A stretch of 44,206 bases of DNA, taken from assembly GCA_003141675.1 (NCBI GenBank), contig PLND01000046.1, positions 26,625 through 70,830 of the forward strand. Direction: 5' to 3'. The notes beneath the pieces were generated by a model, which saw nothing but the letters and a program-made list of their open reading frames with translations, ran no database searches and was not told where the DNA came from. Made by a program: the position numbers and the translations under genes. How positions within the stretch are numbered: the first letter of the stretch is position 1; each line of letters begins with the position of its first letter. Shown here one piece after another: positions 1 through 44,206 of this stretch. This stretch comes from Anaerolineae bacterium. Its GTDB lineage: Bacteria > Chloroflexota > Anaerolineae > Anaerolineales > RBG-16-64-43.

Positions 1-152
1 GCCGAGTGGGTGGACGGCATGCCGCCGGCGCTGAAAAACCACGACCAGTTCCATTCCCGGTCGCGCAAATACTGGAGAAACGGTTTGCTGAACTGGGCAA
101 TCAGCCAAGCCACGGCAACCGACATCAGGACTTTATTCTGAAAGAGGGTCAT
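1..152 (-). CDS. Divergent PAP2 family (DUF212) membrane protein, 5' part only
   Basis: The first 50 residues of a reverse-strand gene run off the left edge. They read as a hydrophobic N-terminal helix (SVAVAWLIAQFSKPF) followed by a Trp-rich stretch and the signature GGMPSTHSA. That signature is the hallmark of the DUF212/YuiD divergent PAP2 family, integral membrane proteins whose GGMPSSHSA motif resembles the acid phosphatase motif of PAP2 enzymes; their substrate is not established. The ATG at 152 lies inside the end of xseB, giving an overlap of about 20 nt and suggesting translational coupling. An internal ATG at 124 is possible but would shorten the first helix. Family assignment rests on this one motif plus helix position; the rest of the gene is outside the window. 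Confidence 0.8.
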   Translation of the reverse strand, partial: MTLFQNKVLMSVAVAWLIAQFSKPFLQYLRDREWNWSWFFSAGGMPSTHS

Positions 153-411
153 GCCCTAAATCATACTCCTTTGGATCATCCGCCTTTTCCGCATCCGGCG
201 GACTTCCTAATTTCCGGATTCGGAGTTCCGCCTTGTCCAAGAGTTCCGTGCAGGCTTTGGCTAGAACCCGCCCGCGTTCGTATAAAGCCAGCGCCTCCTC
301 GAGCGACGTGCCGCCGGATTCCAGTTTCATCACGATCTCCTGCAACTCGGCGTAGGCTTTCTCGTACGATTTTTCCTGCGGGGAAGTTTTTTTGGTTTTT
401 GGAGGCATCAT
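133..411 (-). CDS. xseB: Exodeoxyribonuclease VII small subunit
   Basis: A 92-residue protein with the XseB core: an N-terminal Lys-rich leader, then two helices containing SYEKAYAELQEIVMKLESG and the TSLEEALALYERG block, followed by a charged tail. XseB binds in several copies to the large subunit XseA to form exonuclease VII, which degrades single-stranded DNA from both ends to oligonucleotides. The ATG at 411 overlaps the xseA stop (ATGA), and an AAAGGAG sequence a few bases upstream fits as ribosome binding site; the next codon (408) is also ATG and cannot be excluded as start. The acidic C-terminal extension (about 20 residues) is longer than in many homologs. Confidence 0.93.
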   Translation of the reverse strand: MMPPKTKKTSPQEKSYEKAYAELQEIVMKLESGGTSLEEALALYERGRVLAKACTELLDKAELRIRKLGSPPDAEKADDPKEYDLGHDPLSE

Positions 412-1661
412 CCCTTCTCCTTTCCGGAGGCCGCTGATGGAACTGAACCCGTGCGCTGTTCGGACCGGGCGGCAAATGATCCGTCGGCTACCTGGACTTG
501 CAACCGGGTTCCTGGAGACGCAAGCGTGACCGACCGCACCAGGCGCCTGTCCGCTTCGCGCCAGACAAGCGCATATCCCCGGTCGAGGACCTGCGCGGGC
601 CCCACGCCCCGCAGGATCCGGATCATCCCGTCCAGTCGTGTGCGATTCAATGCAAGCCTGCCGCGAATCGATGCATCCGCGCGCCGCGAATAATCGTCCA
701 CCGACTGGCGGATGTTCTGCAACCGGCCCAGCGGGGAAGCGGATCGAAACCGCGCTTCGAGCGATAGGAGGAGATTCCTTTTTTCGATCACAATCTCCTC
801 CATGCAAGAGTCCAGTCGCTGCCCGAGCCGAAAGACATCTTCTTTCAATTCCTCTTGATTGGGAGAGGCCAGTTCCGCGGCGGCCGAGGGCGTGGGCGCG
901 CGCAGATCCGCGGCGAAATCCACCAGCGTGAAATCGGTCTCATGCCCCACGCCGGTGATGGACGGCGTGTGTAGTGCGGCAACCGCGCGCACAACCTGTT
1001 CGTCGTTGAAGGCCCATAGGTCCTCGATGCTGCCCCCGCCGCGGACCAGCAGGATCACGTCCGCGCGGGCCCGGTCGGCCGATCGAAGCGCGGCGCAAAT
1101 TTTCTCCGGGGCATCTTCGCCCTGTACCGGCGTGGGCGCCAGCAGCAGTTCCGAGAGCGGAAAACGGCGCTCAAGCACGTTCTGCACATCCCTCCAGGCC
1201 GCTCCAACGGGCGAAGTGACCACAGCGATCCGGCCGGGCCAGCGCGGGATGGGCCGTTTCCGTTCAGGAGCAAACAGCCCTTCGGCTTCCAGTTTGGCCT
1301 TCAAGCGGAGATATTCGGCGAATAATTCGCCCTGGCCGGAAGGCCGGATGGTATCGACGTATAGCTGGTATTGGCCGCCGGTTTCATACAGGCTGACGTG
1401 GCCGTGGGCTTCGACCGCCTCCCCGTCGCGTGGAAGCGAGGCCCGCGCGGCGGCGTCGCGCCACATCACGCAGCGGACGGCGGCGGCGGAATCTTTCAGC
1501 GTGAAGTAAAAGTGCCCCGACGCGGGCCGCGTGATTCCGGAGACCTCTCCGCCCACCCAGATATCTTGGAGGACGGGATCGCTCTCCAGCGTCAATCGCG
1601 CCAGCCGATTCAGTTCCGTGACCGTCAGAAAATTGGGTCGAAGAAGGGGAAGTTGCCGCAT
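408..1661 (-). CDS. xseA: Exodeoxyribonuclease VII large subunit
   Basis: A 417-residue XseA. Residues 8-105 form the N-terminal OB-fold (LTVTELNRLARLTLE, then SGHFYFTLKD), which binds single-stranded DNA. The catalytic exonuclease VII large-subunit domain follows (IAVVTSPVGAAWRDV, LLVRGGGSIEDLWAFN and GVGHETDFTLVDFAAD are the characteristic conserved blocks), then a coiled-coil region that binds XseB. Length is normal for the family. It forms a coupled xseA-xseB unit with ATGA overlap, followed by the DUF212 gene. The start at 1661 gives the usual N-terminus a few residues before the OB-fold; a GGTGA sequence lies upstream. Confidence 0.95.
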   Translation of the reverse strand: MRQLPLLRPNFLTVTELNRLARLTLESDPVLQDIWVGGEVSGITRPASGHFYFTLKDSAAAVRCVMWRDAAARASLPRDGEAVEAHGHVSLYETGGQYQLYVDTIRPSGQGELFAEYLRLKAKLEAEGLFAPERKRPIPRWPGRIAVVTSPVGAAWRDVQNVLERRFPLSELLLAPTPVQGEDAPEKICAALRSADRARADVILLVRGGGSIEDLWAFNDEQVVRAVAALHTPSITGVGHETDFTLVDFAADLRAPTPSAAAELASPNQEELKEDVFRLGQRLDSCMEEIVIEKRNLLLSLEARFRSASPLGRLQNIRQSVDDYSRRADASIRGRLALNRTRLDGMIRILRGVGPAQVLDRGYALVWREADRRLVRSVTLASPGTRLQVQVADGSFAARSEQRTGSVPSAASGKEKG

Positions 1662-1683
1662 GCGTTCACCGTAATTGGAGGAT

Positions 1684-1845
1684 GTTGAAAAAATATAGGT
1701 TTGTCATTACGAGCTCCCGCCCCGGATTCGCCGGACGAGGTCGGGGGGAGCGAAGCGACGATGCAATCTACTGTTTTCGACAAGAAAAACGAGATTGTTT
1801 CGCTCCCTTCGGTCGCTCGCAATGACATCTATCTTGTTTTTCAAC
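1684..1845. repeat. Dispersed imperfect palindrome, MITE-like
   Basis: The arms are near-perfect inverted copies. GTTGAAAAA (1684-1692) pairs with TTTTTCAAC (1837-1845), and TGTCATTACGAGC (1702-1714) pairs with GCTCGCAATGACA (1815-1827) with one mismatch. Internal GGAGCGAAGCGACGATGCAATCT is mirrored by AGATTGTTTCGCTCC. The unit fills the space between xseA and the ATP-grasp gene and contains no plausible gene. Elements of the TGTCATTGCGAGNGACCGAAGGGAGCGAAGCAATCT type are widespread in environmental bacterial genomes; this copy is a foldback form. Confidence 0.8.
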
Positions 1846-1910
1846 GCCCTGTTTATAAATATTGTACCAAGTTTCTTCCATAGGTTCCCCTCAAGCTCAC
1901 ATTCCCCCGT

Positions 1911-1937
1911 AAAAAAAGACCCCGCCGGGGCGGGGTC
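1911..1937 (-). terminator. Rho-independent terminator after the first ATP-grasp gene
   Basis: Read on the reverse strand, GACCCCGCC and GGCGGGGTC form a strong G+C stem, immediately followed by seven T residues. It lies 17 bp past the stop codon of the ATP-grasp gene at 1954-2997. Together with the promoter at 3055-3082 it defines a one-gene transcript. Confidence 0.88.
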
Positions 1938-1953
1938 GCTTGGGATGAGAAGC

Positions 1954-2997
1954 TTAGGCCATGGCCATCACGCGCTCTGGTATTTCCGCCGGGATGGCGA
2001 ACCGGGCCGAGGCCAATTCCAGAATGCGCAGGATGGTTTGTCCGTAGTCATACCCGGCAGCGCGCGCGGAACGGGCGAACCCGCCTTCCATGGTGATATC
2101 CGGATTCGAATTGACGTCCACCACATATGGGATGCCGTCGCGCACGCGCAGATCCACTCGGCCGTAATCCCGCACGCGCAGTACGCGTTCGGTCCGCCGG
2201 CAGACGTTCTCGATCCGGCGTCGCAGTTCGTCGTCCACCGGCGCGGGGCAGAGCACCGAGGTCATCAGATAAGCTTGCGAAGCTGGATCCCACTTGGCAT
2301 CGAAACTGCAAAGCCGGTCGTGATAATCCTGGAACATAGAATAATCGATGCAAGCCAACGGCAGCACTTCCATCCGGTCGTTGCCCCAGATGGAAACGTT
2401 GTATTCCGGCCCGTCGATGAAATCTTCTACCAGCGCCTTGCAATGCCAGGTATCGAGTACGTACTCCACGCGCGTGCGCAATTGCTCGGAAGAATCAACC
2501 ACAGATTCCGATGTGATCCCGAAGGAGCAATGCTCGGTGGCCGGTTTTACCAACGCGGGAAAGCGCACCCATCCGTTGCGGGCCGGTTTGGAATAGACGG
2601 CCGCTTGCGGCGTGGGGATTCGGTGCCTGCGAAAATATTCTTTGGTGTTGATTTTATCCTGGGTGACGTTGAGGGACCACGCGTCCGATCCGGTGTATAC
2701 GAAACCCAGGCTTTCGAGGATCGGCGGCACCGCGCCGTACGCGTTCGGTTCGCCGTCCAGGCCTTCGCACCAATTAAAGATAATGCATTCGCGCGGATCG
2801 AAACCGCGAAGCGCTCCGGCAATATCTCTCCGGACGGGAATCGATGTGGCTTCCAAACCGAGCGAGGTCAAACCGTATTTCATTCGCGTTACCGCCTGCT
2901 CGGCCGCTTCGATATCCCCCGGAGTCCAATCGCTCATTACGTTGTGAAGAATCAAAACCGAATACGGATACGGCAATCCTTTTCCGATTCGTCTCAT
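1954..2997 (-). CDS. D-Ala-D-Ala-ligase-like ATP-grasp enzyme (copy A)
   Basis: A 347-residue ATP-grasp protein related to D-alanine-D-alanine ligase but not a normal Ddl. The N-terminal domain (about 1-105) contains LHNVMSDWTPGDIEAA. The ATP-binding part has DKINTKEYF near 116, FPALVKPATEHCSFGI near 150, ALVEDFIDGPEYNVSIWG near 190 and the metal/ATP site GIPYVVDVNSNPD near 300, where the usual Glu of ExNxxP is Asp. Such enzymes join a carboxylate to an amine through an acylphosphate. The gene has its own promoter and terminator, and a good ribosome site (AGGAG, 4 nt before ATG). It lies downstream of a kamA-ligase-GNAT operon on the same strand, so a beta-lysine-type amine or acid is a reasonable substrate guess. 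That link is inference. Confidence 0.82.
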   Translation of the reverse strand: MRRIGKGLPYPYSVLILHNVMSDWTPGDIEAAEQAVTRMKYGLTSLGLEATSIPVRRDIAGALRGFDPRECIIFNWCEGLDGEPNAYGAVPPILESLGFVYTGSDAWSLNVTQDKINTKEYFRRHRIPTPQAAVYSKPARNGWVRFPALVKPATEHCSFGITSESVVDSSEQLRTRVEYVLDTWHCKALVEDFIDGPEYNVSIWGNDRMEVLPLACIDYSMFQDYHDRLCSFDAKWDPASQAYLMTSVLCPAPVDDELRRRIENVCRRTERVLRVRDYGRVDLRVRDGIPYVVDVNSNPDITMEGGFARSARAAGYDYGQTILRILELASARFAIPAEIPERVMAMA

Positions 2998-3054
2998 AGT
3001 TCTCCTGAGATGCTGTCGTTCACTAGTTGAATTAATTTTTCCTTCATGATTTTT

Positions 3055-3082
3055 ATTCTACCCTACAAAATAGGGAAGTCAA
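3055..3082 (-). promoter_or_regulatory. Sigma-70 promoter with palindromic spacer, for ATP-grasp copy A
   Basis: On the reverse strand TTGACT (3077-3082) is followed after 16 nt by TAGAAT (3055-3060). The transcript would start about 50 nt before the ATG at 2997. The spacer is itself an inverted repeat, CCCTA-N5-TAGGG (3061-3075), filling nearly the whole spacer, which is where a repressor or MerR-like activator could bind. Confidence 0.65.
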
Positions 3083-3230
3083 TAGTTTTAATCTTAAATT
3101 AAGTTTTCACCTCTTTTAACATTCAAACCGCTTCGAAGCTTCTCGCGGACGTTTGCGCGATGATATTTTTCTTTTTTTTGGAATATTTATTAATTATTAT
3201 TCGATTCCCTTCACAACGATTATAAATTCT

Positions 3231-3270
3231 GAACACGGAGAACACGGAAGAAGAACACGGAGAACACGGA
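3231..3270. repeat. Four direct copies of GAACACGGA
   Basis: GAACACGGA occurs at 3231, 3240, 3253 and 3262, the second pair separated from the first by AAGA. The ACACGGA core recurs in other gaps of this window (for example 43058-43124 and 40009-40130), so this is a fragment of a dispersed repeat family rather than a CRISPR or a protein-binding iteron array. Confidence 0.75.
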
Positions 3271-3430
3271 ATACTATATAGTGAATATTGGAAAAGATTT
3301 TTTATATTTATGGGGGAATGATCTTTTGGAAAGAAACGTTGGATTGTAAGTTCAACCGACCAGCGGAAGCGGGCATCCAGAAGATATTAATATCCCGATC
3401 GTTTCTTCTCAATGGAAAGAATATTACTGG

Positions 3431-3450
3431 ATTCCCGCTTTCGCGGGAAT
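3431..3450. repeat. Short dispersed palindrome ATTCCCGC-TTTC-GCGGGAAT
   Basis: Perfect 8-bp arms around TTTC, followed by GACA, matching the very common interspersed element whose chance translation reads VIPAKAGIQ. A shorter copy, TCCCGC-TTTC-GCGGGA, is at 22381-22396. It lies downstream of the GNAT gene; no T-run follows, so it is not a classical terminator. Confidence 0.8.
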
Positions 3451-3512
3451 GACAAAAGTAATTTGGTTTAAACGAAAGGAATGCTTCACGTTCCAGATTG
3501 TCTGAAGATCGA

Positions 3513-4034
3513 CTATTGTGAATCCGCGGACGGGGAAAGATATTTCACATATACCAGTAAATCCTCGCCGGGCCGGTAATAATCCGTTATCCTGGCCGCC
3601 TGGCGGCAACCCATATGCTCATAGAAACGAACAGCGGGAAGGTAGGCGTCTCCGGTGCTGGTCTCGATGACGATCATGCGGCCACGCAGGGCGCGAACTG
3701 AGGCTTCCACGGCTTGGAACAATTTGCGCCCCACGCCCTGCTCCCGCCGGTCGCGGTCCGCGCAGATCCAATATAAATCATACGTCCCTTCCGTGAGCGG
3801 GGTCGATCCCCAGCAGGCAAACCCCGCCAGGTCGTCTCCCGCCCTTGCGGAGAGAAACACGTATCCAGACTCGGACGTTTGAATGTACGCGTCGAACAGC
3901 TCCAGGACCGTCGCTTCTTCCTCCGGATTAAAAACATCCGCGCGGCGTGTAATCTCGGCGATAGCGTCCCGATCCTCCAGCAAGCTCTCCTCCACCGTGA
4001 GGGATGGAGCATTCCGTTTCATCTCGTAATCCAT
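3513..4034 (-). CDS. GNAT family N-acetyltransferase of the kamA/ATP-grasp cluster
   Basis: A 173-residue single-domain GNAT enzyme, which moves an acetyl group from acetyl-CoA to an amine. The acetyl-CoA loop is RDRREQGVGRKLF near residue 98; before it, TPLTEGTYDLYWI and, after it, IVIETSTGDAYLPAVRFYEHMG give the typical strands and helix of the fold. The start at 4034 is chosen because AGGAGG stands 8 nt upstream; a longer frame to 4085 has no such site. It lies 52 bp after the second ATP-grasp gene, in the same direction. By analogy with AblB, which acetylates beta-lysine in methanogens, it may acetylate beta-lysine or a conjugate, but it is shorter than AblB and the analogy is only contextual. 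Confidence 0.87.
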   Translation of the reverse strand: MDYEMKRNAPSLTVEESLLEDRDAIAEITRRADVFNPEEEATVLELFDAYIQTSESGYVFLSARAGDDLAGFACWGSTPLTEGTYDLYWICADRDRREQGVGRKLFQAVEASVRALRGRMIVIETSTGDAYLPAVRFYEHMGCRQAARITDYYRPGEDLLVYVKYLSPSADSQ

Positions 4035-4086
4035 TCCCTTTCCTCCTACCCTGCATCCGAAGCATGAAAATCCTCGGAAGAGCACT

Positions 4087-5328
4087 TTAGATTAATCTTT
4101 TTTGTTCATCATTCACCAGCAGGGAATCCGCCCCGTTCATCAGTCCGTATCTTTTCGCTCCGGCTTCCAACACCGATTGGATCAACCGGTTATAACTCCA
4201 ACCCTCCGCCAGCGCGCAAAGCGTTAAATCGCTGATCGGGGTTAATCCCGGCAGGGAGTTGATCTCCAGGATGTATGGTTTGAGATTTTCGCCCGTGTGC
4301 AGACGGAAATCCACGCGCGCAAAATCCAGCGATTGGGTCACGCGGAATGTTTCGACGGCCAGCCGCGCCAAATCCGACGCAATCGAGGTGAGCAGCGGAG
4401 CCGGGCAGAGATAGGGATAGGCCGCCAAGGGAAGTTCCTTCACTTTTCTTGAGTAAAACGGGTCCATATCCGGGATCCGGCTGTAATCCACTTCCGATAT
4501 AGGAAAAACATGAACACCGTTCCAATCCATCCCCCCACCCGGAGTCCGGTCGCCGGGGAGTGGATCGGGCACGGCTTGACCGGCTTCCAACGCCGTGAGA
4601 TTTCCCACCAGCCCGCAGGTAACGTCTCGTCCCGGAATGTATTCTTCCACCAGGGCCGACTCACCGTATTCCTTTAATATATATTCCACGCGCTCGCGCA
4701 ATTGGGCTTCGGAACGGACCATCGAACCGGTGTCGATCCCCATCCCGGTCCCCTCGCGGTTGGGCTTTACAAACAGCGGAAAGCGCAGTTCCGGCGAGAG
4801 CGCAAGACCGGCGTGTGTGAATTCCTGGAAACGCGGCGTGGGTAATCCCGAGGCAACAAGGATGCGTTTGGTGGCGGCCTTGTCGAGCGTGTTGGCCAGG
4901 CAGGTTACCTTGCCACCGGTATAGGGGATTCCGATCATTTCCAGCACCGCGGGCACCTGCGCTTCGCGGCCGTCTCCGCGATATCCTTCGCAGGTGTTAA
5001 AGCAGATGTCCACTTTCAGCCGTTTGAGATGCCGGAAGAGATCCGGATTTCCGTCCAGCCCAATGACGTGATGGCCGGCGGCACGCAGGGCCGCGGCATA
5101 TGCGGCGACGTTGGTTTCGCTGTCGAGTTCGGCGAGCGCATCCGCCGGACGCGGACCATTCTGCGGCGCATGCTTTCTCAGATTATGCAGAACGACCACG
5201 CGCAATCCGTGCCGGGTGCGCGGGATTTTCTTCTGCGGCGAAACGGCCTCGGTCGGCGTTGCGTTCTCCGGCTGAGCCAGTTCTTCGAAGGCGTACTGCG
5301 CAGGATCTTCTTTTATGGAGGGGGTCAT
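4087..5328 (-). CDS. D-Ala-D-Ala-ligase-like ATP-grasp enzyme (copy B)
   Basis: A 413-residue ATP-grasp ligase with a variable 40-residue N-terminal extension. The substrate domain starts LRVVVLHNLRKHAP. The ATP-grasp domain shows DKAATKRIL, FPLFVKPNREGTGMGID, ALVEEYIPGRDVT and, near the C-terminus, the intact metal motif EINSLPGLTP. It contains an insertion (about residues 255-310, with PLPGDRTPGGG) absent from standard Ddl. It is clearly distinct from copy A at 1954-2997. It sits 39 bp after kamA and 52 bp before the GNAT gene, so the three are very likely one transcript. Expected chemistry is amide bond formation with ATP; the substrates are unknown. Confidence 0.85.
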   Translation of the reverse strand: MTPSIKEDPAQYAFEELAQPENATPTEAVSPQKKIPRTRHGLRVVVLHNLRKHAPQNGPRPADALAELDSETNVAAYAAALRAAGHHVIGLDGNPDLFRHLKRLKVDICFNTCEGYRGDGREAQVPAVLEMIGIPYTGGKVTCLANTLDKAATKRILVASGLPTPRFQEFTHAGLALSPELRFPLFVKPNREGTGMGIDTGSMVRSEAQLRERVEYILKEYGESALVEEYIPGRDVTCGLVGNLTALEAGQAVPDPLPGDRTPGGGMDWNGVHVFPISEVDYSRIPDMDPFYSRKVKELPLAAYPYLCPAPLLTSIASDLARLAVETFRVTQSLDFARVDFRLHTGENLKPYILEINSLPGLTPISDLTLCALAEGWSYNRLIQSVLEAGAKRYGLMNGADSLLVNDEQKRLI

Positions 5329-5367
5329 GATCTTTCCGGCACACCGGATCGGAATGCGGCGTCCGGT

Positions 5368-6762
5368 TTAAGGTTTGCCGGATGTTTTTTTCCGTAGAAC
5401 GGAGTGAACGGGTGTCTCCCCGGCGGCTGAGGATTTTTCGGCGCCGATCCCGCGCGGCTGCCACTTCTCTTCGTCGCGGTTGAGGCGGTGCTTGGATCCG
5501 CCGCGCGCATGGATCGCTTCCCAGCCGGCCGGCTCGATCGCCAACTGTTCTCCCTCGAGCAACCCGCTGACGCCGGACTGGCCCGCTTCCGTCCGTTTGT
5601 CGCAGCAATCCGGGCACGTGGCCGGATCGTGGGCCGTGTAATCCACGGGCTCCTCGTAAACAGAGATGTAGCCTTCGTAATTCCGAAGCGCCGTGCGGTG
5701 ATCGGACATGCTCAGCAGATAGTTCGGTCCGAGCGGAATCTTCCCGCCTCCGCCCGGTGCATCGACGACATATTGGGGAACCGCGAAACCGGATGTGTGG
5801 CCGCGCAGTCCCTCGATGATCTCGATCCCCTTGGCAACCGGTGTGCGGAAGTGTCCCGCGCCTTCCACCAAATCGCACTGGTAGAGGTAGTACGGCCGCA
5901 CGCGGATGCGCAGCAGATCCTGCACCAGCCGGCGCTGGATATGCACGCAGTCATTGACGCCCGCCAGCAAGACCGATTGATTGCCCAGGGGGATCCCCGC
6001 GCGGGAAAGTCGGTCGGCGGCCGCGGCCAGCTCGGGCGTGATTTCGTTAGGGTGGTTGACGTGGATGTTGAGCCACAGCGGATGATAGCGGGCCAACATC
6101 GAACACAACGCGTCGTCCACCCGCATCGGCAGGAATACCGGTACGCGCGATCCGATGCGGATGATTTCCACGTGTTCGATGGCGCGCAGCCGCGCGATCA
6201 GCTCTTCCAGTAATCCCGGCGCGAGGGTAAGCGGATCGCCGCCGGAAAGCAGCACATCCCGGATTTGCGGTGTGCGTTCGATGTAGTCGAACATCGCGTC
6301 AAATTCGGCGCGCGAGAATTGGGCCGACGCGTCGCCGACGATGCGCGAGCGGGTGCAGTAGCGGCAATAGGAGGCGCATTGCGTCGTGACCAGCATCAAC
6401 ACGCGGTCCGGATAGCGATGCACGAGTCCCGGGACCGGGGAATGCCGGTCCTCCGCCAGGGAATCTTCCATCATCGCGGTGAACGGGACGAGCTCCGCCG
6501 CGGTGGGGATCACCTGGCGGCGGATGGGATCCGCCGGGTCGTCGGGACGGATCAGGGAAATGAAATACGGGGTGATATCCACGCGGAACAGATCGCTGGC
6601 ATTCAGCGCCGTCCGTTCGCTCTCGGTCAGTGGGAAGATCCGCTCGATCTCCTCCGCCGTGTTCAACCGATGGCTGAGCTGCCAGCGCCAATCGTTCCAT
6701 TGCGTCTCGGGAACATCCCCGAAGGCGCGCGCGCGCCGGGTTTCAAAAACCCTGGGAGACAT
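5368..6762 (-). CDS. kamA: L-lysine 2,3-aminomutase (radical SAM, PLP)
   Basis: A 464-residue KamA that converts L-lysine to L-beta-lysine. Visible features: the radical SAM iron-sulfur motif CASYCRYC (C129, C133, C136); the PLP lysine in GGGGK (K341); and the two Asp that bind the lysine side-chain amine in the Clostridium enzyme (here D297 in YQCDL and D334 in VVDAPGGGG). Their presence argues against glutamate aminomutase, where both differ. Zinc ligand C272 (GVNDC) is kept. The C-terminal zinc cluster is CPDCC (C383, C386, C387) rather than C-x-C-x2-C. About 50 residues follow the usual C-terminus. The start has GGAGG 5 nt before ATG. It is followed by an ATP-grasp ligase and a GNAT gene. 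Confidence 0.92.
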   Translation of the reverse strand: MSPRVFETRRARAFGDVPETQWNDWRWQLSHRLNTAEEIERIFPLTESERTALNASDLFRVDITPYFISLIRPDDPADPIRRQVIPTAAELVPFTAMMEDSLAEDRHSPVPGLVHRYPDRVLMLVTTQCASYCRYCTRSRIVGDASAQFSRAEFDAMFDYIERTPQIRDVLLSGGDPLTLAPGLLEELIARLRAIEHVEIIRIGSRVPVFLPMRVDDALCSMLARYHPLWLNIHVNHPNEITPELAAAADRLSRAGIPLGNQSVLLAGVNDCVHIQRRLVQDLLRIRVRPYYLYQCDLVEGAGHFRTPVAKGIEIIEGLRGHTSGFAVPQYVVDAPGGGGKIPLGPNYLLSMSDHRTALRNYEGYISVYEEPVDYTAHDPATCPDCCDKRTEAGQSGVSGLLEGEQLAIEPAGWEAIHARGGSKHRLNRDEEKWQPRGIGAEKSSAAGETPVHSVLRKKTSGKP

Positions 6763-6803
6763 TTCCGCCTCCGAAGGCCGTGGGTTTTGCTTTCATGGAA
6801 AAA

Positions 6804-6971
6804 TTATTTTTGCGGGATGTTGGCTTGGGGATTGATCTTGAGGATCTTCTGAATCAGGACGGCGCGTGCTTTGGAATCCTTGGATTCCGCCAGGCGACCG
6901 CGAAGAAATTCCATCTTCTTCCTTTTTTGACGGCGGCGTGAAATTTCGCGATCCCTCTCGGTTTTCGGCAT
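6804..6971 (-). CDS. Small basic protein, DUF6800-like
   Basis: A 55-residue, strongly basic protein starting MPKTERDREISRRRQKRKK, followed by LRGRLAESKDSKARAVLIQKILKI. This matches the pattern I associate with DUF6800 small proteins (ERDREI-RRR-x-RKxK then a predicted helix and a KI-x-P end). GGGAGG stands a few bases before the ATG. Function is unknown; the charge suggests nucleic-acid or ribosome contact. It ends 41 bp before kamA and may be the first gene of that operon, or an unrelated neighbour sharing the transcript. Confidence 0.68.
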   Translation of the reverse strand: MPKTERDREISRRRQKRKKMEFLRGRLAESKDSKARAVLIQKILKINPQANIPQK

Positions 6972-7127
6972 GCTGCCCTCCCGGATGTCTGGAACAAGAA
7001 TACGGAAAGTATATCCCCTTTCAACACCGGCGACCAGAGGATGGACGAACCGATCGCTAAGGGGAATTTTTTCTTCCCCCGGTCTCCCGTGGTGGACGAA
7101 CCGTCGTTCGAGCGGCAATCTCCGGGC

Positions 7128-7136
7128 TGGTATAAT
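7128..7136 (+). promoter_or_regulatory. Extended -10 promoter TGG-TATAAT
   Basis: TGGTATAAT about 80 bp before the MazG-like gene on the same strand. No convincing -35 is present, as expected for an extended -10. The same nonamer occurs before mreB and the tRNA gene in this window. Confidence 0.55.
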
Positions 7137-7217
7137 CCATCGCAGAACAATTATTCCTATGGGGTGAAAACCGCACGGTTGTTTTACAATCCCTAGGATG
7201 ACGGTTCGGACGGCACA

Positions 7218-7565
7218 ATGGATATCCAGCAGCTCACGGAAGAGATGAACCGGTTCGTCCGGTCGAAGGGCTGGTACGATAAAAACTCGCCACGGCCGCA
7301 GACCCCGCGCAATCTGGCCGTCTCCCTGATGCTTGAAACCGCGGAAGTGCTGGAACACTTCCAATGGGATCCACAGGCATCGACCTCGGGCGACCCCGAG
7401 CGCAAAATTGCCCTGGAGGAAGAACTCGCCGACGTCGCCCTCTATCTTCTGCAATTGGCCAGTGTGCTGGGCATCGATCTGGAACAAGCCACGCTTAGAA
7501 AATTGGAAAAAAATTATTCCCGCCGCTGGCCCGCCTCCCCCGAGAGGGACAAGGCGGCCCAGTGA
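7218..7565 (+). CDS. MazG-like nucleotide pyrophosphohydrolase
   Basis: A 115-residue all-helical protein of the MazG / dCTPase (RS21-C6) type. The metal-binding pattern is present as LETAEVLEHFQW (ETAE near residue 40) and EEELADVALYLLQ (EExxD near residue 72). These enzymes cut nucleoside triphosphates to monophosphate and pyrophosphate, often non-canonical or deoxycytidine nucleotides. The ATG at 7218 has no strong ribosome site. Its stop overlaps the next gene's start by 4 nt, so it begins a tightly coupled three-gene unit with a phosphoesterase and a LOG-like protein. Confidence 0.88.
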   Translation: MDIQQLTEEMNRFVRSKGWYDKNSPRPQTPRNLAVSLMLETAEVLEHFQWDPQASTSGDPERKIALEEELADVALYLLQLASVLGIDLEQATLRKLEKNYSRRWPASPERDKAAQ

Positions 7566-8275
7566 CAGCCCCCCTTAAGCACACAATTCTTGCCGTCAGC
7601 GACGACGTTTCGCGGATGCTGGATTCCTGCCGCGCTCCCGACGCCGTCGGCAAGGTCGATTTCATCATCAGTTGCGGCGATCTGCCGTTCGATTATCTGG
7701 AACTCCTGATGAGTTGCTTTAACACAACGATGTATTTCGTGCTGGGAAACCACGACGGCGAGGGGTTCTGCCGGGAAAACGGCCGGGTGGATTACCAACC
7801 GGACGGCGGCGAGAGCATCGACGGGCGCGCCATGGAAGCGCAGGGAATCCTGCTGGCGGGATTGGGCGGCAGCATCCGACACGGACTCACCATGAAGAAT
7901 CAATACACCGAGGCGGAAATGTGGCGGCGGGTATTGCGGCTCACGCCGCAGCTGCTTACCAATCAGGCCCGCTACGGTCGCCGGCTGGATATTCTCGTCA
8001 CGCATTCCCCCGCGCGCGGGATCCATGAAAGCGAGGATCCGGCCCACCGGGGATTCACCGCTTTTCGTTGGCTGCTCGAATGGGCCAAGCCGCGCTGGAT
8101 GCTGCACGGTCATTCACAGTTCATCCGCCCGCCGACCGCATTGCAAACCCACGCCGGGGCAACGGACGTAACGTACGTTCCGCCGTATCGCGTCTTGCAT
8201 TGGGAGGCGCAGACCGTTGCGAAAGAAACGGCGGCGCCCAATTTCCTATTCAGCCGCAAGCGCATCCGCCAATGA
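7562..8275 (+). CDS. Metallophosphoesterase with altered metal site
   Basis: A 237-residue calcineurin-like phosphoesterase. Recognisable motifs are SDDV (13-16), CGD (D40), LGNHD (62-65), a THSP histidine (H148) and HGHSQ (H184). In the usual pattern the first motif is D-x-H and the last is GHxH; here those histidines are V16 and Q186, so two ligands of one metal are missing while the GD, GNHD and second-metal ligands remain. It could be a one-metal enzyme or use another cation. The GTG start at 7562 is inferred from the 4-nt overlap with the preceding stop; its own stop overlaps the next start (ATGA). Confidence 0.85.
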   Translation: MTAPLKHTILAVSDDVSRMLDSCRAPDAVGKVDFIISCGDLPFDYLELLMSCFNTTMYFVLGNHDGEGFCRENGRVDYQPDGGESIDGRAMEAQGILLAGLGGSIRHGLTMKNQYTEAEMWRRVLRLTPQLLTNQARYGRRLDILVTHSPARGIHESEDPAHRGFTAFRWLLEWAKPRWMLHGHSQFIRPPTALQTHAGATDVTYVPPYRVLHWEAQTVAKETAAPNFLFSRKRIRQ

Positions 8276-8823
8276 CTGCCAAGCCGCAGACAATGGTTAT
8301 CGCGGTTTTCGGCGCGGCCTTTCTGCCAGAGGACGGGAGGGCGTTTCGAACCGCGTTGGAACTGGGCGGCCTTCTCGCCAAGCAGGGATGGGCCGTGGCG
8401 ACGGGCGGATACGGCGGCACGATGGAAGCCGTCAGCCGCGGCGCCGCGGAAGCCGGCGGCCACACGATCGGCGTCACATGCGAAACGCTGATCCGCACCG
8501 GACGGCGGACGAACGCTTGGGTTGGGGAGGAAATCCGTTGCGAGACGATCCCTGAACGGCTCTTCACGCTCGTGCGGCTGGCCGACGCCGCAATAGCGCT
8601 CGACGGCGGGATCGGCACCTTGGCGGAAATATCCTTTTGTTGGGTGCAGATCCAAACCGGCGAACTTCCGCCGCGCCCGCTCATCGTTATCGGACCGGTC
8701 TGGAAAGAAACCTTGGACGCATTTTTCCTTTCCGCAGACGGGTATGTAAAGGATCCGGATAGAGCGATCATACGGTTTGCCGCCTCACCCCTCGAGGCGG
8801 TTAAAATGGTTCAAGCGCGGTAA
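8272..8823 (+). CDS. LOG-family / TIGR00725-like nucleotide-binding Rossmann protein
   Basis: A 183-residue protein with the LOG/MoCo-carrier fold: AVFGAAF at the N-terminus, ATGGYGGTMEAVSRGAAEAGG near residue 45 and ALDGGIGTLAEI near residue 118, which corresponds to the PGGxGTxxE signature. LOG proteins hydrolyse nucleoside 5'-monophosphates to free base and ribose 5-phosphate; related TIGR00725 proteins have no proven activity. The first residue of PGGxGT is Asp here. ATGA overlap with the phosphoesterase gene supports the start at 8272 and one transcript with the MazG-like enzyme. Confidence 0.85.
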   Translation: MTAKPQTMVIAVFGAAFLPEDGRAFRTALELGGLLAKQGWAVATGGYGGTMEAVSRGAAEAGGHTIGVTCETLIRTGRRTNAWVGEEIRCETIPERLFTLVRLADAAIALDGGIGTLAEISFCWVQIQTGELPPRPLIVIGPVWKETLDAFFLSADGYVKDPDRAIIRFAASPLEAVKMVQAR

Positions 8824-9177
8824 AAGAACCCACCTGCATCCCATCCCCTCCATTGAAACTAATCAACCCAAAGAAAGTAATTCCGCCCGCTGGGCAGAGT
8901 TCCCTGCTCTTTCCCGAACGTAAAGAGCCGATCGGAATCGATTGATTATTGATAGGAACTTTGCCTTCCATTATTTCCGCGGAGGCGCGATTGCGACGAA
9001 TGCCTTCCAACGGGAAGCCGACCTAACCCCCTCACCTTATTTTTCCTCTATGCGAAAGATAAAAGAAATTACCCCTCCCCCTTCCTATTACGGGAAGGGA
9101 TGAGGGGCATGGGGCGGGGGGTAGGTCAGTTCTCGGTTGAGAATTTAAAATGTTTTCTATTTCCGAGTCGCACCGGA
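8824..9177. other. Intergenic region with G/C-run repeat, no gene seen
   Basis: About 350 bp between convergent genes. The left half shows nothing recognisable. The right half (about 9028-9126) consists of CCCCTC and GGGG runs around a perfect hairpin CCCTTCC-N7-GGAAGGG (9079-9099), a repeat type also seen at 42979-43042. It could act as a terminator between the convergent transcripts, but has no T-run. Confidence 0.6.
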
Positions 9178-10155
9178 TCACCCCGAATTGCGGGCCGAGC
9201 GGCCGCGGGCCAGTCCAAAGAACGCGGCAATCGTGCAGACGGTCATCAACGCAACAATGCCGATGAACCAAATTTGCGTGCTCGTCTGCCACGGCCCGAA
9301 ACTGCCGGTAAATACCTGGGGAAGCGCCGAAAACGTCAGCCCAAACCAAGCCAGCGTCGCTATCAGCATGATCAGCATAGAAATCGATGCGATCACCGCC
9401 GGAATAAAAGCGAACGAGTGGATCTTCACCGTGAATGGCCGTCCCAGCGTGTGGAAGGTTTCCTGCTCGATGTCCGTATTGGAAACCACTTTCCAAACGG
9501 CTAGCGTGCTGGCGATCGCCCCCAAGACGAAGACCAACGCGAAACCTGCCAGCATCAGACGGTTTCCGAGCGGGAAGTTGCCCGGCTGCACCGCCGGAAG
9601 CACGCCCGGGATTTGAATCCTGCCCGACCCCACCAGAAATATAAAGCCGAGGTAGAGCATTATGGCCAGAAACGAAAAAACGGGGACCAGGAGCAGACCC
9701 AGGTCACGGCGTTGGCTCGTCAAAACGCGGCGGAATATCGTCAACACCAATGGCGTACCGCCGATCACGATCGCCAGCAGAGCGACCACCGCGCCGGCCT
9801 GGATTATCGTCCACGCGGCCGCCAAGGAAGGATTGGTCTTCATCAGCGGGATCATGGGGCTGTCGTCCGCCAGCCCCACCAGGCTTAACCCGGCGATGAT
9901 GAAACCGATGTAAGCGGCAAAAACGATCAGGATGGTTGTGCGAAGTTTATTGAGCATGTTCATCATTCTCCAGGTTACGTTTTCTCCATTCAGGAGTTGC
10001 AGGTGCGCATCGATGGCACCCAGGAACACGTCCACTACGTCCAGCGGCGAGTGAAGGCACTGCTCGAGCAACGCGTCGAACTCGGGCGCGTACCGGTCCC
10101 GCCAGGCACGCGGGTACAAGCGCGTCAGCCAAGGACGTAATTTTTTTATCATCAC
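9178..10155 (-). CDS. Multi-pass membrane protein paired with PadR regulator
   Basis: A 325-residue protein. The first 40 residues are soluble and contain LYPRAWRDRYAPEFDALLE, a motif typical of membrane proteins encoded next to PadR regulators. Then come about eight hydrophobic segments (for example TILIVFAAYIGFIIAGL near 72 and AFIPAVIASISMLIMLIATLAWFGL near 255). No catalytic motif or transporter signature was recognised. The start overlaps the padR stop by 4 nt, so both are made from the autoregulated promoter upstream. It is probably a target of PadR control, responding to an envelope signal; this is inference. Confidence 0.8.
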   Translation of the reverse strand: MMIKKLRPWLTRLYPRAWRDRYAPEFDALLEQCLHSPLDVVDVFLGAIDAHLQLLNGENVTWRMMNMLNKLRTTILIVFAAYIGFIIAGLSLVGLADDSPMIPLMKTNPSLAAAWTIIQAGAVVALLAIVIGGTPLVLTIFRRVLTSQRRDLGLLLVPVFSFLAIMLYLGFIFLVGSGRIQIPGVLPAVQPGNFPLGNRLMLAGFALVFVLGAIASTLAVWKVVSNTDIEQETFHTLGRPFTVKIHSFAFIPAVIASISMLIMLIATLAWFGLTFSALPQVFTGSFGPWQTSTQIWFIGIVALMTVCTIAAFFGLARGRSARNSG

Positions 10156-10460
10156 GCTTCCAACCGCTTTAATCCAAGTGAAACGATTTTTTTTAGGCTG
10201 GCCAGATATTGGCGCAGGAAAACGGCGCCCTGGGTGGTGAGCTTGTACGGCCGGCGGCGTTCATCGGCCGGCAAAGCCTCGATCAAGCCATCCTGCTCGA
10301 GCCGGGATAACGCCCCGTACAAAGTTCCGGGTCCGAGGCGAACGCCGGTCATGGCTTGGATGTCTTCCATCATGGCATACCCGTGTTTTTCGCCTCCGGC
10401 CAGGCTGGCCAGGATCATCAAAGCCGGATCGGAAAAGCGGCCGAATTCAGAAGTGTCCAT
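10152..10460 (-). CDS. PadR family transcriptional regulator
   Basis: A 102-residue PadR winged-helix protein: LMILASLAGGEKHGYAMMEDI, LGPGTLYGALSRLEQDGLIEA and RRRPYKLTTQGAVFLRQYL are the classical helix-turn-helix and wing blocks. It lacks the long C-terminal dimer helix pair of PadR-s2 proteins beyond one short helix, as is usual for the short subfamily. A GAGGTG site precedes the ATG. It is followed by a membrane protein gene with ATGA overlap. A palindrome over its own start of transcription suggests it represses itself. Confidence 0.93.
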   Translation of the reverse strand: MDTSEFGRFSDPALMILASLAGGEKHGYAMMEDIQAMTGVRLGPGTLYGALSRLEQDGLIEALPADERRRPYKLTTQGAVFLRQYLASLKKIVSLGLKRLEA

Positions 10461-10480
10461 CTATTACACCTCGCGTTGCA

Positions 10481-10536
10481 ACGTTTTGCGTTATAACGCA
10501 TAACGTAATAATACGCCGAACCTGGGCCGATGTCAA
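10481..10536 (-). promoter_or_regulatory. padR promoter and palindromic operator
   Basis: On the reverse strand TTGACA (10531-10536), a 17-nt spacer and TATTAT (10508-10513) make a near-consensus sigma-70 promoter. Directly downstream, at the expected transcription start, lies a 26-bp inverted repeat (10481-10506) with a perfect 14-bp core, TGCGTTATAACGCA (10487-10500), and outer ACGTT/AACGT arms. The only mismatch is at one symmetric pair. Position and symmetry fit a repressor site. Confidence 0.8.
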
Positions 10537-10702
10537 GACCGCCGCCCGCCCGACAATTAATCTTCCAGACAGCTCCAGAATACTCTTCGGGATGTTTTCC
10601 GGGTGATCTACCGTGCCCACAATCGCGGAACTTGCTTGGCTACATCCATTGAACCGGGTATGATTGCGGAGAAGTAATTCCCCGACGGAGGAAAACTCAC
10701 CC

Positions 10703-12139
10703 ATGACCGAAGATCGCCTTCCCTCGCGCGCCGAAGACTTTTCCGAATGGTACAACCAGGTTGTGCTGCGCGCCGAACTGGCCGATTACGCGCCGGTGCG
10801 CGGCTGCATGGTGGTCCGTCCGTACGGATGGGCTCTGTGGGAAAACATCCAAGCTGCGCTGGACAAGCGCTTCAAAGCCACCGGCCACGTGAATGCCGGT
10901 TTCCCGATGTTCATCCCCAAATCGTTTTTTGAAAAGGAAAAGGAGCACGTCGAGGGCTTCTCGCCGGAACTCGCGGTGGTGACCATCGGCGGCGGCGAGG
11001 AACTCGAGGAGCCACTCGCCATCCGCCCCACGTCCGAGACCATCATCGGCCACATGTACGCCAAGTGGGTAAAGTCGTACCGCGACCTGCCGATCCTGAT
11101 CAACCTCTGGAACAGCGTGGTGCGCTGGGAAAAACGGACCAAGCTATTCCTTCGCACGACCGAATTCTACTGGCAGGAGGGGCACACCGCGCATGCCACG
11201 GCCGCCGAGGCCGAAGAGGAAACCCGCCGCATGCTAGACATCTACACCGATTTCGCCGTCAACGAGGCGGCTATCCCGGTGATCCCGGGGGAAAAAAGCG
11301 AGAGCGAAAAATTCGCCGGCGCGGTGATAACCTACGCCATCGAGGCGATGATGGGGGATTGCAAAGCGCTGCAATCCGCCACGTCGCACTATCTGGGACA
11401 AAATTTCGCCAAAGCGTTCAACATCCAATATCTCGACGTGCAAAACAACCAGCAGTTCGCATGGACGACCTCGTGGGGGCTTTCCACCCGGATGATCGGC
11501 GCGATCATCATGGTCCACGGCGACGATACCGGCCTGATCCTCCCGCCGCATCTGGCGCCGATCCAGGCGGTGATCGTGCCGATCTGGAAAAAGGAGGAGG
11601 AAAAAACCGCCGTGTGCGAAAAGGCCGGGCAGATTGCGGACGAATTGCAAAAAACTTTACGGATTAAAGTGGATTTACGGGAAGGCGTGACGCCCGGGTT
11701 TAAATTCAACGATTGGGAAATGCGCGGCGTTCCGCTCCGGATCGAAATCGGTCCGCGCGATCTGGCCGCGAGTTCGGTCACCCTCTCACGCCGGGACCGC
11801 CCCGGTCGGGAAGGAAAAACAACAGCCGCTTGGGAAGGTCTGGCGCAAACTTGCCAGCGGACGCTAGAGGAAATCCAGCAAAGCCTTCTGGAGCGGGCCA
11901 CGCAATTCCGGAAAGACCACACGTCCGATCCCACCACCTACGAGGAGTTCCGGACGGCGGTGGAAAAAGGTTTTGCGCTTTCCTGGTGGTGCGGCGGGTC
12001 CGCTTGCGAAACCAAAATCAAGGAAGACACCAAGGCCACCACACGCTGCATCCCCTTCGAGCAACCCGGCGGCACGGGCCGATGCATCGTGTGCGGCATG
12101 GAAGCGTCGAAGAAGGCCTACTTCGGCAAGGCGTATTAA
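10703..12139 (+). CDS. proS: Prolyl-tRNA synthetase, archaeal/eukaryotic type
   Basis: A 478-residue class II synthetase that charges tRNA-Pro. It has the short architecture without the bacterial editing insertion: motif 2 region RWEKRTKLFLRTTEFYWQEGHTAH, motif 3 region near TSWGLSTRMIGAIIMVHGDD, an anticodon-binding domain, and a C-terminal zinc-binding domain (CGGSAC, then CIVCGMEA) ending in tyrosine as in Thermus and archaeal enzymes. The start at 10703 has GGAGGA 10 nt upstream and gives the normal N-terminus; an in-frame upstream extension is not supported. The next gene begins 3 bp after its stop. Confidence 0.95.
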   Translation: MTEDRLPSRAEDFSEWYNQVVLRAELADYAPVRGCMVVRPYGWALWENIQAALDKRFKATGHVNAGFPMFIPKSFFEKEKEHVEGFSPELAVVTIGGGEELEEPLAIRPTSETIIGHMYAKWVKSYRDLPILINLWNSVVRWEKRTKLFLRTTEFYWQEGHTAHATAAEAEEETRRMLDIYTDFAVNEAAIPVIPGEKSESEKFAGAVITYAIEAMMGDCKALQSATSHYLGQNFAKAFNIQYLDVQNNQQFAWTTSWGLSTRMIGAIIMVHGDDTGLILPPHLAPIQAVIVPIWKKEEEKTAVCEKAGQIADELQKTLRIKVDLREGVTPGFKFNDWEMRGVPLRIEIGPRDLAASSVTLSRRDRPGREGKTTAAWEGLAQTCQRTLEEIQQSLLERATQFRKDHTSDPTTYEEFRTAVEKGFALSWWCGGSACETKIKEDTKATTRCIPFEQPGGTGRCIVCGMEASKKAYFGKAY

Positions 12140-12141
12140 TC

Positions 12142-12930
12142 GTGCCTTCGATCGATCTCGCGCTCCTGCGTTCGCAGGCGATTGCGTTGACCGGCCTTCT
12201 GGATGATCCGGCCCTCTTCCGCGCGTCGTTGCGGCTTTTAATGGAAGCGCACGCTCATCGGATGTTGCGGCACGGGCCTTCGATGAACCGGCGCGGCGCC
12301 CTGCAGGCCTGGGACGTTCCCGGCCTGCTGATCCGCGAAGTGGAAGCCGCGCTGCGACTTGCCGCCCAAAGTCGGCCGGATCGCGCGCTGGCTGCGGCCG
12401 ACGCAGTCTGGATGGAAGGGAAACTCGAGGAGAAACTGCTGGCCGTCTACTTGGCCGGGTTCTCGCGTGGTTCCGCGGATTTGCGGGCTCTGCTTCTTCG
12501 CTGGCTGGATGGCACGGAAGATCCGACGGTTTTGCAGGAACTTTCCATCCACGTCTGCCTGCCTCTGGCCGCGGAAAACCCGACACTCTTCCGTTCCCAA
12601 CTCCGGGCGTGGATGGAATCCCCGGTCCCTTCCGCGCGGCGATTCGGTTGGATGTCGCTTTCCGCTTGGCAGGAAGAAAAATCCTCCGACTCAATTTTCG
12701 CATCTTTCGATCTGCTGCCCATGATCTTTTCGGAAACAGATCCGGAAGCGGTCCAATCGGCCGCCGGCATTCTCGCCCGGCTTGCTCAATCCGTTCCGCA
12801 GGAAACCCGCGGATGGCTGGAGGATCTGTCGCCGGACATTCTTCGCAGGGGCCGGCCGTTTTTCCGTGCGGCGCTGCCTTCATTATCCCCGGAGCTGTCC
12901 GCCGTGATCCATCCCCCGCGCCCGGAGTAG
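12142..12930 (+). CDS. AlkD-like HEAT-repeat protein
   Basis: A 262-residue helical protein beginning with a GTG codon 3 bp after proS. Pattern and helix periodicity resemble the DNA alkylation repair (AlkD/AlkC) family: an N-terminal block followed by WDVPGLLIREVEAALRLA, KLEEKLLAVYLAGF and repeated 35-40-residue helix pairs. AlkD proteins remove bulky or positively charged alkyl bases without base flipping, using Trp, Asp and Arg on the concave face; I cannot align those residues here. It might be a HEAT protein without glycosylase activity. Spacing suggests cotranscription with proS. Confidence 0.65.
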   Translation: MPSIDLALLRSQAIALTGLLDDPALFRASLRLLMEAHAHRMLRHGPSMNRRGALQAWDVPGLLIREVEAALRLAAQSRPDRALAAADAVWMEGKLEEKLLAVYLAGFSRGSADLRALLLRWLDGTEDPTVLQELSIHVCLPLAAENPTLFRSQLRAWMESPVPSARRFGWMSLSAWQEEKSSDSIFASFDLLPMIFSETDPEAVQSAAGILARLAQSVPQETRGWLEDLSPDILRRGRPFFRAALPSLSPELSAVIHPPRPE

Positions 12931-12934
12931 CCTT

Positions 12935-13306
12935 ATGTGCATCGGCATCCTGGCGGATCCGTATTTGCCACACGTCAGCGGAATTACCGTTATTATTTCC
13001 CTGCATCGGAAAACACTCGAGTCTTTCGGTCACGAAGCGCACATGTTCACCTTCGGACCTGCGGGACTTCCGCAAGAGGACCTTCGCGTTCTTCGAACAA
13101 CCGGCATTCCCATCCAACCGACCGGCTTTTATTTCAGTCCGCGGCATTGCTCCCGGAACCTCGAATTAATCCACTCCATGGACCTGCTGCATACGATGCA
13201 TCCCTACGTAAGTGCAGACCAACGACCTCCACCGCGTGACCCGGCGGCATCTGGAAAATCCGATTCCCCGTTTTCCGGGGAGAGGACAGCGCATGGCGTC
13301 GGATAA
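12935..13306 (+). pseudogene. N-terminal remnant of a family 4 glycosyltransferase
   Basis: The first 93 codons read like the start of a GT4 glycosyltransferase: IGILADPYLPHVSGITVII, LESFGHEAHMFTFGPAG, then TGFYFSPR and MDLLHTMHPYVS, equivalent to the usual MDVIHVHHPFLSG. After about 13210 the similarity stops, and the frame continues only 30 Pro/Arg-rich residues before ending inside yraN. A working enzyme needs the whole second Rossmann domain (another 250 or more residues), so this is a remnant cut by a deletion. The start is intact (GGAG, then ATG, 4 bp after the preceding stop), so a short peptide may still be made. Confidence 0.7.
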
Positions 13307-13661
13307 AAAACTTCTCGGGAAAAAAGGGGAGGACGCGGCTGCGAATCATCTCTCCGGCATGGGATATACAATTCTCGGGCGCAATGTGCGGACCCCCTCC
13401 GGCGAGCTGGATCTGGTGGCACAAGCCGGAGAATTTCTCATTTTCGTCGAAGTCAAAGCCCGACGCGGGCGAAGCCATGGATTGCCGGAGGAAGCGATCA
13501 CCCGGCGGAAGAAAAAACACCTGTTGGAATCGGCGCAGCATTACCTGCAGGAAACCGGGCGAATGGATGAACCCTGGCGGATCGATGTGGTGGCGATTGA
13601 ATATGGCCGGACGGGAACGCTGGAACGAATCGAGGTCTTCGAAAATGCAATCAGCGGATAA
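13293..13661 (+). CDS. YraN/UPF0102 family endonuclease-like protein
   Basis: A 122-residue protein with the UPF0102 signature: GKKGEDAAANHLSGMGY, RTPSGELDLVAQ, FLIFVEVKARRG and a final WRIDVVAIE. The GELDLV...VEVK arrangement is a restriction-endonuclease-like (PD-ExK) core; its biological role is unsettled, although links to Holliday-junction or recombination processes are suspected. The start at 13293 is preferred over an earlier ATG at 13212 because family members begin a few residues before GKKGE and a GGAGAGG site lies upstream. The 3' end overlaps miaA by 17 nt. Confidence 0.9.
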   Translation: MASDKKLLGKKGEDAAANHLSGMGYTILGRNVRTPSGELDLVAQAGEFLIFVEVKARRGRSHGLPEEAITRRKKKHLLESAQHYLQETGRMDEPWRIDVVAIEYGRTGTLERIEVFENAISG

Positions 13662-14577
13662 AAGCCCGGTAGTATTTCTTGTCGGCCCCTCGGGTGCGGG
13701 AAAGAGCGCACTGGCCGTCGCGCTCGCGCCGCGATTCCGCGGCGAGATCATCTCCGCCGATAGCCGGCTGCTTTACCGCGGATTCGACATCGGCACCGAC
13801 AAACCATCTTCCTCCGTGCGATCCCTCGCGCCGCACTATCTGATCGACGTAACCGATCCGGATCAGCCGTGGAGCCTGGCGGAATACCAGGCGGCAGCGT
13901 TGGAAAGCATAGCGGACATCCAAGCCCGCGATAGGCTGCCGTTTTGCGTGGGTGGAACAGGCCAGTATATTTTTGCGCTTCTGGAAGGATGGGACATCCC
14001 GCCCGCCGCCCCTTCGCCGGAATTGCGCATCCGGCTGGAGGAACGGGCCGCCGCGGAAGGGCTCGCCGCATTAAATGACGAACTTGCGCGGCTCGATCCG
14101 GCCACGGCGGCGGCGATCGATCCGAAGAATCCGCGTCGCGTGATCCGCGCCCTCGAGGTTGTTCTTTCCACCGGCAAATCATTTTCGGCGCAGCGGACGC
14201 GCCGGGAGGTCCCGTTCCGACCGTTCTTGCTCGGGGTGAACCGGCCTCGGCCGGAGTTATATTCCCTGGCGGACTCCCGCATCGACCGGATGTTCCAAGC
14301 CGGCTGGGTGGAAGAAGTCCGGTCATTGCTGCACAAAGGTTATTCCCCGCGCCTGCCCGCATTCAGTGCGTTGGGGTATGGTTCGATTGTGCGCTACCTG
14401 CAGAGTGAACTAACTATCGAGGAATGCACCGCCGAAATCCGCCGGTCGACGCGCATTTTAATCCGGCATCAGGCCAACTGGTTCCGCGCCGACGATCCGC
14501 AAATCCACTGGCTGTCGGCCGGTCCGGATCTGGAGGACCAAGCGGAAAACCTCATTCGTTCTACCGCGATCAGCTGA
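13645..14577 (+). CDS. miaA: tRNA dimethylallyltransferase
   Basis: A 310-residue MiaA, which puts a dimethylallyl group on N6 of A37 in tRNAs reading codons that start with U. The P-loop GPSGAGKSALA is at about residues 14-24; DSRLLYRGFDIGTDKP, VGGTGQYIFALLEGW and PRRVIRALEVVLSTGK follow in normal order. Length is standard. The start lies inside the end of yraN. The isoprenoid donor it uses comes from the pathway whose enzymes are encoded near the right end of this window. Confidence 0.95.
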   Translation: MQSADKSPVVFLVGPSGAGKSALAVALAPRFRGEIISADSRLLYRGFDIGTDKPSSSVRSLAPHYLIDVTDPDQPWSLAEYQAAALESIADIQARDRLPFCVGGTGQYIFALLEGWDIPPAAPSPELRIRLEERAAAEGLAALNDELARLDPATAAAIDPKNPRRVIRALEVVLSTGKSFSAQRTRREVPFRPFLLGVNRPRPELYSLADSRIDRMFQAGWVEEVRSLLHKGYSPRLPAFSALGYGSIVRYLQSELTIEECTAEIRRSTRILIRHQANWFRADDPQIHWLSAGPDLEDQAENLIRSTAIS

Positions 14578-14623
14578 ATACTTTCTAGAAAAGTATTAAC
14601 TACTTGGCTTGGAATCTTAGGTA

Positions 14624-14770
14624 CGCGGATTTTTCGGATAAGACGGATTTCACGGAATAAACAAATCTAAAAAATATATTAAGTATTGATTTTCAGCGCT
14701 TGCCCTCGCGCCTGCCCTCGCGCCCGCTCTCGCGAAGCGGGGGAAGCGGGGGAAATCAGATAAATCCGCG
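14624..14770. repeat. Composite intergenic repeat module, copy 1
   Basis: Begins ACGCGGATTTTTCGGAT (14624) and ends AAATCCGCG (14762-14770), so the outer ends are inverted. Inside is a G+C block, CCCTCGCG-type units followed by CGCGAAGCGGGGGAAGCGGGGGAA (14700-14754). The same order (ACGCGGATTT...AACAAATCT, spacer, CCTCGCG/GCGGGGGAA block, AATCAG-x-x-AATCCGCG) is found at 22311-22582. The rest of the gap to 14853 is plain A+T-rich sequence. Confidence 0.75.
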
Positions 14771-14853
14771 AGTTCCACGGACAATGGATTAGGTAGAAAT
14801 ATACGGACTCAAGCAAAAATAAAAAATGGAGGGATGAAAACGCGAAGCCCGGC

Positions 14854-15504
14854 TTAGGCCTTCTCGCCGATTTTTGATTTAACGTTTGCATGAAAGCCGC
14901 ATTCACACTGGATGACGCCGGCTTTGTCGGGAAGGATATTCCGCAGGTCTCTCCCGCACCTGGGGCAGCGGGAGGAGAACAAGCCCTGCAGCCGCTGGGC
15001 GACGGATCGCCGATAAACCGCATACATCGCGTCCACCCTTTTCTTATACCATTCCCATAACCCGCGCACGCCCTGCGGGACGAGCACGATTGCGGCGAGG
15101 ATCCCGATGATGACCGCTGCCGCCAGCGCGTTTCCCACCAGCAGGCTGAGGCCATAGTGCACCGCTCCAACGAGCAGGAAGAGAATCACTACCGCAAGGA
15201 TTTTTCCAACTCCGGCCAGGAAACGCGACAGCACGGGAACAGGACTCCAGTATCTGCCGAACAATTCCTGAAGTTCGTCGTGCATTTCCTCCAGGGAAAT
15301 TTCCTGGTCGGCAACCCGTTTGGCCTGCGCCGCGATGTGGTAATACTTCCCGTATACCGGAAGAACACGCCCCTTATTTCGATCTTCCCAAATGATTAAT
15401 TCATTAAAAACCCAGGATGAGGGTTTTTTCTCCCTGCGTTGGGTTTCCAATAAAGTTTCGGTTTCCTGCATTGCTTCTACCGGCGTAAATGGAAGAAAGA
15501 ACAT
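14854..15504 (-). CDS. Membrane protein with C-terminal zinc ribbon
   Basis: A protein of about 216 residues. The N-terminal half is soluble (EDRNKGRVLPVYGKYYHIA). Two adjacent hydrophobic segments follow, near residues 99-114 (ILAVVILFLLVGAVHY) and 123-142. The C-terminal end carries CPRCGRDL and CECGF, a four-Cys zinc ribbon. No named family was recognised. The start is uncertain: ATG at 15504 has AAGGGGA about 14 nt upstream; a later ATG at 15471 and an earlier one at 15567 are possible. It stands alone on the reverse strand between miaA (convergent) and msrB. Confidence 0.75.
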   Translation of the reverse strand: MFFLPFTPVEAMQETETLLETQRREKKPSSWVFNELIIWEDRNKGRVLPVYGKYYHIAAQAKRVADQEISLEEMHDELQELFGRYWSPVPVLSRFLAGVGKILAVVILFLLVGAVHYGLSLLVGNALAAAVIIGILAAIVLVPQGVRGLWEWYKKRVDAMYAVYRRSVAQRLQGLFSSRCPRCGRDLRNILPDKAGVIQCECGFHANVKSKIGEKA

Positions 15505-15733
15505 ATTTAAACCGCGTCCCCTTTCTGCACAACGGCATTCGGCAGTTGAAATATGGCGTCTCAACACGAGCCGATGCCGACCCTCTCGATTATAATGGCG
15601 GAAGATTTACCTTTGCGGGAGGACCATTCATCGGGCTGACTTCTCAACCCGGCGACGAAAAGCGGCGGAATATGGAACTCCGCCCGACTTGAAGCTCAAT
15701 TACTTTATACGCGAAATGACGTATAATTTTCAA

Positions 15734-15748
15734 CCCTCCCAAGGAGGG
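15734..15748 (-). terminator. Possible terminator hairpin after msrB
   Basis: CCCTCC-CAA-GGAGGG, a 6-bp stem about 50 bp downstream of the msrB stop, with TTGAAAATT following on the reverse strand. The T-run is short, so this is a weak call. Confidence 0.4.
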
Positions 15749-15799
15749 AAAATCCCTTGGGATGCAAAAGCCGCTGAAATAAACCCCGTTCCCTCGGCC

Positions 15800-16282
15800 T
15801 CAGGGAACTTTTTTTACGGAACCTTTATCCGCTTCCGGCTTGTCGAATAGGGAGAGGAATTTTCCATATCCTTCGGCTTCCATGTTTTCGACCGGGATGA
15901 AACGCAGCGCGCCGGAATTCATGCAAAAGCGCTTTCCCGTCGGTTCGGGGCCATCGTCGAATACATGCCCCAAATGCGAATCCGCATTCCGCGATCGCAC
16001 CTCGGTCCGCTCTATTCCCATTTCACGGTCAATATGGAACGTTAAATTGGCCTTCTCAAGCGGTTTGAAAAAACTCGGCCAGCCGGTTCCGGAGTCGTAT
16101 TTCTCCAATGAACTGAAGAGCGGTTCGCCCGAAACCACGTCCACATAAATTCCAGGCCGCTTATTGTTCCAATATGCATTCTGGAAAGGCAGTTCGGTGT
16201 TCGAGCATTGCGTAATCTGATATTGATCGGGCGTCAGACGTTGACGGATTTCGTCATCCGAGGGTTTCTTATATTCAGCCAT
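15800..16282 (-). CDS. msrB: Peptide-methionine (R)-S-oxide reductase
   Basis: A 160-residue MsrB, which reduces the R-sulfoxide of methionine in oxidised proteins. The catalytic Cys is C120 in [19 protein letters not shown] and [11 protein letters not shown] are the other active-site blocks. The two CxxC pairs of zinc-binding MsrB are absent (SGEPLF stands where CGxPLF would be), so this is the zinc-free type. Cys26 in [10 protein letters not shown] is a possible resolving Cys. The start at 16282 is chosen because GAAGG stands 5 nt upstream; the ATG four codons earlier (16294) overlaps that site. Confidence 0.93.
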
Positions 16283-16607
16283 GGCAACCTTCATTAAATA
16301 GAAGTGTTGATATCGATTTAAGTCTTTCCTGCGGAATATTATGCCAGCGCAGGATTCTCTAAATATTATATATCTAATCCATTTTATCTATATTAATATT
16401 TGTTTTCTTTATCTCGTTATCCCTCTTGGAAAACGCAGATTATCGGGCAAAATATTGATTAAATTTCACAAGGTAACGTCCAACTCCCCAACCGCAAGTC
16501 AGAAAATACTTCCCCTGGACAGCGCAACCGGATCATCAGCAGGAACACCGACAACATTTCACGGCCCATCATCCAGTACGCGCGGGAGAGCGATGCCGCA
16601 AGGAGCG
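16283..16607. other. Intergenic region, no gene seen
   Basis: About 325 bp upstream of msrB and downstream of the permease genes. The msrB-proximal half is A+T-rich (ATATTATATATCTAATCC and similar) and probably holds the msrB promoter, but no convincing -35/-10 pair stands out. The other half has coding-like composition without a recognisable product; it may be decayed 3' sequence of the transporter operon. Confidence 0.5.
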
Positions 16608-17426
16608 TCACCGTCCATCCCTTTCCATCCCCCAGCGGCCGATGCGCTGCACCGCCAGAACCGTAACCGCCAGCACCAATGCAATCGCGGCCGCCTGCGC
16701 GGGAGCCTGCCAGAAAACCAGCCGTGCTTCGCCGAGCATCCGTCCCCATTCGGCGGCCGAAGGCGAACCGCCGAAACCCAGGAACGTAAGCGACGCGGCG
16801 TTCACGAGCGCCCACCCAAAATGCAATGCGCCGTATGCGGAGAGCGGGCCGGCGATATTTGGAAGCAGATGCGATCTCATCATCCGGATCCCGCGCGCAG
16901 CCAGGGCACGCGAAGCGAGAAAATATTCGCGGTTGCGGATCTGCATCGCCTCGGCCCGTGCCAGCCGCGCGAAGGTGGCGGCTCCGCCCACACCCACCGC
17001 GATTGCCACCGCCATCTCCCCGGGCCCGAGGGCGGCCAGGATCACCAGCGCCAAGATCAGCGCCGGCACCGAGAGAGCCACATCCATCATGCGATTAAGC
17101 ACCCGGTCGATCCATCCTCCGGATACACCGGCTGCCATCCCCCACGTTCCACCCAGTAGGATTGAAAGGCACGCCGCGGCCGTCGCGACCGCCAGCGTGT
17201 GAATTCCTCCGGCCAGCAGCCGCCATCCGAAATCCCGGCCCAGCAAATCCGTTCCCAGCCAATGCTGCCAGGAGGGCGATTGCAGCGGCAGACCTTGCGC
17301 CGGAACGGGAAACAGCACGGTCCAGATCCCGCCGGCGATAATCACCAGCAACCAAAGGAGTGCAGCCCGCGGGATATCGCGGCGTTCGGAAGGCAGGCTT
17401 GAGCTCAACGTTCCGGCTTGGTTCAT
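16608..17426 (-). CDS. Peptide/nickel-type ABC transporter permease (DppC-like)
   Basis: A 272-residue permease with the OppC/DppC pattern: an N-terminal helix (LLWLLVIIAGGIWTVLF), the HWLGTDLLGRDFGWRLLAGG block just before the transport domain, and the cytoplasmic coupling segment SRALAARGIRMMRSHLLPNIAGPL, which contacts the ATPase. Five to six membrane helices. It begins one base into the stop of the DppB-like gene (TGATG), so the two subunits are translationally coupled. No binding protein or ATPase gene is next to it, so the substrate (peptide, nickel or other) cannot be told. Confidence 0.9.
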   Translation of the reverse strand: MNQAGTLSSSLPSERRDIPRAALLWLLVIIAGGIWTVLFPVPAQGLPLQSPSWQHWLGTDLLGRDFGWRLLAGGIHTLAVATAAACLSILLGGTWGMAAGVSGGWIDRVLNRMMDVALSVPALILALVILAALGPGEMAVAIAVGVGGAATFARLARAEAMQIRNREYFLASRALAARGIRMMRSHLLPNIAGPLSAYGALHFGWALVNAASLTFLGFGGSPSAAEWGRMLGEARLVFWQAPAQAAAIALVLAVTVLAVQRIGRWGMERDGR

Positions 17427-18355
17427 CACCCATCCCGCAGGCGCGGATCTAAGACGGCGGCCGCAAAGTCTGCGATGATGCCAAAGAACACATACCCCAG
17501 GGCGGCCAGCGCCAGCACCGCCTGCACCACCGGATAGTCTCCGCGTAAAATCGCATCCACCAGCATCCGTCCGAGCCCGGGTCGGGCGAAGACCACCTCG
17601 GTGATCATTGTTCCACCCAGGAGGAAGGCGGCTTCCATTCCCGCCAGCGCGAGCAGGGGTGCCAGGTACGCGCGCAGCAATCTCCAATCGAAACGGATGC
17701 CGCGCGGAAAACCGTGGGCCTGCATGGCGAGGCGGAACGGTTCGCCGCGGGATTGGCGGATGGACGATTCGGTTGCGCGCCCGATGCTGCATCCGACGGT
17801 GACCGCCAAAGCCGCCGCCGGCATCAGCAGGCGCACCGCGGCGCGCACCGGTTCCGTTGCCGCCGCCGAGAGCAAAGGCACCGACGCCCAAAGGAGAATC
17901 AATCCGGACCAGGCTACCGGCGTGGCCGCGCCGATCGCGAGCAACGCGCCGGTGATGCGTCCGATCCTCCCCCGCGTTCCCCGTTCGTCCCGGCGCGAGG
18001 CGACCGCGCCGAAGCCGATCCCAAAAATCACCGAGAGCAGCCAGGCGACGACCGCCAGCGGTACGGTATACCCGGCGGCCTCGGCGATCATTCCGGCCAC
18101 GTCCTGGCCGCTGAAGATCGACCGTCCCAGATCGCCGCGCGCAATGCCGCTGAGATAGTCCGCATACTGCGCGAGCAGCGGCCGGTCCAATCCGAGCAAG
18201 CGGCGCATGTCCGCCGCCTGCTGCCCGGTCGCCAGACCCTGCGAGAGCAGCGCGGCCATCGGGTCGACGCGCCCGATCCGCAGCGCGAAGAATGCGAGGG
18301 TTGCCACGGCCCAAACAACGATCAGGCCCTCCAGCAGGCGTCTCAGAAATGACAT
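17426..18355 (-). CDS. Peptide/nickel-type ABC transporter permease (DppB-like)
   Basis: A 309-residue permease starting MSFLRRLLEGLIVVWAV, with the DppB layout: first helix, a periplasmic region with LGLDRPLLAQYADYLSGIARGDLGRS, then five helices; the coupling motif is MQAHGFPRGIRFDWRLLRAYLAPL, and TEVVFARPGLGRMLVDAILRGDYPVVQ is the typical C-terminal block. The start at 18355 is favoured by the family N-terminus; an upstream frame runs through the divergent fhaA promoter region. It forms an operon with the DppC-like gene and is divergent from fhaA. Confidence 0.9.
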   Translation of the reverse strand: MSFLRRLLEGLIVVWAVATLAFFALRIGRVDPMAALLSQGLATGQQAADMRRLLGLDRPLLAQYADYLSGIARGDLGRSIFSGQDVAGMIAEAAGYTVPLAVVAWLLSVIFGIGFGAVASRRDERGTRGRIGRITGALLAIGAATPVAWSGLILLWASVPLLSAAATEPVRAAVRLLMPAAALAVTVGCSIGRATESSIRQSRGEPFRLAMQAHGFPRGIRFDWRLLRAYLAPLLALAGMEAAFLLGGTMITEVVFARPGLGRMLVDAILRGDYPVVQAVLALAALGYVFFGIIADFAAAVLDPRLRDG

Positions 18356-18402
18356 GCCGAATATTGTACCCAACTCCGCAACGGCCGGAATACCGGAGGG
18401 AT

Positions 18403-18408
18403 ATAATT
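18403..18408 (+). promoter_or_regulatory. Possible -10 box for the fha-rodA operon
   Basis: TATAAT 22 bp before the fhaA start codon, inside the 74-bp divergent space shared with the permease operon. No good -35 at 17 bp and no TG extension, so support is limited to the hexamer and its position. Confidence 0.4.
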
Positions 18409-18429
18409 GCCCATTGCCCGGGAGAGGAA

Positions 18430-19233
18430 ATGGCCGATCCACTGCGCAAGATTGAAATTCAGCTCGAGAATCTCTTCGAAAAGAGAACCGGCACCCTGTC
18501 CGCTCAGTCGATGCACACCGGGAAGATCCTCGCACGCCTGATCGAAACGCTCGAGGAAAGCGCCCGGCCGGGGCCCGATGGACGCTGGATTGCCCCGAAC
18601 GTTTTCCACTTGGCGCTGGGGAAGCGAATCTCGCAGAGCGCATCTTCCATTCCGGACCTGAAGGTTCTGCTGACGGCCAAGGTGGAGGAACACATCAGAC
18701 AGAGCGAGATGATTTTGCTCCATCCAATCCGGATCGAATGGGAAACCGATCTTTCCCTGCGCGAGGAAAGCATCCGCGCCAATGCGGAAATTTTTCGTTC
18801 CGGCGAGGAAAGCACGGATGCCTTTCCCCCCGAGCCCCATCCGGCCATCACGCTGCCGCGCGGCGCGTTTCTCATCGTCAACGGGCGGCGCCACGTTGCG
18901 CTCAACCGGCCGGTGATTAACATCGGCCGCCAACTCGACAATCACCTGGTGCTGGACGACACACTGGTCAGCCGCCGGCACGCGCAGTTGCGGGCGCGCG
19001 AGGGACAGTATCTGCTCACCGACCTGGGATCCAAACACGGGATCCGGGTGAACAACATCACCGTCCACGAGTGGGTGCTGCAACCCGGGGATGTGTTCCG
19101 CCTGGGCAACACCGAACTCATCTACGGCGACGACCGCGAGGAAAGCATCACCCAGCCGATCCGGCCGGAGAATACGCCCGCCGCCCCGCCCGATCACCCC
19201 GCCCCCGCCGGAGAGGAAGGAACGCCCGGATGA
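18430..19233 (+). CDS. fhaA: FhaA-like protein (DUF3662 and FHA domains)
   Basis: A 267-residue cytoplasmic protein. Residues 1-120 match the DUF3662/FhaA N-terminal domain (PLRKIEIQLENLFEK, then ALGKRISQSASSIPDLKVLL). A linker follows, then an FHA domain at about 155-235 with INIGRQLDNHLVLDDTLVSRRHAQL and DLGSKHGIRVNN, the phosphothreonine-binding loops. In Mycobacterium FhaA reads Ser/Thr kinase signals and regulates peptidoglycan synthesis. GGAGAGG before the ATG gives a strong start. It overlaps fhaB by 4 nt. No Ser/Thr kinase or phosphatase is present in the window, unlike the actinobacterial cluster. Confidence 0.9.
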   Translation: MADPLRKIEIQLENLFEKRTGTLSAQSMHTGKILARLIETLEESARPGPDGRWIAPNVFHLALGKRISQSASSIPDLKVLLTAKVEEHIRQSEMILLHPIRIEWETDLSLREESIRANAEIFRSGEESTDAFPPEPHPAITLPRGAFLIVNGRRHVALNRPVINIGRQLDNHLVLDDTLVSRRHAQLRAREGQYLLTDLGSKHGIRVNNITVHEWVLQPGDVFRLGNTELIYGDDREESITQPIRPENTPAAPPDHPAPAGEEGTPG

Positions 19234-19706
19234 GCGCGTCAATCCTGATGCTCTCGGCCCGCATCGCGCTCGCCGTTTGTCTGTATGCATTCCTGTCGCT
19301 GATCCTGATCGTCCTTTGGCGCGATCTGCGCGCGGCGCAATCCTTCGGCACCGTCCGGGGTCGGCGTCCGGTCCTGCAAAGGATTCGCGCTGACGGCACG
19401 CCGTCCCAAGAGTTTTCCCTCTCGAAGGATTCGTGCTTGATCGGACGATCCTCCGGCATGGAGATTCCTCTCGCCGACGAGACCGTATCCGCGGTGCACG
19501 CCCGGGTCTGGAAGGAAGGCGACCGTTGGTGGCTGGAGGATCTCGACTCCCGCAACGGAACGTTTCTCAACCAAATTCCGATGGCTAAAAGCGCGGTCCT
19601 ATGCTCGGGTGACCGGATCCGTATCGGCCGCATCCTGCTGGAGTTCCGCGCCGGGGAATCCGCAACGGTCCCCAACCCTCCGCCTTCCGCGGAACCGCCC
19701 GCATGA
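19230..19706 (+). CDS. fhaB: FhaB-like membrane-anchored FHA protein
   Basis: A 158-residue protein with one N-terminal membrane helix (ARIALAVCLYAFLSLILIVLW, 10-30) and a cytoplasmic FHA domain at about 65-140: CLIGRSSGMEIPLADETVSAVHARV and DLDSRNGTFLNQ keep the Arg, Ser and Asn residues that bind phosphothreonine. Actinobacterial FhaB (FipA) links kinase signalling to cell division. The start overlaps the fhaA stop and its stop overlaps the next start (both ATGA), so all three proteins should be made in fixed ratio. Confidence 0.9.
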   Translation: MSASILMLSARIALAVCLYAFLSLILIVLWRDLRAAQSFGTVRGRRPVLQRIRADGTPSQEFSLSKDSCLIGRSSGMEIPLADETVSAVHARVWKEGDRWWLEDLDSRNGTFLNQIPMAKSAVLCSGDRIRIGRILLEFRAGESATVPNPPPSAEPPA

Positions 19707-22237
19707 ATGATCGCTCGCGTTTGGAAGCGATACTGCTGGGGCTTGGATTCGCCTTCCAGGCCTTTAACGCCGCAGCGCTGCTGCTGGCTCCGTCGGTACA
19801 GGACGGCCGCTGGAATTTCCAGTCGGCGTATCTGGTGGCGTTTATTCCACTTGCGGTTTGGGGAGCGGCGGCCTGGATCGTCCATTGGCAGCTTGATCGG
19901 ACGCTCCCCGGCCGCGATCCCTTCCTCTTCCCCACGGCGATGTTCTTGTGCGGATGGGGGGTGCAAATCCTCGCGCGGTTATCGCCGTACACAGCGCTCC
20001 GTCAAACACTGTGGCTGGCGGTCGCCGCAACCGCGGTCATCGTCATCCTGCATCTCCCCCACGATCTGGAATGGCTGAGAAAATACCGCTACCTGTGGCT
20101 GGGTGCGGCTCTGATTGCGCTGGCCGCCACACTTTTCATCGGCGTAGGTGCCGAGCCGGGGTCGGCACGGTTGTGGCTTGGATTGGATGGAATCTTTTTC
20201 CAACCCTCGGAATTCCTGCGCTGGGTGTTGCCCGTTTTTGCCGCATTCACGCTCTCGCCCGGTAAAGACTCCTCCGAGGCCCCCCGCCCGAGGGCTGCGC
20301 TCCCGGTGGTTCTCTTCGGCGCGGCGGGGGTCGGGCTGCACCTCCTCCAGCAAGACCTGGGCGCGGCAGTCCTGCTGATCACCGCGATCGTCATTCTGCT
20401 TTATCTGGCCTACCGCAAACCGATCATTCCGATATTGGGCATTTTGCTGACCGCTTCCTTGCTGGGCGCCGGGTACGCCGTCGACGCCACCGTACGAATG
20501 CGGTTGGCCACCTGGTGGAATCCGTGGGCGGATCCGTCCAACACTTCGTATCAGGTGGTGCAATCGCTGATCTCAGTAGCCGCCGGAGGCTTGATCGGCC
20601 GCGGGCCCGGATTGGGCGCGCCGGCGCTGGTTCCGGTGGCGTATTCCGATTTTCTGTTCACCGCTCTGAGCGAAGAATACGGCGTGGTGGGCGCGGTGGG
20701 GTGCCTGATTGCGATCGCCATCCTCGTGATGCGCGGATTTCATGCGGCGCTGCGCTCCCCTCGTAGCGCCGGCCGGCTGATCGCCGGATGCCTGAGTGCA
20801 CTGCTGGGGATCCAATCCATCGTCATCATCGGGGGCGTTCTCCGCCTGCTCCCCCTCACCGGCGTCACCCTGCCCTTCATGAGCTACGGCGGCTCCTCGC
20901 TCCTGGCCAGCATGATCGTGCTGGGATTGCTGCTGGTCCTTTCGGTGCCCGCGCCGGATTGTGCGCGCGATGTTTCCGCGGATCGACCGATGCAGACGAT
21001 GGCCGCCGTGCTCATTCTGGCGTTCGCCGCAGCCGGGATTTCCTTGGGATGGTGGGGTATTTACCGCGCGTCCGCGCTCCGCGAACGAACCGACAACTAC
21101 CGGCGCGTGTTGCACGACCGCCAGGCGCGGCGCGGAAATCTCTACGACCGCAACGGCGAGCCGCTCGCGCTGACCGCCGGTGCGCCGGGAAGTTACACGC
21201 GCCAGTACCCCGACCCGGCGGCCGCCCCGGTCGTCGGCTACACCACAGCCTATTACGGTCAGGGCGGGATGGAATCCGTTCTCGATCCGTGGCTTCGCGG
21301 TGAGGCGGCACGCAATTCCCTCGACATCTGGTGGTCGGAAACGGTTCTGGGCGTTCCGGCCGAAGGCGTGGATGCATATCTCACCGTTGACCGTACCCTG
21401 CTGGATTCCGGAAGCGCCTGGATGGGCGGGCAAGCCGGCGCGATCGTCGCGATGCATGCCGGAAGCGGGGAAATCCTTGCGCTCGTCTCGATGCCCACGT
21501 ACAATCCGGCAACACTCGCACAAAACTGGGACAAGATCCTCAGCCAGCCACTCTCGCCCCTTCTCAACCGCGCCACCCAGGGTTTGTATCCGCCGGGACA
21601 AATGCTTTACCCGTTCCTCGCGGCGGAAGCCATCAACCGCGGATGGCTCGGAAGCGGTTCCGATCTATGTACAGCGCCCTTCTCCGATTGGATCCTCGCC
21701 CATCCCGATTTTCCGAATCAGGTTTTCTCCGCGTTCCGCTTCAATGCCGACCCGGTGATGGATTTGCCGACGGTCTACGCCCTCTCGCCGGCCTTTCCGG
21801 CGGATGCGGGCGGCGTTGCGCGGGAATTGGAGGGAGAGGGAAAGATTCTTATCAGCCCGATCCAGCTGGCCGTCGCCCTCGCGTCCATCGCGGACGGCGG
21901 GATGGCGCCCGCGCCGCGGTTGGTCTTGCGATTGGATTCACCCTCCGGATGGATCACGCCGGCGGTTCCCGGCCGGTCGGCGGCGATGATCCCGGCCGAT
22001 ACCGCCGCGCGTGTGAGGAATATGCTCGCACAATTTAACGGGGCCGGCAATCCGGCGGCATTGGAATGGACCGGCTGCGGCGGTGGTGCGGAAACCAACT
22101 CGGATGTTTCCTGGTATGCCGGGCTGCAAACGGGGACGGCCGATCCGATCGTGGTGGTCGCAGTGATGGAAGGACAACCGTCCAGCGCAGCGGATATCGG
22201 CCGGAAGGTTCTGGCCAAGGTGTTGGCCGCGGAATAA
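19703..22237 (+). CDS. Fused SEDS polymerase (RodA/FtsW) and PbpA-type penicillin-binding protein, transpeptidase motifs lost
   Basis: One 844-residue frame. Residues 1-415 are a SEDS glycosyltransferase with about ten membrane helices. Kept motifs are SYQVVQSLISVAAGGLIGRG, YSDFLF with the conserved Asp (D316), SEEYG and the PFMSYGGSS block (391-399). Residues 430-450 form a further helix, and 460-844 follow the PbpA family (RRGNLYDRNGEPLA, then GAIVAMHAGSGEILALVSMPTYNP and LLNRATQGLYPPG). The catalytic SxxK after YPPG is QMLY, so Ser is Gln633 and Lys is Tyr636; KTG is WTG (789-791). The transpeptidase therefore looks dead and may only scaffold or activate the SEDS half. It is the third gene of an overlapping fhaA-fhaB operon, matching the mycobacterial fhaA-fhaB-...-rodA-pbpA order. 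Confidence 0.9.
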   Translation: MNDRSRLEAILLGLGFAFQAFNAAALLLAPSVQDGRWNFQSAYLVAFIPLAVWGAAAWIVHWQLDRTLPGRDPFLFPTAMFLCGWGVQILARLSPYTALRQTLWLAVAATAVIVILHLPHDLEWLRKYRYLWLGAALIALAATLFIGVGAEPGSARLWLGLDGIFFQPSEFLRWVLPVFAAFTLSPGKDSSEAPRPRAALPVVLFGAAGVGLHLLQQDLGAAVLLITAIVILLYLAYRKPIIPILGILLTASLLGAGYAVDATVRMRLATWWNPWADPSNTSYQVVQSLISVAAGGLIGRGPGLGAPALVPVAYSDFLFTALSEEYGVVGAVGCLIAIAILVMRGFHAALRSPRSAGRLIAGCLSALLGIQSIVIIGGVLRLLPLTGVTLPFMSYGGSSLLASMIVLGLLLVLSVPAPDCARDVSADRPMQTMAAVLILAFAAAGISLGWWGIYRASALRERTDNYRRVLHDRQARRGNLYDRNGEPLALTAGAPGSYTRQYPDPAAAPVVGYTTAYYGQGGMESVLDPWLRGEAARNSLDIWWSETVLGVPAEGVDAYLTVDRTLLDSGSAWMGGQAGAIVAMHAGSGEILALVSMPTYNPATLAQNWDKILSQPLSPLLNRATQGLYPPGQMLYPFLAAEAINRGWLGSGSDLCTAPFSDWILAHPDFPNQVFSAFRFNADPVMDLPTVYALSPAFPADAGGVARELEGEGKILISPIQLAVALASIADGGMAPAPRLVLRLDSPSGWITPAVPGRSAAMIPADTAARVRNMLAQFNGAGNPAALEWTGCGGGAETNSDVSWYAGLQTGTADPIVVVAVMEGQPSSAADIGRKVLAKVLAAE

Positions 22238-22310
22238 ATTTTCTCCCGGGGGAATTTGCGTCTGTTCGATATAATTTGAGTACGTCGTTGCTTAGGCTGG
22301 AGATTCAGTT

Positions 22311-22582
22311 ACGCGGATTTATCGGATGAAACGAGTCCCGCGGATCGAACAAATCTCATAATGAATTCCTCAATGATTTATCCCGCTTTCGCGGGATGAG
22401 TAATCCCCCGCCCTTTGCGGCGCGAGAACTTGGGGGTTGCGCTCTGTGATAACGCGGCTTTCCGCGCGGTGGTTCATTCTCCGCGCAGGCTCTCCCGCCC
22501 TCGCGCTTGCCCTCGCGCCTGCCCTCGCGAAGCGGGGGAAGCGGGGGAAGCGGGGGCGGCGGGGAATCAGTTGAATCCGCGG
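22311..22582. repeat. Composite intergenic repeat module, copy 2
   Basis: Starts ACGCGGATTTATCGGAT and ends AATCCGCGG, with inside it the small palindrome TCCCGC-TTTC-GCGGGA (22381-22396) and a G+C block of CCCTCGCG units and GCGGGGGAA units (22498-22562). Layout matches the module at 14624-14770, here enlarged by an insertion. The remaining 22238-22687 sequence holds a TATAAT at 22270-22275 with no gene close behind it, and no coding region. Confidence 0.75.
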
Positions 22583-22687
22583 CATGCGTGTGCATAGGAT
22601 CGGAAAATACTGGGTTGACATGGCCAAACGCCTTTGTAAAATAAAAACAACCTAATTTCGATTTGAGGAATGGGGAATCCAATCATC

Positions 22688-23173
22688 ATGCCCGAATATT
22701 CCATCCGCCCGGTTCTTCCCGAGGATCGCGAATGGATCCGATCGTTCCTGGTGGAACACTGGGGATCGGATTTCGTCGTGGTTCATGAAACCGTTTTTTA
22801 CCCTCTGAAACTGCCCGGCTTCATTGCCCTGCAAGGAGTTGAGCGGGTGGGGTTGATTACCTACCTCCTTTCGGACCCAGACTGCGAAATCGCAACACTG
22901 GACAGCCTGACGCCTTCGCAAGGAATCGGTTCGGCGCTCATCGACACGGTGAAAACCATCGCCTTCCGCTCGGGTTGCCGGCGGTTGCGGCTGACCACAA
23001 CCAACGATAATCTTCGCGCCCTGCATTTCTATCAAAAGCGTGGATTTATATTGGCTGCGCTGCGTCCGAACGCCATTGAAAAAACACGGAAACTCAAGCC
23101 CATCCCGCTGCGGGGAGAAAACGGAATCCCAATTCGGGACGAGATCGATTTGGAAATAAACCTCGCCGACTAG
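22688..23173 (+). CDS. GNAT family N-acetyltransferase
   Basis: A single-domain GNAT of 161 residues. MPEYSIRPVLPEDREWIRSF is the usual first strand and helix; the acetyl-CoA loop is LTPSQGIGSALIDTV, followed by RRLRLTTTNDNLRALHFYQKRGF, which closes the fold. The acceptor is unknown; neighbours give no hint. An ATG 18 nt upstream (22670) is in frame, but its only ribosome site (GAGGA) directly touches it, so the later start is preferred with low certainty. The gene stands alone between two repeat-rich gaps. Confidence 0.85.
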   Translation: MPEYSIRPVLPEDREWIRSFLVEHWGSDFVVVHETVFYPLKLPGFIALQGVERVGLITYLLSDPDCEIATLDSLTPSQGIGSALIDTVKTIAFRSGCRRLRLTTTNDNLRALHFYQKRGFILAALRPNAIEKTRKLKPIPLRGENGIPIRDEIDLEINLAD

Positions 23174-23612
23174 AAATCCTTTTTTTCGCCAGGGGGATTT
23201 CTTGCGCGTTATTGTGAACCTTTCATCTTTTATTTAATAAATGCTGCGCTCAACCAAGTAGGCCAACCAATTCCAGGTTCACGTATTTATCCATCCCTGG
23301 ATGCTTTTCCGATGCATCTACCTCTATAAACTTTACCCATCAATATTACGCTTCTGTAGTCCCAGTTCACCGGTTTTGTCGTATCGCATCCGTGAAACTT
23401 ACTTTCTTCCGCCCCATCGGCTCCATTGTTTCAGCTCGCTGGCGATTCCGTTCATGATCAAGTTCACTGTTTTATGTCGCCGGGTCGGCCGCTCGTCATG
23501 CCGGTTCGAACGGACGCTTTCCGGCTGGCGGATTGCGATCGATTTCGATTATGGGTTGAAAGGGACTCCTCAAATGAAATCGTTATTTCCCGGCTTCCCG
23601 GCGTTTCATTGG
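23174..23612. other. Long intergenic region, no gene recognised
   Basis: About 440 bp with lower G+C than its neighbours. It holds the inverted repeat AGAAATCC/GGATTTCT (23172-23202) around a T-run just after the GNAT gene, and GTGAACCT/AGGTTCAC (23214-23221 and 23275-23282). A frame of about 113 codons on the plus strand from 23301 has no ribosome site and an unconvincing composition. It may be a decayed gene; I cannot name one. Confidence 0.55.
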
Positions 23613-24134
23613 TTATTGCTTTTTGTTGCGCCTACCTTTTAATTCGTCAAACTCCACCAGTGTCCGCGGTCCGCGGCGGTGCGCTTCCCACAGCGCGGAG
23701 GAGGCGCGGGAGAGCATTTCGTCGGCGGTAATCTCGTCGCCGCCCGGGTGGAATGCCACCCCGGCACAGATGGATACACCGAATTCTTTCAGTTCCCGGG
23801 TCACCCGTTTGCCATGGAACTCTTCGACTAACCGCTGAGCCGCCTTGCGCGCTCCTCCGGCGTCGGATTCCGGCATGACGATCAGATAATTCCCTTGATA
23901 ATATCCGGGCATATCCACTTCGCGCAGCCCCGTAAGGAGGATATTGGTCAGGTAGGAATGCGCACTCTCCATGATTTCCGGCGAAGGGCTTTCGACAAAG
24001 CACAAGCCGATGTAGAGCAGCGCGATGGGGCTGGGATACCGTCTGGCCCGAAGGAGCTCGCCGTCCAAGAGCGACTCCAGCATCTTCTGGGGATAGAGCC
24101 CGGATTTTGCGTCGAGTCGAGCTTCTTGTTCCAT
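23613..24134 (-). CDS. Degenerate GGDEF-domain protein, paralog 1
   Basis: A 173-residue protein consisting of one GGDEF-fold domain: DAKSGLYPQKMLESLLDGEL at the start, ARRYPSPIALLYIGL as the first core strand, and GVSICAGVAFHPGGDEITADEMLSRAS at the end. At the signature site the alignment is YQGNY instead of GGDEF, so diguanylate cyclase activity is not expected; it may bind nucleotide or act as a partner. The start at 24134 has GAGGTG directly upstream; a longer frame to 24197 lacks one. It is a paralog of the gene at 24220-24732, with near-identical layout. Confidence 0.78.
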   Translation of the reverse strand: MEQEARLDAKSGLYPQKMLESLLDGELLRARRYPSPIALLYIGLCFVESPSPEIMESAHSYLTNILLTGLREVDMPGYYQGNYLIVMPESDAGGARKAAQRLVEEFHGKRVTRELKEFGVSICAGVAFHPGGDEITADEMLSRASSALWEAHRRGPRTLVEFDELKGRRNKKQ

Positions 24135-24219
24135 ACCCACCTCTATTCCGTTTTCCACCGCTCTCAACCACGCCCAAGCCACTCTATTTAATCCCAAAAC
24201 CCGATTCTCCGCAATCTGG

Positions 24220-24732
24220 TCAAACGGTCTTTTTGAACGTCTCCCCGTACACCACCAGGCTTTTGGGTCCGCGCTTTTGCGCTTCCCACAGCGCGGAGGA
24301 AGCGTTGGATAGGAGCTGGGCGGCCGAGATGTCCGGTCCGCCTTTATGCGATTCCACTCCGATGCACAGCGACAGGTTAAACAATTCCGCAGTGCGTGTG
24401 ATCTGCGAACGGGGGAAGTTTTCGAGCATGCGTTGGGCGGCCATCCTGGCGCCGTCGCTTTCTGTGGCGGGCATGATCACCAGATAGTTGCCCTCGAAAA
24501 GGCCCGGCAGATCCGCCTCGCGCATGGCCGCTTGGAGGTGATTGGCGATCAGAATTTGCGCGCTCTCGACGATTTCCTGGGAAGGATCCCTGGGAAACCG
24601 CAATGCGAAATAAAGGAGCGAGATCGGGCTGGGATACCGGCGCGAACGGGCTACTTCATGTGCCAGAAGAGTCTCGAGCATGGCCTGCGGGAATAAACCG
24701 GACGATGCGTCGATACGCTTTTGTTGTTCCAT
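24220..24732 (-). CDS. Degenerate GGDEF-domain protein, paralog 2
   Basis: A 170-residue protein closely parallel to its downstream neighbour: ASSGLFPQAMLETLLAHEVARSRRYPSPISLLYFAL, then ADLPGLFEGNYLVIMPAT, where FEGNY replaces GGDEF, and LSNASSALWEAQKRGP near the end. Both paralogs keep the fold but not the catalytic Asp/Glu pair. The start at 24732 has AAGGGGA 5 nt upstream; a second ATG five codons earlier (24747) overlaps that site. The pair stands downstream of tyrS on the same strand, separated from it by a repeat. Confidence 0.78.
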   Translation of the reverse strand: MEQQKRIDASSGLFPQAMLETLLAHEVARSRRYPSPISLLYFALRFPRDPSQEIVESAQILIANHLQAAMREADLPGLFEGNYLVIMPATESDGARMAAQRMLENFPRSQITRTAELFNLSLCIGVESHKGGPDISAAQLLSNASSALWEAQKRGPKSLVVYGETFKKTV

Positions 24733-24756
24733 GGATCCCCTTTCCAATGGATGTTC

Positions 24757-24823
24757 CCGCCCCCGCTTCCCCCGCTTCCCCCGCTTCGCGAGGGCGGGCG
24801 CGGGGGCAAGCGCGAGGACAGGC
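24757..24823. repeat. G+C repeat block, inverted copy
   Basis: CCCCCGCTTCC units followed by CGCGAGGGCGGGCGCGGGGGCAAGCGCGAGG, the reverse orientation of the inner block of the modules at 14624 and 22311. It fills the gap between tyrS and the GGDEF paralogs and lacks the ACGCGGATTT/AATCCGCG ends. Confidence 0.75.
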
Positions 24824-24831
24824 CGGAATAC

Positions 24832-26067
24832 TTATATGGATTTCTTCAATCGGACGAATCTGCGTTTTCCCACCTGGAGCACCGGTTCGTCCTGCGGCGA
24901 AACCGGCGCCGCGGGATTCTTGAGCGTCACACCGTCCAGGCGCACGCCGCCCTGCTCGATCAGGCGCCGGGCGTCGCTCCGGCTTTTGGCCAGTCCGTTT
25001 TCGGCCAGAAAATCCGCAAGTTTCGGAGCGCCTTTTACTTCCAGGACGGGGATATCCTCCGGCAATTCCTCGCGCTGGAACACTCGCCGGAATTGCTCCT
25101 CGGCGGAGGCGGCCTGCTCCGTGCCGTGATAAATCGCAACGATTTCCCGCGCGAGTTGCATCTTGGCGTCGCGCGGATGGAGCGTGCCGGATTGCATGGA
25201 ACGCTCCACTGCGGCGATTTGCGCCGGCGGAAAGCGGGTGAGCAGGCGGTAATAAGTCATCATCGCCGCGTCCGGAACGCTCATCACCTTGCCGTACAGA
25301 TCGTCCGCGGTGGACATCAGGGGAATGTGGTTCCCCAGACTTTTACTCATCCGAATCACACCGTCGGTTCCCGGAAGGATTCCCAGGAGGACGCCGATAT
25401 TGGGACGGACGCCGTAATATTCCATGATCTTTCGCCCGGCGGTGAGAATGTTAAACAGCTGTTCCGTCCCGCCCACTTGAACGTCAGCTTGTAATGAGTA
25501 GGCGTCGTAACCTTGCATGATGGAGTAGAAGAATTCGTGCAGGTAGATGGCGTCCCCCCGGTCCCAGCGCAGCCGGAAGTTCTCGCGGGTGGTGAACTGC
25601 TGGATGGTGAAGTTGGAACCCAGCCGGATCAACTCGGCGAATGAGAGTTTGGAGAGCCATTCGGAGTTATAGCGGACTTCGGTCTTCCCCCGGTCCAGGA
25701 TCCGGAACGCCTGCTCGGCGTAGGTGCGCCCGTTCTCGCGGATCCTTTCCTCCAACAACTGTGGACGCAGCGCATTTTTATCCGACGGATCCCCCACGCG
25801 CGCGGTGTAATCACCGATCAGGAAGATGGTCGTATGGCCCAGCTCCTGGAACTGGCGCAGCTTGCGCATGGTGACAGTATGCCCGAGGTGCAAATCCGAG
25901 GAGGTGGGATCGTATCCGCAATAGACGCGCAGCGGACGCCCTTCCTTGCGGGCCAGGATCAGGCGCTCGCGCAATTCGGCGGTCATGGCCTCCTGGAGCG
26001 CTCGGTCTCCGTATTCGGTTCCCTGCATTAATATTTCAACTTGCTCTTCTAGCGAGGGTGCTGGCAT
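24832..26067 (-). CDS. tyrS: Tyrosyl-tRNA synthetase
   Basis: A 411-residue class I synthetase that charges tRNA-Tyr. The HIGH-like motif is HLGH (60-63), the second signature RMSKS (239-243); QADVQVGGTEQLFNI is the usual region between them. A C-terminal S4 RNA-binding domain (about 345-411, LADFLAENGLAKSRSDARRLI) binds the tRNA. It belongs to the TyrZ-like subgroup by the HLGH/RMSKS pair. It is transcribed from an extended -10 promoter, divergent from mreB. Confidence 0.95.
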   Translation of the reverse strand: MPAPSLEEQVEILMQGTEYGDRALQEAMTAELRERLILARKEGRPLRVYCGYDPTSSDLHLGHTVTMRKLRQFQELGHTTIFLIGDYTARVGDPSDKNALRPQLLEERIRENGRTYAEQAFRILDRGKTEVRYNSEWLSKLSFAELIRLGSNFTIQQFTTRENFRLRWDRGDAIYLHEFFYSIMQGYDAYSLQADVQVGGTEQLFNILTAGRKIMEYYGVRPNIGVLLGILPGTDGVIRMSKSLGNHIPLMSTADDLYGKVMSVPDAAMMTYYRLLTRFPPAQIAAVERSMQSGTLHPRDAKMQLAREIVAIYHGTEQAASAEEQFRRVFQREELPEDIPVLEVKGAPKLADFLAENGLAKSRSDARRLIEQGGVRLDGVTLKNPAAPVSPQDEPVLQVGKRRFVRLKKSI

Positions 26068-26120
26068 TCCGGCTCCGATCCTTGGGAAGATGCTTTTCTT
26101 CCCCTGGGTTGTAAATGTAA

Positions 26121-26129
26121 ATTATAGCA
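26121..26129 (-). promoter_or_regulatory. Extended -10 promoter TGC-TATAAT for tyrS
   Basis: On the reverse strand TGCTATAAT lies about 50 nt before the tyrS ATG, in the 175-bp gap shared with the mreB promoter. No -35 match. Confidence 0.6.
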
Positions 26130-26172
26130 TCAACCCCCGGAATCATGCGAAAAACAGCCGAAAAAATCCAAA

Positions 26173-26181
26173 TGGTATAAT
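26173..26181 (+). promoter_or_regulatory. Extended -10 promoter TGG-TATAAT for the mre-min array
   Basis: TGGTATAAT about 60 nt before the mreB start, no -35 match, followed by a leader that ends with TAGGAGAACAC before the start codon. Identical nonamers occur at 7128 and 43197. Confidence 0.65.
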
Positions 26182-26242
26182 TTCAGGTCGTCCTCCAGAC
26201 ACGGTTCGACCGTCGATTTCCGCCATTTCCTAGGAGAACACT

Positions 26243-27307
26243 TTGCGCAATCCCGTTCAATGGCTGCTTAGTCTCGTTACGTTGGACATCAGCATAGATC
26301 TCGGAACAGCCAACACGCTGGTCAACGTCTTTGGGAAAGGCATTGTCATTAACGAACCTTCCTGGGTGGCCGTTGACAAGAAAACCCGCCGGGTCCTCAA
26401 AGTCGGCCGGGCGGCAAAGGAGATCATCGGCCGGACGCCGCCCAACGTCGTCACCCTGCGCCCCATCCGCGACGGCGTGATTTCCGAGTTCGACGCGACG
26501 GCCACCATGCTGGAGTATTTCATCCGCCGGGTGATCAACCAGAGCGTGGTGCCGGTACCCCTCACCCGGGTGATCGTCGGCGTTCCCGTGGGAGCCACCA
26601 GCGTGGAACGCCGGGCGGTGGTGGATGCAGCCCAGTCGGCGGGGGCGCGCGAGGCGTTGCTGGTGGAGGAACCGGTCGCTTCGGCGCTTGGCGCCGGACT
26701 TCCCATCCGCGGGGTCCACAGCACGATGCTGATGGACATCGGCGGGGGCACCACCGAGATCGCAGTCTTCGCCGCGCGCAAGATCGTGATCTCGAATTCG
26801 ATCCGCGTGGCGGGCGACGAGATGGACGAGAACGTCGTCACCTACCTGCGGGATAAATACAATCTGCTCGTCGGCCAGACAATGGCGGAAACGGCCAAGA
26901 AGACGGTCGGCGCCGCGGCCCCCTTGGGCGAAGAGAAAGTGATGACCGTGCGCGGGCGCAACCTGATCTCCGGATTGCCGGAGGAAGTGGAAATCTCCTC
27001 GATTGAAATGCGCGAAGCGCTGGCTCCTTCGTTGAAGGCGATCTCCCAGGCTTTGAGGGACCTCCTCGAGCAGGCTCCACCGGAGGTCATGGCCGACCTG
27101 CTGGATTCCGGGCTGTGCCTGACGGGCGGCGGATCCCTGTTGAACGGGTTGCCGGAAAAACTCGGCGAGGAATTCCATATTCGCGTATGGCGGGCCGACG
27201 ACCCGCTAACCTGCGTCGTGCGCGGCGCGGCGGCCATTCTGGCCGGCATGGACGATCATCGCGAGTTCCTCGCCTCCCCCGAACGGGATCATCGCGGCCG
27301 CCGGTAA
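26243..27307 (+). CDS. mreB: Rod-shape determining actin MreB
   Basis: A 354-residue bacterial actin that forms membrane-attached filaments guiding lateral wall growth. Phosphate-1 loop IDLGTANTLV (18-27), MDIGGGTTEIAV near 165 (phosphate 2) and CLTGGGSLLNGLPEKL near 290 (adenosine loop) are clear. The start codon is TTG, chosen because AGGAG stands 7 nt upstream and the protein then has the short hydrophobic N-terminus (PVQWLLSLV) expected to bind membrane. It is the first gene of a long plus-strand array of shape and division genes. Confidence 0.96.
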   Translation: MRNPVQWLLSLVTLDISIDLGTANTLVNVFGKGIVINEPSWVAVDKKTRRVLKVGRAAKEIIGRTPPNVVTLRPIRDGVISEFDATATMLEYFIRRVINQSVVPVPLTRVIVGVPVGATSVERRAVVDAAQSAGAREALLVEEPVASALGAGLPIRGVHSTMLMDIGGGTTEIAVFAARKIVISNSIRVAGDEMDENVVTYLRDKYNLLVGQTMAETAKKTVGAAAPLGEEKVMTVRGRNLISGLPEEVEISSIEMREALAPSLKAISQALRDLLEQAPPEVMADLLDSGLCLTGGGSLLNGLPEKLGEEFHIRVWRADDPLTCVVRGAAAILAGMDDHREFLASPERDHRGRR

Positions 27308-27339
27308 ACCCTCCGGCCCATTCCTTCCCTTGACGAATT

Positions 27340-28185
27340 ATGTTTAATCCCAGAAGACGTTTTTTCCTGATTGCTCTTGCTCTGCTGTTGGCGGCGGTCG
27401 GACTGGTCGTCCTCGGTCAGGTAGGCATCATCCAACCGGTGCAGGATCTGGCGCTGCGCGGCGTAAGCGGCGCGCAGCACACAATTTCCACCACGTTTTT
27501 CAACGTCCGTGATTTCATCACCGCCCCGCGCAACCTGCAGGAACTGATCCAGCGCAACAACCAGTTGGAGGCCCAGGTGGCCCAGCTCGAAGCGGAATTG
27601 GTCACCCTGCAGGAACAGGCCTCGGAAGCCGACGCCCTCCGCGCGCTGCTTGGCGCCGCCCGGCAGCAGCCGGAGAACCGCTACCTCGTGGCGCAGGTGA
27701 TCGGCCGGGACACCAACCCCTTCCTGCATTACCTGATCCTCGACGAGGGATCCGACGCCGGGGTCCGCCGCGGAATGCCGGTGGTCAATGAAAAAGGGCT
27801 GGTGGGCAGGGTCACCGAGGTGAGCTCCACGGCCTCCAAGGTGCAGCTGATCATCGATCCGAATTCGGTCATCAACGCGCGGATCCAGACCAGCCGGGCG
27901 GAGGGAGTGCTCGTGGGCCAGTCGACGGGCGGCCTGCAGATGATCTATATTCCGCAGAACGTCACAGTGACCACGGGCGATCTCGTCGTCACCTCCGGGC
28001 TGGGAGGAGGATTTCCGCCGGAGATTCTGATCGGGCGTGTGATCAGCGTTCACAAACGAGATTACGAACTGTATCAGACCGCCGTCATCGAACCGCGCAA
28101 CGACTTCACCAGCCTGGAAATGGTCCTGATCATCACCAATTTCGAGCCGGTGCAAATCGGCCCGCTGCAAGGGACAACCTCCTAA
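27340..28185 (+). CDS. mreC: Rod-shape determining protein MreC
   Basis: A 281-residue bitopic protein: a membrane helix at about 8-30 (FFLIALALLLAAVGLVVLG), a coiled coil at about 65-105 (NNQLEAQVAQLEAELVTLQEQ), and the periplasmic beta-domain pair with GRDTNPFLHYLILDEGSDAGVRRGMPVVN and VVTSGLGGGFPPEILIGRV. MreC links MreB filaments to PBP2 and activates it. 32 bp after mreB, 10 bp before mreD. Confidence 0.95.
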   Translation: MFNPRRRFFLIALALLLAAVGLVVLGQVGIIQPVQDLALRGVSGAQHTISTTFFNVRDFITAPRNLQELIQRNNQLEAQVAQLEAELVTLQEQASEADALRALLGAARQQPENRYLVAQVIGRDTNPFLHYLILDEGSDAGVRRGMPVVNEKGLVGRVTEVSSTASKVQLIIDPNSVINARIQTSRAEGVLVGQSTGGLQMIYIPQNVTVTTGDLVVTSGLGGGFPPEILIGRVISVHKRDYELYQTAVIEPRNDFTSLEMVLIITNFEPVQIGPLQGTTS

Positions 28186-28195
28186 AGCTGCCGCG

Positions 28196-28699
28196 ATGAT
28201 CTGGTTTTTATCCATCCCACTCCTGGCGCTGCTGGCTTTGCTGCAAACCACAATCTTCCGTCAGATCCTCTTCCTGGACGGAAGCCTCGATCTGTTGCTC
28301 GTGGCGGTTATTTGCTGGAGCATGCTGCGCCCGGAGGAAGGACTGGTCTGGGCTTTGCTGGGTGGAATATTCGCAGACATTTTTTCCGGCGGCCCGTTCG
28401 GTATCACTGCCATCGCCTGCCTCCTGGTGGCGATCTGCATCGGAGCGTTGCACGGCCGCCTTTGGACCCGCAGTCCGATAGCGGTGATGGCGATCGCGAT
28501 GTTCGGGACCGTCATCGCCCATCTGGCGTCCGTCGCCCTGCTCGTGTTTTTTGGCCATCCTCTCGAGGTTGGATACCTCCTCGCTTATGTCACGCTGCCT
28601 ACCGCGTTTCTTAATACCATCGCCTCGGTTCCCGTCTATCTCGCCCTGCGCCGGCTGCATTTCGTCGGAGCTCCGGTTCTTGCGGAGGAGGAAGCATGA
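28196..28699 (+). CDS. mreD: Rod-shape determining protein MreD
   Basis: A 167-residue membrane protein with about five helices and the MreD pattern LLQTTIFRQ at the N-terminus, then PEEGLVWALLGGIFADIFSGGPFGITAIA, which is the most conserved block. Partner of MreC in the elongation complex. The stop overlaps the mrdA start by 4 nt. Confidence 0.92.
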   Translation: MIWFLSIPLLALLALLQTTIFRQILFLDGSLDLLLVAVICWSMLRPEEGLVWALLGGIFADIFSGGPFGITAIACLLVAICIGALHGRLWTRSPIAVMAIAMFGTVIAHLASVALLVFFGHPLEVGYLLAYVTLPTAFLNTIASVPVYLALRRLHFVGAPVLAEEEA

Positions 28700-30735
28700 A
28701 AACCGCCTTCACGGATAACCGGGTCACCCCGCATCGCATCCGGATCTTCCTCGGAGCGATGATCGTCCTGTTCGCGATTTTCGCCGCGCGCCTGTTCTTC
28801 CTCCAGGTGATCCTTGGCAAATACTACCTGGCGCTGGCTGAAACCAACCGCACCCAGGTGATCAGCCTGCCCTCCTCGCGGGGCGTGATCTACGATCGCA
28901 ACGGAGTGATCCTGGCGCGCAACGTGCCTTCCTATAACATCACCATCACCCCCGCCGATCTTCCCGACGACACGGGCGGCGTGCAGGCCATCTACCGGAC
29001 GCTCTCGGATCTGACCGGCGTCCCGATCACCGTCCCGGGCTCGCGCCCGTCCCAGGAATGCGCGCCCGGCCGCGGAATCGAGGATCTGGTCAACGAGTGG
29101 ATCGAACTCGCGCCGTATTACGCGGTGAAGATCCAGTGCGACGCCGACCCGGCCACGGCCCAGATCATCCAGGAAAAATCCGCCGATATGCCGGGGGTCG
29201 GTGTATCGGTCTCGTCGGTTCGGGATTATCCCAACGGCCGCTTCACCGCGGACGTCATCGGATATATGGGACGTGTTCCGCCGGACCTTTCGGAAAAATA
29301 CCAAGCCCTCGGGTACAACCTCGACCAGGATAAAATCGGCTATGCGGGCATCGAACTCTCCTCGCAGGATATCCTGGCGGGAACCTACGGCAGCGAAAAG
29401 GTCGAGGTGGACGCCGCCGGAAAGATCATCCGGTTGCTGGAACCGCCGACCGAACCGGTTGCCGGCAAAAACATTCAATTGACGATCGATTCGCGGCTGC
29501 AGGAAGCGGCGACCATCATTCTGGAAAATAAAATCGCGGAGACGCGGGCGAACAAACCGCCCGCCCAGCGCAGCCCGATGATCACCGGCGTGGTGATCGC
29601 CATGAATCCGCAAACGGGCGAAATCCTGGCGATGGTGTCGGTGCCGACCTACGACAATGAGAAGTTTTCACGCTACATCCCGCTGGATTATTACAATTCG
29701 CTTGCGTCCGACATCAGCAGCCCGATGCTCAACCACGCCATCTCCGGGACGTACTCCCCGGGGTCGATCTTCAAACTGGCGACAGCGGTCGGGGCGCTCA
29801 ACGAAAACATCGTCACCCCCGAGACGCAGATCATCTGCAACGGGTCGATTTCCATCCTGCAAAAGTTTTATCCCGGCGATCCGGGCACGCCGATGCTCTT
29901 TTACTGCTACCAGCGCAGCGGCCACGGGGTGGTCAATTTTCTCTATGGGCTCTCCCAATCCTGCGACGTGTATTTCTACAACCTGGGCGGCGGCTTTCCG
30001 GGCGGTCCGGTGCCCGAGCCGGGTCTGGGGATCGATGAAATCAAACGCTACGCCGATGCACTCGGGTACGAACAACTCCTGCTGGGAGGCCAGCTCCCCG
30101 GCGAAGTCAGCGGCCTGGTCCCGGATGAAACCTGGAAACGGATCCATAAGGGGGAGAACTGGGCTACCGGGGATACCTACATCTCCACCATCGGCCAGGG
30201 CTATGTGGAAGTAACCCCGCTGCAGGTGCTCGAATCCATCGCCACCATCGGCAACGGCGGGAAGCTGATCAAACCCATATTGCTGAAAGAATATCTCGAC
30301 GGGGAAGGCAACGTCACCCAGACGTTTCCGCCGCAGGTGATATACAACCTGGCCGACACTGCAATCACTCCCAACACGAACGATATCCTCGTGCAACCAT
30401 GGGTCCTGCAAGAGGTGCAGCTGGGGATGCGCTTGGTGGTCACGCAGGGAACCGCGTCCGCGTATGCGCAAATCGACAATATTCCTTCCGCCGGAAAAAC
30501 GGGTACGGCGGAATACTGCGACGACATCGCCCAATCGCGCAATATGTGCCAACGCGATGCATGGCCGACGCACGCCTGGTACGGCGCCTACGCTCCCCCC
30601 GACAATCCGGAAATCGCCGTTCTGGCATTCGTGTACGACGGCGGGGAAGGCTCGGTGACCGCCGGGCCGATCGTCCGGGATGTGCTCAAGGCGTATTATC
30701 AATTGAAGGCCAACGACGCGCAGCGGACCGGCTAA
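28696..30735 (+). CDS. mrdA: Penicillin-binding protein 2 (elongation transpeptidase)
   Basis: A 679-residue class B PBP with one N-terminal helix (about 16-40), a pedestal domain starting SSRGVIYDRNGVILARNVP, and the transpeptidase domain. All catalytic motifs are intact: S357-I-F-K360 in YSPGSIFK, S422-C-D in SQSCDVYFY, and K601-T-G. It cross-links peptidoglycan with RodA during side-wall growth. There is an extra loop with several Cys (QECAPGRG near 115, EYCDD and RNMC near 607-619) that could form disulfides outside the cell. It contrasts with the fused PBP at 19703-22237, in which these motifs are gone. Confidence 0.95.
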   Translation: MKTAFTDNRVTPHRIRIFLGAMIVLFAIFAARLFFLQVILGKYYLALAETNRTQVISLPSSRGVIYDRNGVILARNVPSYNITITPADLPDDTGGVQAIYRTLSDLTGVPITVPGSRPSQECAPGRGIEDLVNEWIELAPYYAVKIQCDADPATAQIIQEKSADMPGVGVSVSSVRDYPNGRFTADVIGYMGRVPPDLSEKYQALGYNLDQDKIGYAGIELSSQDILAGTYGSEKVEVDAAGKIIRLLEPPTEPVAGKNIQLTIDSRLQEAATIILENKIAETRANKPPAQRSPMITGVVIAMNPQTGEILAMVSVPTYDNEKFSRYIPLDYYNSLASDISSPMLNHAISGTYSPGSIFKLATAVGALNENIVTPETQIICNGSISILQKFYPGDPGTPMLFYCYQRSGHGVVNFLYGLSQSCDVYFYNLGGGFPGGPVPEPGLGIDEIKRYADALGYEQLLLGGQLPGEVSGLVPDETWKRIHKGENWATGDTYISTIGQGYVEVTPLQVLESIATIGNGGKLIKPILLKEYLDGEGNVTQTFPPQVIYNLADTAITPNTNDILVQPWVLQEVQLGMRLVVTQGTASAYAQIDNIPSAGKTGTAEYCDDIAQSRNMCQRDAWPTHAWYGAYAPPDNPEIAVLAFVYDGGEGSVTAGPIVRDVLKAYYQLKANDAQRTG

Positions 30736-30743
30736 CTTCCGCA

Positions 30744-30752
30744 TGCTATAAT
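30744..30752 (+). promoter_or_regulatory. Extended -10 promoter TGC-TATAAT for minC
   Basis: TGCTATAAT in the short gap between mrdA and minC, about 36 nt before the minC ATG. No -35 match. It would allow min genes to be expressed apart from the mre genes. Confidence 0.55.
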
Positions 30753-30787
30753 TGTTGAAGGAGCATTCCGGGATCCAACGAATCGCC

Positions 30788-31480
30788 ATGCCCGTTGAGG
30801 TTAATGTCAAGGGGATTCACGAAGGCCTCCTGATCAGCTTCGGAGAAGGGAGCTGGGAGGAAGCGTTCCCTTCGCTGCTGAGCCATCTGGATTCCAAACC
30901 CGATTTCTTTCTCGGCGCAAACGCCATCATGCAGCTCGGGGCGTTTCCCCTTCAGGCGGCCGACCTGGCGCGGCTGCGCAGCGCCCTGGCGGACCGCGGG
31001 ATGGGACTGCGGACGGTGCTTTCGCAATCCCCCGTGACTGTCAGTGCCGCGAAGAATCTGGGATTGGAAGTTGCGCTTCCCGTCCGTGAAGCGAGAGAAA
31101 CCCCGCTCGATACCGAACTCACCGGATCCGATGCGATCCTGCTGCATCAAACCCTTCGGTCCGGAAACAGCGTCCACTTTCCCGGGCACGTAACGATCCT
31201 GGGTGACGTCAACCCCGGAGCCGAGATTGTGGCCGGAGGGAGCGTCTTCGTGTGGGGGCATTTGCGGGGAACGGTGCACGCGGGGGCGGAAGGCGACGAC
31301 CGTTCGGTCGTATGCGCCCTGGATTTGAGCCCGATGCAGCTGCGGATCGCGGGATACGTGGCCACTTCGCCGCCCCGCAGCGGGAGCAGCCGCCCGGAAA
31401 TCGCATCGCTGCGCAACGGCCAACTGGTGGCGGAAACCTGGAACCCCAAGGAAAAACCTCCCGCACTCACCGGAGGATGA
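30788..31480 (+). CDS. minC: Septum site-determining protein MinC
   Basis: A 230-residue MinC. The N-terminal domain (about 1-100) inhibits FtsZ; the C-terminal domain (about 110-210) is the right-handed beta-helix with GHVTILGDVNPGAEIVAGGSVFVWGHLRGTVHAGAEGD, the face that binds MinD. The start at 30788 begins with PVEVNVKGIHEGL as expected; a longer frame would start inside the promoter. No strong ribosome site is seen. 43 bp before minD. Confidence 0.93.
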   Translation: MPVEVNVKGIHEGLLISFGEGSWEEAFPSLLSHLDSKPDFFLGANAIMQLGAFPLQAADLARLRSALADRGMGLRTVLSQSPVTVSAAKNLGLEVALPVREARETPLDTELTGSDAILLHQTLRSGNSVHFPGHVTILGDVNPGAEIVAGGSVFVWGHLRGTVHAGAEGDDRSVVCALDLSPMQLRIAGYVATSPPRSGSSRPEIASLRNGQLVAETWNPKEKPPALTGG

Positions 31481-31523
31481 GCTCGCGAGGGATCGGAAGA
31501 TAATTCGCTGTTAAGGAGCGGGA

Positions 31524-32330
31524 ATGACGGCAAAGGTGATGACGGTTACATCGGGGAAAGGCGGCGTGGGCAAAACCACCGCCACGGCCAACATCGGCGT
31601 CGCCCTGGCGCTGATCGGGCAGAAGGTGGTTTGCATCGACAGCGACATCGGATTGCGCAATCTCGATGTGGTCATGGGGCTGGAAAACCGCATCGTCTAC
31701 GACCTGGTCGATGTAGTGGAAGGCCGCGCGCGGCTGCGCCAGGCGATGATCAAGGACAAACGGCTCCCCGAGCTGTATCTCATTCCCGCCGCGCAGACCC
31801 GCGATAAAACCGCCATCTCCCCGAGCGACATGGTGCGCATCTGCGACGAGCTGCGTCCGGAGGTCGACTGGATCCTGATCGACTCGCCGGCCGGGATCGA
31901 GCGCGGATTCCGCAACGCCATCGCCGCGTCGGATACGGCGATCATCGTCACCAACCCCGAAGTCTCCGCCGTGCGTGACGCCGACCGGATCATTGGGCTG
32001 CTCGAGGCCGAGGAGAAAGGCCCCGGCAAACTGGTGATCAACCGGATCAAACCGGAGCTGGTCGAACGGGGCGACATGCTGGCCACTGCCGATATCCTGG
32101 AAATTCTGGCCGTGGATTTGCTCGGCCTGATTCCGGAGGATGAATCGGTGCTCATCTCCACTAACCGCGGAAATCCCGCCGCGCTGGATCCGAAAAGCAA
32201 GGCCGGCCAAGCCTTCCGCGACATCGCCGGACGGCTGATGGGGGAGCCCGTTCCTTTTCCGTCGCTGGATGGAACAGACTCCCTGCGGAAGCGTCTGGCG
32301 CGGCTGATGCGCCGGGGAGGCGAATCATGA
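31524..32330 (+). CDS. minD: Septum site-determining ATPase MinD
   Basis: A 268-residue deviant Walker ATPase: SGKGGVGKTT (10-19) with the signature Lys, DSDIGLRNLDVVMGLENRIVYDLVDV, and DWILIDSPAGIERGF as Walker B. The C-terminus (SLRKRLARLMRR) is an amphipathic membrane-targeting helix. ATP-bound MinD recruits MinC to the membrane and is released by MinE. AAGGAG lies a few bases before the ATG. Stop overlaps minE start by 4 nt. Confidence 0.96.
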   Translation: MTAKVMTVTSGKGGVGKTTATANIGVALALIGQKVVCIDSDIGLRNLDVVMGLENRIVYDLVDVVEGRARLRQAMIKDKRLPELYLIPAAQTRDKTAISPSDMVRICDELRPEVDWILIDSPAGIERGFRNAIAASDTAIIVTNPEVSAVRDADRIIGLLEAEEKGPGKLVINRIKPELVERGDMLATADILEILAVDLLGLIPEDESVLISTNRGNPAALDPKSKAGQAFRDIAGRLMGEPVPFPSLDGTDSLRKRLARLMRRGGES

Positions 32331-32602
32331 GCGGCCTGTGGGATCGCCTGACCGGACAAGCGGAGCGCTCCAGCGCCAGGACGGCCAAGGAACGGCTGAT
32401 CGTCGTCCTGAGCCACGACCGGAGCGACATCGAACCCGGCATTCTCGAAAAAATCAAGAATGATATCGTTCGCGTGATCTCCGAACATATCGACGTGGAT
32501 CCCTCGACGGTCCAGATTCATATTTTCTCGGAAGGCCGGGAGCAGCATCTTAAAGCCGACATTCCCCTGCCCGGCCCCGCGCGTCGAAAGCGCAACCTCT
32601 AA
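32327..32602 (+). CDS. minE: Cell division topological specificity factor MinE
   Basis: A 91-residue MinE. AKERLIVVLSHDR is the anti-MinCD helix/strand that stimulates MinD ATPase; IKNDIVRVISEHIDVDPSTVQIHI is the dimerising topological domain. A basic tail (ARRKRN) follows. Presence of MinE with MinC and MinD points to pole-to-pole oscillation rather than a DivIVA-based system. Confidence 0.94.
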   Translation: MSGLWDRLTGQAERSSARTAKERLIVVLSHDRSDIEPGILEKIKNDIVRVISEHIDVDPSTVQIHIFSEGREQHLKADIPLPGPARRKRNL

Positions 32603-32611
32603 GAGACCCCC

Positions 32612-33712
32612 GTGTTTGACTGGCGACGTTGGCGGCATTTTGATTTCTGGCTGTTGGGAAGCGCCGCCCTGCTGACGATCTTCGGCATCGTGATGATCCG
32701 CTCGGCGGTGGCCGACAACGCCACGCTCGCCGACACGGCGCAGCGCCAGGCGTTGTTCGCCCTGATCGGCCTTGGCATCCTGCTTCTGGCCACCGTCATC
32801 GATTACCATTTCTGGCGCGGACTTACGCGGATCCTCTTTGTCGGCGTCATTCTGCTGCTGCTGTACGTGGAACTGGTGGGCGCCAAGACCTTCGGCGCCA
32901 CGCGCTGGATCCACATCGGATCGTTCACTCTCCAGCCTTCGGAGGTGGCCAAGGTAACGCTGATTCTGATTCTGGCCGACGACATCGCGCGCAACGAAGA
33001 CCGGTTGCAATCCTGGGCCGGCATCCTGCGCACCCTGATCATCGCCGCCATTCCCGTGGTGGTCATTTTGCGGGAACCGGATCTGAGCACCGCCATTCTC
33101 GTCATGGCGCTGTGGGCGGCCATGGCGTTCGCCGCCGGAATGCCCCCGAAATATTTCCTCTTCATCGGCGGCGCAGTAATCGTGGGAGTGATGGTAGCAC
33201 TCGCCTTCAACCTGGTGGCAGCCTATCAGATGCACCGGCTGGCCCTTTTTCTGTTCCCCGAGTCGGATCCCGGCGCCGCTTACAACATCGAACAATCGCT
33301 GATCGCCATCGGATCGGGCAGCGTTCTCGGCCAAGGGTATGGACTAAGCACCCAGGTGCAGTTGCGCTTCCTTAAGGTGCGCCAGACCGATTTCATCTTC
33401 TCGGTCCTGACCAGCGAGTTCGGCTTCGTCGGTGCGATTGTTTTTTTCGTCATCCTCGGGTTTGTCGTCTGGCGCTGCCTGCAGGCGGCGCGCAACGCAC
33501 GGGATACCTACGGGGCGCTGATTGGATACGGCGTGGCCACGTTGATTTTTTATCAGGCGGCGTTTAATATCGGAATGAATCTCAATTTGCTGCCGGTCGC
33601 CGGGCTGCCGCTGCCGTTCATCAGCTCCGGGGGCAGTTCGCTGTGGTCGGTGCTGCTCGGGATCGGGCTGGTGGAAAGCACCATCCTGTACCGGAAGGAA
33701 ATGGAATTCTGA
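32612..33712 (+). CDS. rodA: Rod-shape determining SEDS polymerase RodA
   Basis: A 366-residue integral membrane glycosyltransferase with ten predicted helices. Motifs: ARNEDRLQSWAGIL region, AYNIEQSLIAIGSGSVLGQGYGLSTQ, QTDFIFSVLTSEFGFVGA with the conserved Asp (D260), and PFISSGGSSLWSVL. It polymerises peptidoglycan strands with PBP2. The GTG start at 32612 gives the usual FDWRRWRHFDFWLL beginning; the ribosome site is weak. The cognate PBP2 is mrdA, four genes upstream. Confidence 0.94.
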   Translation: MFDWRRWRHFDFWLLGSAALLTIFGIVMIRSAVADNATLADTAQRQALFALIGLGILLLATVIDYHFWRGLTRILFVGVILLLLYVELVGAKTFGATRWIHIGSFTLQPSEVAKVTLILILADDIARNEDRLQSWAGILRTLIIAAIPVVVILREPDLSTAILVMALWAAMAFAAGMPPKYFLFIGGAVIVGVMVALAFNLVAAYQMHRLALFLFPESDPGAAYNIEQSLIAIGSGSVLGQGYGLSTQVQLRFLKVRQTDFIFSVLTSEFGFVGAIVFFVILGFVVWRCLQAARNARDTYGALIGYGVATLIFYQAAFNIGMNLNLLPVAGLPLPFISSGGSSLWSVLLGIGLVESTILYRKEMEF

Positions 33713-33713
33713 G

Positions 33714-35201
33714 ATGACGGAGCCTGTCTGCGTCCGGTTTGCCCCCTCGCCCACCGGTCACATGCACATCGGAAGCGCCCGCACGGCGCTTTACGATTAT
33801 CTCCTCGCGCGGAAGACGGGCGGCCGGTTCATCCTCCGCATCGAAGATACCGACCAAAAGCGGTTGATCCCCGGCGCGGAACAGGAAATCATCGACGGCC
33901 TGCACTGGCTCGGGTTGGATTGGGACGAAGGTCCGGATAAAGGCGGCCCGCATGGGCCTTACCGGCAGTCGCTGGCCAAGGAAATATATCTTGAGCACGC
34001 CAGACAATTGATTGCAAACGATCGCGCTTATCCGTGCTTCTGCACTTCCGAGCGGTTGGCCGCGTTACGGGAATCCCAACGCCAGCGCAAGGAAAATCCG
34101 CGGTACGACGGCACGTGCCGCAATCTTCCGCCTTCGGAAGCCGCGCGCCGGATGGCGGCCGGTGAGACGCACGTTATCCGGTTTAAAACTCCGAAGGAAG
34201 GCAGCACCGCGGCCGTCGATCTGCTGCGCGGGGAGATCCGCGTGGAGAACGGAACGCTCGACGATTTCATCCTGGTGAAATCGGACGGGTTGGCGCTTTA
34301 CCATCTGGCGGCGATGGTTGACGACAACCGCATGGGGGTCACCCACGTTCTACGCGGCGCAGAGTGGCTTTCCACCCTGCCACTCCACGCGCTGGTCGTG
34401 CGCGCTTTCGGCTGGCGCGAGCCGGTCTGGTGCCACCTCTCGGTCTTCCTCAAGCCTTCTGGCAAAGGGAAGATGAGCAAACGCGACAGCGCGCAAACGG
34501 CGACCGAAGGCCACAGCATTTTCATCCGCGATCTGAGGGAGGAGGGTTACCTCCCCGAAGCGATCGTCAATTGGATCGCGCTGATGGGAGCCTCCTTCGA
34601 CGAGACGGAAGACGTGTTCAGCCTGGAAGAATTGGTCCGGCGCTTCGACCTGAAGCACCTGAATCCCTCGCCGGCCGCGATCAGTTATGAAAAGGCGGAT
34701 CACTTCAACGGAACCCACATCCGTTTGCTTTCGGTGGAAGATCTTACCGCCCTGTTGAAGCCGGTTTTTGAAAAGGCCGGGTACGCGGCCGATGGGGAAC
34801 GGCTGCGCAAGGTGGCCGCGGCAGTGCAAGTGCGCATTGTCACGCTCGACGACGCCGTCGCGATGGGCGGTTTTTTCTTCCACGACGAGGTCCATCCCGA
34901 AGCACACGACCTGGTCGGCAAGGGTCTTACTACCGCGCAATCGGCGGATGCGCTGCGCGCCGCGCGCGAGCTTCTCGCCGCGGAGCCGGAATTCGAATCC
35001 GCAAAGGATGAAGCAGCGCTGCGTGCCCTGGCGGAGCGCCTGGGATACAAACCGGGCGTTCTCTTCGGGATGATGCGCGCTGCGATCACCGGCCAAACCG
35101 TCAGCCCGCCGCTCTTTGCCAGTATGGAGATCATCGGCCGGAAGACATATCTAGCGCGGCTCGAAGCGGCGGAAGAGCTATTACGAAAGATGGTGGGTTG
35201 A
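33714..35201 (+). CDS. gltX: Glutamyl-tRNA synthetase
   Basis: A 495-residue class I GluRS. HIGH-like motif HIGS (18-21) in PSPTGHMHIGSART and KMSKR (253-257). CFC and C135 (TCRNLPP) lie in the region that forms a zinc site in some GluRS. The C-terminal anticodon-binding domain is full length. It begins 2 bp after the rodA stop, so it is probably cotranscribed with the shape genes. A separate GlnRS is encoded at 41278-42969, so this enzyme is expected to charge only tRNA-Glu. Confidence 0.95.
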   Translation: MTEPVCVRFAPSPTGHMHIGSARTALYDYLLARKTGGRFILRIEDTDQKRLIPGAEQEIIDGLHWLGLDWDEGPDKGGPHGPYRQSLAKEIYLEHARQLIANDRAYPCFCTSERLAALRESQRQRKENPRYDGTCRNLPPSEAARRMAAGETHVIRFKTPKEGSTAAVDLLRGEIRVENGTLDDFILVKSDGLALYHLAAMVDDNRMGVTHVLRGAEWLSTLPLHALVVRAFGWREPVWCHLSVFLKPSGKGKMSKRDSAQTATEGHSIFIRDLREEGYLPEAIVNWIALMGASFDETEDVFSLEELVRRFDLKHLNPSPAAISYEKADHFNGTHIRLLSVEDLTALLKPVFEKAGYAADGERLRKVAAAVQVRIVTLDDAVAMGGFFFHDEVHPEAHDLVGKGLTTAQSADALRAARELLAAEPEFESAKDEAALRALAERLGYKPGVLFGMMRAAITGQTVSPPLFASMEIIGRKTYLARLEAAEELLRKMVG

Positions 35202-35217
35202 GTAATTATCTACCCCA

Positions 35218-35303
35218 GATTGCACGGAGAAGAACAACGATTTCACCGAAATGAAATTAATATTTCAATTATTCCATGTCATCCGAATTCATTCCGTGCA
35301 ATC
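35218..35303. repeat. Imperfect palindrome before radC
   Basis: GATTGCACGGA (35218-35228) is mirrored by TCCGTGCAATC (35293-35303). The sequence between is A+T-rich. Related to the CGGATTNCACGGA repeat family at 40009-40130 and 14624-14770. Confidence 0.7.
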
Positions 35304-35373
35304 CGTGGTAAAAATCGAAATCATTGTCTTGGAGTAAAATATCCCATCACTGTCTAAATAGGGGGAGACGATC

Positions 35374-36087
35374 ATGAGCCAACTTGCCATGCTGTATAGA
35401 ATCCAGGATTTACCCGTCGAGGAACGGCCGCGCGAACGACTGACCGCGACCGGACCGCAGGCATTGTCCACCGCCGAGCTGATCGCGGTGCTCTTGCGCA
35501 CCGGCGGGCGCGGCCATGGCGCGATGCAGACCGCCCAGACGTTGCTCCAGCAGACCGGCGGGCTGCACGGATTGCGCAAAGCATCCATCTCCGATTTATG
35601 CGCCATTCCCTTTATCGGCCCCTCCAAAGCGGCGTTGATCCTGGCCGCGGTCGAACTCGGGCGCCGGCTCGCCGTGTCGGATGCGGAAGAGGCGCCGACG
35701 GTTTCCTCTCCGGCAGCGGCAGCGGCGGCGGGGCTGGTACAGTATGAAATGTCGGGATTGGAACAGGAGGAGTTGCGGACGATCCTGCTGGATTCGCGCA
35801 ACCGGCTGATCCGGATCCACGAAGTCTATCGCGGTTCGCTGACCACCTCCCTGATCCGCACCGGCGAGGTATTTCGCGAGGCGATTAAAGCCAACGCTGC
35901 CGGGATGATCGTCGTGCACAACCATCCCAGCGGCGATCCCTCGCCCAGCCCGGAGGATCTGTCCGTTACGCGCAACCTCGTCGAAGCCGGCCGGCTTCTG
36001 GATATCCCGGTGCTGGACCACGTTGTCATCGGCCGCGGAAGATTTGTATCGATGCGCGAGCAGGGATTGGGGTTTATGGAAAAATAG
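35374..36087 (+). CDS. radC: RadC-family JAB1/MPN+ protein
   Basis: A 237-residue RadC (YeeS-like UPF0758) protein. N-terminal helix-hairpin-helix region (LSTAELIAVLLRTG, then FIGPSKAALILAAVELGRR) and C-terminal JAB metalloprotease-like domain with H182-N-H184, PSGDPSP, S192 and D195, the full zinc-binding motif H-x-H-x7-S-x2-D. Despite its name, a role in DNA repair is not established. GGGGGAG before the ATG is a strong ribosome site. It stands alone. Confidence 0.94.
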   Translation: MSQLAMLYRIQDLPVEERPRERLTATGPQALSTAELIAVLLRTGGRGHGAMQTAQTLLQQTGGLHGLRKASISDLCAIPFIGPSKAALILAAVELGRRLAVSDAEEAPTVSSPAAAAAAGLVQYEMSGLEQEELRTILLDSRNRLIRIHEVYRGSLTTSLIRTGEVFREAIKANAAGMIVVHNHPSGDPSPSPEDLSVTRNLVEAGRLLDIPVLDHVVIGRGRFVSMREQGLGFMEK

Positions 36088-36145
36088 CCGAAGCCGGTTT
36101 TGATCTCCCGCCGACAGAAATTTTCCGGCAGCCGCGAGTAATTTC

Positions 36146-36424
36146 CTACCGCAGACCGAACATCCGGAATTCCGAGGTGGCATCCTCCCAGCCGGACTCC
36201 ACCCGCTCCACCACGGCGGCCGACGGCCCGCGGCCGATGTCCGCCAGCAGGGATTCGAGTGCGGCGCGGGATCCCTCGGCGATCAGCTCCACGCTGCCGT
36301 CAAAGCGGTTGCGCACCCATCCGGTCAGGGCAAGTCCCATCGCGCGCCGCAGGACGAACGCGCGAAAACCCACCCCCTGCACCTCCCCGTACACTTCCGC
36401 GTGGAGTCGCGCCTTCCCAGTCAT
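36146..36424 (-). CDS. acyP: Acylphosphatase
   Basis: A 92-residue acylphosphatase, which hydrolyses acyl phosphates such as acetyl phosphate. The phosphate-binding loop is GEVQGVGFR with catalytic R21; [12 protein letters not shown] supplies N39. Start at 36424 overlaps the stop of the upstream peptidase gene (ATGA), so the two are coupled. Confidence 0.94.
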
Positions 36425-37656
36425 TGCGCCGTTTTCTTTTCCACAGGAATTGGTTTCCTCCGCCGATGGATGATCCATCCGGCAGCCAATACCGCGGCGA
36501 GCACAACGGACGCATCCAGAACCAGCGTCCACGTGGTGATCATACCGGTTTTCTTTTCCGCCAGCTCGGCGCGCCAGGATTTTTCCAGCGTTTCCAGATT
36601 CTTCCCCGTCGATCCGACTAACCCCTGCGCGCAATCCGCACCGGCTGCATAATCCTCCACCGCTTTTCGAACCGCCGCCAGTCCGTAGTTTTCCCGAAGA
36701 TATGCGACAAACGATTTGCTCTCTGCGTATGCCAGAAGCGCGGGATGCTCATCGGACGGAAACGTCCGGCACAACGTTGCGACGGGGATCAGGCTACCGT
36801 CCTTCGCCGCTTGTCGCAGCGTCTGATCCGTCTCCGGTCGGGGTTCCATTTCATAACCGGCCGCCATCCCCTCCACCAACCAAAGCGGCAGAGAGGCGTA
36901 GGCACCCTTCCACTTCGCGCCCAGCAGAACATGAACGGTCTCATGCGGGAGGAGCGTTGCGAGCGCCTGCCTTCCCTCCGCTCCGGATGCCGCCGCGATA
37001 AGGATGATCCCGGAATCGGGATCCGAGACGGCTCCCTCCCATCCGTAAGCAAGCTTTCCCAAACCGGAATGGAAATCCGCAAGGCGGGGATAGATATAGA
37101 GCGACGTTTTGTCCGGGATCGGGGTTTCCAGGTCGGCCGAGATTGTTCCGAGGTCCAGAAGCAGAAGGTCAGCGGCATCCTCCGCCGACCCGTTATCTCC
37201 TTCCACCCAATGGATCGTTGCGCGTCCTTTTTCGAGGACTTGCCAGGAGTAGCGGTCATCGAGGTATTGCAGCGATTGTTTTTCGGAGACGATTTTGTCA
37301 CCCGAATTAAGGATGACCTCCCACCAATACGCAATCGAGGAAAATGGAAAGACCGGATCAGAGTGCAAATCCCGGCGGGCCACGAGCGTAGATCCGTTTT
37401 GCGCGGAAATTTCTGCGGGATACACGAAGGAACGGAGGGAGGAGTCTTCGAGAATCAGTTCCGCCTCCCGCACCGGTTCGACCGATTGGACCGTCGCGGA
37501 AAAAACCATTTCGCTTCCAAAGGTGACGCGCGCAGGATTGGGAATAACCGTCGGGCCATCCCGGCGCATACTCGGCGAACCGAACAGCATGGGAGCAAAC
37601 AGGAAGAGAGAAAACCAACTAGGCATCGGTTGCCGGCCGATCCTGGTAAAAAGCAT
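36421..37656 (-). CDS. Membrane-anchored MA-clan peptidase (HExxH...E)
   Basis: A 411-residue exported protein. An N-terminal signal segment ([16 protein letters not shown], 14-29), an extracellular part with a beta domain, and a gluzincin-type zinc peptidase site: H238-E-T-V-H242 in [12 protein letters not shown] and E262 in [13 protein letters not shown], matching the Peptidase_MA pattern. One C-terminal membrane helix (about 376-397) followed by RRRK leaves the catalytic domain outside. Start is uncertain between 37656 and 37626; neither has a strong ribosome site. Follows the HEAT gene and overlaps acyP. Confidence 0.85.
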
Positions 37657-37786
37657 CGAAGGGGAATTCCACCGGAAGAATGCGGAGGGCCTTCATCAGT
37701 TCATTTACCAAGAGACAGGGAATGGGAAGCGGTTCCGCGCGCCGGAGGGGGGATTGCAGGGATTAAATTGCCCGGGCGGGAGGTTT

Positions 37787-37980
37787 TCACTCCTCCGGAT
37801 CCTCGTCTTCCTCGTCGTCCTCGTCGCTCTCTTCGTCTTCCTCGTCCTCATCGTCCAAAGTCAACAGGGGAAGATCGCTGATCGAATCCTGAAATTCCGC
37901 ATTCTCCAGGGCCTCTTCGATCCGATCCCATTCGTCGCTTTCGGCTTCCCCCTGCAATTCCTCCAAAGCTTGGTGCGCAA
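37787..37980 (-). other. Out-of-frame acidic tail belonging to the HEAT gene
   Basis: Read from 37978 in another frame than the upstream HEAT gene, this segment gives AHQALEELQGEAESDEWDR, then a stretch ending in a long Asp/Glu run (DDEDEEDEESDEDDEEDED) and a TGA at 37787-37789. The first part is a natural continuation of the final HEAT repeat. The frame in use upstream instead ends at 37861 with a basic, unlikely C-terminus. The break falls near 37980-37985. Confidence 0.75.
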
Positions 37981-38808
37981 TTCGCCCCCGATCTCGCCGA
38001 GGGAGTCGATCGTGTTCCAGCGGACATTCCCATCCGGGTCTTCCAGCAGTTCGATCAGCAGCGGGACGGCGCTGCGCAAGCCGAGGGCGCCCGCGGCGCG
38101 CGCCGCCTCCGCCCGAAGTGCGGGTGAGCGGTTGCCCAGTTCCTTCAGGATGGTATCGGACCAGCGAGAATCTGCCGACCGGCCCATGGCAAAGAGCGAG
38201 CTGGCCTTCATCGATTCTTCGCGTTGGCGATAGGCTTTCGCGAGAACCTCATGCACTCCCGGTTCGGATGAAAAGCCGATCGATTCCACCGCGCGCCGCC
38301 TTACTTCCAGATCGTCCGTCCCGCCGGCGACGACTTTCAACCGTTCCACGATCTTTCCGCCGATCGAAGCCGGAATCTTTTCCAGTTCCATCCGTTCCAC
38401 GAAAGCACCCAGCGCCGAAGCGGCGGCGGAGCGCACCGCGGAATCCGAATCCTTTTCCATCAACTGCAGGAACCGGTCGATCAGTTTGGGATCCTCACAT
38501 TCCCACAACGTCCGGATCGCGTGCACCTTTACCCCGCCGTCCGCATCGTCAAGGGTGACGTGCGCGATGGCGGTAAAGTCGAGCTCGAAGTTGGCCCGCG
38601 CCTCTTCCTCCATCCGCCCGAGAAGATCCCGGCGGGTTGCCGCCGGAAGTTTGCGCCAGGCGCCCAGAAATTCCCGGACCTGGAGTCTGCCCAAGTCCGA
38701 AAGCCAATGCAGCGGGAATCGGACTCCGGGACCCGCTGTCGGAGGGGCGGTTTCGGATTCCTTTTTCAGGAGAACCATCACCGCATCGAATAATTTCTGC
38801 TCAGTCAT
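37861..38808 (-). CDS. HEAT-repeat protein, probably frameshifted near its 3' end
   Basis: A 315-residue frame. After a helical N-terminal part (LSDLGRLQVREFLGAWRKL) come five or six HEAT repeats, for example VKVHAIRTLWECEDPKLIDRF, SAVRSAAASALGAFVERM and ALRAEAARAAGALGLRSAVPL, ending in NVRWNTIDSLGEIGGE. Past that point the frame turns basic and Arg-rich, while the true continuation lies in another frame (37787-37980) and gives an acidic tail. One missing base near 37980-37985 would restore a protein of about 339 residues. HEAT proteins act as binding scaffolds; the partner may be RseP, encoded 18 bp upstream, but that is inference. Confidence 0.82.
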   Translation of the reverse strand: MTEQKLFDAVMVLLKKESETAPPTAGPGVRFPLHWLSDLGRLQVREFLGAWRKLPAATRRDLLGRMEEEARANFELDFTAIAHVTLDDADGGVKVHAIRTLWECEDPKLIDRFLQLMEKDSDSAVRSAAASALGAFVERMELEKIPASIGGKIVERLKVVAGGTDDLEVRRRAVESIGFSSEPGVHEVLAKAYRQREESMKASSLFAMGRSADSRWSDTILKELGNRSPALRAEAARAAGALGLRSAVPLLIELLEDPDGNVRWNTIDSLGEIGGELRTKLWRNCRGKPKATNGIGSKRPWRMRNFRIRSAIFPC

Positions 38809-38826
38809 TTTCGCCGGCCTCTCCGA

Positions 38827-39888
38827 CTATCTGGGTAATACCGGGAAAAAGAAGTCCAGATAGGTGACAAACAACATCAGGACGAGCAGCACCAGCAGGG
38901 TATAGGCGTGCACCATGCGTTCTTTCTCCGGATTCACGCGCTTTCCCCGGATGGCTTCGATGTAAATGAACAACAAACGTCCGCCGTCGAGCGCCGGGAT
39001 CGGGAGGATGTTGCCGATCGCCAGGGCCAGATTGATCATCCCGATCCAGCTCAGAATGATCACCCAACGGTCGTTTTGCCGCGCCGACCCCACGATCTGC
39101 TGGGTGACGTCGAGGATTCCCACCGGGCCGACCGGCCGTTCGCTCGAAGCGTTGAAATTCCCGCGCAGGATAGTCGCCGGGAGTTCCGCGATGAGTTTCA
39201 CCTGGTCGCCCATGGCCGTCAGCCCCATCCCGAAGGCTTCGAACCAATTGTGCCGACCGGAAAATGCCATGGTGATGACCATCCCGCTCGGGCCCTGATC
39301 GGAGGGCCAGGTGGAACGCGGCACGACGCGCAAGTCCACCGTCTGACCGCCCCGCTCCAGGCGGAGTGTGATTTCCTTGCCGAGATGGTCGTAAATATAT
39401 TGAATAACCTGATTGGTGTTTTGAACCGTCGCACCGTCCACGTCCAATATATGATCCCCGGGAAGGAGGCCGGCCTGCTGCGCCGGGGTATCGGCGACGA
39501 TCGAATCGACCATCACGCCTTCCGGATACGCGATTTTAAATCCGATCGTGAAAGCCAGAACGGCCGCCAGAAGGTTGGCCAGCACGCCGCCGCATAGAAC
39601 GGCAAAGCGCACCCGCTTTGAGGCGGAAGCCAAGCCGCCCGGCACGGAGGGATCGTCCTCCCCCAACGGACGGACGAACGCGCCGAAGGGAATAACGTTC
39701 AAGGTGAACTCGGTCCCCTGCCAGGTGAATAATTTCTTCAGCCGCGGCGGAAATCCAAATCCGAACTCCTCGACCTTGACTCCGGTCAGGCGCGCCATGA
39801 CAAAGTGGCCTGCCTCATGAATAAAGAGCAGCAGGCCGAAAAGAAAAATTGTTAGGACCCAGTCGAAGATATTGCCGAATAAACTCAT
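38827..39888 (-). CDS. rseP: Site-2 intramembrane metalloprotease RseP
   Basis: A 353-residue site-2 protease with one PDZ domain. The zinc site is H24-E-A-G-H28 in the first helix and D301 in NILPIPALDGGRL. The PDZ domain (about 125-195) contains VADTPAQQAGLLPGDHILDVDG. Four helices in total. Such proteases cut membrane-bound regulators, for example anti-sigma factors, after a first cleavage outside. It is followed by a HEAT protein, then by an exported zinc peptidase that could in principle perform a first cut. Confidence 0.95.
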   Translation of the reverse strand: MSLFGNIFDWVLTIFLFGLLLFIHEAGHFVMARLTGVKVEEFGFGFPPRLKKLFTWQGTEFTLNVIPFGAFVRPLGEDDPSVPGGLASASKRVRFAVLCGGVLANLLAAVLAFTIGFKIAYPEGVMVDSIVADTPAQQAGLLPGDHILDVDGATVQNTNQVIQYIYDHLGKEITLRLERGGQTVDLRVVPRSTWPSDQGPSGMVITMAFSGRHNWFEAFGMGLTAMGDQVKLIAELPATILRGNFNASSERPVGPVGILDVTQQIVGSARQNDRWVIILSWIGMINLALAIGNILPIPALDGGRLLFIYIEAIRGKRVNPEKERMVHAYTLLVLLVLMLFVTYLDFFFPVLPR

Positions 39889-40008
39889 TTCTGCGCCTTT
39901 CCGTTCCGGAATCTTTGCGGATTATAACAGGCCATAAGGGATCAATCAGTAGATTGTGCCCGGTGGCAGAGAAGTGTATGACCGCTTTGCAATACTACGG
40001 GATCAGAC

Positions 40009-40130
40009 CACGGATTTCACCGATGATAACGGATTACACGGAAAAGATCCAAAATAATTTTTAAATCCTCAATATTTCCTGAGCAACTTTCTATTCAGTG
40101 TAATCCGCGGATTTATCCGTGACATCCGTG
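40009..40130. repeat. Imperfect palindrome, CGGATT/CACGGA family
   Basis: Arms of about 30 bp: CACGGATTTCACCGATGATA through GGATTACA (40009-40038) and its inverse TGTAATCCGCGGATTTATCC through CCGTG (40099-40130). The loop holds a 60-bp A+T-rich stretch. It fills most of the gap between rseP (start at 39888) and the decarboxylase gene (stop at 40149). Confidence 0.8.
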
Positions 40131-40148
40131 TTCGCATTAATCACCTGC

Positions 40149-41123
40149 CTAGCCAGGAACAATCTTAGCTCCCAGGCCTGGCCGTGCCCGCAGGATTTGG
40201 CTTACTGCGGGGAATTCCCTCAAACGCCGTTCCACCTCTTGGGCGGATTCCTCAAGGCTAAGGCAGTGCACGTTGGGTCCGGCGTCGATCGTATAGGCTG
40301 TGGGCAACCCCCCCGCCCGCCATTCCGGAATGATCCGCATTAATTCCAAAGTCTCCGGCTCCCAATACGTCAGGGATGGCTGGGAGGTCATCATCACCGC
40401 GTGCATCAGGCGGGTGTCTTCTTCAACGATCTCCGCAAGGGCGGTGAAATTCTTTTCCAAAATTGCCCGGCGGCAAAGGTTGAGTCGCCGCGGGGCGTCG
40501 GCCACACGCGCCGCCTGCAACGGGCTGGTCCGCGCCAGGACGTTCCCCTCTGCAGAACTGACTTTCTTGGGGCCAGCATTGACAATCGCGATCAGATCGA
40601 TCAGTGGCCAATGGGAGGGTGGAGCGATGGAAAAGGCGAAGGAATCTTCGTCCCGGCTTGCCACAAACCATTCGACAAATCCCTCCGGCACCGAACGGCT
40701 GGCGGATCCGGATCCGCGCCGGGCCAAGATCGAGAGCGCCCGCTCAGCAAGTTCCAACCCCAGTGCGGCGGCCGCGGCGACGGTCAACGCCGCGAAGGCC
40801 GAGGCCGAGGAGGCGATTCCTGCGCCGATGGGAAAATTATTTTCGCTGACGATCCGGGCTTTCCAGGCCACTCCGGCCATATTTCGAAGCAGATTAAGGT
40901 GGTCCGAGACACGCTCGGCGGCCGTTCCAATTTGCACAACACCCTGCAGCGTAAACTCATCCTCCCCTAGCTGCGGGTCGAACTCCGCCGAGGTGCGTGT
41001 TTCCAATCCGTCCAAATTCATCGAGATCGAACCGTTGGCCGGAAGGCGCAGTACGTCGTCCCGGTTCCCCCAGTATTTGATGAAGGCGATGTTTGGGTGC
41101 GCAACGGCGGTTGTAGTGGTCAT
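40149..41123 (-). CDS. Mevalonate-branch decarboxylase, probably phosphomevalonate-specific
   Basis: A 324-residue GHMP-fold decarboxylase of the diphosphomevalonate decarboxylase family: HPNIAFIKYWGNRD (9-22), PIGAGIASSASAFAAL (98-112, the ATP loop), RGSGSASRSVPEGFVEW and TIDAGPNVH with catalytic D280. Compared with the Staphylococcus enzyme, three positions that contact the second phosphate differ: Lys21 is Asn20, Arg193 is Ala191, Met196 is Asn194, while Arg144 (R143) and the catalytic Asp stay. This suggests use of mevalonate 5-phosphate, giving isopentenyl phosphate, as in Roseiflexus. Isopentenyl phosphate kinase is encoded at 43325-44128. Start at 41123 is fixed by GGAGG 5 nt upstream. 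Confidence 0.88.
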   Translation of the reverse strand: MTTTTAVAHPNIAFIKYWGNRDDVLRLPANGSISMNLDGLETRTSAEFDPQLGEDEFTLQGVVQIGTAAERVSDHLNLLRNMAGVAWKARIVSENNFPIGAGIASSASAFAALTVAAAAALGLELAERALSILARRGSGSASRSVPEGFVEWFVASRDEDSFAFSIAPPSHWPLIDLIAIVNAGPKKVSSAEGNVLARTSPLQAARVADAPRRLNLCRRAILEKNFTALAEIVEEDTRLMHAVMMTSQPSLTYWEPETLELMRIIPEWRAGGLPTAYTIDAGPNVHCLSLEESAQEVERRLREFPAVSQILRARPGLGAKIVPG

Positions 41124-41184
41124 AAGGTCCTCCAATAGTAAAAGTTTACCATGGGAAGATTAAAATTAACGAGGGGGTTGAAAC

Positions 41185-41282
41185 CTTAGCGCAACGGCGT
41201 AGAGGCGCAAAGAAAATCCTCTCACGCTGAGGATAGTTATTGGATTTCTTGCGTTTCAGCGCCTTTGCGCCATTGCGTTAAG
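41185..41282. repeat. Imperfect palindrome reaching into the glnS stop codon
   Basis: CTTAGCGCAACGGCGTAGAGGCGC...AAGAAAATC (41185-41218) is mirrored by GATTTCTTGCG...GCGCCTTTGCGCCATTGCGTTAAG (41243-41282). The right arm contains the TAA of glnS (41278-41280). The GCGCAAAGGCGC type is another widespread dispersed repeat. It may form the 3' end of the glnS message. Confidence 0.75.
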
Positions 41283-42969
41283 CCTTTCCATCTTTCTTCG
41301 CCCCTTTCTCGATCTTCGCCCAAGTATCCCGCAGCGTCACCGTCCGGTTGAACACTGGTTTTCCGGGTTGGCCGTCCGGGTCGGCGCAAAAATATCCGTT
41401 GCGTTCGAATTGGAATTTATCGCCCGGCCGGACATCCGCCAGCAATGGCTCGAGCATGCAGCCGGAAAGCACCTCGAGCGAGTTGGGATTGATCACCTGA
41501 TCGATGCCTTCCCCCTCGTCCGGTTGCTCGGCGGTGAACAGCTGCTCGTAAAGCCGGACTTCCGCCTTTACGGCGTGCCGCGCCGAGACCCAATGGATGG
41601 TGGATTTGACCTTGCGTCCGTCGGGCGCGTCACCGCCGCACGTCGCCGGATCGTAGGTGCAGTGGACCTCGGTTGCCACTCCTGTGGCCGGATCTTTGAC
41701 CACGCCGGTGCACTTGACGAAGTAGGCATACCGCAACCGGACTTCGTTGCCCGGGAAAAGGCGGAAATATTTCGGCGGAGGCGTTTCGCGGAAGTCGTCC
41801 TGTTCGATGTAAAGCACCTTGGAGAAGGGGATCTTGCGCATTCCGGCGGAGGAATCTTCGGGGTTATTGACGGCTTCCATCTCCTCTACCCGGTCTTCAG
41901 GATAGTTGTCGATAACGAGTTTAATCGGCCGGAGCACCGCCATGCGCCGGAGGGAACGCAGGTTCAGGTCGTCGCGGATGTACGCTTCGAAAAGGGACAT
42001 GTCGACCCAGCTGTCGTTCTTGGTTTCGCCGACGGCGCGGACGAACTCCAGGATCGCTTCCGGGTTGACGCCGCGCCGGCGCAACCCGCGCAATGTGGTG
42101 AGCCGCGGATCGTCCCAGCCTTTCACGATGCCCGTCTCCACCAGCTTGCGCACTTTGCGTTTGCTCATCATCGCGTGGGTGAGGTTGAGGCGCGAAAACT
42201 CGATCTGGCGGGTCTTGAACTCGCCCAACTGCTCCAGGAACCATTCGTAAAGCGGCCGGTGGATTATGTATTCCTGCGAACACAGCGAGTGCGTGATCCC
42301 TTCCATCGAATCGTTCTGTCCGTGCGACCAATCGTACATCGGGTAAATATTCCACTTGTCTCCCGTGCGGTGATGAAGCGCGTGCAGGATGCGGTACATG
42401 ACCGGGTCGCGCATGACGATGTTGGGATGGGCCATGTCGATTTTGGCGCGCAGCACGCGGCTGCCTTCGGGGAACTCGCCTTTCTTCATCCGCTCCAGCA
42501 AATCCAGGTTCTCTTCCACCGGCCGACCGCGGAACGGGGAATTGCTGCCGGGCTCGGTCAGCGTTCCGCGCGTGGCGCTCACCTCGTCCGGGGACTGGTC
42601 GTCGACGTAAGCCAGCCCCTTTTTAACCAGGCGGACGGCCCACTCGTACAGCCGGTCGAAATAATCCGAAGCGTAAGTCTCTTTGGCCCACTGGATGCCC
42701 AACCACTTTGTATCTTCTTTGATCGCTTCGACGTATTCGGTCTCTTCCTTGGCGGGGTTGGTATCGTCGAAACGCAGATATAGTTCGCCGCCGTAGGCCT
42801 TGGCGGTGTTGTAGTCGATCCACCAGGCTTTGACGTGGCCGATATGCATGTAGCCGTTCGGTTCCGGCGGCAGGCGCGTGCGGACGTATTTGAAGCGACC
42901 CGATTTCAGGTCTTCGGCGACCGCGTCAAGGATGAATTGCCCGGCTTGCGGTTCGGTGGAAGTGGTCAT
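41278..42969 (-). CDS. glnS: Glutaminyl-tRNA synthetase
   Basis: A 563-residue class I Gln[17 protein letters not shown] contains HIGH (42-45); MSKR is at 268-271 (HAMMSKRKV). The catalytic domain is followed by the two-barrel anticodon-binding region ([12 protein letters not shown]-type end: [14 protein letters not shown]). [14 protein letters not shown] and [22 protein letters not shown] are GlnRS-specific blocks that separate it from GluRS. The gene for its tRNA lies 250 bp away on the other strand. Many bacteria instead use GluRS plus amidotransferase, so a GlnRS in this lineage is worth noting. Confidence 0.96.
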
Positions 42970-42978
42970 AAATTTTCC

Positions 42979-43042
42979 CTACCTACCCCTCCCCTCCCTC
43001 TCCATTCTGGGGAGGGTGGCCGAAGGCCGGGAGGGGTTAGTT
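42979..43042. repeat. G/C-run inverted repeat upstream of glnS
   Basis: CCTACCCCTCCCCTCCCTCTCC, the short loop ATTCTGG, then GGAGGGTGGCCGAAGGCCGGGAGGGGTTAG: the CCTCCC and GGGAGG runs pair. Same family as about 9070-9126. It stands 10 bp before the glnS start codon. Confidence 0.65.
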
Positions 43043-43057
43043 GGCGAGTATACGGAA

Positions 43058-43124
43058 TACACGGAAAAAAGCTCTTCTTCTTTTCTCTTCCGTGAATTCG
43101 GATCTTTTCAGTGGCTTCCGTGTA
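43058..43124. repeat. Inverted TACACGGAA / TTCCGTGTA repeat
   Basis: TACACGGAA (43058-43066) and TTCCGTGTA (43116-43124), with a further TTCCGTGAATTCGGA inside. A short member of the ACACGGA family seen at 3231-3270. It lies between glnS and the tRNA promoter. Confidence 0.65.
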
Positions 43125-43196
43125 CATAAAAAACTTCCGAAAAAACAAAGCCGGCGCGCTTGCGTCTGGAATAATCGATGGATTATATCAAAGCCA

Positions 43197-43205
43197 TGGT
43201 ATAAT
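43197..43205 (+). promoter_or_regulatory. Extended -10 promoter TGG-TATAAT for tRNA-Gln
   Basis: TGGTATAAT ends 15 bp before the first base of the tRNA, giving a very short 5' leader. No -35 match. Same nonamer as at 7128 and 26173. Confidence 0.65.
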
Positions 43206-43220
43206 CCCGCCGTTTTCCGC

Positions 43221-43294
43221 TGGGGATTCGTCTAGTGGTAGGACAGCAGACTCTGGATCTGTATGCCGAGGTTCGAATCCTCGATCCCCAGCCA
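43221..43294 (+). tRNA. tRNA-Gln (anticodon CUG)
   Basis: A complete cloverleaf of 74 nt with CCA encoded. Acceptor stem TGGGGAT/ATCCCCA, D stem GTCT/GGAC, anticodon stem GCAGA/TCTGT with loop CTCTGGA (anticodon CTG, reading CAG), variable loop ATGC, T arm CGAGG-TTCGAAT-CCTCG, discriminator G73. The weak U1-A72 pair, G73 and U35-G36 are known identity elements for GlnRS, which fits the neighbouring glnS. Confidence 0.97.
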
Positions 43295-43324
43295 TAGCTT
43301 GCGGCCGGAATCCTTCAGGCCGTT

Positions 43325-44128
43325 TTATTTTTCCAGCCGCGTCCCCTCAAGCGTCTCCCCTGACAGCGCGCGCCGCACGTTGCCTTCGATCTCGCCGGAA
43401 AAAATCAGCACTTGCAGATTTTCCTCGCGGAGAATTAATTCCAGCATCTCCTGCACTTTGGAAAGCATGCCGCCGGTCACGTCGGTTTGGGCCGAGCCTT
43501 CGAGTTTGGGGCGGACCGTTTCCCAACCGGCGGCCCGGATCCGCGGAAGAAGAACCTCCCGCGCGGGATAATCCTCGAACACGCCGCGTTCGATCCCGGC
43601 CAGGAGGATTCGCTGCGGGTGGAGCGAGCGGGCCAAATGCGCGAAGACCATCTCGGTGGAAGCAATCCCGCCGCCGCGCGTCCGGTCGAACACCGCGTCG
43701 CCGTAGACGACCGGGACCAGTCCGGCATCCAACGCCGACCACACCGGCGCGACCGGCATCTCCGCGATCCTGCCTTCTTCGAGGATCGCGCAGGAGGAAG
43801 GTGCGATGCGGACGGCCGGAACGCCGCCGGCGGCCAGGGCATCCGTCATGATCCGGTTCAATTGATCGGCGGCGGCCCACACCATCGTGAACCCGCGCCA
43901 ATCCTCGGCCGACCGCACCCCTTCCGCCGTCTCGAATTTTTTCGCTTCCATATGCCCGAAGGATCCGGACCCGTGCCCCAGGACGAGCCGCAAGCCCGGC
44001 ACGGCCTTGCGTGCCTGGGCAATTTCTTCCACCAGGCGCCGGATCGTCTCCGGTCGCGCCGTCCGCGCGCGGCTCTTATCGGTGATGAGCGATCCGCCCA
44101 ATTTGAGGAAGACCACTTCCTTCGGCAT
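43325..44128 (-). CDS. Isopentenyl phosphate kinase
   Basis: A 267-residue amino-acid-kinase-fold enzyme that phosphorylates isopentenyl phosphate to isopentenyl diphosphate. FLKLGGSLITDK near the N-terminus carries the phosphate-binding Lys residues (K9, K18), and LVLGHGSGSFGH contains the His (H59) that distinguishes this kinase from fosfomycin and glutamate kinases. VPVVYGDAVFDRTRGGGIASTE and AQTDVTGGMLSKV are the other conserved blocks. With the decarboxylase at 40149 it forms the last two steps of the alternative mevalonate route. The start at 44128 has a weak ribosome site but gives the normal N-terminus. Confidence 0.92.
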   Translation of the reverse strand: MPKEVVFLKLGGSLITDKSRARTARPETIRRLVEEIAQARKAVPGLRLVLGHGSGSFGHMEAKKFETAEGVRSAEDWRGFTMVWAAADQLNRIMTDALAAGGVPAVRIAPSSCAILEEGRIAEMPVAPVWSALDAGLVPVVYGDAVFDRTRGGGIASTEMVFAHLARSLHPQRILLAGIERGVFEDYPAREVLLPRIRAAGWETVRPKLEGSAQTDVTGGMLSKVQEMLELILREENLQVLIFSGEIEGNVRRALSGETLEGTRLEK

Positions 44129-44206
44129 GCCCGGATTGTAGCACGGGCGGTTGTATTGGGCGGCGGGCGGTGATTTAATATAACCCTCACCCCCAACCCC
44201 GCAGGG

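Follow-up and report, generated by a model that had tools for sequence, protein, structure and literature searches.

SEDS polymerases are activated by their class B penicillin-binding proteins (bPBPs) through a transmembrane (TM) contact and a contact between the pedestal and ECL4, and division goes on when PBP2B of B. subtilis or PBP1 of S. aureus is catalytically inactive (PMC8078798). E. coli RodA is stimulated by the TM helix of PBP2 alone (PMC10449877). In an assay with crosslinking blocked, interface I of PBP2 activates and interface II inhibits (PMC10257715). Examples of SEDS-PBP fusions exist (PMC10449877). Natural fusions of this kind are thus already known, as is, from mutants, the dispensability of bPBP catalysis. 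In the open-access literature, we found no report of a naturally dead bPBP partner of a SEDS protein that is fixed across a clade.

The closest described systems resemble the fusion analysed here in different respects. Actinobacterial RodA-PbpA (M. tuberculosis PBPA, 3un7) has the same PbpA-type pedestal and fold, with FhaA and FhaB encoded upstream, but consists of two separate genes, and its PbpA is an active penicillin-binding transpeptidase. Live SEDS-PBP fusions of Coriobacteriia and Lachnospiraceae share the domain order in one chain and the fold; unlike the present fusion, they keep SxxK and KTG. The solved ectodomains of Atopobium parvulum (4jbf and 4n1x, residues 522-948) and Eggerthella lenta (4mnr) are probably of this live-fusion kind; according to the PDB entry titles, that of A. 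parvulum was solved with several β-lactams. RodA-PBP2 and FtsW-FtsI (E. coli, T. thermophilus) likewise combine a SEDS protein with a bPBP that has the TM and pedestal contact parts, but their bPBP is catalytic, whereas the one described here lacks all three motifs. The PBP2B and PBP1 mutants were made in the laboratory from active enzymes, whereas here the dead state is natural and clade-fixed.

Domain organisation and predicted structure

The window, a stretch of 44,206 nucleotides from an Anaerolineae bacterium, encodes the fusion in a single ORF (19703..22237, + strand; 844 aa) with an ATG start and zero internal stops. The original prediction of one uninterrupted frame of 844 codons joining a SEDS part to a PbpA-type part is borne out, since the ORF is intact and Pfam finds both parts. 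The SEDS glycosyltransferase domain (residues 1-420; 19703..20962, +) matches FTSW_RODA_SPOVE (PF01098) at residues 96-414 with an E-value of 4e-65. It is followed by a PBP-type TM helix (residues 428-454; 20984..21064, +), seen as a helix in the AlphaFold model, and by a PbpA-type pedestal of the PBP_dimer_2 family at about residues 470-556 (21110..21370, +; PF21922, E-value 2e-8, match 477-544). The remainder (residues 557-844; 21371..22234, +) is a transpeptidase-fold domain without catalytic motifs, assigned from its best Foldseek and VIA matches; the Pfam Transpeptidase family matches in two separate pieces only.

The AlphaFold model, built from an alignment of 29 relatives, has a mean pLDDT of 88.8 and a pTM of 0.83. 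The SEDS part of the model aligns with P. aeruginosa FtsW (8bh1_A) with a VIA-align Z of 36 over residues 71-421, and two N-terminal helices precede the aligned part. The best structural matches of the predicted ectodomain, with both Foldseek and VIA, are M. tuberculosis PBPA and PBPs of Coriobacteria; with PBPA (3un7), the superposition gives Z 40.3 and an rmsd of 2.8 Å over 360 residues. These matches point to a complete SEDS-bPBP fold in the predicted model, from which transpeptidase chemistry alone is missing. The claim of a full PbpA-type domain stands for the fold; the loss of SxN, which that claim left unsaid, was also found. The protein has the PF01098 domain, the SEDS fold and the catalytic Asp in extracellular loop 4 of a SEDS protein, together with the TM helix, pedestal and transpeptidase fold of a class B PBP (PbpA type), and none of SxxK, SxN and KTG. 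The fitting name is therefore SEDS / pseudo-bPBP fusion rather than penicillin-binding protein.

Loss of the transpeptidase motifs

In the SEDS domain, D316 (20648..20650, +), the conserved catalytic-type Asp that the original prediction gave as kept, lies in a motif common to the fusion and T. thermophilus RodA (HTDFVFSVWAEEWG / YSDFLFTALSEEYG). In the transpeptidase-fold domain, the SxxK position reads QMLY (21599..21610, +), with Q633 and Y636 in place of Ser and Lys, and the KTG position reads WTG (residues 789-791; 22067..22075, +) in a strand EWTG; both substitutions are those originally claimed.

The motifs were compared across 76 aligned fusions, of which 61 are dead and 15 live. All of them have D316 (61/61 dead, 15/15 live). 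E324, D218, E170, Q371 and S399 are, like D316, invariant in the 61 dead fusions, and E325, which with E324 belongs to the active-site loop (E324-E325; 20672..20677, +), is kept in 59/61. Both residues of the SxxK pair, Ser and Lys, occur in 15/15 live fusions, whereas none of the 61 dead ones has the two together. Positions 633 and 636 vary freely among the dead fusions, so there is no replacement nucleophile. In the dead clade SxN is replaced by xCP or deleted, and KTG is replaced by unrelated letters or deleted. Some dead proteins among the class-level loci look intermediate (SCN to ACP, KTGT to HLGT).

A working SxxK is absent from about 118 relatives of one lineage and present in about 65 others, which belong to Actinobacteria, Clostridia, other Chloroflexota and early-branching members of the same class. 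Counting the SEDS-linked PBP parts of relatives, of the phylum and of named genomes, 75 lack the SxxK pair (one of them, L043, ends at a contig edge and is uninformative) and 59 have it. At class level, 44 of 50 loci are dead and six are live. Homologs that keep SxxK, SxN and KTG would have refuted the original prediction; instead, relatives throughout the order and in the greater part of the class have lost these motifs. Because it is found throughout the whole clade, the shared dead state is far beyond chance, and local decay or a sequencing error is ruled out.

Regional conservation and selection

Among the dead fusions, mean pairwise identity is 0.50 for the SEDS domain, 0.48 for the pedestal and 0.50 for the N-terminal transpeptidase sheet; the helical lobe (0.25) and the C-terminal part of the transpeptidase (0.31) score lower. 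The corresponding values for live fusions are 0.44, 0.39, 0.45, 0.35 and 0.40. The NRAxQGxYPPG stretch ahead of the lost Ser is conserved. The lobe, which bears SxN, is wholly deleted in several families (f7, f11 and part of f14); in an AlphaFold model of a lobe-deleted protein, the sheet is kept and the SxxK helix is predicted to shorten from 14 to about five residues. What the clade retains are the SEDS-contact parts and the rigid sheet; what it has lost are the catalytic parts.

By the Nei-Gojobori method, dN/dS is below 1 in all regions including the dead part, although dS is high in many pairs and the values are rough; the dead part is thus still under selection. In nearly all dead pairs, dN/dS of the C-terminal part of the transpeptidase exceeds that of the SEDS domain. 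The ratio of the two omegas ranges from about 1 to 9 in dead pairs; for live pairs, of which three were compared, the range is about 1.2 to 1.8. The faster evolution of the C-terminal part is compatible with partial relaxation.

In family f12, three proteins (L175 of G015, L176 of G353 and L177 of G028) consist of the SEDS domain and a C-terminal hydrophobic helix and have no ectodomain. For L176 and L177 this helix can be aligned with the TM helix of the PBP; for L175 the match is weaker. The glutamates matching E324/E325 are lost in L176 and L177, that is, in two of the three truncated genomes. Ectodomain loss therefore goes together with SEDS decay in f12, in a small sample of three genomes. 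In 14 of the 18 genomes of the family there is no match to the gene at the threshold used.

Distribution and evolution of the module

Among 61 genomes of the order, the organism's own included, 31 carry the fusion and eight carry two adjacent separate genes; three others of the 61 retain a SEDS gene whose PBP part is short or absent. The module is missing from several near-complete relatives (for example, G041) and is thus not essential throughout the order. A plasmid search returned distant homologs only. One genome, G037 (assembly 78% complete), has a dead split pair (L035) and also a SEDS-PBP fusion in which SxxK and SDN are intact (L048:1457-4231, on contig C441; 25-34% identity); this second gene may be a paralog, may have been transferred or may lie on a stray contig.

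The SEDS tree comprises 79 rows; it and the other trees are quick searches without bootstrap. Within the class, all dead proteins group in a single clade with an SH-aLRT of 94 (96 after one long row was dropped), and the branches immediately below this clade are unfused, live pairs from the same class. This nesting suggests that inactivation was probably a single event and occurred in separate genes. Fusion is rejected as the cause of inactivation, because dead pairs also occur as split genes and the dead clade is preceded in the tree by split pairs that are live. On this tree, inactivation appears to have come first, and fusion seems not to be an essential feature of the module. Inside the dead clade at least seven changes between fused and split states are seen, and the data reject one shared origin for the fused forms (p-AU 8.5e-10), which places several putative fusions and/or re-splits after the inactivation. 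One dead fusion from another class (L076) is not rejected as a member of the dead clade (p 0.26), and a second sampling preferred it there. The live fusions of Coriobacteriia and Lachnospiraceae arose separately; their place in other parts of the SEDS tree shows these fusions to be independent.

Genomic context

Directly upstream of the fusion lie genes for an FhaA-like protein (18430..19233, +; FhaA_N and FHA domains, PF12401 and PF00498) and an FhaB-like protein (19230..19706, +; N-terminal hydrophobic segment and FHA domain, PF00498, with the NCBIfam FhaB model below its cut-off). The frame of the FhaA-like protein is open from 18292, and MADPLRK was taken as its probable start. The FhaA stop overlaps the FhaB start (19230-19233), and the FhaB stop overlaps the ATG of the fusion (19703-19706), in both cases as ATGA. 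The overlaps suggest that the three genes may be translationally coupled. No structured RNA was found near the fusion gene, and promoter and terminator matches near it are no more than chance.

The full order FhaA-FhaB-MTAP-SEDS/PBP is present in 32 of the 52 relatives' loci that were examined for neighbours; several of the remaining loci are cut by a contig end, lack one gene or have SEDS/PBP apart from the FHA genes. MTAP here denotes a gene resembling S-methyl-5'-thioadenosine phosphorylase, found between FhaB and SEDS in most relatives (seen at L031, L044, L081-L093 and L180-L196); the window's own family is without it. FhaA_N occurs in 37 of 45 genomes with the module and in five of 16 without it (Fisher p 3.5e-4, relatedness ignored). 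The location of FhaA and FhaB beside SEDS/PBP genes recalls the FhaA/FhaB-RodA-PbpA-PknAB module of Actinobacteria; the PASTA-type Ser/Thr kinase of that module was not found here, as a search of the whole genome gave no match to the PASTA domain PF03793. The nine Pkinase matches in the genome are all on contigs other than that of the window. The proposal that the FHA proteins tune the fusion draws support from synteny and co-occurrence, although the PASTA kinase is missing.

The genome encodes two other SEDS proteins. One is the RodA of the window (32612-33712), which with PBP2 (28696-30735) forms the canonical pair already recognised there; the other, on contig C34, is taken to be FtsW. RodA and PBP2 belong to a cluster mreB-mreC-mreD-PBP2-minC-minD-rodA (26243-33712), with the min genes between PBP2 and RodA, and in the window's family this cluster lies near the FhaA/FhaB/fusion operon. 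Transpeptidase domains occur in five further proteins, namely PBP2, an FtsI-like protein, a class A PBP and a tandem pair of MecA_N class B PBPs with SxxK intact (G000:C86; L162 and L163). Class B PBPs with MecA_N are present in 60 of 61 related genomes, so a PBP2a-like architecture is the rule in the order, and correlation with these PBPs as the candidate crosslinker in trans is uninformative.

Elsewhere in the window, a G+C-rich repeat of ~55-66 nt occurs in three copies (14698-14754, 22494-22559 and 24757-24822) that are 91-94% alike, one being inverted relative to the others. Two adjacent small proteins (23613-24197 and 24220-24747, both −) resemble the GGDEF domain in its second half only and look like degenerate paralogs. 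A tRNA-Gln gene (43221-43294) is located near a glutaminyl/glutamyl-tRNA synthetase-type gene (41278-42969, −); a separate GltX is found at 33714-35201.

Discussion

The retention of the dead partner across the whole lineage suggests that it is a built-in activator rather than an enzyme. We think it likely that the fusion is an active third SEDS polymerase, with the pseudo-transpeptidase as its obligatory activator or scaffold and other PBPs as the crosslinking enzymes. Its presumed physiological role would be that of the cell's third SEDS glycan polymerase, beside FtsW/FtsI and RodA/PBP2, with a covalently attached class B PBP partner that has turned into a pseudo-transpeptidase. The TM helix of the pseudo-PBP (interface I) and its pedestal (interface II), the latter putatively facing the long extracellular loop of the SEDS domain, would together hold and switch the SEDS domain such that lipid II is polymerised. 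The pseudo-PBP would acylate neither stem peptide nor penicillin, so crosslinking of its strands would have to come from other transpeptidases, acting in trans: FtsI, PBP2, the MecA_N class B PBPs or the class A PBP. FhaA and FhaB plausibly carry cytoplasmic phospho-signals to the fusion. Division, spores or damage response, as put forward in the original prediction, are possible settings for it. The activator role put forward in the original prediction fits both the conservation pattern and the literature; as proposed here it is our inference, and the sensor role offered alongside it has to be weighed as well.

As a periplasmic sensor, the PBP part would bind stem peptides, lipid II or other wall ligands in the former substrate groove and gate the SEDS domain. 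The conserved transpeptidase α/β sheet and NRAxQGxYPPG stretch, the intact transpeptidase fold of the predicted model and the signalling suggested by the FHA proteins of the operon would all suit such a function. The would-be groove lobe, however, is the least conserved part of the protein and is deleted in several families, which speaks against a conserved binding groove, and the free variation of the Ser and Lys positions leaves no shared ligand site visible; we regard a sensor as unlikely. The same lobe deletions could instead reflect relaxed decay, the transpeptidase having once become dispensable and its remnant persisting through attachment to, or co-translation with, a useful SEDS protein. 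The higher dN/dS of the C-terminal part and the complete loss of the ectodomain in f12 agree with decay. It is difficult to reconcile with the pedestal and sheet kept by about 118 ORFs of one clade, with an omega well below 1 everywhere, with a pair that stays together through several changes between fused and split states, and with split genes that are retained although free to be lost. Decay therefore seems to us quite improbable as the whole account.

The two remaining alternatives concern the activity of the domains themselves. With FtsW/FtsI and RodA/PBP2 already in the genome, the SEDS domain might make another lipid-linked polymer, or act in transport or as a scaffold, rather than make peptidoglycan; to our knowledge, the envelope polymers of this Anaerolineae-type lineage are little studied. 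All tested SEDS residues nevertheless match those of active RodA/FtsW, and the live unfused relatives in the class adjoin a catalytically complete PbpA, which makes a different product very improbable. An active transpeptidase with a displaced nucleophile might be sought in the proteins that have a Ser at the old position (L028, L060, L067, L070-L072, L090 and L093), but these lack the Lys, no conserved Ser, Cys or Lys takes the place of SxxK, and SxN and KTG are lost too; residual transpeptidase activity is scarcely credible.

Going back to the preferred reading of an active polymerase with a dead activator, we lean, with some reserve, towards its stronger form: a dedicated SEDS polymerase of a class-wide lineage whose cognate bPBP is permanently non-catalytic, which is predicted to be blind to β-lactams and moenomycin, and whose strands would be crosslinked in trans. 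If true, nature would here have parted the allosteric function of a bPBP from its crosslinking function; whether a bPBP serves as crosslinking enzyme or as allosteric subunit has so far been asked with laboratory point mutants. In this lineage catalysis has been lost in evolution while the subunit has been retained, long enough for the dead state to span most of the families sampled in one bacterial class, and the class offers a natural series of live split, dead split, dead fused, lobe-deleted and TM-helix-only forms. This series could show, part by part, what a SEDS polymerase requires of its bPBP, and the ready-made fusion may be a polymerase that can be purified without a transpeptidase background.
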